From: Girardinichthys multiradiatus
Lineage: Eukaryota; Chordata; Actinopteri; Cyprinodontiformes; Goodeidae
Assembly: GCF_021462225.1 (NCBI RefSeq)
Contig: NC_061804.1
Location: 186,001-250,000 of the forward strand
DNA: 64,000 nt
Reading direction: 5' to 3'
Below are positions 1 to 64,000 of the stretch, piece by piece. Under the pieces are notes generated by a model that ran no database searches, was not told the DNA's origin, and saw nothing but the letters and a program-made list of their open reading frames with translations. A program made the translations under genes and the position numbers. Numbering within the stretch: the stretch's first letter is position 1; each line of letters starts with the position of its first letter.

Positions 1-385
1 TGCATACCCAGAACCAGAACCAAACGTGGAGAAGCAGCTTTTAGTTCTTATGCTCCACTAATCTGGAAAAAACTCCTAGAAAACTGTAAAAGCGCTGAAA
101 CCCTAAATTGCTCAAGATAAAAAACGTATTTGTATTGAGCGGCCTTTGACTATGCCATCTAAACATTAGTAGTTAAGATTTCAGTCCAACTTTCCTTTCA
201 TTTTATCATTAATTTTAAACATTTTAATTTTTTTATTGTCATCTTATCATTTTAATAAATTTTTATTCTCTTGATTATTTGTGTTTGTTAATTATTTAAT
301 TACCTTATGTCTCTCTCTCTTTTTTCATGTACAGCACTTTGAATGGTCTTGCTACTGAAATATGCTAGAAATAAACTTCTGGACA
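1..385 (+). mobile_element. 3' end of an L2/CR1-type LINE
   Basis: An open frame from base 4 to a TAA at 118-120 reads like the C-terminus of an L2/Rex-type LINE polymerase (IPRTRTKRGEAAF, then YAPLIWKKLL). It is followed by an AT-rich 3' UTR ending in a tail of the form 'cagcactttgaatggtcttgctactgaaatatgctagaaataaact'-like sequence, seen as separate short blocks at 333-380. A related tail ends the unit at about 37.78 kb. The 5' part of the element lies outside the window. Family assignment is by recognition only. Confidence 0.65.
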
Positions 386-1090
386 GAACCGTCCAGAACC
401 ATCAGTTTGGAAACATGACCTTTTGATACTTAATCCTCACAGAGATATTTGCTTTTCTGATATTCCTGAATTTCCTCAGTGAGAGACAATAAAGCATATT
501 TCTATTTTTACTCTAGTTTCTATAGCAGACCTCCTCAGGCTGCAGTTGGTTTGTTCTCTATGTAAGAAAATTCCCCTGGAGCTTCTCATGTACCTGCAAC
601 ATCCCTAGACCTAAGATCCCACAATGCAGCAGCATGTGATTTCTGCAGGATCAGACACACACCTGTCATTAAATCAGTCGGTCACACTTCAGGAGACGGA
701 TTAAACTACCAGAAATATGCTATTTATTAGCTTCTATGGCTAACGGTAAAGAGACTGGTCACTGAACACAGCATTCATCTATTCCCACTGGTTTCCTGAC
801 TGTAGCTAGAACATGGTTCAGTGGCATATTAAGCATACGTCCTGCTTCTGCAGGTGTTCTGTAAGCGCTCTAAGGGTGTATTATTACTGAAGTATGTGTG
901 GTAAATGCTATTATGCCTTTAGACCTTCTTGAAGCTGCCGATGAAGATGACTTACACCTACAGACCCCGCAGCTGTTTCTGATCAAATTGATATCTTTTG
1001 TCTCTACAGTATTATTTTCTGTAATAGAGTAACAATTCCTGTCTCTTCAGCTGTGTTTTCTGATCAGAGTGATGCCTCCTGTCTCCTCAG
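386..1090. other. PFDN1 intron 1 sequence, no gene seen
   Basis: About 700 bp of AT-rich unique-looking sequence between the LINE tail and PFDN1 exon 2. No convincing first exon was found: the short ATG-GCT-AAC before a GT at 736-747 does not encode the expected prefoldin N-terminus. The exon 2 acceptor is a pyrimidine-rich tract ending in CAG at 1088-1090. Confidence 0.5.
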
Positions 1091-1257
1091 GCCTTCTCGG
1101 AGCTGCAGGTTAAGATGATTGACACGCAGCAGAAGGTGAAGATTGCCGACCTGCAGATCGATCAGCTCGGCAGAGTTCAGAAACACAACAAGCTGACGCA
1201 GGCCGAGATTTCCACCTTGCCCAACAACACACGGCTCTACGAGGGTGTCGGCCGCAT
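1091..1257 (+). CDS. pfdn1: PFDN1 exon 2
   Basis: Follows a CAG acceptor and ends AT|GTGAGT, so the methionine of GRM is split across the intron. It encodes the first long helix and the start of the beta hairpin. Confidence 0.93.
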
Positions 1258-4200
1258 GTGAGTCAGCCCTCCTGAACTGTGAGACCACCAGCAGGTGACA
1301 TCAGGTGGTTAGTGATGTGTCTGCCGTTTCAGGTTCATCCTGCAGTCGAAGGAGGAGATCAACAACCTGTTGTTGGACAAACAGAAGACAGCTGACAACA
1401 AGATTAAAGAGCTGGAGGTAAAGAACAAAAGTTACGATTGAAACTACAGTTCTATGAATCCTGGATGACTGGCAGAGGCGGTGCTTCAAGCATTGAATAA
1501 TAATTTTTGCACGTGCGCAGGTTGATAATTTAATAACAACAAAGACACATGTAACCTCCTGGTGACTCACGTGAGTCTATATAGTCACGTGCCACCAGAG
1601 GCTCAGTCCCAACAATCTTCTCGCGTGCACACTGAGACTGACGGACCGAGCGCACTGGCAGTCATCCGGGATTCATAGAACCGTAGTTACAGTCGTAACT
1701 GTCGTTCTATTTCATCCCTACTGACTGCCAGAGCCGGTGCTTCAAGCACTGGATGATTTATACCAACAAGGTCCTCAGGGGTCCAACAGAAACCCACGGG
1801 AACACAGAACCAACCTCAGCAGGATGTAGAAGGTGGTTGCTCCAGTATGCCCTGCGGGGGATGGGGTGGGGTGACGGTGCGTCGCTGCCCAGAGGACTGG
1901 CACTGTCCGTCAGGGGGAACCAGAGGGGACAGTGAACCGCGTCCCTGGAGGCAAACAGATCCACCCCTGCCCTGCCAAAGGTCGCCCAAATGCGATCCAC
2001 CACTTTAGGGTGAAGCCGCCATTCCCCCGGAAGTGGCGCCTCCTGAGACAGAAAGTACGCAGGCACGTTCTGCGGACCCGGAATATAGGCCGCCCTGAGA
2101 CTGGCAAGGTGTGGAGCCGCCAAGACCAGGAGCCGGCGGGTCAGGGACAGCAGTCTCAGAGACCTGGATGCCCCTTGATGATTTATGACAACTGTGGTGT
2201 CCTACTGAACCAACACATGCCTCCCCAGCAACCCTGGAAGGAAAGAACGGAGCACCAGGAACACATCAGCTCCAGAATAGGGCTGAACGATTTTGTAAAA
2301 TAATCTCATTGCGTTTTTTTTACTTAAATATTGTGATTTTATATGCGATTATTTTTTTGCAATGTCTTCTTCTCATGTATGTTTCAACAAACAGAAGAAA
2401 TAAATCAATCTGTACATAATAAACAATATCAGATTTATTTAAAGTGGAGATTTCAACATTAAGGAAACAAATTTGTGGGTTTACCCCTTCAACATTTCTA
2501 ACTTTTTACCCTTCATGAAACATGTTGTAGATTGCACTTCTTAAACACTGTCTGAACTTAACAGGACAGTTTATAAATAAATAAAAGAAACGGATATAAA
2601 AAAAAGTCAGTCAGTCAGTCATTTTCTATCGCTTATTCCATAGTGGGTCACGGGGAAGCTGGTGCTTATCTCCAGCAGTCTATGGGTGAAAGGCAGGGTA
2701 CAAAAAAAAATTAAGTTTACTGATTTCCAGCCAGTTACATCAAGCATACTGGAGTGCAGGAAAAGTAAGGAGAACAAATACCTGCTTTAACCAACTGTAC
2801 ATTTTTTAAGTAAGTCAAACTCTCAATGAACACAAAACAAACTGGTGTATGTTATTAAATCTTAAGGAAAAACGTTTTCAACACCAATGGAAATATTAGT
2901 TTCACTTAACAACAGCAGCACACAACATACTAAAGTGCAAAATGAGTATGGCAGTCAGCCAGAATGATTCTTCTTTATAGTTCTCAGGAGTTCAGATTTT
3001 ATGCAAGTAAAACCAGCATGTCAACGTTTGCTGGTTTTAAAGTCGAACGAGCTCAAGTCACTATTTTCCCTCCAGCACTGAAAAGACGCTCAGAAGGAGC
3101 ACTTGTGGCATAGACCCAGAGATATTTGCGGGCCATTTTGCACAGTCGTGGAAAGCTTGTCTTGTGCACCTTCCACCAGGCCAAGGGGTCACCTTATTCA
3201 TCAATGGGAGGGGTCATGAGGTAACTGTTTAACTCTGCCTCAGCAACATCTTCAGGTTGCAAGGGAGAAGTAGAAGAGACCACAGCAGTTTTGAAGAAGC
3301 TGCCAAGAGACGTCTCCACCTTTTCACCAGAGGGCTGTGCACTTTGAGGCCTCGGAGTGGTTTCAGTACGAGACCTTTTCTCCTACCACATGGAAAAAAA
3401 CAGAAATTAGTATTGAAGTTGGATTAGAAATAAATAAATATAAAGGGTGTTTGTGATACCATAGATACATAATTATTACTAACCCGGTTACGTGCACGCC
3501 TTGCTGATTCCAGCATTTCGGTTTTGAGTCGGGTCTTAATGTTAGTTATATTGTCTGCGGTGATGTACTGGGTTTTAAACCTGGAGTCCAGGAAGGATGC
3601 AACATCCAAAAGTTTCTGGATGCTGGGATCATTGTACTTATCATTGAGGTATGTCAGGATCTTGGTTTTGATTGACCTAGTCAGGTCAGTGTCCTCTTGG
3701 TCTTCAGCAAGGACTGATGTGGCCAGAAGGTGAAGAACTGGTTTGAGGTAGGAGATGGTCACATTCTCTTCTCCAGAGAGAGCATCTGTAAAGTCCAGGA
3801 GAAGATGCAGCGCCTTGTGAACAGACTCCAACACCTGAATATCCTGCCAGGTTGGGATGAGGGAGCGAGCATATCGGTCACCTGACAATACCTGAGAAAT
3901 GGCTTTAAGCTGCTCTAGCACCCTGGCAATCATCATTTCGTTGGATCCCCATCGTGTGGGGCATTCAGTGATGAGGCTGTGCTCAGGACGTTTGTGCTCC
4001 CTCTGTGCTTCATTCGTTGCTGCCTTCTTCCAAACGTGGGAGAAGTGCTCCGCCACCTTCTTGCCCAGGTCTATAGCTCTTGACACTCTTTTAGTGCACG
4101 TCCTGTAATACAACATAATATAAGAACAGTGTAATTTATTCAGTTTTATTCATGTAATGCAAGGTTACACTGTAATAACCGGTCTAAAAATAAGTAAAAC

Positions 4201-7200
4201 TTTTATGATATAAGTGTATCTGCCCTTAATTCGAGCAGGTAAGTAAGATTATCTGCCAATGGAATGAGAGTTTTGACCCCCAAAATAAGATAATTAGATA
4301 GTCTGTCTGTCTGAAGGCAGCGAGCTTTGAGATTAAGGTCTTCATTAATGTAATGCACAGACTGGTATGGCTCCACTGTACGGCTTGACCACAGATCAGT
4401 CATTGCAAAAAACTCCACTTTTTTCAGCTCCACTGAAACTCTTTCTGCATTTTTTGTATAGCTCAGGTATGGCAACTTGGCTAAAATGTGTTCGTGAGGG
4501 CATTCTGTAGCACTTATCCATTGTACTTACCAAAGCCATAAATGCTATGCTAATGGACGTCATGTTGATAAGTATTCGTAGTATTACCTCATCAGGTAGC
4601 AGTAGTACCAAGGCAGGTTGCGCGGCATCTTCTTTTTTATAGCTGAAGTAATTCCACACAACTGACGTGCTGCCCCTGTTTGGTACCAAACTTTCAGCTG
4701 TCAGCTTCTGTCAAGCCTCAGGCCATTGTGCAACAGTTTAAAGCTCAGTGTTGACTTCTCCTCCCCCTGCTCTGCTCCCTTGCGAGTCACGTCACCAGCT
4801 GACGTTACCAGTAAAATTGTAACCTTTGCAGTTAGAAAATCTAATTTTTTAAAATATTTTGATATTATTGCAAATAATCGTTCAGCCCTACTCCTGGACG
4901 TTGATATGTACCCTGCACTGCCGCGAGGACCACAACCCCTGCGCCGCACGGCCTTGCCACGTCGCTCCCCAGACCTTGGAGGAAGCATCCGCATGGACGA
5001 CATCCTTCCGACACGTAAGGGGGCCGAGTGGAACACCCACTACGATGTAGGACCAGTTCCACCAAACAACAAAGACTTTTAGTGATCTAAGAGTGTTTGA
5101 AGCAGAGAAGATGGAGGAAAGACAGAGAGAAAGGAGAGATCTTCTCTTCCAATGAACAACAGTGAATGAATCAAACGCTACCAGCTCCATGGTGCAGAAT
5201 CCACCTCCTAAACAGTCGAGTCAATGAGAACAGAAACTTCTAGAACAATCATATAATTATTAATATAGAGATAAGATTCACTTTATCATCCCTCTAGGGG
5301 GAAATTAAATAGTTTCAGCAGCAGGACAGGTTAAAGGTCAACCTCTAGTAAGGTGATATTAGGAAGGATCAATAAATACTAGAAACAATCATTAATAACC
5401 ATGAATGAAAAGTGATCAAAGTTACAAACAATATAGTACATAATTATTTAAATATTTACAGACTGTAAAATGTTACCAAAAATACATTTGGAAAAAATTG
5501 AAAAAACTCAAATGTGTATATATAAACATATACAGTACTGTGCAAAAGTTTTAGGCAGGTGTGAAAAAATGCTATAAACAAAGAATACTTTCAGAAATAT
5601 AAATGATTGTTTATTTTTATCAATTAATAAAATGCTAAGTGAGTGAACCCAAACATAAAGCCAAAGTCATGAAGAACTATCTTCAGTGTAAAGAAGAACA
5701 AGAGTTACTGGAAGTGATGGTCTGGCCCCACAGAGCCCTGATCTCAATATCATGGAGTGTTTCTGGGATAAGAAAACCTCCATCCACAGAAGATCTGTGG
5801 TTAGTTCTCCAAGATGTTTGGAACAACCTACCAGCTGAGTTCCTTCAAAAACTGTGTGCAAGTCTACCTAGAAGAATGGAGGCTGTTTAGAAAACAAATG
5901 GTCACACCAAATATTGATTGGATTTAGATTTCTTTTCATTCACTGCATTTTTTTGATTGATGAAAATAAATGATTAAAACTTCAATTTTTAAAAGCATTC
6001 TTTGTTTACAGCATTTTTTCACACCTGCCAAAAACTTTACACAGTACTATATATATAAATACAAACTCTAGTTAACGTTACAATCTAAGCACTATATACA
6101 GTTGGGAGAACAAGTATTTGATACGCTGCTGATTTAGCAGGTTTTCCAACCTCCAAAGCTTGTATAAATCTTTAATTTTTATCATAGGTTCTCTTCAACT
6201 GTGAGTGATGGGATCTAAAAACAAAAATCCAGAAAATCACATTGTGTGATTTTTAAATAATTAATTTTATTTCATGACATCAGTATTTGATACATCAGAA
6301 AAATAAAACTTAATATTTGGTGCAGAAACCTTTGTTTGCAGTTCCAGATATCAGACGTTTCCTGTAGTTCTTGATGAGGTTTGCAGACACTGCAGCAGGG
6401 ATTTTGGACCAGTCCTCCATAGAGATCTTCTCCAGGTCCTTCAGCTTTCAGGGCTGTCGTTGGGCAATATGGACTTTCAGCTCCCTCCAAAGATTGTCGA
6501 TTGGGTTCAGGTTTGGAGACTGGCTAGGCCCCTCTAGGAGCTTGAGATGCTTCTTATGGAACCACTCCTTAGTAGCCCTGGCTGTGTGCTTCGGGTCGTT
6601 GTCCTGCTGGAAGATCCAGCTACGACCCATCTTCAATGCTCTTACTGAGGGAAGGAGGTTGTTGGCTAAGATCTCCTGAGACATGGACCCATCCATCCTC
6701 CCCTCAGGACGGTGCAGTCGTCCTGTCCGCTTTGCAGAAAGCATCTCCAAAGAATGATGTTTCCACCTCCATGCTTCATGGTAGGGATGATGTTCTTGGG
6801 GTTGTCCTCATCCTTCTTCCAAACACGGCGAGTGGAGTTTAGACCAAAAAGCTCTATTTTGGTCCCATCAGACCATATGACCTTCTCCCATTTCTCCTCT
6901 GGATCATCCAGATGGTCCTTGGTTAACTTCAGACGGTCCGGGACATGCGCTGGTTTAAGCAGGGGGACCTAGCGTGCGCTGCAGGATATTCTAAAGCAGG
7001 GTCATAGTTTAACACTCCTCTCTGCAGCTTCTATACTGCTACCCACCCATTACCCTATTAAGACAGTGTCTCGCCCACAACCAAAATTGAATAGATTAAA
7101 AAATAATCTAAAAGGAGGAAATCAGGAAAATCTAATAAAAATAAACACAACTCAGACTAAAAAGAAAAATAAAACAATTAAATGTGGCTTACTGAACATA

Positions 7201-10200
7201 AGATCTCTCTCTTCAAAGACATTGCTAGTTAGTGACCTGATTTGTGACAATCAGATTGATTTATTTAGCCTCACAGAAACCTGGCTGCAGCAAGAGGATT
7301 ATGTTACTATAAATGAGTCAACTCCTACTAATTATTTAAATTTTCACATTCCTCAAATTACTGGGCGAGGAGGAGGAGTAGCAACCATCTTTCAGTCCGA
7401 TTTATTGATTAGTCCCAGACCAATCAATAGCTACAACTCTTTTGAATATTTAATCCTTAGTTTTCCTCATCCAAATTGCAAAGCACTAAAACCACTTCTG
7501 TTTGTTGTTTTGTACCGTCCACCAGGCCCTTACTCTCAATTTTTAGATCAGTTTTCAGACCTTTTATCTGATTTAGTGTTAAATACAGATAAAGTTATTA
7601 TAGTGGGGGATTTTAACATTCATGTAGACGCTGAAAGTCATAGCCTAAATATAGCGTTTAATGCTATCTTAGACTCAATTGGCTTTGATCAAAACATTAA
7701 CAAACCTACCCACCTTTGTCTTCATTCTCTGGACCTTGTGCTGACATATGGCATTGAGTGTAAAGACATAACAATATTTTCTCATAACCCTGTCCTGTCT
7801 GACCATTTCTTAATAACCTTTGAGTTTAATTTAACCGAGTACTCCACACCTGAAAGAAAATGTCATTATAGTAGATCATTATCAGACAATGCTGTGACAA
7901 CCTTTAAAGAATCTGTTCCACTTTTAATTTCCTCATTATCACAGAAAAACACAGTGGAGGGCAATAATTTTGTTTCTGCCCCTTCACAAATTGATTCTTT
8001 TGTTCATAGTGTTTCTTCATCATTGCGTGATGCATTAGACAATGCAGCCCCCTTGAAAAACAAGGTAATTATTCATAGGAGGCTCCTTGGTTTAATTCAG
8101 AGCTGCGTACTTTAAAGCACAATGTTAGAACATTGGAGAGAAAATGGTGGTCTACACACCTAGAGGATTCCTACTTAATCTGGAAAAATAGCCTACTGTT
8201 GTATAAAAAGTCACTTCACCAAGCTAGAACAGCTTATTTCTCATCATTAATAGAAGAGAACAAGAATAATCCAGGTTTCTCTTTAGTACAGTTGCTAAAC
8301 TTACACAGAGTCATAGCTCTGTTGAACCATCCATTCCCTTAACTCTCATCAGTCATGACTTTATGGGATTCTTCTTAAATAAAATTGATTCTATTAAAAA
8401 TAAAATCTTTGACATACTCCTGAAGATGATTACTTCATCCTCAGCAAGTGAGACAACATCGGAAATAACTGTAGAACCTGATTTGTGTTTGGACTGTTCT
8501 GATCCTGTGGAGCTTCCTGAGTTATCAGAAATATTAGCTTCATCTAAACCTTCAACTTGTATGTTAGACCCAATCCCAACCAAATTATTTAAGGAAATGT
8601 TCCCTCTGATTACCAGCCCCATTTTAGATATGATTAATCTATCCTTAGTAAATGGATCAGAACCACAAGCTTTTAAGGTAGCTGCAATTAAACCTTTACT
8701 TAAGAAACCTTCACTTGATCGAGATGATTTAATAAATTACAGACCTATATCCAATCTTCCATTCTTATCTAAAATTATTGAGAAAATAGTTGCTAATAAA
8801 ATGTGTGAACATTTATACAGCAATGACCTGTTTGAAGAGTTTCAGTCAGGTTTCAGAGCTCATCATAGCACTGAAACAGCTCTGCTGAAAGTCACTAATG
8901 ATATTCTTATGGCCTCAGATAATGGACTTGTGTCTGTTCTGGTTCTGTTAGATCTCAGTGCTGCATTTGATCCAGTCGACCATAATATTCTCTTAAAAAG
9001 GCTGGAATATGCTGTAGGGATCAGGGGAACAGCGCTAGGCTGGTTTAAATCTTATCTGTCTGACAGATTCCAGTTTGTTCATGTAAATAATAAATCATCT
9101 TTAAACTCCAGGGTTAATTGTGGAGTACCACAGGGTTCAGTACTTGGGCCAATTCTCTTTACTATATATATGCTTCCAATAGGTCAAATTATCAGGCAGC
9201 ATAGGATAACTTTTCACTGTTACGCGGATGATACTCAGCTTTACTTATCCATAAATCCTGATGAACCCAACCAGTTAGATAGACTACAAGCATGTCTTGA
9301 AGATATAAAAACTTGGATGACTTTAAATTTTCTGCTTCTAAATTCAGACAAGACAGAAGTTGTCGTCTTTGGACCGGAGTCTTTAAAAAAGAAACTGCTT
9401 AGTCAATCACTTAACCTGGATGGCATTAAATTGAACTCCAGTAATAAAGTAAAAAACCTTGGTGTTAACTTTGACTAGGACATGTAATTTAAATCCCATA
9501 TTAAACAGGTTTCTAGGATTTCCTTCTTTCACCTCTAGAACATTGCCAAAATTAGAAATATCCTGTCCAGGAGTGACGCTGAAAAACTAGTCCAAGCATT
9601 GAGATATCTCTGACAGAGAGAGGTATCCCAATCCTTGTGGTTTTTAGTATAATAATGACCATCAGTGGGACCCTTTGTGGGGTTCCTTGAGACGACATTG
9701 TTGTAAATAAGCGCCGTTTAACTAAATAATCTGAACTGAAACTATCTCTGTAGTTATGCTGCTATAGGCTTAGGCTGCTGGAGGACATAACGACCACTTT
9801 CACCTCTTCGCTACATTCTCACACTACTCTCCAATTTTGCATTATTTGCTGTTATTTCAGCTTCTAACTTCATGTTCTCTCTTTTCTCTTCCTAGAAGCT
9901 ACACCTGGCCTGGCTCTGTGTCTACCTGTGACACCTTTCTGGAGAGGGGCATCGTCCAAGCTTCTGCTGGCAACAACTTAATGCTCACCTTCTACAGATG
10001 ATCCACATAGCCCTGTCTTTCAGTGTTTAACCCTTTCTCTCTCCTAGACATGGCTACTGACTGAGCTTCTACTGTGACTAACTCTATGTTCTCTCTTTCA
10101 GACTCTAACCTTGAAAACTGGATCAGAGTTTATCTGTTCTTTCTTTCTAGATGAAACGACTAAAGGAGCTACATCCATTAACATTTACTTTTCCTTCCCA

Positions 10201-10915
10201 TAGAAAGTACTCCTGGATCAGTGCTTCTTTGTTCTCTTTGTGTCTCTGCTCTGTTCTCTCAAACCCCCAGTCGGTCGTGGCAGATGGCCGCTCACACTGA
10301 GCCTGGTTCTGGTTCTGCTGGAGGTTTCTTCCTGTTAAAAGGGAGTTTTTCCTCTCCACTGTCGCTACATGCATGCTCAGTATGAGGGATTGCTGCAAAG
10401 TCAACACCAGTGACTGTCCACTGTCTCTACATGCTCATCCAGGAGGAGTGAATGCTGCAAGTCACTGACTGGATGTAATCTGCTGGTTTCCTTAGATAGA
10501 AAAACTTTTTATCCAATTTGAATAAATAACTGAATCTGACTGAACTGTTCAATGGTTACGATTAACTGGAATGTATGAACCTGACTGTTGTGAAGAACCT
10601 TGAGACGACGTGTTGTGAATTGGCGCTATAGAAATAAACTGAATTGAATTAAAGGGCCTAAAACTGGAACTGTTTAGCCTGGTTTAAAGTATTCAGTCCA
10701 TTTCTACTCTGGATGGTAACTTTTAGCTGTGTTTATCTGCTGGATGTCTTTTGAGGTTGCTGCTTTAGTTAAATATGTGACTCACGCAGATGTTTGGTAA
10801 GTTCATGACCACTGTGTTATGTGTTTTTCAGCAGAAGAAGGTGTACCTGGAGCGTAGCGTCAAAGAAGCTGAAGATAACATCAGAGAGATGTTGCTGTCC
10901 AGGAGAGCTCACTAA
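1091..10915 (+). CDS. pfdn1: Prefoldin subunit 1 (exons 2-4; first exon not seen)
   Basis: PFDN1 is a beta-type subunit of the cytosolic prefoldin hexamer, which hands nascent actin and tubulin to the CCT chaperonin. Three exons, 1091-1257, 1333-1417 and 10832-10915, join with compatible phases (167, 85 and 84 bp) into 111 codons and a stop. This matches everything after the 11 residues that exon 1 encodes in vertebrates. Visible motifs are [17 protein letters not shown] (first coiled-coil arm), [15 protein letters not shown] (beta hairpin across the exon 2/3 junction) and [17 protein letters not shown] (second arm), ending RRAH. All junctions are GT-AG. The 9.4-kb third intron is packed with transposons. 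Exon 1 is either upstream of the window or unrecognised. Confidence 0.93.
1333..1417 (+). CDS. pfdn1: PFDN1 exon 3
   Basis: Begins with the G completing the split Met codon after 'gccgtttcag' and ends GAG|GTAAAG. It encodes [18 protein letters not shown] and the following helix to KELE. Intron 2 is only 75 bp. Confidence 0.93.
1431..1765 (-). repeat. DIRS-type inverted repeat and internal complementary region
   Basis: About 45 bp at 1431-1475 recurs inverted at about 1654-1700 (shared blocks: gttacga-tg-aacta, gttctatgaatcc, ggatgactg). A further direct copy of the 'gcggtgcttcaagca' block occurs at about 1477-1492 and 1734-1750. Inverted termini plus an internal region related to them are the hallmark of DIRS1 retrotransposons, and DIRS-like RNase H coding begins just beyond on the - strand. 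Confidence 0.6.
1758..2277 (-). pseudogene. DIRS-like reverse transcriptase/RNase H, distal part
   Basis: On the - strand the frame reads [20 protein letters not shown], a stop, [18 protein letters not shown], then [20 protein letters not shown] and [16 protein letters not shown]. These are the RNase H and trailing motifs of fish DIRS-like elements. It contains an in-frame TAG and is separated from its N-terminal part (4891-5065) by a hAT insertion. It lies in PFDN1 intron 3 in antisense orientation. No tyrosine recombinase frame remains. Confidence 0.75.
2603..2705 (+). repeat. Dispersed fish repeat fragment inside the hAT element
   Basis: A gtcagtcagtcagtc run followed by a 'gggtcacggggaagctggtg / tatctccagcagtc' block that I recognise as a common teleost interspersed repeat tail. 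Family is not assigned. Confidence 0.4.
3053..4689 (-). pseudogene. hAT transposase (ZBED-like), interrupted
   Basis: Cut-and-paste transposase on the - strand. A BED-finger-like start ([12 protein letters not shown]) is followed by a DDE-type block with [18 protein letters not shown] (about 4340-4420), a long middle ORF at 3424-4116 ([34 protein letters not shown]), and a hAT C-terminal dimerisation motif [20 protein letters not shown] near 3065-3140, with stop TGA at 3053-3055. An apparent GT-AG intron lies at about 3384-3482. An in-frame TAA at 3194-3196 and frame breaks around 4120-4200 and 4400-4475 make this copy non-functional as it stands. Confidence 0.82.
4891..5065 (-). pseudogene. 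DIRS-like RNase H, proximal part
   Basis: The - strand encodes [19 protein letters not shown] followed by [19 protein letters not shown], the start of a DIRS-like RNase H domain. The frame runs into the hAT target duplication and resumes beyond the hAT element at 2277 and below. No recognisable retroelement coding lies to the right of about 5065. Confidence 0.7.
5066..5532. other. AT-rich intronic spacer
   Basis: No gene seen. About 5260-5310 contains an inverted LINE-tail-like block ('ccctctagggggaaatta', complement of a 3' tail), otherwise AT-rich sequence of PFDN1 intron 3. Confidence 0.4.
5533..6048 (+). mobile_element. Deleted Tc1-like transposon (about 516 bp)
   Basis: Inverted repeats of about 55 bp (cagtactgtgcaaaagtttt on the left; complement ending cacagtact near 6048) are flanked by TA. 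The interior retains only the transposase C-terminus on the + strand in two frames: [15 protein letters not shown] (around the third catalytic residue) and, after a frameshift, [20 protein letters not shown]. It is an internally deleted, MITE-like derivative. Confidence 0.8.
6099..6988 (-). pseudogene. Truncated Tc1-like transposon with transposase remnant
   Basis: The left TIR begins cagttgggagaacaagta at 6099 after TA. The - strand encodes a Tc1 transposase fragment (ORF 6448-6750) with [19 protein letters not shown] and [18 protein letters not shown]. The expected third catalytic Glu reads Asp (PID). Transposase homology continues to about 6988, where the sequence changes to the adjacent LINE, so the 5' half of the transposase and the second TIR are missing. 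Confidence 0.78.
7066..8115 (+). pseudogene. LINE apurinic/apyrimidinic-type endonuclease domain
   Basis: A 349-codon frame with canonical endonuclease motifs in order: [54 protein letters not shown] and [11 protein letters not shown]. It nicks the genomic target for target-primed reverse transcription. The frame shifts at about 8115, and linker sequence continues in other frames (8133-8342) before the RT. Confidence 0.88.
8363..9478 (+). pseudogene. LINE reverse transcriptase domain
   Basis: A 371-codon frame with [67 protein letters not shown] and the catalytic CYADDTQLY. The L2 clade assignment is from this motif wording. It ends in a TAG at 9476-9478 inside the thumb region, and downstream coding remnants are frameshifted. 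Confidence 0.88.
10832..10915 (+). CDS. pfdn1: PFDN1 exon 4 (terminal)
   Basis: Starts CAG AAG AAG (QKK) after the first AG of a tandem CAGCAG acceptor and ends at TAA 10913-10915. It encodes [19 protein letters not shown] then SRRAH. Confidence 0.92.
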   Translation, partial: QKKVYLERSVKEAEDNIREMLLSRRAH

Positions 10916-10942
10916 CTTCCTGTTTCTGTCTCACCTGTTTAT

Positions 10943-10948
10943 AATAAA
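10943..10948 (+). terminator. PFDN1 poly(A) signal
   Basis: AATAAA 28 bp after the PFDN1 stop, with a T/GT-rich downstream element from about 10966 (tttcttgtttgtttgtttgtg). The 3' UTR is therefore very short. Confidence 0.75.
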
Positions 10949-11028
10949 CTGATTAAGCTCCGCCCTGTTTCTTGTTTGTTTGTTTGTGATGAAATCAAAG
11001 AAATGTGCACAGATTATTTCCTGTTTCC

Positions 11029-11034
11029 TTTATT
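11029..11034 (-). terminator. TTC1 poly(A) signal
   Basis: TTTATT on the + strand is AATAAA on the - strand, about 195 bp past the TTC1 stop codon. It faces the PFDN1 poly(A) signal 80 bp away. Confidence 0.65.
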
Positions 11035-11229
11035 AACAGCTGATACAGCAGATTATGTAATCAGTAAACAAGCTCCTGATTGGTTTAGTCTGTAAATGCT
11101 AGGTAATGATACAATGCCCTGCTGTACATGCATGTATGCAGTTCATATCTGATCAATAACCAGTCAAGGACCAGTCCAGGAGCAGCCACCTCAACCATAC
11201 TTTTGATAATCTGTTGCAGTGACATGACA

Positions 11230-11369
11230 TCATCCGGTGTGGTTGTTGTTGGGGTTCTGGACGAAGTTGATTGAGTAGGATCCACTGGTGGGGTCCTGGT
11301 TGAGCTGGAAATTGTTGGTGGAGAGTCCAAATGGCCTCAGGATCAGGTTTCCCAGGTCCTTCAGTTTAT
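11230..11369 (-). CDS. ttc1: TTC1 exon 8 (terminal)
   Basis: Starts after CTGAACAG, encodes [19 protein letters not shown] and [15 protein letters not shown], and stops at TGA 11232-11230. The 3' UTR continues to the signal at 11034-11029. Confidence 0.92.
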
Positions 11370-14300
11370 CTGTTCAGGTGAAACAGGACAGGTGACATGT
11401 TCAGGGACCAGGGGTCTCATTTCTAAACGTGTACGCACAAAACAGCCTGAAACTGGCATACGTCACTTTCCATGCAAAGGTTGTGATCTATAAGAACCAA
11501 AGAAGCGGAGAAAGTGCGGTCCCTCACATGAGCTCTGACCCATGGGTCTGCTCGTTTTGGAGACCGGGGAAACAGGCGGCGCAGATGGAGAGGAGGGAAC
11601 TGAAGGTAGACTGCTTCATGATTCCTGTCAGACATTAATTTTTTCTCCACATGAAACTTTAATCATAGATCGACGTCATCATAAGCTTTCAGAACCACAG
11701 TGTCATTTCTGCCAGAACTACAGGGGTTGGACAATGAAAGTGAAACACCTGGTTTTAGACCACAATAATTTATTAGTATGGTGTAGGGCCTCCTTTTACG
11801 GCCAATACAGCGTCAATTTGTCTTGGGAATGACATATACAAGTCCTGCACAGTGGTCAGAGGGATTTTAAGCCATTCTTCTTGCAGGATAGTGGCCAGGT
11901 CACTACGTGATACTGGTGGAGGAAAATGTTTCCTGACTCGCTCCTCCAAAACACCCCAAAGTGGCTCAATAATATTTAGATCTGGTGACTGTGCAGGCCA
12001 TGGGAGATGTTCAACTTCACTTTCATGTTCATCAAACCAATCTTTCACCAGTCTTGCTGTGTGTATTGGTGCATTGTCATCCTGATACACGGCACCGCCT
12101 TCAGGATACAATGTTTGAACCATTGGATGCACATGGTCCTCAAGAATGGTTCGGTAGTCCTTGGCAGTGACGCGCCCATCTAGCACAAGTATTGGGCCAA
12201 GGGAATGCCATGATATGGCAGCCCAAACCATCACTGATCCACCCCCATGCTTCACTCTGGGCATGCAACAGTCTGAGTGGTACGCTTCTTTGGGGCTTCT
12301 CCACACCGTAACTCTCCCGGATGTGGGGAAAAGAGTAAAGGTGGACTCATCAGAGAACAATACATGTTTCACATTGTCCACAGCCCAAGATTTGCGCTCC
12401 TTGCACCATTGAAACCACCGTTTGGCATTGGCATGAGTGACCAAAGGTTTGGCTATAGCAGCCCGGCCGTGTATATTGACCCTGTGGAGCTCCTGATGGA
12501 CAGTTCTGGTGGAAACAGGAGAGTTGAGGTGCACATTTAATTCTGCCGTGATTTGGGCAGCCGTGGTTTTATGTTTTTTGGATGCAATCCAGGTTAGCAC
12601 CTGAACATCCCTTTCAGACAGCTTCCTCTTGCGTCCACAGTTAATCCTGTTGGATGTGGTTCGTCCTTCTTGGTGGTATGCTGACATTACCCTGGATACC
12701 GTGGCTCTTGATACATCACAAAGACTTGCTGTCTTGGTCACAGATGTGCCAGCAAGACGTGTACCAACAATTTGTCCTCTTTTGAACTCTGGTATGTCAC
12801 CCATAATGTTGTGTGCATTTCAATATTTTGAGCAAAACTGTGCTCTTACCCTGGTAATTGAACCTTCACACTCTGCTCTTACTGGTGCAATGTGCAATCA
12901 ATGAAGACTGGCTACCAGGCTGGTCCAGTTTAGCCATGAAACCTCCCACACTAAAATGACAGGTGTTTCAGTTTCATTGTCCAACCTCTGTACATCTGGA
13001 CTTTTCACATAGATTAATAAAGGCCTAAAAGCCAACTTCAATCTGAAATCCAAGTCCTCACAAACATCTCATTCCTTCCCTGATGATCTCCAGGGTGATG
13101 TGGACCACAGATTACCACAGAAGGTGTGAGGCAGCTGACTGCTGGGAACATCTAAACACCGTGGAGACGCTCAGCGTAAAGCTGCATGATGGATGCATCG
13201 GAGCTGCTGGGGTCACCGAGGTCTCCTGACCCATGATGATGACTGGCTAATATGCAGATTTATGTTCTGAGTATTGGAGAGACCGACCCGCCGGAACCAC
13301 ATCGTCCCTGTCCAGTTCCAGGTGTGAACCAGTCTGGGGTTCCTGGTAACCGGCTCTTGCCAGCATTAATTAGCTGACAGGTTTGTGTTTAACATCAACA
13401 GTTAATGAAGTCTCAGCCTGAAGACACTTTTAGGAACCTCGTGATTCTGTGAAATGATCCAGAGGTCCGGGATATCTCATCCAGCGCTGAGCGCAGTAAT
13501 ACCTGCCGTCCTGGATGGCCTGACCTGTCATCAGATGTTCTCCACCTCACTCACCAACACCTCCATTTCTGCCTCTTTTCTCCTGGTTGCCATTGGTAAC
13601 CATGAAATAACACTGATCAGCCGGCTCATTAAAAACACATCGACCTTCTATGGTTGGATGTGGGCGTGTAGAAGCCAGAACACGAGGAGGAACCTGGTAG
13701 CAAACGTTGAGGAGCAGCTGTGGTTTAGAGGAGAAGCTGCTTGATGGTTGCGTGACCATGGTTTTATGAGGCTGGATTTACTTTGGCGTACGCCATTTTC
13801 AGCTTTTGGGCATACATAGACTTAAAGTATTGATCTTATACAACCCCAGGTCTTTCAGGTTAATAACAGTGAGATGTGGTGTGTTCTGGTGCAGTACGTA
13901 CCGATCATCTCCTCTTTTAACTTCTCGTTTCGCTCCTGAATCTGCTGAGGCAGCCTCTGGGGGAGAGACAGATGAGAGAGACATTAAATCATACAACTAT
14001 GAGACAAAGTTTTAATGATCATTTGGATGGAATACAGTTCAGTACAAAGAATCTAAAACATGTTCTGAACTAATAAAGACATTTCTTTTCATACTAACCT
14101 CAGAGCAGAAGGTAAGTTGTCCCCCATCCACATGTACACACACATACACATCAGTAGACACTTTGGGGTTCAGTGTTTTATCCAAGGACAAGTCAACATG
14201 TGTCTACCTGAAGGGCACCTTGTCCGAAGACTAGAAGTCCAACATGTTTCCAACATCAAGTCAGAACCATCTACCACAGACAGACTTCAGCGCTGGTTGC

Positions 14301-17300
14301 TCCCAGCAGTCATTAAACTCACCATGCAGGCCCGCCTGGCTCCACTGTTGTTCGGATCTCGCTCTAGAACTTGTTTGTAGTCCTCCAGAGCTTCATCCAG
14401 TTTTTCAGTTTTCTCATAAAGTTCTGCCCTCCTCAGCAATGCCCGCAGATACTCTGGATCCAAATCTATCGCTATGGTAACCACACAGTCAGTCAGCGAG
14501 TGTGCTAATTAGTTAATAAAGTAAATAAGTAAACAGGTGATAAAATGATGTGATGACTCACCTCTGCTGCAGTCTGATATGGCCTCATCCTTCAGCTCCT
14601 GCAAAGACACAAAGCTGTTAGTATTGTATGGCTAAACGTGTCAACACTGGTGATAAATGTTCTAGCATTCAGTTGACAATAATTAATAAATCTACTAGCA
14701 TTCTTGTAGTAAACATTCTTAACATCACCTCATGTTACCATGTACAAGTTACTTTTTAACATGTTAGCTTTTTGTAAACCGATTAGCCTGCTTTCATTAA
14801 CATTTTAAGGGGTGCAGTCTGTTTTGAACCTGTTAGCATTGTATTAGCCTGTGAGCATGAAGTTAATCTCTTAGCAGGATCTCATCCTAACAGCCCTTCT
14901 TTGCTGTTATCTTTTTGTTTTTTGTTTTACTTTTGGACAGTTTTTTGATGCATAACCATAGCAAAAAGGTGTTTTTTATTAAACCCAGGACCAGCTGACC
15001 AACTTTTGAATAAATCTCAAAGTTTCAAATTATACCTAAACTACCACCCAAAATCTCAGATGTGTTATGAAGGAGATGTGGATGCAAAGCAGGAGCAAGG
15101 TGGTGAAAAAGAGGGAGGAATTCTCTTCCATCGATCATAATAAGGAATATGAAGGAAACAAAATGGATGAACCTAATGTGCTGACAGACCCAGCTAGAGT
15201 ATTAGGAGTATTATGTGTTTTACTGAGACATGGCTGCAGGACCATTTTGCAGTCTCCAAAATCTCTCAGCCGGGCTTTCTGACTACACGTGCAGAGAGTT
15301 TTTAAAAAGGAGCAGCAAAAGCAAAGGAAGTGGATTAGCAATGATTGTGAAAAATAAACGGTGTATCCCAGAACATGCTCATCCGGGAGGAGGGATTGCT
15401 GCAAGTCACTGACTGGATGCAATCTGCTGGGTTTCCTTAGATAGAAAAACTTTTTATCCAATTTGAATAAAAAGCTAACTCCGACTGCACTGTTCAATTG
15501 TTAGGATTAATTGGAATGTATGTACCTGACTGTTGTGAAGGGCCTTGAGACAACATGTGTTGTGAATTGGCGCTATATAAATAAAACTGAATTGAATTGA
15601 ATTACTGTGAAGTGTAATTTCTCCAGCCCTGACAGTGAACTGTTTTTTGTAAGTTCATATTCTTTACCAAGAGTGACTGACAGTGTAATCAGCCAGTCAA
15701 TCAATCAATCAATCAATCAATCAAAGTGTATTTGTATAGCACTTTACAACAAGCTAACTGGTGCTTTACATGTTGGGACGTTGGGAGGGCTTAGACAAGA
15801 AAGAATAAAAGTACAAAAACACGATAAAATACATTCCAATTTAATGTAAAAGGATTAAAAAATATATAAAATACTTTTTTATATATATATATATATATAT
15901 ATAAAAACTAAAGAAAATATATAAAAACTAAAAAAGAAATTGTCTGGATGGACACATCTGGGTAGGTGAACGGCCTGCACTTGTACAGCTCTTTATCAAG
16001 ACCAAGGACTCCAAAGCGCTTTACGCTACAATCAGTCATCCACCCATTCATACACTGCCATACAATCAGCACCACCACCGAGCTCAGGAGCAAAAACGGC
16101 AAACCAGCAAAACCCCTACTTTTATTTTTGTCCTGGGGACTTGTAGAATCATATGTTCAGATGAGCGCAAAGCCCTGGTGTGGTGGCAAACCTCTTAAGT
16201 CCAACCCCCAAGTACAGGGGGCAGAATTTAACTTTTGCTTTCTTCTACTTTCCTTACTGCAAGTTCCTTTAGTTAAACATAAACATGTGGTATCCACAGA
16301 AACAATAGAATTTTGGTTAAAACTGATATAAACCATTTATACAAACACCAAAAACAGTTAAAACTAAAGGCAGTTGAATCTGAAAATAAACTCCACAAAA
16401 TGACGTTACCGCAAAACTCGGTCAGCTGTTCACCACACGGCTTCTACACACACAACCAGTGTGTCTGCTGTAAGCAGAGAGCTCACAGATTCCAAAAGAT
16501 ACATTTTGTCGCAATCCACCCAGGTTTTACCCAACCAGCAGCAAAGGAAGGCCAAAATTATCACTTCCATTTGAAAAAAATTATTCTTAACATTATGATT
16601 GTTTAGATAGAGTATGTCAATTCTCAGAAAAATTCTGTTAGACTTGAGCATATTATTTTGAGCTCAGACTTCACAAAACCCCTTTGGGCTTAAAAGGTTA
16701 AAAGCTCAGGTAGGCTGGAGCAAGGCCATTAATGATAGTGAAAACAAAAAGCAGGACCTTATAGTCTATCCTGAAATCTACTGGAAGCAACTAGAGAGAA
16801 GACAATATGGAGCAATATGAGCACGTCAGGCTGCTACATGTTGTACCAGTTGAAGCTTGTGGAGGATGGACTGACTGATTCCCATATACAGGGAGTTACA
16901 ATAGTGAAGTCTTGGGGTAACAAAGGCATGGATAGCCATTTAAAGATTAGTCCAAGATAGAAAAGGAAAGGGACACTGCATGTGACGTCATCAGCTGAGT
17001 TGTTGCTAAGCTACAGACACAAAACCCCAATCTGCTGATTTTGATCACACCTCACTCTCTGTTAACTTCCAATGCTTCAACAGTTTTTCAGCTGCTCCAC
17101 AAGGAAAGAAAGCCAAAACGTTGGATTTGTTTTATGGAAATGTCAAGGACTCATAGGTCTCTAAAGCAAGACCTCCTCTAGGCAAATCACATCACAATCT
17201 CTGTTTTCTCTAATCCTAATATAAACCCCTTGTTCAGAGGCTAAATGTCATAAAGAGAACTATGAGAAGATGGTCACTATATAAACTGCTGTGTGGACAA

Positions 17301-20300
17301 CACCATCCCCACCAGAACAGTGAGATGCTTCACCAATAAACCCTGGATCACCAGTGACCTGAAGCAACTGCTAAACAAGAAGAAAAGAGTATTCTGGGTG
17401 GGAGATAGGGAGTTATTGAGGACTATGATGAAGCAACATTAAAGTCAGCAAATACAGGGGTAGGACAATAAAACTGAAACACCTGTCATTTTAGTGTGGG
17501 AGGTTTCATGGCTAAATTGGACCAGCCTGGTAGCCAGTCTTCATTGATTGCACATTGCACCAGTAAGAGCAGAGTGTGGAGGTTCAATTAGCAGGGTAAG
17601 AGCAAAGTTTTGATCAAAATATTGAAATGCACACAACATTATGGGTGACATACCAGAGTTCAAAAGAGGACAAATTGTTGGTGCACGTCTTGCTGGCGCA
17701 TCTGTGACCAAGACAGCAAGTCTTTGTGATGTATCAAGAGCCACGGTATCCAGGGTAATGTCAGCATACCACCAAGAAGGACGAACCACATCCAACAGGA
17801 TTAACTGTGGACGCAAGAGGAAGCTGTCTGAAAGGGATGTTTGGGTGCTAACCTGGATTGTATCCAAAAAACATCAAACCACGGCTGCCCAAATCACGGC
17901 AGAATTAAATGTGCACCTCAACTCTCCTGTTTCCACCAGAACTGTCCATCAGGAGCTCCACAGGGTCAATATACACGGCCGGGCTGCTATAGCCAAACCT
18001 TTGGTCACTCATGCCAATGCCAAACGTTGGTTTCAATGGTGCAAGGAGCACAAATCTTGGGCTGTGGACAATGTGAAACATGTATTGTTCTCTGATGAGT
18101 CCACCTTTACTGTTTTCCCCACATCCGGGAGAGTTACGGTGTGGAGAAGCCCCAAAGAAGCGTACCACCCAGACTGTTGCATGCCCAGAGTGAAGCATGG
18201 GAGTAGATTAGTGATGGTTTGGGCTGCCATATCATGGCATTCCTTGGCCCAATACTTGTGCTAGATGGGCGCGTCACTGCCAAGGACTACCGAACCATTC
18301 TTGAGGACCATGTGCATCCAATGGTTCAAACATTGGATCCTGAAGGCGGTGCCGTGTATCAGGATGACAATGCACCAATACACACAGCAAGACTGGTGAA
18401 AGATTGGTTTGATGAACATGAAAGTGAAGTTGAACATCTCCCATGGCCTGCACAGTCACCAGATCTAAATATTATTGAGCCACTTTGGGGTGTTTTGGAG
18501 GAGCGAGTCAGGAAACGTTTTCCTCCACCAGTATCACGTAGTGACCTGGCCACTATCCTGCAAGAAGAATGGCTTAAAATCCCTCTGACCACTGTGCAGG
18601 ACTTGTATATGTCATTCCCAAGAAGAATTGATGCTGTATTGGCTGCAAAAGGAGGCCCTACACCATACTAATAAATTATTGTGGTCTAAAACCAGGTGTT
18701 TCACATTCATTGTCCAACCCCTGTAGGTGTACAAGAAGAAGCTGGAGAGCAGCTCCAGCAAAACAATATTAGAGAAGTTAGGTCAGGGATGAAGAAGATC
18801 ACAGGCTTCAAGGAGGAGAATTGGACAGATGGAGGTCTGGACAGAGCCAATGAACTGAACACATTCTTCAATAGGTTGTGTTCCAGACCAACCTCAGCAT
18901 CCTCCTCTCTTGCCAGCAGCCAAACAGACATTCCATCCTCCTTTGACCCACAGTTTGCCTGTCCCACCTCAGATATTTTATTTTCCACCTCAGCCATGGA
19001 CCCTTCTGCTTCTACAGGTTGAAGCTGGTGCCCTCTTTGAAGATGCCATCAAACACCTGCTTCAACAAACCCACTGTCATCTGGACAAAGCCAGCAGCAC
19101 TGTGAGGATCATGTTCTTTGATTTCTTCAGAACATTTAATACAATCCAACCTGATTTACTTTGTCAGAAACTCCAGAAGACTCAGGTGGAGGCCTCAACA
19201 ATCTCCTGGATCAAAGACTACCTGACAAACAGACCACAGTTTGTGAGACTGAAGGGTTGTGAGTCTAACCAGGTAGTCAGCAGCACAGGAGCACCACAGG
19301 GGACGGTACTCTCACCATTCCTCTTCACTCTGTACACCTCAGACCTCCAGGACCAGACAGACTCCTGTCATCTGCAGAAATACTCGGATGATTCTACAGT
19401 TGTTGGTGGATCAGAGATGGAGAAGAAGCTGAGTACAGGAAGGTAGTGGACCACTTTGTGGCATGGTGTGGAAACAATCATCTCATTTTGAACGTGACTA
19501 AAACAAAGGAGATGATTGTAGATTTTAAGAGAAACAGGAATAAGTCAAAAACTATTTCTATCATGGGAGAAGAAGTGGAGGTGGTGGAGGAGTATAAATT
19601 CCTCAGTGTTCACCTGGACAACAGACTAGAGTGGAGATGCAACTAAAGCAGTCTACAAGAAGGGACAGAGCAGACTGTACTTCTTGAGGAAGCTTTGGAC
19701 CTTCAGTGTTTGCAGCAAGATGCTGCATATCTTCTATAAGTCTGTTGTGGAGAGTGTGATCTCTTCTACCATCATCTGCTGGGGAAGCAGCATCAGAACC
19801 AGGGTCTTAAAAAAGCTCATCAAGCTGATAAAAAAGGCTGGCTCTGTTCTGGGGACTCCCCTGGAACCTCTGGAGATCATTGTGCAAAGAAGGATTCTTC
19901 ATAAAATGAAGAACATTATGGAGAACCCTGAACATCCTCTTCATCAGACTGTCCTACAACAACAGAGTGTCTTCAGTCAGAGGCTTCTTCAGATCTGCTG
20001 TAAGACGGAGCTACAGGAGATCCTTCCTGCCCACAGCCATCAGCATCTACAACGACTCTTTGAGGAAACCTTCATAATATGAGCTACAACAACATTTAAT
20101 TTCCCTTTGGGATTAATAAAGTATTTTTGAGTTGAACTGAATTTATTCTGTTAGCATAATGTTAGCATCATATTAGTCAATTAGCCCTACCAGATGCAGT
20201 CTTGCAGCAGCTCGGTTGGAGAACAGCACGGCCCTCTCTCTGCTAAAACAAACAGGACATAAAGCCAGTGCCTCTGTGTAGCTTCGCTCTGCCTCCTTCC

Positions 20301-23300
20301 AGTCTGCAGAAACACAAACAGGCTTAAACTGAGGAGTTGTTCTGTGGGTTCAGGGTTGCAGTGGGTTCATATGCATTATAATAATGACTGTTTTCAGAAA
20401 ACAGGCTATAAATAAACCAAACTGACCTCTAAGAAGTTAATCCTGAATAAGTTCAACATATCTGGGCTTTCTTGTGTACTTTGGCCCAAACAAACTGGAC
20501 CTTTCTGTCAGTAACCAATTTTAGACCGTAATTCAGCAATAAAGATCCAACTTAACCCCCATGATGGATCACTGCGGATCTATCCATTGATCACTTTTAC
20601 ATTATACAGGCTGATCTGCAGAGACCATGTGTGGGTGTAGTTTACAGCATCAACCTTGGCAATATTCTTTATCCGTTCCACCTTCATGAGACTGAACAAG
20701 GTGAGTGAGATGTTACTTTAGAGTCTGGTCCTGTGGTCTGAAGACCATCAGGGTCCAAATAACACAGTAAAACTGATCAGTAATAGAATGTTCCTACTGT
20801 GTTCTCTGCTGAGGTTCTGGATCAGCTCAGTTTTGGCAGAAACATAATCCTAGTTCTGATTAACAGTGGCTTGTAAAAGTATTCATACCCCTTGAACATT
20901 TCCACATATTGTCACATTACAACCACAAACAAAAATTTACTTTATTGGAAAAAAGGATTCTTCATAAAATGAAGAACATTATGGAGAACCCTGAGAATCC
21001 TCTTCATCAGACTGTCCTACAACAACAGTGTCTTCAGTCAGAGGCTTCTTCAGATCTGCTGTAAGACGGAGCTACAGGAGATCCTTCCTGCCCACAGCCA
21101 TCAGCATCTACAACGTCTCTTTGAAGAAACCTTCATAATATGAGCTATAACAACATTTAATTTCTCTTTGGGATTAATAAAGTATTTTTGAATTGAATTG
21201 AATTTCATTTCAAAAACCAACACAAAGTGGTATAGAAGTGTGAAGTGTAACAAAAATTATACGATTTCTATTTTTTTACAAATAAAAAACTGAAAAGGGC
21301 ATTGTGCAAAAGTATTCAGCCCCCCTGAGTCAATACTTTGTAGAACCACCTTTTGCTGCAGTTACAGCTGCACGTCTTTAAGGGTACGTCTCCACCAGCT
21401 TTTCACGTCTAGTGACTAAAATCTTTGCCCATTCTTCTCTGCAAACCAGCTCCAGCTCAGTCAGATTAGATGAAGAATGCTGGTGAACAGCAGGTTTCAG
21501 ATCTTGCCACAGATTCTTGATTGGGTTTAGGTCTGGACTTTGACTGGGCCATTCTAACACATGAATATTTTTTGTCTAAACCATTCCATTGTAGCCATGG
21601 CTTCATGTTCAGGGTCGTTGTCCTGCTGGAAGGTCAACCTCCACCCCAGTCTCAAGTCTTCTGCAGACTCCAACAGGTTTTCTTCTAAGATTGCCCTGTA
21701 TTTGGCTCCATCCATCTTCCATCAACTCTGACCACCTTCTCTGTACCTGCTGAAGAGAAGCAGCCCCAGAGCATGATGCTGCCACCACCATATGTGACAG
21801 TGGGGATGGTGTGTTCAGAGTGATGTACAGTGTTAGTTCTCCATCACACAGAGCGTTTTGCATTTGGCCAAAAAGTTCAATTTTGGTCTCGTCTGACCAA
21901 AGCAGCTTCTTCCATGTTTGCTGGGTCTCCAACGTGGCTTCTGGCAAACTGCAAACAGGATTTCTTATGGTTTTCTTTTAACAATGGCTTTCTTCTTGAC
22001 ACTCTTCCATAAAGACCACATTTATTCATTGCACCACTAATAGTTGTCCTGTGGACAGATTCCCCCACCTGAGCTGCAGATCTCTGCAGTTCATCCACAG
22101 TCACCATGGGCCTCTTGGCTGCATCTCTGACCAGTGCTCTCCTTGTTGGGCCTGTAAGTTTAGGTAGACGGCCTTGTCTTGGTAGGTTTCCAGTTGTGCC
22201 AAACTCTTTCCATTTCCAGATGATGGATTGAACAGAGCTCCATGAGATGTTCAAAGCTTGGAAATATTTTAATAGCCTGATTGTTGGAATAATTGAATAA
22301 AGATTTGTCTTATAGTTTCTCCTATTTTTTAAGTTAACTATTTGATCTTATAATCATTCATGCTGTTTGTGTGAGTAAATGATCTGATGAGTTTGTCTGC
22401 AGTATAATAAATAGGAGCTGAACTAGCAGAGAAGGAAGCAGTCCAGTTGAGGAGGTCATAAAGATGAAGGCTGATTACACTCAACAAAAGGCACAACTGA
22501 CCCTGGAAGCTGAAAGAGGACTGTGGAAATGTGTTGTTAATGTATAAATCTGTTTATGACTTGTTTACGATGCAGCTGTTGTTTTCCCATCCTTTAGAGA
22601 TTAATGTTCTTTGTAAAATAGGGACCCCCGAAAGATAATAAAAGAAAGGTGCGGACAGATGCTGTTCAGAGCGGTGCGAGATCTGTAACTGAGCAAATCT
22701 TGACCGTTTCTCCTCGCAGCGAGTAAAATAACTTATACTTTGTCTCTCTTTTCTTTTTGTGATGTTATAAATATTGTTAGGTTGGTTTAAACCTGACATT
22801 AATTTGGTCCTTTCGAGCTGGATTCCAACTACGCCTGATGACTCCAGCGGGTCGGTAGACTCCAGGAAAAGACCGTGCGCACGGCTGTCTTCATCAGGAA
22901 GACACACAGACCCTTTGAGGGACTGGATTTCGGCCCGCCCGCTGGAGTCTGACGGCTGACAGAACTCTAAGAGAGAGGAGAGGACAAAGTGGTGAGTTGA
23001 ATCTAAATTTAAAACAAAAGTGTGACGAATGACTGGGGGTCATTGCGTGAAGTAAAACCCTGTGAATCCTAGGCCCTAACAGGTAACAGCAGTGCGCCGG
23101 AGTCCTGCTTAAAGTATTAGTAAAAATACTGAAAATTCCGAGGTTATAGGGGACGACAGAGTCCTCTTAAGTATTAAGAAAGTAATACTAAAATTCCGTG
23201 TTTCCAGAACGGCGGAGTCTGTGTTTAAGTATTTTAAACAACAAAAAAATACTAAGAAAAATCTGCGTTTAAATGTGTGTATGTGAGAAATAAATGGAGG

Positions 23301-26300
23301 ATTTAAACCACTAGGTTTTACCTCATACCAAAGCAGTAGGATTGTTAGTGACTAACTTTTGTGGAAGCAAAGGCAAGATTTCTCCACTCGAAAGAGTTGA
23401 ATTGAGAATTACCACAAAAGGAGATTTTTCTGTCACCCTACTGAGCAGAATAATCCAGTATTTAGAATACCCTAGGTATTTATATACTGGACCAAATTTA
23501 AATAAAAAAATGGGAAAAGGGTGATTTAAATACACTAAAATTAATAATAATGTAAAGATTGGAAATTTATGGAAGCACAGGATCAAATTAAAATATTAAA
23601 ATGAAAATATTTAGATAAATGGATAACCACATATCATTATGATGGTCGTTTAAACTCTAAAAAATTAGTTAATCTATAGGATGCAATAATTAAAAGTACA
23701 TTAAAAGTAAACGTGATTTAAGAAAAATGGACAAAGAAGGTTATGAGGATGCAGATTATTGGTTAAAAATAACTAAAAAGAGAGAGATGTGATGCAGGAG
23801 ATAAGAATGGACGTTTTTGTGGAAAGCAGAAAAGGTCAGAGGGCTAAGAAGTAATTTTTGATGAACTTGTAAAGTAGAACAGCAGGACAGAAGAAAGGGA
23901 GTAAAAAGAGTAGGTGGAAAGTTTTTGTTTTGTACCAAAGATCTGATGAGGTTTGACAGGATAAGATGGACTAAAATGAGTCCCTTTGGTGAATAAATCC
24001 ATCCCCACCATGGCTGTACCTCATCTATGTTTTATTTGTGTTTATTTTTTATTATTATTTGAGATGCTGAAGGCTGTTGATACAGTTTATCACGGAGGTT
24101 CATGGCATGACACGGGTTTTTTCTGTGTAACCTTAGAAAATATTTTACTCTTTTTAATAGCCAGAGTGAAACAAAAAGACAAATAACCTTTTGAAGAATA
24201 TGGGATTAGACTGACAAAAATGTTTAAAATACATAGTGGTCTACAAGAAGATGAAGCAAGGAGCTTATTAACAGCAGTTTAAAAAAAATGCACTACATGC
24301 TGGTTAAAGGGATGCAATTAATACCTGGGTAAGGAGATATTTTATAGGGTTCCCCACAGCAAATCTAGAAGACTATGTAAATCATGCCCTCCATGCAGAA
24401 AAAGTTATGAAGGAGATAAAAAAAAAAAAGGAAATAAATAAATAAATAAACAATTAAATAGGCAACACCTTTTTTTAGCAAGAAGAAGAAGAGCAGATTT
24501 ATTATTAAAACAACAGAGGAAGAGAAAAATTTAGAGGCAGAGAACAAAACCGCAGGGGTCAGAGAAGGAGTGAGCAGAGGAGATTACAGACAAATACACA
24601 TCAGGGTGTTGATGTTAAAAAAGGAGTAGGACCACCTTATTACCACTATTAACTGGATGTTCTGAATAAACCATCCCTAAACGTAGGGACAGCTTTACTA
24701 ACAGAAGGAAGAAATGTCATTACTCAACTACAAGATCAGATGACACCAGATGATCTACATATTACCATGTGGTATAAAAATACTCCTGGACAAGATAAAA
24801 CTTATGAAGAAGTATTAAATAAAGTAACCCCTATAAAAGTCATGGTAACTTAATGAATACAGAACCTAGTGCATCCACAGGATTAACTAGAAAATTATTA
24901 TTTTGGACAGTGACAGTGCAGGAAGAGATACATTTACATACAAAACAACAATGAGAAATATTCCTTACTGAACAGGAGGAACAGTTTTTTGAATAGATTA
25001 GAGCAAAAACAGAATACAGGCCCAGAGTAAAATAAAACCCTATGAAATATGATGCTCGTGAAGGAATAAAACCAGTAATAAAGGATTTAATAACTGCAGG
25101 GGTGATAATAAAATGTGAGGATTCACCATTTAACACCCCCATTTTCCCAGTTAATAAACAAGCTCCATCAACAGGAAAGATAGACAGTTCTGGTTTGCAT
25201 TCACCTTTGAGGGACAAAGATATACTTATACCAGACTACCTCAAGGTTACTATGAAAGTCCAACTATATACTTTCAGGTAATGAGTGCAAGTATGGCCAA
25301 GTTTGACCCTCCAGGAGGTAGTCAGGTTTTACTATATGTTGATGATGTGCTATTAGCCTCTCCTGATGAGGAGACTTGTAAAAATGATACAATAGCATTA
25401 TTAAAACATTTAGCAGAAGAAGGACACAAAGTCAGTAAAAAGAAACTTCAATTGTGTAAAAATGAGGTTAAATACTTAGGTCATAATTTTAGCGCAGGGG
25501 GACACACAATTGTAGAAGAAAGAAAGACTGCAATATTACAAGTTCTAAAACCAGTAACAAAAAAGCAAATGATGTCCTTCCTTGGACTAACTAATTATTG
25601 TAGAAACTGGGTGCCAAATTATACAGAAATAGTAGCTCCATTAAACCAACTAATGTATGAGGAAGAGCTGAAAATGACGTCTGAACTGAAATGGAGTGAA
25701 GCCAGTACTGCTTTAGCATTACCAGATTATAGTAAACCGTTTGTTCAGATGGTAGATTGCAAGGGACATTTTATGACTTCAGTTCTGGTTCAACAACATG
25801 GAGATAAAATGAAAATAATAGCCTATTTCTTTTCAAAACTAGATAGTGTTGCGTGTGCGCAACTATATTATGTGAGAGCTGTAATTGCTGCAATAGTGTT
25901 GTTTCACCTTTTAACCTTAAGAGTTTCCCATGCAGTTTCAGCATTAATACTGCAGAATTAGTAGAAAAAGAAATAAATAAATTAGAAGTGATTTGCAGGA
26001 TCATGAAATAGTTTATGTGAATGATTTCTCTAAAAAGATGAGAGGGAGAAGACACAAACAGGATATTCATTGGTGACAATGGATATAGTGTTAGAAAAGA
26101 TGCAACAACAAAGCTCACTACAGGAGATAGAAATGTGGAAAAAACATGGAGCTGCATTAAAAGATGAAATCTATATATGACCAGATAATAAACCTGTCCT
26201 ACCAAAGAACCTATAAATGGAAGCAATATTGAGCCATCGTGTTTCATAATGTCTCAACAGGGGGGAATAGTAGGACAGATATATTAATATTATATAACAT

Positions 26301-29300
26301 ATGGATTAAATTCTAAAAATACTTATTAAAAAAGTTTTGTAAAACATGTTTAGCATGTGTAAAACATTATCTACAAGGGAAGTTAAGACAACGAAGGGGA
26401 CAATTTGCAAAACTAAGAAACCCTTTTCAAACAATTCATATGGATTTTATTGAGTTAAATCAGAGTGAAGGGAAAAAGTTTTGTTTAGTCGTTATAGATG
26501 CATTTTCTAAATGGATAGAACTATTTCCAACTAAACATTACAACTACCTCAGGGTTAACACCCTATGAAACGTTATGTGGAAGACCATACAGATTACCAC
26601 AGTTAAAAAATAAGTGGGAGTTAGATGAAGAAGCTAACCTAGTTGATTATATGAGGAGTATGTTAGAAACCAACAGAAATAAATTTAAACTAATGAGGAA
26701 TGTTCTATTTCCCAGCAGGAAAACTAACTAGTGAAACCAGGAGATTGGGTGTTAATAAGGAGTGTAAAGAAGAAGCATTGGTATTTCACCTAAGTGGGAG
26801 GATCCATATTAGTTATTATTAACCACTGCAAGGGCAGTAAAATAACTGAGAGATCAACCTGGATTCACCTTACACATTGTAAAAAGATCATTTTGGTTGA
26901 AAGCTCCGTCAGGGGAAGTGATTTATAGACTGATAATAGGGTGGACCCAGACATTTAGAGTCTGGAGAGATCCGAAAGTCAGTGAAGACAATTAAGACAC
27001 TGGAACCATTTAGAGGAGTGAAAATTTCAGCCAAAATGATTTCTAGATGGATGAACAATGCTTTCCGATGCTGGGTGGTTATATATATTTTTTCCTCATA
27101 TTGATTTTTATTTTTCTGGGAACCAGTCAAGATAAATTAGAATGTAACAACACCTGCTATGAGTCATATGAAACAAGTAGCGCTAAATCAAGGTAGGTAA
27201 GATAACCTAACTATGTGTACTAAACAAACTTCTTATACTTATGGTATTCAAGTGTGCGTGAAATCTAAAACCATAGCTGTGGTGCTGATCCACTCATTAG
27301 CTTGACTAAATGAGGAAGGAAAGGACAGGATTATAGAAGTTATAAATGGTACTTAACTAATGATAGAAGAGACACCTCATGGTCCATGATGGTAGCTGAT
27401 GAAGGAAATAATTGGACACCAGAGTGGTGCACCACTGCTTATGCTAGTTATTAAAAGAAGTTGTTTAAGTTCCATAAAGCTGATAATGTAATCCAGGTAA
27501 CAAAGCGAAGAGAGTAAAAATTATGTTAGGAAACTTAACCACAGATGACTAAGTTCCAGGTTATTACAGGAGTATCAGGAACAAATAATAACTGGTTATT
27601 GATGGTAGAACAAGCGGCTAACATGACTAAAAGAGATTGTGTTGTGTGTTTGGGTTCAAGGCTTTTATTATAAATAATTCCAGCTGTGATACCACAACTC
27701 TGTGTGATGGAAGAAATAAATCAAACTAATCCTAATGAAATGTGTAGCACAAGGATTCTGTTTTTCCTGTAATTAGAGCAGATAAGGATAAATCAGTTTT
27801 CCATAAGCGAGTCACCACTGGAAACTATACATGTATAAATATGACAGAGAGAGGTAATAAATTGGGAAATGTCATTGCAGTATGGTGTATTACAATTGTA
27901 AAATTAAATAAGTGTTTTAAACTAGTCTCTAGAGGAGATATTTGGTGGTGGTTGTTTGATTGATCACCTTCAAAAGTAACAGGACTCTGTGCTTAATTAC
28001 TTTATAGTTATATCCTATGTTAGTAGATGAAGTAACAGATGGACTATTTAGTGTTAAATCCACATGATTGGTGTGATAGGAAGTGCAGAGAAGTAGCTTG
28101 GCAGACTGAGGGAGACTCTACATACATTGATGCTATAGATGAAGATAAATTAACTGATCAAGTAGCTGCAAGATTTGAATCAAGTATCTGTTGGTGGTGT
28201 ACGTTGAACAGAAACGTAGACAGGATCAACTATATTCACTACAATGTACAAAAAACTAAGAAATTGGACACAAAGCGGGTTTGAAACTGTCCATGACTAA
28301 TTGGCTTCAACTTCCCTGATGACATTCCAGAATAGAATTGCTTTGGACATGTTGTTAGCTGAAAAAGGAGAAGTTTGTGCTATTTTTGGAGAAAAATGTT
28401 GCACATTCATACCTAACAACACTGCTGGCTGATGGCAGCCTCACTAAAGCCATAGAAGGTTTGAGATCTTTAAAAGGCAAAATGAAGGAGCATTCTGGAG
28501 TAGATACCTCAATGTGGGACTCCTGGCTGGATGTGTTTGGGAAGTATAACATTTTAGTATCATCAGTAATAATTTCCTTTGCAGTGTTTGCTGAAATTTT
28601 GACATTGTGTGGATGTTGTTGTATTCCCTGCCTTCGTTCTCTGCTTAACCGTCTCATCACAACAGCTATTTCTCCTATGGAAAGCAGAGTTACACAACTC
28701 TATCTGTTACTTAAACATCAGGATGATGAAGATGATGAGGATGGGACTGACCACTTTTCTGACCTGTACTCAGATCCATTTCTATATGATTCTGTGATTT
28801 AAATGTCAGTAAGTACCTCTAAGTATAATTGTCTTTGTACTCATGAAAATAATCTTACAGTTAAAAAATATCTGACAGAAGTGGCTGTTTATGTGATATG
28901 AGAAAATGAGCAGATATTAGATAAACAGGGGGAAATGTTGGAATATTGAATATAGATTTATCTTATATTTTCTCCTATTCTTTAACTTGACTATTTGATT
29001 TTATAACCTTTCATGATGTTTGTGTGAGTAACGGATGTGTGAGTTTTGTTTGCAGGCAAGGATCATAAATGGAGCAGAGAAGGAAGCAGTCCAGTTGAGG
29101 AGGTCATAAAGATGAAGGCTGATTACACTCAACAAAAGGCACAACTGACCCTGGAAGCTGAAAGAGGACTGTGGAAATGTGTTGTTAATGTATAAAGCTG
29201 TTTATGACTTGTTTACGATGCAGCTGTTGTTTTCCCATCCTTTAGAGATTAATGTTCTTTGTAAAATAGGGACCCCCGAAAGATAATAAAAGAAAGGTGC

Positions 29301-32300
29301 GGACAGATGCTGTTCAGAGCGGTGCGAGATCTGTAACTGAGCAAATCTTGACCGTTTCTCCTCGCAGCGAGTAAAATAACTTATACTTTGTCTCTCTTTT
29401 CTTTTTGTGATGTTATAAGTATTGTTAGGTTGGTTTAAACCTGACAGTGATCCTGCTTTAAACTTCTCCAGAACTTTATCCCTGACCTGTCTGGTTGTTC
29501 CTTGGACTTCATGATGCTGTTTGCTCCCAATGTTCTCCTAACCAACCTCTGAGGACGTCACAGAGCAGCTGTATTTGTACTGAGATTCGATGACACACAG
29601 GTGGACTCTACTTAGTCAATAGCAATCATCAAGCAACTTCTGAAGGCAATTAGTTGCACTCAGAGTAAAGGGAGCTAAATACTATTGTACACCAGACTTT
29701 TCTGTTTTTTATTTGTAAAACAAAATAGAAATCATGTATAATTTTTGTTCCACTTCACAACTCTATTCCACTTTGTGTTGGTTTTTCACATTAAATTCCA
29801 ATAAAATATATTTATTTGTGGTTGAAATGTGACAATATGTGGAAACGTTCAAACAAGTCTGTCTATAAAAGTCCACAGAGAGACAGCATGATCTGGTCTG
29901 TAAACCACTAACTACTAAATTGGTTTGTACTCACCTCCAGCTTTAAAGAGGCTGTTTCCCGCTTCCTTCAGTTTTACACTCTGCTGCCGACGACTCTGAA
30001 ACAGAAACAATTAGAGCCCAGGTTTACTACAGAAAAGTTGACACCTGAACGCTTTTGTCCAGCAGGTAAAGGCGTGGACAGGTGTAAACACATGCAGTGA
30101 TCAAAATCTCTAGAAACTAGATCAAGATGCATCAGTTGGTCATTGCTGCCCCATATCCAACAAAACCTGTTTGGAAAGATTATTAAAAGCCAGTTTATCC
30201 ACAAAAGGACATTTCTCAAGATGTGAAGAGAATGGTGCCGCCTTTTTCTCATCTGTGTTTCCGGTTCGTGTTCATATCTGCACCACTGAGTCAACTGGAA
30301 ACATAACTTTCCAGTTAAGGTTCTTGTCAAAAATGAAACCTTTTCTAGCTTTGGCAGATTTTGAAAAGGCTATTCTTGACTTCATTAGCTCCAGGCTGGA
30401 CTACAATAATGCCCTGTATACTGAAATCAGTCAGTCCATCCTCCACAAGCTTCAACTGGTGCAAAATGCAGCTCTCTTTTCTCCAAGGCTTCTAGTACAC
30501 TTTAGGATGGACTTTAAAGATGGACTGTGGGCACTGATGCATTTATGGGTGAGCAGAAGAATTTTATATTGGACTTGAAATGGGACTGGGGGCCAGTGGA
30601 GGCAGCAAAGGATGGGTGTGATATGCTCGTACTTGCATGAGGACTATTGTGGCACATGTTTTTGGAGGAGATCCCAGAAAAAAGTCAATTCCTGTAATCC
30701 AGTTTGGAGAAAACAAAGGCAGAGAGACAATATATAAAAAATGGAGGGATTGTTTGTCTGGTGTTTTTGCTCCTTAGCTCTGGAACTCCTTGCAAACAGA
30801 GCTACAACTCATCCCTGAGCTGGGATATTTTAGATCACAGCTCAAATATCTGTTTGGATGGCATTTGACACATCATTATTGTTTTGGGTGTGATTAATGT
30901 TCATATCCTGGACTCCTCCCTCGGGAGGTGATCCAGTGACGTCCCACCAGGAGGAGGCCCAGGACACGCTGGAGGGACTATGTCTCTCGGCTGGCCTGGG
31001 AACGCCTTGGGCTCCCCCCGGAGGAGCTGGAGGAGGTGTCTGGAGAGAGGGACGTCTGGGCGTCTCTGCTGAGTCTGCTGCCCCCGCGACCCGGTCCCGG
31101 ATAAAGCGGAAGACGACGAGTACGAGTGATGTTCATATGTCATTTATCTGGATGTTTTCACCAAGATAATACTTTTCATATCTTTCTATATTTTTTACAT
31201 GTCTTAAAAAATCTTTTATATCTTTTTAAATATGTTATTACTGTTACTTTGTGTTGTATTTTCTCTGTTTCAATTTAAACATTTTTATATTCCCAACATG
31301 TAAAGCACTATGATTGATTAATTCATTGATATTTACTCCCTTTTGATTGAAAAACTCAACTGAGACTAAGTGGACCTCGGCACGGAGACCGCGTTAGTAA
31401 AAATACGTCACATGACACAGACATGGCACGAACGCCCTTCCTGGATTCAAACCTGGGACGCCGATTCAAAGACGCAGACTTAGCTTGCAGCATCACCACA
31501 GAGGGACACTGAGACTCCATCAGTAAAGGCTTTAAATAACTTAGATAATTTATAATTGAATGTCAGCGGTGATCTATGGGGCGCCACCAGGAACATGAAC
31601 CAGAATTAGCCAACATTCACACTTAGGAGATTAAACCCTTTCACATACGAAGCTGAAAAACACAACAGTGAAAAACTCTTATATAAACTAGTGAAATATT
31701 TAAGAACAGTTACATTTATAAATAGAACATTTTCCAAATAGGATCAAGAAAGTTAAAATGAAAGAATGAATTCTGGTCAATTCTTTTTAAATGAAGAATA
31801 AAAATAACATATTTCCATTGTAATTTAATATTATGCCACAAACTAGTTCAAATTAATTTTCAGTTTCAGTCCAAGTCATGTAACATAAATGCAAAAAGAA
31901 AAAAGACGTGAAATTGTTTTGATAACTGTTCTTAAGATTTGTCACTCATAGGAAAAATATCTGCAATTAAAATGATAATTCTCCCTAAAATAAACTACAT
32001 CTTCTCTTAGTCCCAGTTAAACCACCCAGACTTGGTTCAAAAGCTTAGACTCTATAATCTCAGCATGTTCACGAGCATCTAAACCTCCACACATGAGCTT
32101 GAAAACTTTACAAAAGGCTAAACATTTAGGAGGATTGGAACTTTTCTCAATATTACCTGGCTCATAGATCACAGTACCGTATTTTCCGCACTATAAGGCG
32201 CACTTAAAAACCTTTAATTTTTTTTTAAAATGACAGTGCACCTTGTAATCCGGAGCGCCTTATATATGGATTAATTGGTTAATTGGTTGATCCATACTGG

Positions 32301-35300
32301 TTGTACACGGCGCTCTGTCAAAATGTTTCAGTACGACTGATAAACTACAAAGCCGCACCGCTTGCAGCATTACGGCTACCGTAGTCAGGGGCGTCGCCGA
32401 AGTAATAGCGGTAAACACCTGTACTGTGCTTACTCCTAGTCCAACACCACTTGTGTGTGTATAACGTTTGAATGTACTGTTGCAGGAATTGCCTGAACTA
32501 TATGTGATTAGAAGCTCAGTGTGTGGGGTGTATGTTTCGTGTGTGTGTATGGAAGATGTTGACATTACTCCTCCGGACAGAGGTGGCGCTGTGTGCTGCC
32601 GTAGCTGAGAATCAAGAGTGAAGGAGTGACGTCGGTATTATTGTGTGTTTGGGGTGGGTAGAGACGGCGGCCGGAGCAGCGGTGTATGAGTCTGTAAGCC
32701 CTGTGTTTTTACGTGCTGCAAAGTCATTAAAAAGAACCCCGAATCTCGTCAACAACTCAGTGTTTTGATGCTGTTTCTTCATGCTCAACTCAGCAATGTA
32801 TGAGTGAGGGAGTTAACCCCGAGGAAACTAGTAACTTCGGCCCTGGAGAAAGCGTCTCCCCTGTGTCATCAGACTACGGTCAGGGGACAGAAACAGGAAA
32901 GGTTAACAGTACTAACGTTTGATTTAGTGCATCAAACTGTTTCTTTTACGTGTTTACTGAATTTCACGTTTTAACTAACGTTTAATTTCAACTTCAACTT
33001 CATAGACTCCAATGCATTCCTAACGTGCGGTTGGCTCTATTCAATAGAATTCTATGTAGAGGAGACCTTACCATGAGAGTGAATGGAGTTATCAGAACGC
33101 TGGTTTGTAGTGTATTAATAAAGTTTGACTGACTGACTTTGTTGACATTCTCTTTAGCTCCATCTAGTGGATGCATAACGCAACCCCAGTCAAACGTTTG
33201 ACTGCAGTAGCTTCTATTCTATGTGCCTTATAATCCGGTGCGCCTTATAGTGCGGAAAATACGGTATATTAAAGTAGATTTGGAAAAATCCATCAGCCAG
33301 TCTCTGGATGAACAAAAGTTATGTAAGGAAATCTGTATCTCAGATATTCAATTTATTAGGCCTTTGATCAAGCAGCTGTTTTAAAAGCATCAATATCAGA
33401 ACGTCTCAGACAGCCTGGTGGGAATATCTCAACATGAACAGATCTTCAGTTCTCCCAGACATCAACCCAAATAAAAGGTTGTTAACGTTTCCACCTGGAA
33501 CAGTAAAGCAATAAGTCATTTAGAGACATATCTGATGAAAAAGATTTCCTACACTTTAATGTTTTACAAGAATAATATGGTATTGATAAAAGTCAATTCT
33601 TTGAATATCACCAACTAAAATCTATTATCCAGTCCAAATTTAAGAATAACCAAATGAACATAGAACTTCCTCTAGTAATAACTAGCTTCTTTAAACTTCA
33701 ATCTCCAAGTTTCAGTGTCCTGCATGTTGCTCTGTGCCTTTTTGGCCTGGGGGTTGCTGCTTCTGTGCCTTGCTGGCAACCTATTTCTGGGTTGGGCTGG
33801 GACTCCTGTGGGCTTCTGGAGACGGGTCTACCTGCCTGTCTCTCAGTTGCTGTGGATTCCAGGCCCTCTACTGTTCTCACCACACTTAAAAATGTACACT
33901 TCCAGGTGACAAAGTCACGCTCAAACACACACAAACCCACTTTTTGCAGCACATATGCCCACCTACTATCACAAACTCACAATTACTCAAAATGGTCGAA
34001 GGTCATACAAACACAGGTTACTATAACATCCATGTGGCCTGCCTACTCTGATGCTGGACTGAATCTGGATATAAAAACGTTAATCACGCAGTTAGAATTT
34101 TGTTGTGAAATATCCTTTTTGGAAAGCAAAACTGCCCTGGCACATGTAGGCAACCATCTGCTCCATATAATGAGCCTGAAATGCTGCGACAGGACTCATT
34201 ATAACAAAAAGGCTAGAAAATTACTTTTCAAACAGAATTGAGCTGAAACACCTTTCTTTCAATTGATACAATATCTGATAATATTTTACTGGTTTATATG
34301 AGAGCTTTTCACTAGTGTGTGAATTGTTTTCAGCATCATATTTGAAAGAGTTTAATTTTATACATGTATATGTAAGCTAATTCTGAGTTATGTCCCTAGT
34401 GGCGCCCAATAGTGATCTATCAAAGTCTTAATGGATCTTGGCGCTGCTTCTGACAAAGTTATCACAACTCAAAAAGTGGGTGGGGCTGTATGGTACTTTG
34501 CTAAACTGATCTTACTCGGTACACCAGGAATACTTTGTCTCAGTTAGCAATTATAAATCTGAGTAAACAAAAATTACATGTGGGGTACCTCAAGGCTCTA
34601 TTCTGAGGCCACTTTAATTCAACATCTATATGATCCCACTAGGTCAGATTATGGAAAATATCTCTCTGTTAACTAGAGTCAGCAACCAGCTGCTGGATGG
34701 GTTGGAATTTCCTCCATCTTAATACAATTATTGTTTTTAGTCCCAAAGGCTCCTGGTGGGAAATCAGGATTCAACTAAACTCAGCGACACTAAAGCCTAC
34801 AGGGGTTGGACAATGAAACTGAAACACCTGTCATTTTAGTGTGGGAGGTTTTATGGCTAAATTGGACCAGCCTGGTAGCCAGTCTTCATTGATTACACAT
34901 TGCACCAGTAAGAGCAGAGTGTGAAGGTTCAATTAGCAGGGTAAGAGCACAGTTTGGCTCAAAATATTGAAATGCACACAACATTATGGGTGACATACCA
35001 GAGTTCAAAAGAGGACAAATTGTTGGTGCACGTCCTGCTGGCGCATCTGTGACCAAGACAGCAAGTCTTTGTGATGTATCAAGAGCCACGGTATCCAGGG
35101 TAATGTCAGCATACCACCAAGAAGGACGAACCACATCCAACAGGATTAACTGTGGACGCAAGAGGAAGCTGTCTGAAAGGGATCTTCGGGTGCTAACCCG
35201 GATTGTATCCAAAAAACATAAAACCACGGCAGCCCAAATTACAGCAGAATTAAATGTGCACCTCAACTCTCCTGTTTTCACCAGAACTGTCCGTCAGGAG

Positions 35301-38300
35301 CTCCACAGGGTCAATATACACGGCCGGGCTGCTATAGCCAAACCTTTGGTCACTCATGCCAATGCCAAACGTTGGTTTCAATGGTGCAAGGAGCACAAAT
35401 CTTGGGCTGTGGACAATGTGAAACATGTATTGTTCTCTGATGAGTCCACCTTTACTGTTTTCCCCACATCCAGGAGAGTTACGGTGTGGAGAAGCCCCAA
35501 AGAAGCGTACCACCCAAACTGTTGCATGCCCAGAGTGAAGCATGGGAGTGGATCAGTGATGGTTTGGGCTGCCATATCATGGCATTCCCTTGGCCCAATA
35601 CTTGTGCTAGATGGGCGGGTCACTGCCAAGGACTACCGAACCATTCTTGAGGACCATGTGCATCCAATGGTTCAAACATTGTATCCTGAAGGCGGTGCCG
35701 TGTATCAGGATGACAATGCACCAATACACACAGCAAGACTGGTGAAAGATTGGTTTGATGAACATGAAAGTGAAGTTGAACATCTCCCATGGCCTGCACA
35801 GTCACCAGATCTAAATATTATTGAGCCACTTTGGGGTGTTTTGGAGGAGCGGGTCAGGAAATGTTTTCCTCCACCAGTATCACGTAGTGACCTGGCCACT
35901 ATCCTGCAAGAAGAATGGCTTAAAATCCCTCTGACCACTGTGCAGGACTTGTAGATGTCATTCCCAAGAAGAATTGATGCTGTATCGGCTGCAAAAGGAG
36001 GCCCTACACCATACTAATAAATTATTGTGGTCTAAAACCAGGTGTTTCACTTTCATTGTCCAACCCCTATAGATGTCATTATGGACTCAGCTAAAGTCTG
36101 TTTCCCATGTACAAATCAAGTTTTAGCATTGTAATTTGATCCTCTGTTATTAATCTTACGGTTTCTTTATTTTCCTGTAATGTTTAAATTTTAAGCATTA
36201 CAGGAAAATAAAGAAACAGTAACATTTAAGGCTTAATTGTTACTGTTTCTTCTTTTGATGTATTGCTTGTCTTTTATATCTGTGTTCCTCTCTTGCTCTC
36301 GGTGGAAAACATACACATTTTCTCTCTCTCCCTCCCTGCTGATCCCTGCTTCTGCTTTTTGTCTGTATTTTTCTCAGAGCCTCGCTTTGCATATCCTCCA
36401 AACTGGTAAATTATGGATTTGATCAGCTGGACTCTCAACGTAATTGATCAAATTTCTTTTCAACAGGAAGACAGGGTAAAGGAGAACCTCTTGTCCAGAC
36501 GGGACGTTCTTCTCTGGAAACACAATGGATTCTTGGCAGCAGTGGAAGATTGTGTTCCTGACTACGATGTCGGTCGAGGACGTAGAAAATGTGTACATAT
36601 TTGGACTTTTGATAACAGGATTTCTGCTTTCTGGAGTTGGTGGTTACCTGGCTTATCGAGTGATTTGCAGAACGTGGGCGGCTGTTCAAAGCTTTCTAAA
36701 GCTGCCTGCGATGTTAGATGGAGTCTGTAGAGCGATCAACACTCAGACTGAAATGTTAAGAGAACAGAATCGCAAGCTGGACACGATTCTTAAACAGAAT
36801 CACAGCCTGGCAGCGGTTGGACTCAGAGGTTAAAGGATATAATCTTGGAGAAGTTGTACGTTCCAGATCTGCAGAAAGTACCAGAAATTTGGCTATTTGG
36901 ATTCACAATTGAGACACACCAGTAAAACTCTTAAGTTGGTTGGAAATTCACAACTGCCTGAACCACAACATTTATTGTTTTTCTAAATCTGGCGTCCCAA
37001 CGTGGCCATGGCAACTTCTGCTAACTGGCTATTGACAAAATATCTCTTTAATGTTATATAAACACGACGCTCTTCCCCAGCACTCCCCTACCAGCTGTGT
37101 GCTGATAGGACAATGATTGATAAAACTTCCACCTCTCTTCTCAAGGACAATGATGCTTCTATCAGTGTTGACAGACTAATTCTTGCAAACACACTCAGAC
37201 TTATATATTCACACCGTCAAGTTTCCACCGTACCCTTGCTGAATCTTTAGTTATGTGTGTGTTGCTTACCCCTGCTGAGTTTTTTTGTACTATTTCACTC
37301 TATTCTGCTAAGAATAGAGTCTGAAATATGATTTTTTTTCCAACTTACTTTACCTAAATGTCTGATTTCATTACTTTTCATAGATCTTCAGATTTCTCAG
37401 AAGGATTACCATCAAAAGGCAAATATTATTAATATTTAATTAGTTTTTCATTGATTTTTAGTTTTATCAGAAGGATTACCAGCGAAAACCAAATATTATT
37501 AGTAATTTGAAAACAACTGCCTCATACCAGCGACCTCAAGGATTAATATTGTAATTTTTCTTCTAGCACCAGATGAATTCCTTACCACAGAGGACTTAAT
37601 GAGCTAATTACTTCTATTAGAAAGATTGGAGTAGAACCAGCTCTTACCAAGGATTATTAATGTCATTTGATTTGTTTGTCTGTGTTTGATTTTCTGTATC
37701 ATTGTAATGTTTTTCCTCATGTACATCACTTTGAGTGCCTTGTTGCTGAAAAGCGCTTTATAAATAAACTTGACTTCCGTTAATTATCTGTGAAATATTT
37801 CCAGTCAGTTTGTGTATAGCTGGTGCCTTACGAATACAGGTACGCACTAATTTTAATTCAGTTCAATTCAGTTTGATATATATAGCACCAATTGACAACA
37901 CGTCGTCTCAAGGCTCTTCACAAAAAGTTAGGAATGGTGCGGGTTGTTGGGGAGGTCAGATTAAACTACTGAGTGTTAGAGTTTTGGCATTTTACAGAGG
38001 GATATGTGTAGGGGTACTAAGTAAAATAAACTGATACATTTTGTCCACGTAGAGCCCACAGATGGTCATTGTTATACTAAAAACCACAATGACTGGGATA
38101 CCTCTCTCTGTCAGAATGATTATAACCATTGGAAAAGAGAAGGGGTCATACAGGTAGCAGAAATAGAGGGTGTGTTTAAACAGGTTTCAACTGGTATAAA
38201 CAGGGTTAAACTAGCTGGTTTAAATGGGTATAAACATGTATGCAGAGGTGTGAACGGATATAAATTCATGTACAGAAGTATAAAATGTGTTACCTCCTTT

Positions 38301-38749
38301 TCCTCCTCTGTCAGCTTCTTCTCCACCTCCCTCAGGTAGTCATCATCAAACTCCACTCCTCTGGATGCCTCCTCGTCTTTCAGCTCAGAGTATGAATCGT
38401 CCTGCAGGACATCAACCTGGTCCTGATGCTCTTTCTCCTCTTGCTCCTTTTCACCATGTTGCTGGTCCTTCTCCTTCTGCCCTCCCCCCCTCGTCTCCCT
38501 CTCTGTGTCTACGCTGTCAGATATTCTGTCTGGTATTTTTGGGGGAAACTCATCTGAACCTGAAGCGTCCTTTTGGCTCTCTTCCCTCTTGTCTCCACCA
38601 TCCTCTTTCCTCTCCTCCTGTTCATCCTCTGTGGTGTTTGAAGTCTCGATGCTCTCCTGGCAGTCAAAGAAGTCCTCTTCATCCTCCTCAGGTCCTCCTG
38701 GTTGTTGAGCTGCTCCGGCACCTCCCTGCTCTCCTCCTCGGCTGCTCAT
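11230..38749 (-). CDS. ttc1: Tetratricopeptide repeat protein 1
   Basis: TTC1 is a small cytosolic TPR adaptor; published partners of the family include Hsp90, Ras and a G-alpha subunit. Seven coding exons on the - strand (38749-38294, 29995-29935, 20303-20191, 14598-14562, 14471-14323, 13956-13902, 11369-11230) join with matching phases into 336 codons plus TGA. Residues 1-150 are acidic and low-complexity ([15 protein letters not shown]), ending in [22 protein letters not shown] units follow from about residue 155: [41 protein letters not shown], then [20 protein letters not shown] and [13 protein letters not shown]. The C-terminus reads [17 protein letters not shown] and [13 protein letters not shown]. 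All introns are GT-AG. The 27.5-kb span is almost entirely transposon-filled introns, yet no coding break was seen. Confidence 0.93.
11721..12990 (-). mobile_element. Tc1-like DD36E transposon, copy 1 (complete)
   Basis: 1,270 bp flanked by TA on both sides, with TIRs starting caggggttggacaatgaaa at 11721 and cagaggttggacaatgaaac (complement) at 12990. It encodes an uninterrupted transposase on the - strand. Confidence 0.93.
11773..12804 (-). CDS. Tc1-like transposase, intact (343 aa)
   Basis: Catalyses cut-and-paste transposition at TA sites. An N-terminal paired-like helix-turn-helix (residues about 1-110: [37 protein letters not shown]) with an AT-hook-like GRKRKLSE linker is followed by the DDE domain: LFSDEST (first Asp), [17 protein letters not shown] (second Asp) and [14 protein letters not shown] (Glu). 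I count 36 residues between the second Asp and the Glu, unlike the 34 of Sleeping Beauty-type elements. The length is normal for Tc1 transposases, and no stop or frameshift is present. It lies in TTC1 intron 7, in the same orientation as TTC1. Confidence 0.93.
   Translation of the reverse strand: MGDIPEFKRGQIVGTRLAGTSVTKTASLCDVSRATVSRVMSAYHQEGRTTSNRINCGRKRKLSERDVQVLTWIASKKHKTTAAQITAELNVHLNSPVSTRTVHQELHRVNIHGRAAIAKPLVTHANAKRWFQWCKERKSWAVDNVKHVLFSDESTFTLFPTSGRVTVWRSPKEAYHSDCCMPRVKHGGGSVMVWAAISWHSLGPILVLDGRVTAKDYRTILEDHVHPMVQTLYPEGGAVYQDDNAPIHTARLVKDWFDEHESEVEHLPWPAQSPDLNIIEPLWGVLEERVRKHFPPPVSRSDLATILQEEWLKIPLTTVQDLYMSFPRQIDAVLAVKGGPTPY
12991..13901. other. Right part of the Harbinger-like element and TTC1 intron 7 sequence
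   Basis: No gene seen. The ORF at 13454-13744 has no recognisable domain and appears to be transposon spacer. Confidence 0.4.
13902..13956 (-). CDS. ttc1: TTC1 exon 7
   Basis: 55 bp after CCCCCAG, ending ATCG|GTACGT, encoding [18 protein letters not shown]. Confidence 0.92.
14323..14471 (-). CDS. ttc1: TTC1 exon 6
   Basis: 149 bp between ACCATAG and ATG|GTGAGT, encoding [20 protein letters not shown] and [18 protein letters not shown] to RRACM, the third TPR. Intron 5 is only 90 bp. Confidence 0.93.
14562..14598 (-). CDS. ttc1: TTC1 exon 5 (37 bp)
   Basis: Micro-exon between TTTGCAG and GAG|GTGAGT, encoding [12 protein letters not shown]. Its phase fits exons 4 and 6. Confidence 0.9.
14600..15060. 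other. AT-rich TTC1 intron 4 sequence
   Basis: No gene, RNA or repeat recognised. It contains several loosely repeated 'gttagc/ttagcattgta' blocks. Confidence 0.4.
15190..15606 (+). mobile_element. LINE endonuclease scrap joined to an L2 3' tail
   Basis: At about 15210-15360 the + strand gives [11 protein letters not shown] and then [14 protein letters not shown] endonuclease motifs in shifting frames. From 15369 it is the L2/Maui 3' tail (aacatgctcatccgggagga to gcgctatataaataaaactg plus aattgaatt repeats). The junction implies a rearranged or doubly truncated insertion. Confidence 0.6.
15688..15724 (+). repeat. (ATCA)n tetranucleotide microsatellite
   Basis: About seven tandem tcaa/atca units. 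It adjoins a 'tttgtatagcactttacaac' block that looks like an inverted LINE tail. Confidence 0.8.
15725..16110 (-). repeat. Degenerate dispersed repeats and (AT)n tract
   Basis: Includes an (at)n tract at about 15880-15902 and a 'cagctctttatcaagaccaa / gcgctttacgctacaatcag' block typical of fish interspersed repeats. No coding signal. Confidence 0.4.
16111..16680. other. TTC1 intron 4 sequence, no gene seen
   Basis: AT-rich; ORFs in this stretch have no recognisable domain or codon structure. Confidence 0.4.
16681..16965 (+). repeat. Degenerate dispersed repeat (copy A)
   Basis: Reads 'aaaaagcaggaccttatag', 'ctactggaagcaactagag', 'gggagttacaatagtgaagt', a block order shared loosely with 30545-30735. 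I recognise it as a teleost interspersed repeat but cannot name the family. Confidence 0.4.
17455..18723 (+). mobile_element. Tc1-like DD36E transposon, copy 2
   Basis: TIRs caggggtaggacaataaaac (17455) and complement ending ccaacccctg (18723), flanked by TA at 17453-17454 and 18724-18725. Same family as the copies at 11.7 and 34.8 kb, inserted into a LINE. Confidence 0.92.
17641..18671 (+). pseudogene. Tc1-like transposase, one-base frameshift
   Basis: Frame 1 (17641-18264) carries the helix-turn-helix half and the first catalytic Asp; frame 2 (18219-18671) carries [12 protein letters not shown] and [11 protein letters not shown]. The shift is explained by loss of one C from a CCC run at about 18241-18243, by comparison with the other two copies. 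DD36E spacing is the same as in copy 1. Confidence 0.9.
20191..20303 (-). CDS. ttc1: TTC1 exon 4
   Basis: 113 bp after CTGCAG, ending CTG|GTAGGG. It encodes [19 protein letters not shown] and [14 protein letters not shown], the end of the first and start of the second TPR. Confidence 0.93.
20304..20863. other. TTC1 intron 3 sequence, no gene seen
   Basis: Host-like intronic sequence between exon 4 and a Tc1 insertion; no coding or RNA signal recognised. Confidence 0.4.
20952..21203 (+). mobile_element. 5'-truncated LINE scrap inside the Tc1 element
   Basis: Nearly identical to 19886-20137 (aggattcttcataaaatgaa, then the aggagatccttcctgcccac block and the gggattaataaagtattttt tail). It interrupts the Tc1 subterminal region. 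Confidence 0.82.
21378..22281 (-). pseudogene. Tc1-like transposase fragment
   Basis: The - strand reads [19 protein letters not shown] and [19 protein letters not shown] (helix-turn-helix), then [14 protein letters not shown] (first Asp) and [19 protein letters not shown], where the catalytic Glu is Lys. The region between the second Asp and this motif is frameshifted. N-terminal coding resumes beyond the provirus at about 29447. Confidence 0.78.
22282..22798 (+). repeat. ERV1 5' LTR
   Basis: Starts tgttggaataattgaataaa and ends gtttaaacctgaca. Contains gataataaaagaaagg, a likely poly(A) signal region. The last 370 bp are nearly identical to the other LTR; the first 145 bp are clearly diverged. 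Confidence 0.9.
22805..22822 (+). other. ERV1 primer binding site, tRNA-Tyr-like
   Basis: Six bases after the LTR, tggtcctttcgagctgga resembles the complement of a vertebrate tRNA-Tyr 3' end (allowing one extra T and one C-to-T change). Assignment is from memory of tRNA-Tyr. Confidence 0.45.
22823..24600 (+). other. ERV1 leader and unreadable gag region
   Basis: AT-rich sequence with many stops in all frames. Leader-like sequence occurs to about 23000; no capsid or zinc-knuckle motif could be read. Confidence 0.4.
24640..26800 (+). pseudogene. ERV1 pol remnant (protease end, RT, integrase)
   Basis: Protease/RT-linker-like sequence at about 24690-24850 is followed by RT N-terminal coding (ORF 25042-25281) and a 226-codon frame (25281-25961) with the catalytic [10 protein letters not shown] and [12 protein letters not shown] zinc-binding and catalytic-core integrase remnant occurs at 26340-26560 ([23 protein letters not shown]). 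Palm motifs between 25200 and 25280 are missing, and multiple stops are present. The locus is non-functional. Confidence 0.82.
27051..28802 (+). pseudogene. ERV1 envelope remnant
   Basis: A degenerate surface-subunit region from an ATG at 27051 is broken by many stops. The transmembrane part is readable: [13 protein letters not shown] (about 28215), [20 protein letters not shown] with a CX6CC motif (about 28345-28410), then ORF 28377-28802 with a hydrophobic membrane segment ([20 protein letters not shown]) and an acidic tail. It clearly belongs to the same envelope family as the provirus at 44.5-55.9 kb. Confidence 0.8.
28936..29446 (+). repeat. ERV1 3' LTR
   Basis: Starts tgttggaatattgaatatag immediately after a purine tract (acagggggaaa) and ends ctgaca. 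It differs from the 5' LTR at about two positions across the last 370 bp. Confidence 0.9.
29935..29995 (-). CDS. ttc1: TTC1 exon 3
   Basis: 61 bp between TTTCAG and GAG|GTGAGT, encoding [20 protein letters not shown]. The last base starts a split Asp codon completed by exon 4. Confidence 0.92.
30325..30500 (+). pseudogene. L2-type LINE coding fragment
   Basis: [20 protein letters not shown] followed by [20 protein letters not shown] and LQLVQNAA match the post-RT region of L2-type LINE polymerases. Short and isolated. Confidence 0.6.
30545..30735 (+). repeat. Degenerate dispersed repeat (copy B)
   Basis: Shares the block order of 16681-16965 (agaattttatattggacttg; gccagtggaggcagcaaag; gtgatatgctcgtacttgc). 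Confidence 0.4.
30940..31135 (+). mobile_element. RTE (Rex3-like) LINE 3' end
   Basis: The + strand frame reads [20 protein letters not shown], then [15 protein letters not shown] and LLPPRPGPG before TAA, the C-terminus of fish RTE-type polymerases, followed by an 'agcggaagacgacgagtacg' tail. GC-rich against its AT-rich neighbours. Confidence 0.75.
31140..32170. other. TTC1 intron 2 sequence, no gene seen
   Basis: AT-rich. A tRNA-SINE-like B-box match (GGTTTGAATCC, - strand, about 31445-31460) is the only feature noted. Confidence 0.4.
32177..33264. mobile_element. Non-autonomous DNA transposon with TA duplication (pogo-like MITE)
   Basis: Termini ccgtattttccgcactataa and its complement (ending gtgcggaaaatacgg) are flanked by TA at 32175-32176 and 33265-33266. 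The 1,088-bp interior has no transposase. Subterminal blocks (cttgtaatccgg; ataatccggtgcgcctta) repeat the end motif. TA duplication suggests the Tc1/mariner superfamily; pogo is my best guess. Confidence 0.7.
33330..33960 (+). pseudogene. Possible L1-type LINE 3' fragment
   Basis: Frames at 33400-33660 resemble the C-terminal region of L1/Tx1 polymerases ([18 protein letters not shown] order and [14 protein letters not shown]), followed by a low-complexity 'gggttgggctgggactcctg' 3' UTR. Heavily decayed. Confidence 0.4.
34540..34797 (+). pseudogene. L2-type LINE RT fragment
   Basis: One frame reads [12 protein letters not shown], a stop, then [15 protein letters not shown], matching the L2 RT block seen at 9121-9190. 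Tc1 copy 3 is inserted right after it. Confidence 0.6.
34800..36069 (+). mobile_element. Tc1-like DD36E transposon, copy 3
   Basis: Left TIR caggggttggacaatgaaac at 34800 after TA; right TIR ends at 36069 before TA (36070-36071) with its last base changed. Full length, 1,270 bp. Confidence 0.92.
34986..36017 (+). pseudogene. Tc1-like transposase with late nonsense codon
   Basis: The frame is continuous for 322 codons with the DD36E triad intact ([30 protein letters not shown]). A TAG at 35952-35954 removes the last 21 residues; sequence beyond it matches the other copies to TAA 36015-36017. The DDE core is unaffected, so whether the truncated protein is active cannot be judged from sequence. 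Confidence 0.9.
36161..36217. repeat. Perfect 22-bp-arm hairpin
   Basis: Arms 36161-36182 and 36196-36217 are exact reverse complements (starting gtttctttattttcctg), with a 13-nt AT-rich loop. The loop edges (tttaaa/ttttaag) extend the pairing imperfectly. Confidence 0.9.
36413..36836 (+). pseudogene. Small membrane/coiled-coil ORF, unrecognised, one frameshift
   Basis: I do not recognise this protein. A first frame from ATG 36413 ([30 protein letters not shown]) shifts at about 36568-36575 into the frame of 36525-36833. That frame has a hydrophobic segment ([20 protein letters not shown]) and a C-terminal heptad-like helix ([20 protein letters not shown]), ending LAAVGLRG before TAA. It precedes about 950 bp of AT-rich sequence ending in a LINE-like tail at about 37780, so it may be ORF1-like coding of a retroelement or a gene piece moved by a LINE. 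Confidence 0.5.
36837..37785 (+). mobile_element. AT-rich 3' region with LINE-type tail
   Basis: Ends 'catgtacatcactttgagtg / ccttgttgctgaaaagcgct / ttataaataaact', related to the tail at 333-380. It includes an imperfect direct duplication of about 45 bp ('agaaggattaccatcaaaag' at about 37400 and 'agaaggattaccagcgaaaa' at about 37470). Confidence 0.55.
37835..38175 (-). mobile_element. Inverted L2/Maui 3' tail
   Basis: On the - strand it matches 59815-59930 ('gaccccttctcttttccaat', 'gaggtatccca', 'caatgaccat') and the terminal 'gccttgagacgacgtgttgt' block. It ends about 120 bp from TTC1 exon 2. Confidence 0.7.
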
Positions 38750-38756
38750 CCTGAAG
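38294..38756 (-). CDS. ttc1: TTC1 exon 2 (start codon, acidic N-terminus)
   Basis: ATG at 38749-38747 begins 152 codons to the donor GAG|GTAACA. On the - strand 'tttcattttcag'-like sequence (TTTCATTTCAG) precedes CTTCAGGATG, so the exon probably starts at 38756 and the first exon is non-coding. Confidence 0.9.
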
Positions 38757-39235
38757 CTGAAATGAAACCTTCACTCACACCGACACCACCAGCTGAAGGT
38801 CAGATAAACATCAGAGCAGAGGCAGACTAGACCTGTCTCCAAGCCAGTAATCAGCTGATTGTTCTGACCAGTGCTTCCTGTTTCTCTGCAGCTCTCTTCT
38901 GATTGGCTGAAGCGTGAAACCGGTAATTTCAGGCGTTTTTCTTTCAAAACCAAACTCTGTTCACACCATGTCTGACCCGTTTAAACCATTAACCCTTCAT
39001 CATCTTTATTAATGAAGCAGCAGGTCCTCTGATGACGTGGTACAGAAGGTTTTATGCCTGTTTTGATCAGCATCAACCTCTGACTGACAGAAGCTACATG
39101 CTAACAGCTAACTACAGCTGATGTACGACACCGTGACGTCAGCGACCTGGATTAGACTGATGTCGTCGTCGTGACGTGTCTCAGCCGGTTAAACTGATTA
39201 AACAACTGAAAAGTACTGATTTTATTCTGTCTCAC

Positions 39236-39285
39236 CTGAAAACAGCTCACAGCCAACCAGACAAACACGTGACTTCCGGGTTAAG
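39236..39285 (-). promoter_or_regulatory. TTC1 non-coding first exon and core promoter sites
   Basis: On the - strand, CTGTTTTCAG|GTGAGACAG gives a good donor at 39235/39236, matching the acceptor just before the TTC1 ATG at 38756. Immediately upstream lie an ETS-type site (CCGGAAGT, 39272-39279) and an adjoining E-box CACGTG (39266-39271), a common arrangement in TATA-less housekeeping promoters. The transcription start is inferred, not seen. Confidence 0.55.
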
Positions 39286-39289
39286 GCTC

Positions 39290-39900
39290 TTCTTCAAAGA
39301 GCCTTGACTGTAGGCAGAGTCGCTAGCGCCTCCTACTGGAAACCAAGTGACCTTTTTTATAAACGCCATAAAGTATGCATATGTTTTAAATTTACAAATT
39401 TACAAAGAACAAAAAAAAAAAGGAAGATAATACTCAGCTGGGCATATGTTAGACACAGCATAATAAATTAAAATACACGTTTCCAAAAAGGAGATAAACT
39501 TAAATGCACTTTTAGACTTCACAAAAGTAAGGACTTATGAAACATATTTAGCTCATTCTTCCAGTGTATTGAATTTGAGCTGGTTTTAAAGACCTGACAT
39601 TTATGTATGTAATGTTTGACTAATCAAAATTTTTTATTTATACCTGTAGTGGCAATTCCATTGTTTATTAAATCAAATATTCAACACCAAAGATCAACAA
39701 GCGACTACAGCACTGTGGGTGTATTTCATACGCATGCAAAAAAGTTCAAAACTTTTAGAGGTTGCTTCTTACGGCTCATTTATAACTCCCATAAATAACA
39801 CAAGAAATAAATACAAAATAACCACCATTAACTTTAGCTATACTCAAAATAATAAAGACTAAGTAGCTCCAACACTCTGGCCCCTAATTGTGCATAAAAT
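39290..39900. other. TTC1 upstream region, no gene seen
   Basis: AT-rich flanking sequence with a poly(A) run at 39411-39420. No coding signal recognised. Confidence 0.4.
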
Positions 39901-40029
39901 CCCAATAACTTTAAAGTTCTTTCAAAGAGGAGCTATTCCTTCAAAAATTGTCCTTTACTCAGTTTAATAACGTCACTCTTTCATTATGATGCTTCCAGCA
40001 GTAAAATAAGTTTTGTCACTGGTCTTTCC

Positions 40030-40995
40030 AAATCACTAGTCTTCGTTTGTAGTCGCACAGAATGCCCTAAACCCTTTGCATTCTGGGTAACACTTAAGAC
40101 TTTTGCCATCATCCACAATCCTTTTAGTCTTTGTCCATTTTTGTCTTTGTTCCATCAGGGATAACTACTCAGAAAGCCATCTTTTCCAGAAAACCTCTGC
40201 CATGTACTGAACCTGTTTACACCTTTTCCTAACATGAAGATCCCCTTGGTCAAACAGTCCTGGTGGCAAAACTGGTTTGTTTGTATAGCTTCCACTTCAC
40301 AGAAAATTGTTTGAAGTCCTTCATCATCCAAAACTTGTTCTTTAAGGACTGAGACTAAAATACACCTTATGGAACGAATCAGATGCTCCCAGACACCACC
40401 ATGGTGAGAAGCAGCCCCGGTGATGTTAACGTTCCATTTGGTGCCATCCTGAACAAAGGCATTTTAAATTTTAGCATGATTCAGTTCAGCCAAGCTCTCT
40501 TTCAACTCTCGATTTGCACCCACAACATTTGTGGCATTATCGGATCTAATGGATTAAACAGGGCCTCATGTACAGATGAACCACTGGGTTGCATTTATAC
40601 AGGAATCTGTATGAAACGTGTATGCAACTTCCACATGTACTGCACAACTGGTCAAACAAGTACAAAGAAATCCATACCTTTTAAGGAGACTTCTTCTCTT
40701 TTTAAAACTTATGGGCCCAAAACAGTCCACTCCTACTTTTGTGAAAGGAGCGGTGTCTGGCAGGACTTTCTATTCTGGCAGATCTGCCATCTTTTGTCCA
40801 ACAAGTCTTCCTCTGTAGCATCCAACACTGAGTCAAGTTTGTAAAGAGAACTTCCTTTAGAGACTGCTTTGAGACCATTGCTATTTCAGTTCCAAAAGGC
40901 TGTTGTTGTACATAATGAATAATAGCTTGCCCTGCTTTGGCCAAGTCTTCTGGAGCAAGATGTTCTCCTTTCAGAGTGCTTTTAAATCTTTCCAT
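40030..40995 (-). pseudogene. BEL/Pao integrase remnant
   Basis: N-terminal linker ORF 40702-40995 (KAGQAIIHYVQQQPFGTEIA) is followed by core and C-terminal motifs in several frames, including HHRGCFSPWWCLGASDS-like sequence at about 40370-40420 and VQYMAEVFWKRWLSE at about 40165-40215. Confidence 0.65.
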
Positions 40996-41097
40996 TCTCC
41001 TTTCCTTATTTCTTTCTTTTGATTTTCCAGATTATTGTTATCCAGGTCTGTGACAGCAAACTTTTTCTATTTTGTACCAAACACACCAGAGTCTCCT

Positions 41098-42515
41098 TTA
41101 ACCGCGAAACAGAGGTTTAAGCTTTGGCCACGATGAGAAGTAATGAATCACATAGTCAGGAGCATTTTGAGATTCCTTCACAATAACACTCACTGTTGGA
41201 TCTTTATTGACCTCTGGGTCATCTGCAGATATTTCAGGCTGATCCACACCAGTTAAGGCCATTCCTCCTCTGACTTGAAGAGAAATCCTGGTCCATTTAT
41301 CCACCTCCTGCATTTGTGGAACTCTTCAGCTCTCATACCTCTGGACGCATCATCATCTGCAGGGTTCTCCTTGGAGGAGACATGTCTCCACTGATTTATA
41401 TCTGTCGCTTCTCGAATGACAGAGATTATGTTTGCAACAAAGGTATTAAACCTTCTGGTTTCATTGGAGATATATTTCAGTACTGTCATACTATCAGTCC
41501 AGAAAACAACCAATTAAAGCACTGCTTGGAAAGAGAGTGGGGGATCGCTTCATCTCACTTCAAATGTTTTCGAGAAAGTTCTTCTAACAACAGTTTAACT
41601 GGCGTACTGAAGGGAACCACCATTCCCAAAGGATCATACAGTGAACTAACAACAGATGAAATGCCCCTACTGGTCTGTGGACAATCCTGCACAGAGGTTC
41701 TGAACTTGAACTTATCAGTTTCAATGCTCCACTGAAAACCCAGTGCTATTTCCATTTCGAGTTGATCTGTATCCATATCCAGATTGTTGATTTCCTTTGC
41801 TCTCCTTTCCTTGGGACTGACATAAGCACTATGTGACTGTTGCTGGTCAATAGTGAAAGCTTGAATCCTCCTTTAGTGCAGATATCAGTCAGCCTCTTCA
41901 CCATGTGCACTGCATCTTCTTCTGAAGCAAGCGGTTTTAAACAGTCATCCACATAAAAGTTACCTTTGATTGTTTCAACCACTTCAGCTGGAAATTGCTG
42001 AGCATGATCATCTGCTGTTCACTGCAGGACAATGAGTTTGTAAGATCAGGTCCTGTAGAAACTGGTTGTTCAATCATGCTCTTTTATCTGTTGTTCCACA
42101 ATCAAATACGACTCTCAACTTGCCTTTGGTGGGATGATGCACTCCACAATGAGGAATGTACCACACCTTTCCATCACTTTTCTCATCGCCCCATCTGCAG
42201 GCGTAATTTTGGCATATCCTTGTTCTAGCATGTTGTTCACGCATGCAGTGTATTCCTCCTTGTAGTGACCATCCTTTTCAAATCTCCTTCTGAGGCTCTG
42301 GAGGAGCAGCTCTGCAACACAAACGTTATTAGGCAAGCAGGGATTTCTTGTCTTGAAAGGTAAGTCAATGTGATAATGATTTGGTCTGGTTGAGCTCTTA
42401 ACAATGTCCATGAAAGGCAGATTGTCTCTGGACATTTCCACCTGCTCCTCTGATAGTCATTAATTAAGGTCATGATTTCACGGTTTGACCAGCATTTCTT
42501 TAAGATGTTCAACAA
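41098..42515 (-). pseudogene. BEL/Pao reverse transcriptase and RNase H
   Basis: RT catalytic NFYVDDCLKPLASEEDAV lies in ORF 41746-41982; FQWSIETDKFKF and SSLYDPLGMVVPFSTPVKLL follow; RNase H-like VVFWTDSMTVLKYISNETRR with FNTFVANIISVIR occurs at 41253-41513. The order and wording are characteristic of BEL/Pao. Frames change at about 41750, 41555, 41520 and 41300. Confidence 0.8.
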
Positions 42516-42869
42516 AGATCCTATTGGCTGTTACAGCAGTACAGTTGTTTTTGTTTCTGCTGTTACTTCCAATGTGCAAGGGACCATTTATGACCCAGCC
42601 AACTTTGGTCTTCACAGCATAAGGTCCTCCATCCACACCGTTTATCAACTCCCATGGCTCTAGAACATTCCTATCATTAGTTCCACATCAGCATCAATAT
42701 TGTAGAGCTTCACAGATTTAAGATGAGGCCACTGATCAACATCTACTTGTTGAGGAAGAAGACTGGTGAAAATGGCATGGTCTTTTGATTCAAAACATCA
42801 GGATACTCCAGGAAGTCATTTACATCCAGACCAGAAACTTCCAACAAACTTATTTGTGCACTGACAATC

Positions 42870-43330
42870 TTATTTTAACTCATTGTCCTTCACATAATAT
42901 TTGTCCTTCCCCCTTAGGTTTAATCTTTTAGCCAAGGTTTCTTTACAGAATGTACCTGAACATCCAGGTGCCAGAAATGCATGTGTTTGCACCATTTTAT
43001 TATTCTTTTGGTTCTTAACTTGAACTGCAACAATAGAAAAGACTGAATCATTATCATGACCGGCACCAATATGTCTGAGTGGTAGCAGTTCAGAGAGGTT
43101 AACATGAGAGCTTGTTGTTTGTTGGGTTGGTTCTGAGAATACGCCTTGTTCATTTTTTCCTATGTGAAGAACCTGGTGTGCCTTTGCTGACACACATTGT
43201 AATCTAGATGACTCTTACAGTCTTTGCTTGTTTGACAAACCTCAGAGAACCAAAACAATCCCCCCTTCCTTGATGAAAGTCAGCTTATCCTGGTGCCTTT
43301 TAGTTTTGAACAGCAAACAATTATCCAGTA
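42870..43330 (-). pseudogene. BEL/Pao zinc-knuckle and protease region
   Basis: Cys/His-rich remnant (CQTSKDCKSHLDYNVCQQRH, about 43170-43240), then ORF 42870-43193 with LLPLRHIGAG and HAFLAPGCSGTFCKETLAKR, where the usual retropepsin DxGS/T is replaced (APGCS). Confidence 0.6.
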
Positions 43331-43630
43331 AATGATTATTTTGGAAACAAAATAAGCAGCTAAGGCGAACAGCAGGTCTGGTCTTGTTTTCCGTTGTTTG
43401 AGATTTGACTCTGGAATTGTGCTGACATTAGCACCAAGACTGTTTCCCCTTTTCCTTTGCTTGGTGGGATTGGAAACTTTAAAGCTGCTCCCAACTTTGA
43501 GTCTTGAATGTTAAACACTGGATCTGATCAGGGCCGTAGCCAGACTTTAAAAAATACTGAGGTCCACCACTCATTATCTGCCTGCACATCAGTTACAATG
43601 AAGACCAAAACTTAACTAAAATGGCAGCAT

Positions 43631-44505
43631 TTATTTAAAACGTGAGTGACTTGAATGTGACATGTATTTGTGTGCGTGAATCCATGGGGAGCTCATCATC
43701 TGAAGCAACAGAGACTCTGCACAACCATTATGACTCACTGAAATGACATGAGTTAGTTCATATGAATGTTCACACTGCAGAAACACATTCAAAACACAAG
43801 ACTGCTCTTTGACCATTTTGCTCTTGCAGCTCATAAGCAACAACTTTCCATTTTTGTCTAATTTATCTGTAAGTTTCAAAACAATCATTTTCATGTTTTA
43901 GGGCAAATCCAACTCCTTCATGTAAAGAACTTGTGTTAGATTTGAACATCCTTGAAGAAAAAGAGAGAATGATTGAAGCCTTGTGCCATCTTCCCCTTTA
44001 ATAGGTCTCCAGCTCATAATCTTCTGCATATAAGCAGAGGCAACCTTGTATTCATTTCCAAATTGTTCTTCAAGAAGATGTTTGGATATGGAATAACCCT
44101 GCTCAAGAGGCAAGCGCTTACAACCATGCACCGAGTCTCTATGCTGCCCCCTAGTGAACTGCTCTAAAAATGTGAACAGTCGCTCCAGTTATCAATTTTT
44201 GCCTCAACTGCATTTTCAAAGGCATTCATAAACGACCTGTACTGTAGGGAGCCTCCATCAAACAAGTATATTTCTGGCAGGGAGGACAAAGTGTAGGTTT
44301 TGTTTCACAGGTATGGTAGTGATGTCATTTTGTCCTTGCATGATGTTAAAATAATTTTTGACAGTTCTCAGTCAAAGGAGGAGCTTAAAGCTGCTTTTGT
44401 TATGTTGCTTGAACTGAAGCATCAACCTTTATCATCATCTCATCCATCTGAGGCTGCTTCTGTCTTAATTTGGGCCTGACAACGTGTAGGTCTGGTGCAG
44501 AACTT
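43631..44505 (-). pseudogene. BEL/Pao gag, 3' part
   Basis: Frames include CKRLPLEQGYSISKHLLEEQ and FGNEYKVASAYMQKIMSW, a typical BEL gag helical region, with stops around 43900 and 44250. Confidence 0.6.
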
Positions 44506-45057
44506 TGTTGAAACACCCCCCTCAAGGGGTGTTCTGCGTGTTCGTTTATTCACCGTAAGCTGAAAGAATTCACAAGACATTAGAATAAATCACACGGAGA
44601 CAGCTGTATGTTATTCAAGAACCTGGCCAGGGGAAGCTCTCTGTCATGTGATCTGACCACACACCGAGACGACTTTGGAGCTTCTCACTGGGCACATGGT
44701 TTTTATTAAAACACATGAAAATGAACAGCCCCTGTTTACAGTTTTTTCACACATATGGTTAACTAAACACATTTTCCTGCCTACCATATTAGGACATGTT
44801 CCTCTCTCCCAGCACCTGCACTCTGCTTTTCTGCTGATATGAGAAGGGAGTGCTTGGCCAGTTAATCTTTTTCATATCCTCTCCCTATCCCTACAGTTCT
44901 TCAGTATTTTTCTGCTTCACCACACTCAAGGCCAAGTTTGTGCAACAACACTTCTGCAGGCCACAATGTCTTCTACTAACACAGGTTATACATTTTATTT
45001 TCCACACTGGTTATGAACATAATAATAATTAATGCACACACATAATATATCTCCACA
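44506..45057 (-). repeat. ERV2 3' LTR
   Basis: On the - strand it starts tgtggagatatattatgtgt and ends gtttcaaca. Reverse-strand AATAAA occurs near 44705. Confidence 0.9.
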
Positions 45058-45572
45058 ATTTCCCCCTTTTGAAGTCACCTATGTGACTTCACCACTACTT
45101 GGAGATGCTAAATAAAAGATTTTAACAATCATTACAACCTGTGGAGCAGAAGGAAATGTTCGTCATCATGCTTTTTGACCTTGCCTCCAATGCCACACCA
45201 TGTGCACAGGGACTATTGCCTGTCGGGTCTTTGTAGTCCCAAGGATGCTTACAACCTTCTAAGTCTTGACAGGGAGTATTGACCCCTCTAACTGGAGGGT
45301 GTCTATCCGTGCTTTATTCCATAGTCTGTCCAAATATGCCAGTATAATATTCTACCATCCTTCTGTTCCCTAGACAGTAATCATTTAGTACCCTACAAAA
45401 AGTATTCACACTGTCAAAAGTTTTCACACCCTACAAAAGTTTTTGCACCCTAGACAGTAATACATGTCAGACAAGTTTTAGCACACAAAAACGTATTAGC
45501 ACTCAGAAAGTATTATCACTCAAAAAGTATTAGGACTCAAAAAGTATTAGCCCTGTGACTTACTCTTACGTG

Positions 45573-47959
45573 TTACTCTTCGTCCTCCTCCTCATTAGCA
45601 TCAACCGCAAGCAAAGGCATCATATGGGAAGGAGGAGGTGTGGTTTTCCCTTCAATGGTTGTAGTAATAAAGCGAACAATCAAAGATCTTATACATGGTA
45701 CACAGCAACATCCACAGGTAACCATAATAGCTACAAAAACAGCAATGGATATAAACAATGACATAATCAACCCTTTCCAGTGTTCAAACATGCCCGTCAT
45801 CCAGTCTTCGAACGGATTGTCTATTCCTGAGTGCTCATGCATCGTGGCCGAAAGTGTTTTTAACCCTTCTAAAGCTTTTGAGACGGAACCATCAGGGGCG
45901 GTATTATTGGGTATGAAAGTACAACGCATGTCTCCAAACATAGCACATACGCCCCCTTTTTCAGCTAACACCATGTCCAGTGTCATCCTATTTTGTACTG
46001 CCATAAGGGATGTGGGGCCAGTTTGTTCAGCTAGGCCCTCCACAGCATCTCTAGTGAGGTTGGCCATTCGAAGAACATTGTAATGTATGTAATTTATGCG
46101 GTCCACATTTTTATTGGGAGTTACCGGAAAAAAGGCTCCAATAATGGGAAGGTTTTCAAAGCCTGCTGAGACTTGGTCAGCCAATTTATACTCATTGGGT
46201 ACGCCTCGGGGGACTCCAATTGCATCAATGTAGGAGCCTACGGTCAGGTCAAATGCTTTTGTGCTCCGCTTCATGACATGTCTATGCCGTCGCCTAGTGA
46301 GAGCCGTGCTTTGTGCATGTTTCGAGGGAAGATACTTAAAGTCTTTACCTAACATAAGGAGAGGTGCCTGCAACCTAACCATGGCACACATTCCAATAGT
46401 ATTATTTTGAATCCTAGTTAATAGCCGATGTCCTTCACAATAATAGTAGAGTCCTGATCTTGCTCAGGGACGTATCACTGAGCCTGGCACCGTGATGTTA
46501 CACCAATCGCGAGGAATTTGCCCTACATTTGCCTTTGGTGTTGTGGAAGTGAAGGTAAAGCAAGTGTATGTGCCATTTCTTCGTTGAGGGGTGAAAGGGC
46601 CTGCTCTGGTATTATTGGCAATGGGTGGGAACAGACTGGCCAAAGTGGTACAGTTTGTAGGAGTAGCCACTGTAGTCAGCTGTAGCATACAGCTATAACC
46701 CCACTGGTCCTCTGGATACAGAGGAGCAGGATCAGTTGTCAAATGTGGTCTGCCTGATGCACAGGCCACACAGTCAGATTTAGATTGTTCTTTAGCTGTT
46801 TGAGCTATCCATTTAAGCCATAAGTTATCATCTGAATATCCCGTAGCCATCTGAATAATATCTAAAGGTTGTAGGGTGGAATAATCTATTTTGATGGTTT
46901 TACCGTGGTCAGTGGTGGTGTTTTTATTGAAATTAGTGACAAATTTAAGACAGAAACCCGTTTTCTGGTTCTTATTAAGCTTAACATAACACTTCTCTCC
47001 CCAGGTGGTGATCCGACGGCGGCCACTGTTCTACACCGTGAATCTGCTGCTGCCCAGCATCTTCCTGATGGTGATGGACATTGTTGGTTTCTATCTGCCA
47101 CCGGACAGCGGAGAGAGAGTTTCCTTTAAGATCACTTTGCTGCTCGGCTACTCTGTTTTCCTCATCATTGTATCCGACACTCTGCCTGCCACGGCCATTG
47201 GAACGCCACTGATATAACTTTAATCAGTCCCTGAGGATCATACCCCATATACCATCCTGTGTTGAAGTGAATACCTAGAGCCAGATATACTACTTCGTTC
47301 CATTGATGGGATTCTTCCAACAAACCCCGTTGTAGACCCTTTATGGTCAGTAATAAGGGGATCTTAACATCTTCGCCTTTCCCTGGGAGCACTCCACGGG
47401 TCAGAAAGAATTTTTCAGAGTGAGCTTTTTGTTGTGTGTTCAAGGAAGATTTGGTGGGGATCCAGGTGCGTCCTCTCCATGTTATAACCGCTCCCCACGT
47501 CCCTCCGCATAGAGGTGGATTACCAGACTTTGTTACCCTATTGGTGGTGTTATCCAGGCAATAAACTGAGGTCTGTTCGTTGGCACATAAGTAAAAGTCT
47601 ACTTTTGTGAAATGAGTGAACTCGTCGCCACAATTTATGACGTTGCAGAGGTCAATTTGGAAGGTGGTTGTCGATCCTAGGATGTAATTTAACTCAATTT
47701 CGCCAAAATCTCCAAGGCACTTGTCTGTGGGAGGAGGGGAGACGCTCCGCCTGGATATTTTATTTTGATGATGACTGGTACATGTTCTGAAAGGCAGTTC
47801 ACAATGCAAACCTAGAATCAATGTAACAATGAAAAATGCCAAAACACCTATACCTACCATGACCCAACCCTTAAGGGGTCTGGGTCCTAGATTTTGACCT
47901 CCCATACTTTTCAAAGGTACCTGCAAAGGAAGATAAGGATTAACAATATGGTGAAACAC
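45573..47959 (-). pseudogene. ERV2 envelope gene, interrupted by host-like sequence
   Basis: The surface-subunit frame starts within 47959-47215 with a membrane segment near its N-terminus (VGIGVLAFFIVTLILGL). It is interrupted at about 47004-47217 and resumes from about 47000 to 46464 in another frame (YSDDNLWLKWIAQ). An in-frame TGA at 46466-46464 precedes the transmembrane ORF (45573-46391) with a basic RRRHRH region, [23 protein letters not shown] (first Cys of the CX6CC pair reads Arg), a membrane anchor (LFISIAVFVAIMVTCGCCC) and an acidic tail. Entry function is not expected from this copy. Confidence 0.85.
47005..47214 (+). pseudogene. 5-HT3 receptor (HTR3-like) M1-M2 fragment inside ERV2 env
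   Basis: Seventy codons without a stop, + strand, antisense to env. They read [19 protein letters not shown] (M1), [19 protein letters not shown] (M1-M2 link) and [17 protein letters not shown] (M2), ending TAIGTPLI, the pore region of serotonin-gated 5-HT3 channel subunits. A pyrimidine run plus CAG (46993-47004) sits immediately 5', like a splice acceptor. The 3' end stops where I expect a receptor exon to end. The ligand-binding domain, M3 and M4 are absent, so it cannot make a receptor. Env-like coding flanks it on both sides. Confidence 0.85.
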
Positions 47960-48298
47960 AAAATACCTTTTTATTATTATTTCTTTAAAAGTTCAGAGTG
48001 TTCAGTTCAGTTCTTGGTGGGAGTGCAGCTACGACCACCAGTGAAAGAGAGGAAAACTCAGTCACATCCGCCTCTTCTGTGTGATGTCCTGGTCTTCACT
48101 CACAAGTGTAGACTGACCTGGAGCTAAGTGGTCTCATCAGGGGATTATTCTACCCCTATTTGGTGGGACCACTGATTTAACGGTGCACCTAAGGTGTAGA
48201 CTAACCTTTAGGTGCAAATGAACGTTTTCTCACCCTAGGGGATTATTCTGCCCCTTGAATTGGGTGAGAAAGATCTTCTGGTGTGCTGGTGTTGTCCA
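47960..48298 (-). other. ERV2 pol-env interval
   Basis: Contains an imperfectly repeated unit on the + strand ('ggggattattctacccct' at 48138 and 'ggggattattctgcccctt' at 48239, each following a 'tctcaccctagg/tctcatcagg'-type block). No further ORF recognised. Confidence 0.4.
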
Positions 48299-49075
48299 TC
48301 AGGTTCTGCTGGACCTCTGGCAGCGATCTCTGTGGTGCCTCTGCTGCTGCACACTGGCTCCAATGATACCACGTGTCTCCTTTGCCCTTGACCTCACCGC
48401 ATGTGAGGTTCTCTCTGTGACCTGGAATGGACTCGTCCACCTGGGCTCTGACCACTTCCGTTTGATGACTTTCAGAAAGATCCACTCCGCGTCTGAGGTG
48501 GTGGCTCGAGCCTCGGATGGTTGGGTGGCCACCTGTTTTGAGAATGCTGCGACCAAGCTGTGGAGAGATCTATAGTAATCACGGTGAAACATAGATTGTT
48601 CACATTCAGTCAAAAAAGATAACCTGGTATGTGGGCCTGGAAAAGGTCTTCCAGTCTGTAGTTCATGGGGTGTCAACCCATGTCTCTGGCTCACTGAGCT
48701 TCTTACTGACATCAAAGCTAAAGGCAATGCTGTGACCCAAATCATTTTGGTCTGTGCACAGATTTTAGCCAATTTGGTTTTGATTGTCTGGTTCATTCTT
48801 TCCACCTTCCCCTGAGATTGGGGGTGGTACACTGTTCCAAAGGAATGTCTCAGTCCCAGGAACTTTTCAACCTCTCTAAGTTCTTCATTTTTGAAATGTG
48901 TGCCATTGTCTGACCTGATTTTTGCAGGAAAACCGTGCCTGGGGATGTAGTGATTAATCAGACACTTCACCACTGTTTTGCTGTCTTCCTTTTTTGCTGG
49001 CCAGGCTTCTGGCCAACCGGTGAACGCATCCACACACACCAAAAGATATCTGAACCCATTCACTCTCTCAGTCAT
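48299..49075 (-). pseudogene. ERV2 integrase catalytic core
   Basis: 258 codons with YLLVCVDAFTGWPEAW (first Asp), IRSDNGTHFKNEEL (second Asp) and YHPQSQGKVERMNQT (Glu), a complete DDE triad, then a C-terminal DNA-binding region. Separated from the zinc-binding part only by the in-frame TAG at 49100-49102. Confidence 0.88.
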
Positions 49076-49099
49076 TTCTGTGTAGTCTATGATGATTTC

Positions 49100-50338
49100 C
49101 TAACCTGCTACCGGGTCCACAGGGAACTTACCTGGTGCAGGCTTCAGAGTGGGTCTCACATTGAATTGTTGGCAGGTGCTACACGAGCTTATCCAATGAC
49201 CTACCGTCTGTTTCAGGTATGGATGCCACCAGTGCTCAAGACTCTTCATCATTTGTGCAGTTCCTGCATGTCCCGGTCCATGTGCTTCTTCCAGCGCTGC
49301 TGTGGTCAACCCTGGGGGTAGGATGGGACGTCCGTCTGGACTTCTCCATAGTTCATCCTGGTCTTTTCTTCCCCCTCTTGCCTTCCAGACTGATTTCTCT
49401 TCCAGTGAGGCCCCCTTTTGCAGTCTACTCACCTCCTCCAGAGTCGGTTCTGGTGTCCATTCAACTTCAGAGTTCATCAAGATGTGTATGGGCAGATATC
49501 CAGCTTTGGTTTTGGCTGCTTGGTCTGCAGCTTGATTTCCTTGAGTCACCCTAGTGTAACTGTTATCATGTCCTTTGCATTTTATGACCGCTACTTCTTG
49601 GGGAAGTAGTAGGGCCTCAGCTAATCTTCTCATTTCTTGCTCATGTTTAATGGGTTTCTGTCCTGCTGTTCTAAACCCTGTTCTCATCCACTGCTTCAGT
49701 TCCACGTGCGCTGCTCCAGTGACATAAGCTGAGCCTGTGTAGATGTTCACTTTTTGTCCTTCCCCTAGTTCTAGGGCTGCTATTACTGCTAGCACCTCTG
49801 CTCTCTGTGCTGATTGGGTGTCTGTCAGCCCTTCTGCCTTAAGAGTCACAAAGTTCGTCCCTGTGTCTTCCACCACCGCATCGGCTGCTTTCAGACCCTC
49901 TGTGTCATGTCTAAAACAACAGCCATCTGTGTACAGGTTTCTTGCCTCTGTCAGTGGTTCTCCTTGTAGGTCTGATCTGATTTTCTCACTTACCTCAACT
50001 TTTTCGGTGCATACGTGGGGCTCTCCTTCTGTCATTCTGTCTGCCATGTTGATCCCTTCATGGCTGTAGATGATATTTGGCGCCTCCAGCACCTTACTCA
50101 ATCTCTGTTGTCTCAATGGTGAGAGTGTGAAAGTTTTGGAATTGACAAATGCCACTACCCCATGTGATGTTAAAATATGTAGTGGATGTCCCATCACCAC
50201 ATGGGCTGTTTTTTGAATTATTTTTGTCAACCCTGCTGCATGTCTGGTACATTCATGGTGTCTTTGTTCCGTGTTGTCAAGCATCACGCTAATATACATT
50301 AGCACTGTTCTTACTCCCCCTTTTTTCTGGAACAGCAC
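49100..50338 (-). pseudogene. ERV2 RNase H and integrase N-terminus
   Basis: RNase H motifs NLYTDGCCFRHDTEG, AQRAEVLAVIAALELGEGQ and NIYTGSAYVTGAAH, where the usual Asp of the TDS motif reads Gly. The integrase HHCC zinc-binding domain follows (HGPGHAGTAQMMKSLEHWW; SSCSTCQQFN). The ORF ends at TAG 49102-49100, in frame with the next ORF. Confidence 0.87.
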
Positions 50339-51488
50339 ACCGTTTACGGTGTGCTGTTACAGAAACATCCAGGTGAAAGGGCAATGTGTAGTCTGGATGT
50401 GCCAAGTGAGCAGCTTGGGAAAGGCTGGTTTTAAGAGCAATAAATGCTTCCTCTGCTTCTGTTGTCCATTCTAGAGGCACTGTCAAATGGCGCAAGCCTT
50501 GTTTCTTCACTAAGTCACGGAGTGGGCCAGTCAGGTCAGTGTATCCTGGAATAAATGACCTGCTGTATCCGGTGAGTCCCAAGAAAGAAAGCATGTCCTT
50601 CACCCGCACCGGTTTTGGATGAGAAAGGACAGCAGATTGATGTGAAGGGGATATTCCTGTCCCGGGCTGAGAGATTACCCTGCCCAAGAAATCCACCTGT
50701 TTCCGGCAAATTTGTAGTTTGGCTTTGCTGACCTTGTACCCAGCTTTAGCTAGGTGTGAGAGTACCACAGCCGTGGCCTCCAAGCATTCAGAAACAGTGG
50801 GTGTTGCCAAAAGAATGTCATCCACGTATTGAATCAATGTGGTGTTCGGTGGGAGGGGACAGTCTTGGAGGGATTCCTTAAGGACCTGATTAAATATTCC
50901 TGGTGACAGAGCAAAACCCTGCGGCAAACGAGTGTAGCGGTACCTGTTTGACTTATATGTGAATGCAAAAATATCTCTGCACTCCTCAGCTAGAGGCAGG
51001 CAGAAGAAAGCGTTGGCCAGATCGATGCAGGTGAACCATGCATGTTCGGGGTTTAGATTGGTAAGAGCAACATAAGGATTGGGCACTGGAACTGTAGGAG
51101 TGGAAAGTGCTGCATTTACAGCTCTCATGTCATGGGCCATTCTCCATTTCCCAGTGCCCTTCTTTTCTATTGGTAAGATGGGTGTGTTCCAAGAAGAGCC
51201 GTCAGCTGGTTCCAGCACCCCAGCGTTCCACAGGCCTTCTATGGTGTCAGAAATTCCACTTTCGGCTGCTGGTTTGTGAGGGTACTGGGATTTCCAAATG
51301 GGTCGGTCAGTGTTAAGCTGGAAAGTGATAAGAGAGCAGTGAATGAGTCCCACATCCGTGGGGCCCTCAGCCCAAAGTGAAGATGGCATGCTCTGAACTA
51401 CAGCTGCAGCCATTGGATGATCTGTTTTTTCTCTGCCATGATGTCTTTCAAGTTGCACATGTTCCAAGGTGCCAACGTCTGTGGACAT
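50289..51488 (-). pseudogene. ERV2 reverse transcriptase
   Basis: A 399-codon frame with GTGKWRMAHDMRAVNAA, FTCIDLANAFFCLPLAEECR, RLPQGFALSPGIFN and catalytic LIQYVDDILLATPT, then the connection region SFLGLTGYSRSFIPGY. It loses frame at about 50331-50358 at a perfect palindrome. Confidence 0.9.
50331..50358. repeat. Perfect 12-bp-arm palindrome in ERV2 pol
   Basis: Arms aacagcacaccg and cggtgtgctgtt around a ttta loop, located where the RT frame ends and the RNase H frame begins. Confidence 0.9.
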
Positions 51489-51507
51489 GTTCGTAATGCG
51501 GTAGGTG

Positions 51508-52323
51508 TTACATGAGGGCTAGGGAGCGTTTTAACACTCCTCCCAGCTCGCGAGCTTCGTGAGCAGGGTGGAGCGCTAGTGAAACATGGGGTACACCATC
51601 AGACCACATTTTAAACCAGTACTCCTGTTCTGTAGACAGCTGCACGGAGGCTACGACACCTTCAGGGGCTACATAAATGTCTGCGGTGGTGATCTCCCAG
51701 GAAGTCCCCTCCAGCTCCTCAGCAAAGCTTTCCTGATAACACTCACAGTTATTCCTGTCATAGAAGAGGGTGACATGTGGCGGGTCAGGGGGAGAGACGT
51801 AGGGCGCCAGGGTCGAGATCCAGGATTTCCACCGAAGGAAGGACGAGAGGATGCCTCCGCCCGCTGTGGTTTCTGGATGTAGGAGGGCCCAATATATGTC
51901 AGCCATAGGGTCAGCCAGGGGTTGTATGAGATACTGTCCACGAGAGAGGCGGGAATTGTTGCCACAGGCTAGTTGAGTTCCATTGGGCAGATGCACAGAC
52001 AGTCCATCAGGTCCACATAAAATTTTAATCAACATGTCTCTGCCCAATAAGTTGACAGGGGTGTCCGCTGACACCAAATAGCTGTGGTTCAAAGTCTGTC
52101 CCCCTATCTCGGTTTTTAGGGGTGTGGTGTAAGGTAGGACCTCTTTAGCCCCAGAAAACCCCATGACAGTGGTAGTCCTTGTGGAGAGGGTGGTAGGAGG
52201 GGCTCGTTGAATAGTTGAGCATGTGGCCCCAGTGTCCACCAAAAAAGGAAGAGTTTGTCCATACACTGTCATGGACAGTAAGGGGTCCTCAGTCCCTTTG
52301 TCCGGGGGGTTCTGTAGGGGCCC
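51508..52323 (-). pseudogene. ERV2 protease
   Basis: Continues the gag frame after the TGA. Retropepsin active site PFLVDTGATCSTIQR, then PVNLLGRDMLIKILC. The ORF ends at TAA near 51508; the RT frame begins about 20 bp later in another frame. Confidence 0.85.
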
Positions 52324-54382
52324 TCAGTAGTGGTCTGGCCCAAAGCTGGGTTCATCCCAGGCTGGCAGCTGAAGTGAAGGTTGCTGCTGTTGACCTCCAC
52401 GTGGTGGACCACCCCGTCCTCGATACGGGCGTCGCCCTGGGCCTCCTCTGGGTCCATACCAACGCTCATATGCCTCTAGGTTGTACGGACATTCTCGGCT
52501 CCAATGACCCTGCTCCTCACAGTAGTAGCAAGCGTCAGCACCCCCCCATCGCCTTGGTGGTCCTCCATGGAATCCACGGCCCCTTGGCTCGCCCCTGCCC
52601 CTGAACCGGCCTGGTTGGGCATGATAAGGACCAGAGGTTGCAGACCTCGGTGCAATCGTGTCCTGATGGCTAGGAAAGGGAGGAGTCTGGGGGCCCTGAG
52701 AAACCACACCTTCATACATTATTTTGGGAGTTTTGTTGTCTTTCTTCTTTTCTCCTGCTTTCTGCTTTGCTTCGGCTAACTGCATTTTTAGCAATTGGGT
52801 CTGCAGGGTCTTAAGTTCCTCCTCATCTTTCTTATGGTCCTCTCTTATTTTGGACAGGTGATGGATCAGATGGCGATCCCAAGTTCCAGTGTCCGCTCCA
52901 AGCATGTCAGGATTGTCGTCCATACTGGCCTTCACCTGTTGGGGCAGTCCTTTAAGGACAGCATCTCTGAACCAGTCTCGCTGTGCCCCCTCATTAGCTG
53001 GGTTAGTTCCTGTCTGAGTTTGCCACATGGATTTACACTGGTCCAGGTATTCCCTGGGGTTAATTTTAGGGTCCCATTCAAACTTAGGGATGGTTCGCCC
53101 CCTGGTTACAGGGTATGCTTGTCTCAATGCATCACCTAGCCAGTGGACATGCTGGGTGAAGAGGTCAGAATCCGGGGCTCCTGAGGTAAAAGCAGCAGTC
53201 TCAATCTCTCTACATGTGTGGTGTGGTATGCAACGTGCTGCCACTGCTCTATAATCTCCCAATGCTAGTGTGGTGCCTGCCGTCAGGGTGTCTAAAGTCT
53301 GGAGCCACACTGCTGCTCCTTCAGTTATGGGGGGCAGTGTGTCACAGAGAGCCGTAATGTCGCCCAGAGAGAAAGGTTTATATCTAGGGGGGGCTCCAGA
53401 GCCTTGTTGCTGTAAAAGGGGGTAATTGGTTTTTGGGGCATAACTAAAGCCTTCTGGTTTAGCTGCAGCTTTGAGGGGTAAATGTTCCCTTAACTGTACA
53501 ACTGTCTGACTGCGTATTGGGGATCCGTCCTCAGGATGGTTTTGCTGCTGATCTGCTCTGTCTTCTCCATCTTCCTGTGGTATGCTGTGCCTGCTTACCT
53601 GCAGCTCTACAGCTGGGGTAGAGGTGTAACAAGGTGTGGGTGTGAGAAAAGAATTGGGACACAAAACCCTATCTGGCCTCCAGGATCCACTTAGCATTAA
53701 AGCCACTGAACCCACCGGATCAGTCCCTGCTCCTTGTAAGCCAGAGCCTGGGCGTGGCCCCCGTGCCCCAGCCTCTGAAATTAGAGAAGGTGGTTGGGAG
53801 GATTGTTGTGGGGGTGAGCGAAAGGGATTTGTTTTGCTCAGGCTTCTTTGTTGTTGTTCTTGTCTTTCTCTTACCTCTCTGTCCTGAAATGTTGCTTTTT
53901 CCACATCCTGAAATGACCCGTCAGATGCTGACATAGATAATCCGGAGCTTCCACTGACAGATCCAGCCCCCCCTTTCTGGAATCTCTAATCCATGCACTA
54001 CAAGTGTGCCATTCTCTACTTCCAATATGGGGTACAATCCACCAGGGGGCGGTGTGGGTGCACCAGTGAGGGAGGTGCTTGGGGAGGAGGGTCTATATGG
54101 GGGCGGTCCGTCTGTGCTCGTCCCCTGAGCTGATTTTGACCCCTCCTTCTTATCTCCTCCTCTGGGTTCTTTCTGCTTCATGGTGTGTTTTCCTCCTTGA
54201 TGAGTTAAAATCATGTCTCCCCAGAAGTGCTCTTCTTTTTCACATTTTTCTTTGTTTGTGTTGTACTTACCTTTGGACCACACAGTAGCTTCATTCAACT
54301 TACTTTGTGCTTCCTGTCTGTTTTTCTTAGCTGTGTTCATTTTCTTTCTAAACCAATCACCTAAATTCCACTTGTCCATCAA
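52324..54382 (-). pseudogene. ERV2 gag
   Basis: Structural polyprotein. Matrix-like ORF 53921-54382 contains a PPPY late-domain motif (STDGPPPYRPSSP). A 536-codon ORF (52324-53934) carries the capsid-like region (FSLGDITALCDTLPP; KINPREYLDQCKSMWQTQTG) and one zinc knuckle CYYCEEQGHWSREC, then a Gly/Arg-rich end. The two ORFs overlap in different frames near 53925, so one frameshift is present. It ends at a TGA (52326-52324) in frame with the protease. Confidence 0.87.
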
Positions 54383-55398
54383 ATTAAGTCCATCTTTTTC
54401 ATTGGTTGTCTTACCTGTTCTTCGATTTTCTTTTTCAGTTTTTCACTTTCCTCCTTACCTCTCATTTGGAGAACCAGTGCTTGCATGTTAGTCAATTGTG
54501 TGTTTAGATCTCCGGAAATTCCTCTTCCATGTTGTTTAAAATCCTGTGAAATTAATGTTCAATTAATGCTTCACAATATGCATATAAAATCCGCTTATCT
54601 CTGTATTGTCGTTAACAACACAGTGCTTTTACTCAACCGCAATGGTGAGCCTGCTCTCTGCTGGCTTCACCCAGTCCCACACACACACACACACACAGTC
54701 AGCGCTTGTCACAGTCACTCCCGTTTAATATCAGCAAAAACACTTAATATTCACAATCTGCACTGCAGATGCATATATTCAATAAATGCTTTTTTATTTT
54801 CCCTCAAATAATCAAAAATCCCACCGCATTTTTAATTCAGAATGAATGTCCAATGATTTAACATCGACTGCACTACCAGTCGCTTGTGTAATTCCTCCGT
54901 GTGTCCACTAGATGGGCCTCTAACCCTTCGTGAGATTTCTGAATGAACCTGTCACCCGTTAAAAATATTCAGATGAAGTTCTCTGAGGACTTTAACTTCT
55001 TTTAATCCTTTGTGGTTTGCCAATTCACGGGCCTTTAACCTAGCTATATCTTATTGATTCGTCAATCAATAAGTTGAGACGCCACTCCCAGCAATATCAC
55101 CTTTTTTTTCAGCTTTAAATGAGGCCTCTAACCTTCAAGCTTTTGTCTTTTTCTGACACTGTCAGCAATCTATATCTGACTCCATTTTAACACGTCCAGT
55201 TAACGCACACTCTTTTACAGTTTTGCAGAGTAAAATGACATTCAGAACCAACTGAGACCTGGTTAATTTAGCCTACATATAAATTAAATCGGAGAGTTTA
55301 ATAAAATAGGCTCTGCCTCACCTTTTGAAGATTTATGGGCGCCCTGGTTTCAGAAGGTTCCGTCTGTCACACTTTGTTTTTGTCCGCGTCCACCAAAT
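54383..55398 (-). other. ERV2 leader with unassigned primer binding site
   Basis: About 1 kb between the 5' LTR and gag ATG. The expected primer site, tggtggacgcggacaaaa (- strand, 55395-55378), does not match a tRNA I can name. A short (ca)n lies at about 54680-54698. Confidence 0.5.
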
Positions 55399-55947
55399 TG
55401 TTGGAGTATCCCTTTACCGGGGCCTTCTGCGCGTTCGTTTATTCACCGTAACCTGGAGGAATTCACAACACATTAGAATAAATCACACGGAGACAGCTGT
55501 ATGTCATTCAAATACCTGGGCCCAGGGAGAAGAGAGAGCTCATGTGGTCAGGACACACCGAGATTTCTTCTGGCTCTCACTGGGCTGACTTCTTTTATTA
55601 AAACAAACACGAAAAATGGGCAGCGCCCTTGTTTACAATATTTTCTACACATAGTACACGTACACACTTTTCCGGCTGACCATATTTAGAAAGGCATTGT
55701 CCCACAGCTGCATCCCGTATCTGCTGATATAAGCAGGAAGTAACTCAGTCAGTTGTACTTATCACTAATTTTCACACACTCCTGCAGTTCTCAGTAATTT
55801 TCCACTTCACCATACCCCTGTGAGAAATACTTCTGCAGACCACACAATACACAATGTCTTATACTAACACATGTTACACATTTTATTTCCCACACTGGTT
55901 ATGAACATAGTAATAATAATGATGCACACACATAATATATCTCCACA
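55399..55947 (-). repeat. ERV2 5' LTR
   Basis: Same start as the 3' LTR, ending tactccaaca. It is clearly diverged from the 3' LTR, most densely in the last 35 bp. Reverse-strand AATAAA lies near 55595. Confidence 0.9.
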
Positions 55948-56260
55948 AGTTCCATGCTGGAGGTTCCTCTCTCACTATGTTCTTCTTGTTGTTCCTTGTA
56001 CTGGTCCATATGTAAAGAAAACATCACTTCAGCAACTCCAGTAATATCACAAAGATCTGCGTGCCTACTGATCCAACAAAGTCCAGTAAAGGTTTCCCAC
56101 TTTCCATCAGTTCATCTGCTCATCCTACAGATCTCCAGCTCAGGATCTGCAAGTATTGTGGAAAATTCTTTTACTGTTCTGAACGTTTCTTTACCTCTCC
56201 TCTCTGACTTCTGTGTTTTGGTTACTTAAGAGCAGATGGGCTCTAAATTCATTATCAGGA
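55948..56260 (-). pseudogene. BEL/Pao gag, 5' part
   Basis: The - strand reads DLCDITGVAEVMFSLHMDQY then KEQQEEHSERGTSSMEL, running up to the provirus border at 55948. The gag-like sequence resumes at 44505. The 5' LTR of this element was not recognised. Confidence 0.5.
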
Positions 56261-56267
56261 GTTTTAT

Positions 56268-56578
56268 TGTTAACACTCCCTGAAGGGTTATATCCCAAGG
56301 GATGGTGGATGGGTGCCCTCATAAACAACTTTGTTACCTCTGACTTGGGGAGGGTCTAGGGGCGATGAAACTAAACTATTTTAAGTTGAGATAACACCCT
56401 CATTCTGGTATAAATACTGTTTGTGACTTCTGTTCGTTGCTCTGCTTCTCTGACTAAACTCAGTGAAAGAGTCTTCAAACGCTGAAATGCCTTTGAATAA
56501 ATTTATAAAGACAAAGTCCGGTCTTTCTCTTGTTAATGAGTTAATTTCTCTCCCACTTTGATAAGAAAATCCATAACA
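56268..56578 (+). repeat. LTR of a third retroviral element
   Basis: TGTTA...TAACA inverted ends, a TATA box (tataaat, 56409-56415) and a poly(A) signal (aataaa, 56496-56501) in proviral order on the + strand. It is followed two bases later by a primer-site-like tggcatcacgaacaggat (56582-56599). Confidence 0.65.
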
Positions 56579-56581
56579 ATT

Positions 56582-57076
56582 TGGCATCACGAACAGGATC
56601 TAACGTGCCAGAGGAATCCGCAGGAGGGAATACAGATGCCTGGCCAGCCTAAAGACTAAGTTGTCCTCAGTCCACCTCCATTTAACAGAGGGGAGTCCTC
56701 ATGCCCGCCTGTGGCTTCTGGCAGATTGGACTATAGATCTGCAAATATATCTGGGTGAGAAGTTGCTCTGAATGATAATATATATTATTTTTATTACACA
56801 TTAACCATAATCTCCTAACTAATTGATTAGGTTCCAGAGTTGGGAGAGGGAGAACATCAGCTGAGGGCCAGGTCACCCTGTAGAAATACAAGGAGGTTCT
56901 TATTGGTAGCAATAAGATAAAGCAAAACAAAGGGTTTTGTGGGTGGTTTTTACAATTTTCCACACCTTATTAAGGAGAAAAGCCAGACGGTAGACGTTCC
57001 GCTGAACGGGTAAAAAATGGGTTCCGGAACCTCAAAGGCATCAGAGGTGGGTCCTTCTCCAGACTGTGATTTATAA
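56582..57076 (+). pseudogene. Third retroviral element: leader and gag start
   Basis: About 440 bp of leader lead to ATG 57017-57019, opening MGSGTSKASE, a myristoylation-type Gag start. A TAA follows after 19 codons. No downstream gag, pol or second LTR was recognised. Confidence 0.45.
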
Positions 57077-57315
57077 AATAATTAAGAAAAAGGTGGGGAT
57101 GATTGTGTTAAATGTGCTTTAATTTGGGAAGATAAGACAAGTTTTTTTTCCTGCAGGAAGTTTCGTTTGTCTTAAATACAGCAATCAGTCGGAAAAGAAG
57201 GTAAAAGCGAAAAGGGACATTAGAGAGGCAGGTGGACAAACTGACTGACTGACTGCTAATATTTCTGTGTGCAAAATCTGAACCTATACTAAACTTTTCA
57301 TCTGCCTCTCTCTCA

Positions 57316-57316
<1 letters not shown>

Positions 57317-57399
<83 letters not shown>

Positions 57400-57402
57400 T
57401 AT
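57317..57402 (+). repeat. (CA)n microsatellite
   Basis: Long interrupted CA tract with two ATACA interruptions, ending in atatat. Confidence 0.95.
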
Positions 57403-59600
57403 ATGGGATTTGAGTTCAACATCTGTGTTTTTGAGTCTGGACCTTAGAAACCTGCCCTTCTCCATGGCTACTCCACCAGAGATGCTTCTTCATCACGGCC
57501 TGAAAGGGAGAGGATCTGCCTGCTTGCTGTAAATCACAGTGTGAGTTTCTACCAGAACGAAACTCAGAAGAAGTCTGGACCCACTGAGATGGACAAAGAT
57601 CCATGCTGTTTGCAAGAGCCAGAAGAGTGATACACTGGATTTATATTGAAAGCATCTTATGCGGGCAGAAGAGAAACAGGAGCAAAGTTTCTTCTTTCTC
57701 CCTCCTGGAGAAGTTAAAGTGGACAAAGAATGATTGAATGTCTCACCAACAGACCTGAAGGGCCTGGTTGTTTTTTGGACTGATAGAGAACTGTGTGCCT
57801 GACAGTCTGACTCTGGAGCGATTTAGAAACTGATGGAGGTAACGTACAAACACACACACATTTGCATAAATCTTTTCCTATTTTCTGCAACAAAGAACGC
57901 TTATTAACCGCTGCTCATGTGACGCTTGCTTGACGTTGACAGATATAGCGGGTTAAAATATTATTTTAGGGTTAGAAAAGTATCTTTAAAAGGGTGATAA
58001 CTAAACTCATTTGATACTTTCCAGTTAATTCTTTTAGAGAAACAAGTTCTCTTTTGTCGTGGAAAAAATTGGGTTATTTTTGAAGGTAAGAAAGAATCTG
58101 ATTGGACAGTGGTACCACACAAAAATTAAACTAATCTCATGGTTCCTAAAAGACTCTGCATGAAAAGGTCTTCAGAACCGTGGAGTTATTTTCCACCACA
58201 GTAACAAGTTTTTTAAGCATGTTTTTTCTTTATTTTAAAACAGATCTGGTTTTTGTTTTTGTTTTTTTAACATAATGTTTGTCTGAAGCTTCTTATGAAC
58301 TGTGTTAGAAGCAAATATGATCTGAGGTAAATTAGGAGCTGTGAACTAATAATTTTAAATCTGATTATTGTCCAAGCAGAAATAATATATTTAGCCAATC
58401 CTTCAATCTCTGCAGAAAGTTAACACCATTGTTCAATGCAGTAGTACTCAACTTGTGGTTCCTGGACTCCTGAAGCCTGTAAGCCATAGATTTTGGGTCC
58501 ATAAAATTATAATATGTAATTAAAGGTAGATCGATTACTTATTAAAATAGATCTAAGCCAATGATGAGTTCCAGTCATTTGGTGGCTTTGAAATGCAATA
58601 ATACTCAACATTTCTACTCTGGGGAACACAGATTGGGGTTGAAGAGTTTAGTTTTGGAACCAAGGTTAGGATTTTTATAACAGAATCAAGACAAGTAAAA
58701 TCCTTCATTTTAGGAAAAGAAAATAAATAAAAGCTTTCTTAACAGTAAGAGGATGGTCGGCTCAAACTCAAGTCTCCTTGTTTGATTTCTTAGGGTTTAA
58801 AGATTAAAAGAATACATAGGAGTACAAAGATACACAAGGTGATTTCAGATTACTAAGAGATAAAATATTGGAACATTTATCAGCATTTAGATTATTAAAG
58901 AGGGGTTCTAGTAATAATTATCTCCCCAACTCTCAAAATTTAAATAGCCCAAATTAAAGAAAATGATGTTTGTTCTTTTTGAAACATTATGTGGGGAAAA
59001 GTCCAGTTTGGAGACAAGTTTCTTATCTTAATTTCTGATTAAATCAAACACTGCAGTTGTGTTTAGTTTGGATATACCATAAAAATGTCATCGCCGGTTT
59101 AAAATACTTCTTTACATTTAACCTGAGCAGAGAAATTCTTGAATGCAGTTGCTATTAAATTGAGCCAAACAAAAAGAGAATTATAACAATAACTCTCAGG
59201 ATTGTAGTTATTATTATTATAGAGTTACATTACAAAGAATTAGCAAAAGGTTTCAGCATCAGTAAATTTGGATTAATTTAAGAGAAAACTGTTGCTGTGC
59301 TTCTAAATAGTTTGTGCACTCATTTTTAAAAAGGATCCTGAAGATTGTCATAACAAAATTGATCAATTATAGCATTAAAAGATATGGTTGAGAAAACATA
59401 TTCTGAAAAGAAATTGTTAAAAATTTCTTTTAATTCTTGAAGCTTCAAATTTGGCCATTTGTTTGTCTTTGATGTTTTGTTTGTTTTGTTGGAATTAATG
59501 TTTGTTTATATGTTGCATGAAACAATAATCCATGTTTAGAATAATATTTCTAAATCCCAGATTGATTAAAACTTTGAGTTTTCAGGAGAGTTAAGAAGCA
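57403..59600. other. AT-rich region without recognised genes
   Basis: 57430-57835 is of higher complexity and ends in 'gaaactgatggag|gtaacg', a donor-like site, but no protein or acceptor supports an exon. From 57840 to 59600 the sequence is strongly AT-rich with stops in all frames. Confidence 0.4.
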
Positions 59601-60905
59601 GCTTGTTTCTGAGGTAGGTTCATGGTAAGGCTAGGCTTAAAACTTTCCTTTTTGATAAAGCTTATAGTTAGAGTGGTTTAGTTTATCCTGATCTATCTTC
59701 CTTATTTTTTACCTCCGTCTTCCTCCCTCCCTGTTGGATGGAGTAAGGGGGAGTCAGGTTTAGCCTAAACCGGCTCAGTTATGGTTGAGGTGCAAACACA
59801 CCCTCCATTTCTGCTACCTGTATGACCCCTTCTCTTTTCCAATGGTTATAATCAGTCTGACAGAGGGAGGTATCCCAATCCTTGTGGTTTTTAGTATAAC
59901 AATGACCATCAGTGGGACCCTTTGTGAGGTTCCTTGAGACGACATTGTTGTAAATAAGCGCCGTTTAACTAATCTGAACTGAAACTATCTCTGTAGTTAT
60001 GCTGCTATAGGCTTAGGCTGCTGGAGGACATAATGACCACTTTCACCCTCTTCGCTACATTCTCATACTACTCTCCAATTTTGCATTATTTGCTGTTATT
60101 TCAGCTTTTAACTTTGTTCTCTCTTTTCTCTTCCTAGAAGCTACACCTGGCCTGACTCTGTGTCTACCTGGGACACCTTTCTGGAGAGGGGAATCGTCCG
60201 AGCTTCTGCTGGCAACAACTTAATGCTCACCTTCTACAGATGATCCACATGACCCTGTCTTTCAGTGTTTAACCCTTTCTCTCTCCTAGACATGGCTACT
60301 GACTGAGCTTCTACTGTAACTAACTCTATGTTCTCTCTTTCAGACTCTAACCTTGAAAACTGGATCAGAGTTTATCTGTTCTTTCTTTCTAGATGAAACC
60401 ACTAAAGGAGCTACATCCATTAACATTTACTTTTCCTTCCCATAGAAAGTACTCCTGGATCAGTGCTTCTTTGTTCTCTTTGTGTCTCTGCTCTGTTCTC
60501 TCAAACCTCCAGTGGGTCGTGGCAGATGGCCGCTCACACTGAGCCTGGTTCTGGTTCTGCTGGAGGTTTCTTCCTGTTAAAAGGGAGTTTTTCCTCTCCA
60601 CTGTCGCTACATGCATGCTCAGTATGAGGGATTGCTGCAAAGTCAACACCAGTGAGTGTCCACTGTCTCTACATGCTCATCCAGGAGGAGTGAATGCTGC
60701 AAGTCACTGACTGGATGCAATCTGCTGGGTTTCCTTAGATAGAAAAACTTTTTATCCAGTTTGAATAAATAACTGAATCTGACTGAACTGTTCAATGATT
60801 AGGATTAATTGGAATGTATGAACCTGACTGTTGTAAAGTGCCTCGAGACAACATGTGTTGTGAATTGGCGTTATATAAATAAAACTGAATTGAATTGAAT
60901 TAACA
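59600..60905 (+). mobile_element. L2/Maui LINE 3' end
   Basis: Begins with the polymerase C-terminus RLKTFLFDKAYS before TAG (about 59630-59670) and continues through a 1.2-kb 3' UTR closely matching 9614-10653, ending gcgttatataaataaaactg and aattgaatt repeats. Confidence 0.82.
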
Positions 60906-61091
60906 GTTTTGCAGTTTAAGGTTCACTAAGATGGGTTTGAATGTAGAAACTATGGGTCCCGCCCATAGGCTGTCAATCAGAGGTTAGTTCAGCCTGACTC
61001 CGCCCACCAACCAGGTTGGTTCATGCCTTTGCTTTCATGGTAACGCTCAGCACCTCCCTTCCTGAGTTTTAACACTGTTTATGAGACAATA

Positions 61092-61889
61092 TGTCACGGA
61101 GTGACATTTTGGACTTTGTTTTATGGTTTCTTGTGATGATTTATTTTGTCTAGATGTTTCTATTAAGTTTATTAGTTTGTTTGCTCCCTCTACTGCCTCC
61201 TGGTGTTTTGTTGTTCTCCTCCCTCATTAAGTTTCCTTATGGTTGTTTCCTTATTACTTTGTATGGTTCTATTATTGATTTGTCTCTGTATTAGGGTTCT
61301 TTGTTCTCCTGGATTCGTTAGCTCCTCTTTTAGTATCTCTGTGTTTATTTATGGTTTGGTATTCTTTTTCACCTTGCACACTTATTGTTTTTCTAGTCTA
61401 TGTTTTCTGTTCCTCCCAGTTCCTCTGTTTCCTTTACCTCTTGGTTGTTCTAGATTTCTTATGTTTTGGTTATTTTATCTTAGTCTATTGTTCTGCTTAG
61501 GTCTTGGTTTCTCTTTATTGTTTATTTGTTTCACCTGTTCCTTCTGCTCCCCTGCCTCCTTGTCGCACCTGTTCTCAGTTCCCTTGATTACCTGCCTTTG
61601 TCTTTCCCAGTATATTAGTTGGTTTGATGTCTCTGTTCGTTGCTGGTTCCTTGTGTTTGTCATACCCCGTTCTCAACCCACGTATTTGTGCTGAGTTCTT
61701 TCATGTTCCCTAACCCTAACCCTGCAGAACCTATCTTGTAAGTTTTTGGATCTGTACTTTTGTTTGTATCTGCAGTGCCTTGTTTGGTTTCTTTGAAAAC
61801 CTCTGGAAATAAAGCTGAAAACCTTTTACAACATGTTGCTGCCCAGCTCTTGTCTGCACTTTGGTCTGCCCGTAAACCACATTATGACA
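61092..61889 (+). repeat. Ty3/gypsy-type LTR
   Basis: Starts tgtcacggagtgacattttg and ends attatgaca (TGTCA...TGACA), with aataaa at 61808-61813. Followed by gaaggaaccagccgac and a gag-like start, so it is a + strand 5' LTR. T-rich coding-looking frames inside it are composition artefacts. Confidence 0.65.
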
Positions 61890-61899
61890 GAAGGAACCA

Positions 61900-63145
61900 G
61901 CCGACAATAGGACCAAGCAGACAATGAGATGATAACTTTGTTTGAGTACTTCTGACGTGTCGCGGAGAAGAGCGCACGTCAGGCTCAGGAGGAGAAGGAG
62001 CAGCGGTCTTCATTTTGGAGCACAAAACTGGCTAGGCCCTTTCCTGGCACCAGTCCGCTGCGCTACTATACTTCTCCTCCATTTCACAGACGGCCACCAC
62101 CTCCAGAAGCCACTACCTCCCAGCGCCGCAGTTCGGAGCCTGAGTTCGGCGCTGCGCGCTTCCTCTGCCCGGTGCGAGACAGCTCTCTGCCTCCGTTGCA
62201 CTCTCCCTGCGCAGATCCAGCTAAAACTCGCCGAAGACAACGCTGTCGCCGAGATGTTTCTCCCCCTTTTCCTCAGGGTTGTGCCGACGCCTCCTCTTCT
62301 CTCCCGGAGGGTTGGACCACCGCCTCTTGCCTTTCCCCGGCATCTCCGGCGTTCCTCCCGGCTTCTATCTTACAGTCTGGTCTGGTGCAGCGGTCATCAG
62401 CTCCGGCATCCCAAGCCAAAGGTCCGACTCGGCTTTTCAACGATCCTTTGCTATCCCCTTGTGGCTTCCGGTGGAAGCACAAGGTATCCTCAGTTTCTGC
62501 CCTCTCTGAGGAATCTGCTGATGGCCCAGCTTCAGTTTCCGCTGGGGTTCAGCCTGACGCCCCAGCATTGGTCTTTGCTGGAGGTCACCTGAACGCCCAA
62601 GCACCTGTAGTTGCTGGAGATTGTCCGGATGTCTCAGACCCACAGCATGCAGCCAATCCTCTGGACTCACAGCATGCAGCCAAGCTACAAGAGCCACAGC
62701 CGGCCTCTTCAGGTTCTTCAGAGCCACAGCTGGCCTATTCAGGGTCGTCTGAACCTCGCCTGATTCCGGAGGAGCCCGTGGGTGGACTGCCTCCACTTCC
62801 TCGCCTAGTTCTGTTGAGCCCGTGGTCAGGCTGCCTCCACTTCCTCGCCTAGTTCCGGTGGAGCCCGTGGTCGGGCTGCATCCACGACCTGGTCCAGAGC
62901 ACCCGCTTAGTTTCCTCTGGGGGGTGCTACTGGAAATACGGACTGACTCTTTGACGTTGACTGACTATGCACCAGACCTTATGCCTGACTATGTGGCAAT
63001 TGACACACCAGAGCCTGACACACACCATGACACACCAGAGCCTGACACACACCATGACACACCAGAGCCTGACTCCAGTTCCCCAGGGGCCCTGCCTGGG
63101 TCCAAGCCTCTGCCGCAGTCTCTCGCCACACAGCAGACCACCTAG
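61900..63145 (+). pseudogene. Gypsy gag-side and proline-rich tandem-repeat region
   Basis: GC-rich, in contrast with the flanks. A + frame gives ARQAQEEKEQRSSFW then Pro/Ser/Ala-rich sequence (ORF 62172-62852) without a zinc knuckle. It contains a repeat of about 45 bp (from 62787 and 62831: ctgcctccacttcctcgcct) and three 27-bp units (63004-63076: cagagcctgacacacaccat). I do not recognise the protein; gag or an accessory region is an inference from position. Confidence 0.45.
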
Positions 63146-63180
63146 GACCTCGCTTCATGGGTTCCTCTGGCCTCATCGCC

Positions 63181-63335
63181 AGCCTCCTAGACGCCCGCAT
63201 CTTGGCCGCAGATCTCTGAGGCACCCGCATCCTCGCCGCTGGCTATTTCGCAGCAGGCCTCCTGATCGCCCGCATCTCTGCCGCTGACTACGTCGCAGCA
63301 GGCCTCCTGATCGCCTGCATCTCCGCCGCTGGCTA
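63181..63335 (+). repeat. 45-bp tandem repeats at the gypsy junction
   Basis: ggcctcctgatcgcc recurs at 63256 and 63301, with degenerate earlier units from 63181. The repeat abuts the stop codon of the inverted integrase frame. Confidence 0.7.
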
Positions 63336-64000
63336 GCTGGCTAACAAAACACTGATGAACACTGGCTTAACCTGGGAGACATGAAAAGTGGGGTGGATGC
63401 AAAGACTAGGAGGCAGCCGGAGATGGACTGCAGTGGGACTGACAATGGAGTCAATCACACAGGGTCCAATAAAACAAGGAGAAAGTTTCTTAGAAATAGA
63501 TTTAAGAGGAATGTCTCGGGAGGATAACCAGACTCGTTGCCCCAGGCGGTAAACAGGGGCCGGCCGGCGTCTTCGGTCAGCAAACCGTTTGTTGAGCTCA
63601 GCAGTCCGCTGAAGGGCCCGGACAGTGGAATTCCAGATGGCCTTGCAACGGCGTATATGATGTCGAACAGAGGAGACAGAAACTTCACTTTGGTCAGCAG
63701 AAAAAATGGGAGGCTGGTAGCCAACTGAAACCTCAAAAGGAGAAAAGCCAGTAGCAGAGGACTTGTGAGCATTAATAGCATACTCAACCCAAGGTAAGTG
63801 TTTACACCAGTCAGCAGGGTTGGAGGACGAAAGGCAACGGAGAGTGGATTCGAGTTGTTGGTTCATTCGTTCCACCTGGCCATTGGACTGGGGATGAAAT
63901 CCAGAAGTCAAGGAAACTTTAGCTCCAAGGGCTAAGGCAAACCGTTTCCAAACTTGGGAAGTGAACTGAGGACCTTGATCGGACAGAATGTCCTGAGGAA
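63333..64000 (-). CDS. Ty3/gypsy integrase C-terminal half (partial, runs off window)
   Basis: Inserts retrotransposon cDNA. An open - strand frame from the window edge to TAG at 63333 (at least 222 codons) carries ILSDQGPQFTSQVWKRF (second catalytic Asp), GFHPQSNGQVERMNQQLE (catalytic Glu), PWVEYAINAHKSSATGFSPF and the C-terminal GQRVWLSSRDIPLK and HPTFHVSQVKPV. In fish gypsy elements this is normally followed by a chromodomain; here the frame stops about eight residues later in unrelated repeats, so the chromodomain is missing. The rest of pol lies beyond 64000. Confidence 0.85.
   Translation of the reverse strand, partial: PQDILSDQGPQFTSQVWKRFALALGAKVSLTSGFHPQSNGQVERMNQQLESTLRCLSSSNPADWCKHLPWVEYAINAHKSSATGFSPFEVSVGYQPPIFSADQSEVSVSSVRHHIRRCKAIWNSTVRALQRTAELNKRFADRRRRPAPVYRLGQRVWLSSRDIPLKSISKKLSPCFIGPCVIDSIVSPTAVHLRLPPSLCIHPTFHVSQVKPVFISVLLAS

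Follow-up and report, generated by a model that had tools for sequence, protein, structure and literature searches.

In human genomes, class 2 templated-sequence insertions lack both a target-site duplication and a poly(A) tract and are interpreted as patches at double-strand breaks; those obtained experimentally range from 73 to 414 bp with a median of 191, and a microdeletion, microhomology or added bases usually accompany the class, according to the parts of that study drawn on here (PMC5110952). Host sequence has also been found inside endogenous retroviruses (ERVs), the consulted sections on crocodilian ERVs describing captures of KIT ligand and of nectin3, with six nectin3 insertions in a single species (PMC4299795). 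Our search for literature on htr3a with an insertion in an ERV env gene returned no htr3a among the matches listed.

The locus described here lies in a 64,000-nt stretch of the Girardinichthys multiradiatus assembly (NC_061804.1, positions 186,001 to 250,000), hereafter the window, which corresponds to C11:186001-250000 in our own-genome search. The minus strand carries a provirus with protease, reverse transcriptase (RT), RNase H, integrase and TLV_coat env domains recognised by Pfam, whose env gene is parted by host sequence with the following arrangement in window coordinates.

44506 to 45057, minus strand: 3' LTR (TG...CA ends read by eye)
45576 to 46463, minus strand: 3' part of env (transmembrane subunit), behind an in-frame stop (PF00429 TLV_coat, E 5.3e-05)
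46467 to 46929, minus strand: middle part of env, which resumes past the insert in another frame (ORF 46464-47030)
46930 to 47219, plus strand: whole insert, 290 nt at its most likely extent, antisense to env, from comparison with the htr3 locus
46930 to 47004, plus strand: 3' end of the htr3a intron before exon 7, 73/75 identical to C11:10093354-10093428
47005 to 47214, plus strand: htr3a exon 7 copy (M1, M2), 210 of 211 nt of the donor exon at C11:10093429-10093639, with one silent change
47215 to 47219, plus strand: TAACT, which most likely opens the following donor intron (GGTAACT in the donor; GG lost), from the BLAST pairing
47220 to 47992, minus strand: 5' part of env (surface subunit), ending at the insert (ORF 47165-47992; no htr3-locus match)
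48302 to 52323, minus strand: interrupted protease, RT, RNase H and integrase frames (PF00077, PF00078, PF00075, PF00665)
55399 to 55947, minus strand: 5' LTR, 75% identical to the 3' LTR (TG...CA ends by eye)

The exon copy comprises 70 stop-free codons on the plus strand, encoding 5-HT3A from ahead of M1 through the whole of M2. Its translation is identical to PDB 8axd chain A at 67 of 70 positions (phmmer E 2.2e-36) and matches PF02932 (E 2.8e-17); chance is excluded as the source of the HTR3 match. These matches, with the TLV_coat domain in the 3' env piece, bear out a sequence-only reading of the DNA, which had recognised an open HTR3 M1-M2 exon lying antisense in env. That reading also proposed looking for a parental exon among the HTR3 genes of the species, and this was located, complete with its borders, in the same genome. 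When window positions 47000-47220 were searched against the 1.15-Gb assembly (72 contigs; counts are lower bounds), at least three places were listed: the window itself, the donor at C11:10093424-10093645 (99%), and a paralog at C11:10080531-10080743 (70%). The insert was the single inserted copy among the places listed, and none of these indicated sharing by several proviral copies.

The full donor stretch, C11:10093354-10093645, belongs to a gene that we provisionally call htr3a-like by its match to 5-HT3A structures, and lies on the same contig and strand as the insert, about 9.86 Mb away. The BLAST match spans window positions 46930-47219 at 98.3% over 292 columns, with three substitutions (46960 and 46974 in the intron, 47040 silent in the exon) and one 2-nt gap. 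It is colinear across the intron-exon border, taking in the final 75 nt of the upstream intron, 3' splice site included, and all but the last base of the exon; the gap corresponds to the donor's GG at the splice donor and includes that last base. In the donor gene the exon is bordered as ctccccag/GTGG...CTGATAG/gtaact (10093429-10093639, 211 nt). Upstream lies an extracellular-domain exon ending AAGTTCCAT/gtgagt, followed by an intron of approximately 0.9 kb; downstream, the next exon begins cttgcag/GTGTGTACTTTGTGG and, together with the preceding G, encodes GVYFVVCMALLVISL. With an htr3 exon on either side, the donor exon remains in its own gene, which disposes of the suggestion that the fragment might be continuous with a normal HTR3 gene misjoined at this point. 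A paralogous HTR3 gene is situated about 13 kb upstream of the donor (C11:10080478-10080759), its M1-M2 exon being 64% identical in protein.

Between the splice borders of its gene, the donor exon encodes TM1-TM2 and extends as far as the TM2-TM3 loop. For exon 7 of human HTR3A, the portion of the source used here gives TM1, TM2 and the TM2-TM3 loop as the encoded parts (PMC8376721). Since the donor splice sites and this description agree, the exon borders that the sequence-only reading had given are correct. The pyrimidine run and CAG that it had noted at the 5' edge are the donor's own 3' splice site, and the intron part also carries a branch-point-like TTAAC. Splice-site scoring without the donor, now superseded by the donor match, counted AGs scoring at least as high as this acceptor: 106 of 8792 in the window, 8 of 549 on the antisense strand of the provirus, and 1 of 148 antisense to env, namely the site itself.

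Env-like coding had been thought to adjoin the exon directly on both sides, which fails on the low-coordinate side. By sequence, the 75 nt at 46930-47004 is htr3a intron and thus probably foreign to env; the env-like residues read there come from antisense intron whose frame is open by chance, a run of about 25 codons having by simple arithmetic a probability of roughly 3 in 10 of being open. The size of 213 bp proposed earlier accordingly gives way to a most likely 290 nt. This length is 2 modulo 3, equal to the frame offset between the env pieces flanking the insert, which is what insertion into an open env should produce. The two adjoining pieces show no Pfam match, and both are called env because they are placed between pol and the TLV_coat piece; the middle part has weak env similarity to a second provirus in the window (27.6-27.9 kb). 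Comparing the entire window with a 30-kb stretch of the htr3 locus yielded 25 rows, one being the insert and one the paralog's exon (70%), and the other 23 falling at 10-30 kb and 60-62 kb of the window, all outside the provirus; no second htr3 piece inside the provirus appeared in this DNA comparison.

The left edge is fixed by the donor match, and the right edge most likely lies at 47219. BLAST aligns TAACT to the donor intron after GG, whereas MAFFT places its gaps elsewhere and leaves TAACT unpaired. A TAACT-like match at that place was obtained at 71 of 11119 tested provirus positions (0.6%), and because so few positions match, TAACT is more likely donor than env. Under either placement the splice donor is gone from the copy, and no more than 6 nt separate the right end of the insert from the exon end. 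The flanks, read by eye, show no target-site duplication of 5 bp or more, no poly(A) at the insert ends, and no microhomology or shared bases at the junctions as drawn, which are blunt; the loss of 2 nt close to the right end may represent an end-joining mark. A direct repeat of ATAAC (46986-46990 and 47214-47218) was considered as a target-site duplication and rejected, both copies lying inside the insert as drawn.

The gag, pol and env frames of the provirus are long, with few stops and frame changes as judged by eye. Identity between its LTRs is only 75% (558 alignment columns, 43 of them gaps), and their outer flanks, ACTT and AGTT, fall short of a perfect duplication. Such unlike LTRs together with largely open genes are at odds with a single old integration. 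The LTR pair therefore probably derives from two related proviruses, which suggests a mosaic formed by recombination between related elements; a pair of two origins is useless for dating the integration. In 196 kb of C11 (1-186000 and 250001-260000), queries comprising the LTRs, leader, pol and env pieces, with gag left out, found no DNA match to a near copy of the provirus; weak protein matches occurred in two pieces, one of env and one of env plus RT. The env pattern had no match in viral contigs and 12 matched stretches in prokaryote genome contigs, none confirmed, and the exon pattern matched 55 stretches in viral contigs, again with none confirmed.

Other elements share the window. The second provirus, more decayed, occupies 25000-28800 on the plus strand, its RT being 39% and the transmembrane part of its env 44-55% identical to the first; it was rejected as a stand-in for the empty env site, its surface subunit being too diverged across the junction. 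Three closely similar transposase frames, presumably Tc1-like, lie at 11776-12819 (minus), 17626-18668 (plus) and 34971-35951 (plus), one of them open over 348 aa. Directly beside the first provirus, at 41746-44188 on the minus strand, are retrotransposon frames that we take to be BEL/Pao-like.

The reading that we favor, with a probability of about 0.7, is that the insert is a class 2 templated-sequence insertion, made by break repair in an already integrated provirus. It is favored because of the distant donor, the single listed copy, and the lack of target-site duplication, poly(A) or microhomology described above. A germ-line cell or early embryo carrying the integrated provirus would have suffered a double-strand break within it, and about 292 bp copied from host htr3a (the intron end, exon 7 and the first bases of the next intron) would have closed the break, lying antisense to env. 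The three substitutions and the 2-nt loss parting copy from donor may have arisen later or at joining. Because upstream intron was kept, and most likely the first downstream intron bases too, the template was unspliced, either genomic DNA or pre-mRNA. The insert resembles the class 2 insertions described in the consulted parts of PMC5110952: it is short, matches a distant locus that is itself retained, lacks target-site duplication and poly(A), and is of a size found among the experimental cases. That study also reports templates that are intronic or transcribed. The insert differs in that the human cases are polymorphisms, whereas the present one is known from one fish assembly and sits inside a provirus. 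A transcript can also template break repair, but the signature of that process is the loss of whole introns from spliced templates (PMC12065846), and the insert keeps its intron. Against repair of a break, the position of the right end within 6 nt of the exon end would be coincidence, MAFFT does not pair TAACT with the donor, and none of the end-joining marks usual for class 2 is clear. Because the LTRs are too unlike to date the integration, we can only infer that the insertion came after it.

The foremost alternative, which we regard as unlikely, places the event in reverse transcription: plus-strand DNA would have switched to co-packaged unspliced htr3a RNA and back, leaving an antisense patch. 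A switch of plus-strand synthesis onto sense RNA would by reasoning yield the observed orientation, and neither the few lesions of the provirus nor the divergence of about 1% between insert and donor obliges the insertion to postdate the integration. Two switches are required, however, and the known captures resemble this locus chiefly in placing host gene sequence in a provirus, nectin3 being at the expense of env; in the sections of PMC4299795 used here they are host mRNAs kept as ORFs under purifying selection, nectin3 being multicopy, whereas the insert is antisense, bears an intron and is listed once. Retroviral transduction involves spliced host mRNA free of introns, whereas the insert retains 75 nt of intron. 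The fuller version, in which capture took place in the virus particle by such a plus-strand switch and antisense transcripts of the provirus could act on htr3a RNA, seems to us more doubtful still; if true, it would represent a capture route giving antisense, intron-bearing host patches.

An assembly or library chimera is improbable, because the insert differs by three substitutions and a 2-nt gap from its only close match among the places listed, a difference that a donor allele could still explain; both junctions also lie within one 45.4-Mb contig, and the window contains no N. Templated insertion by LINE-type machinery (class 1) is less probable again. The left junction has a T-rich stretch beside it (GTTTTTATTG) that could have served as a target, but neither a target-site duplication of at least 5 bp nor poly(A) at either end was seen by eye, and these are the class 1 hallmarks given in the consulted parts of PMC5110952. 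The insert is likewise a dispersed copy of part of a gene, as processed (retro)pseudogenes are, and unlike them shows no exon joining, poly(A) or target-site duplication. Capture of one exon whole from spliced or circular RNA, as initially proposed, would suit a right end so near the exon end and is ruled out by the 75 nt of intron and splice acceptor in the same colinear match, the last exon base being missing.

Across 285 aligned bases the insert and donor differ by 3 substitutions (about 1%), and 2 of these fall in the 75 nt of intron; the single silent difference in 210 exon nt agrees with the earlier view of an origin elsewhere and a recent look, and the divergence suggests a recent event. 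The insert parts the env pieces and shifts the frame, retaining a splice acceptor. With the splice donor lost and no other htr3 match in the provirus, no part of the receptor could evidently be made, and the insert is probably dead scrap that does nothing. Any transcript of the provirus would include 290 nt in antisense orientation to htr3a. The case illustrates how an exon copied together with intron sequence can be mistaken for viral exon capture, an antisense-intron frame open by chance having resembled env. Read as break repair, it would be a clean, recent-looking templated patch in the germ line of a fish, with donor and acceptor both known.
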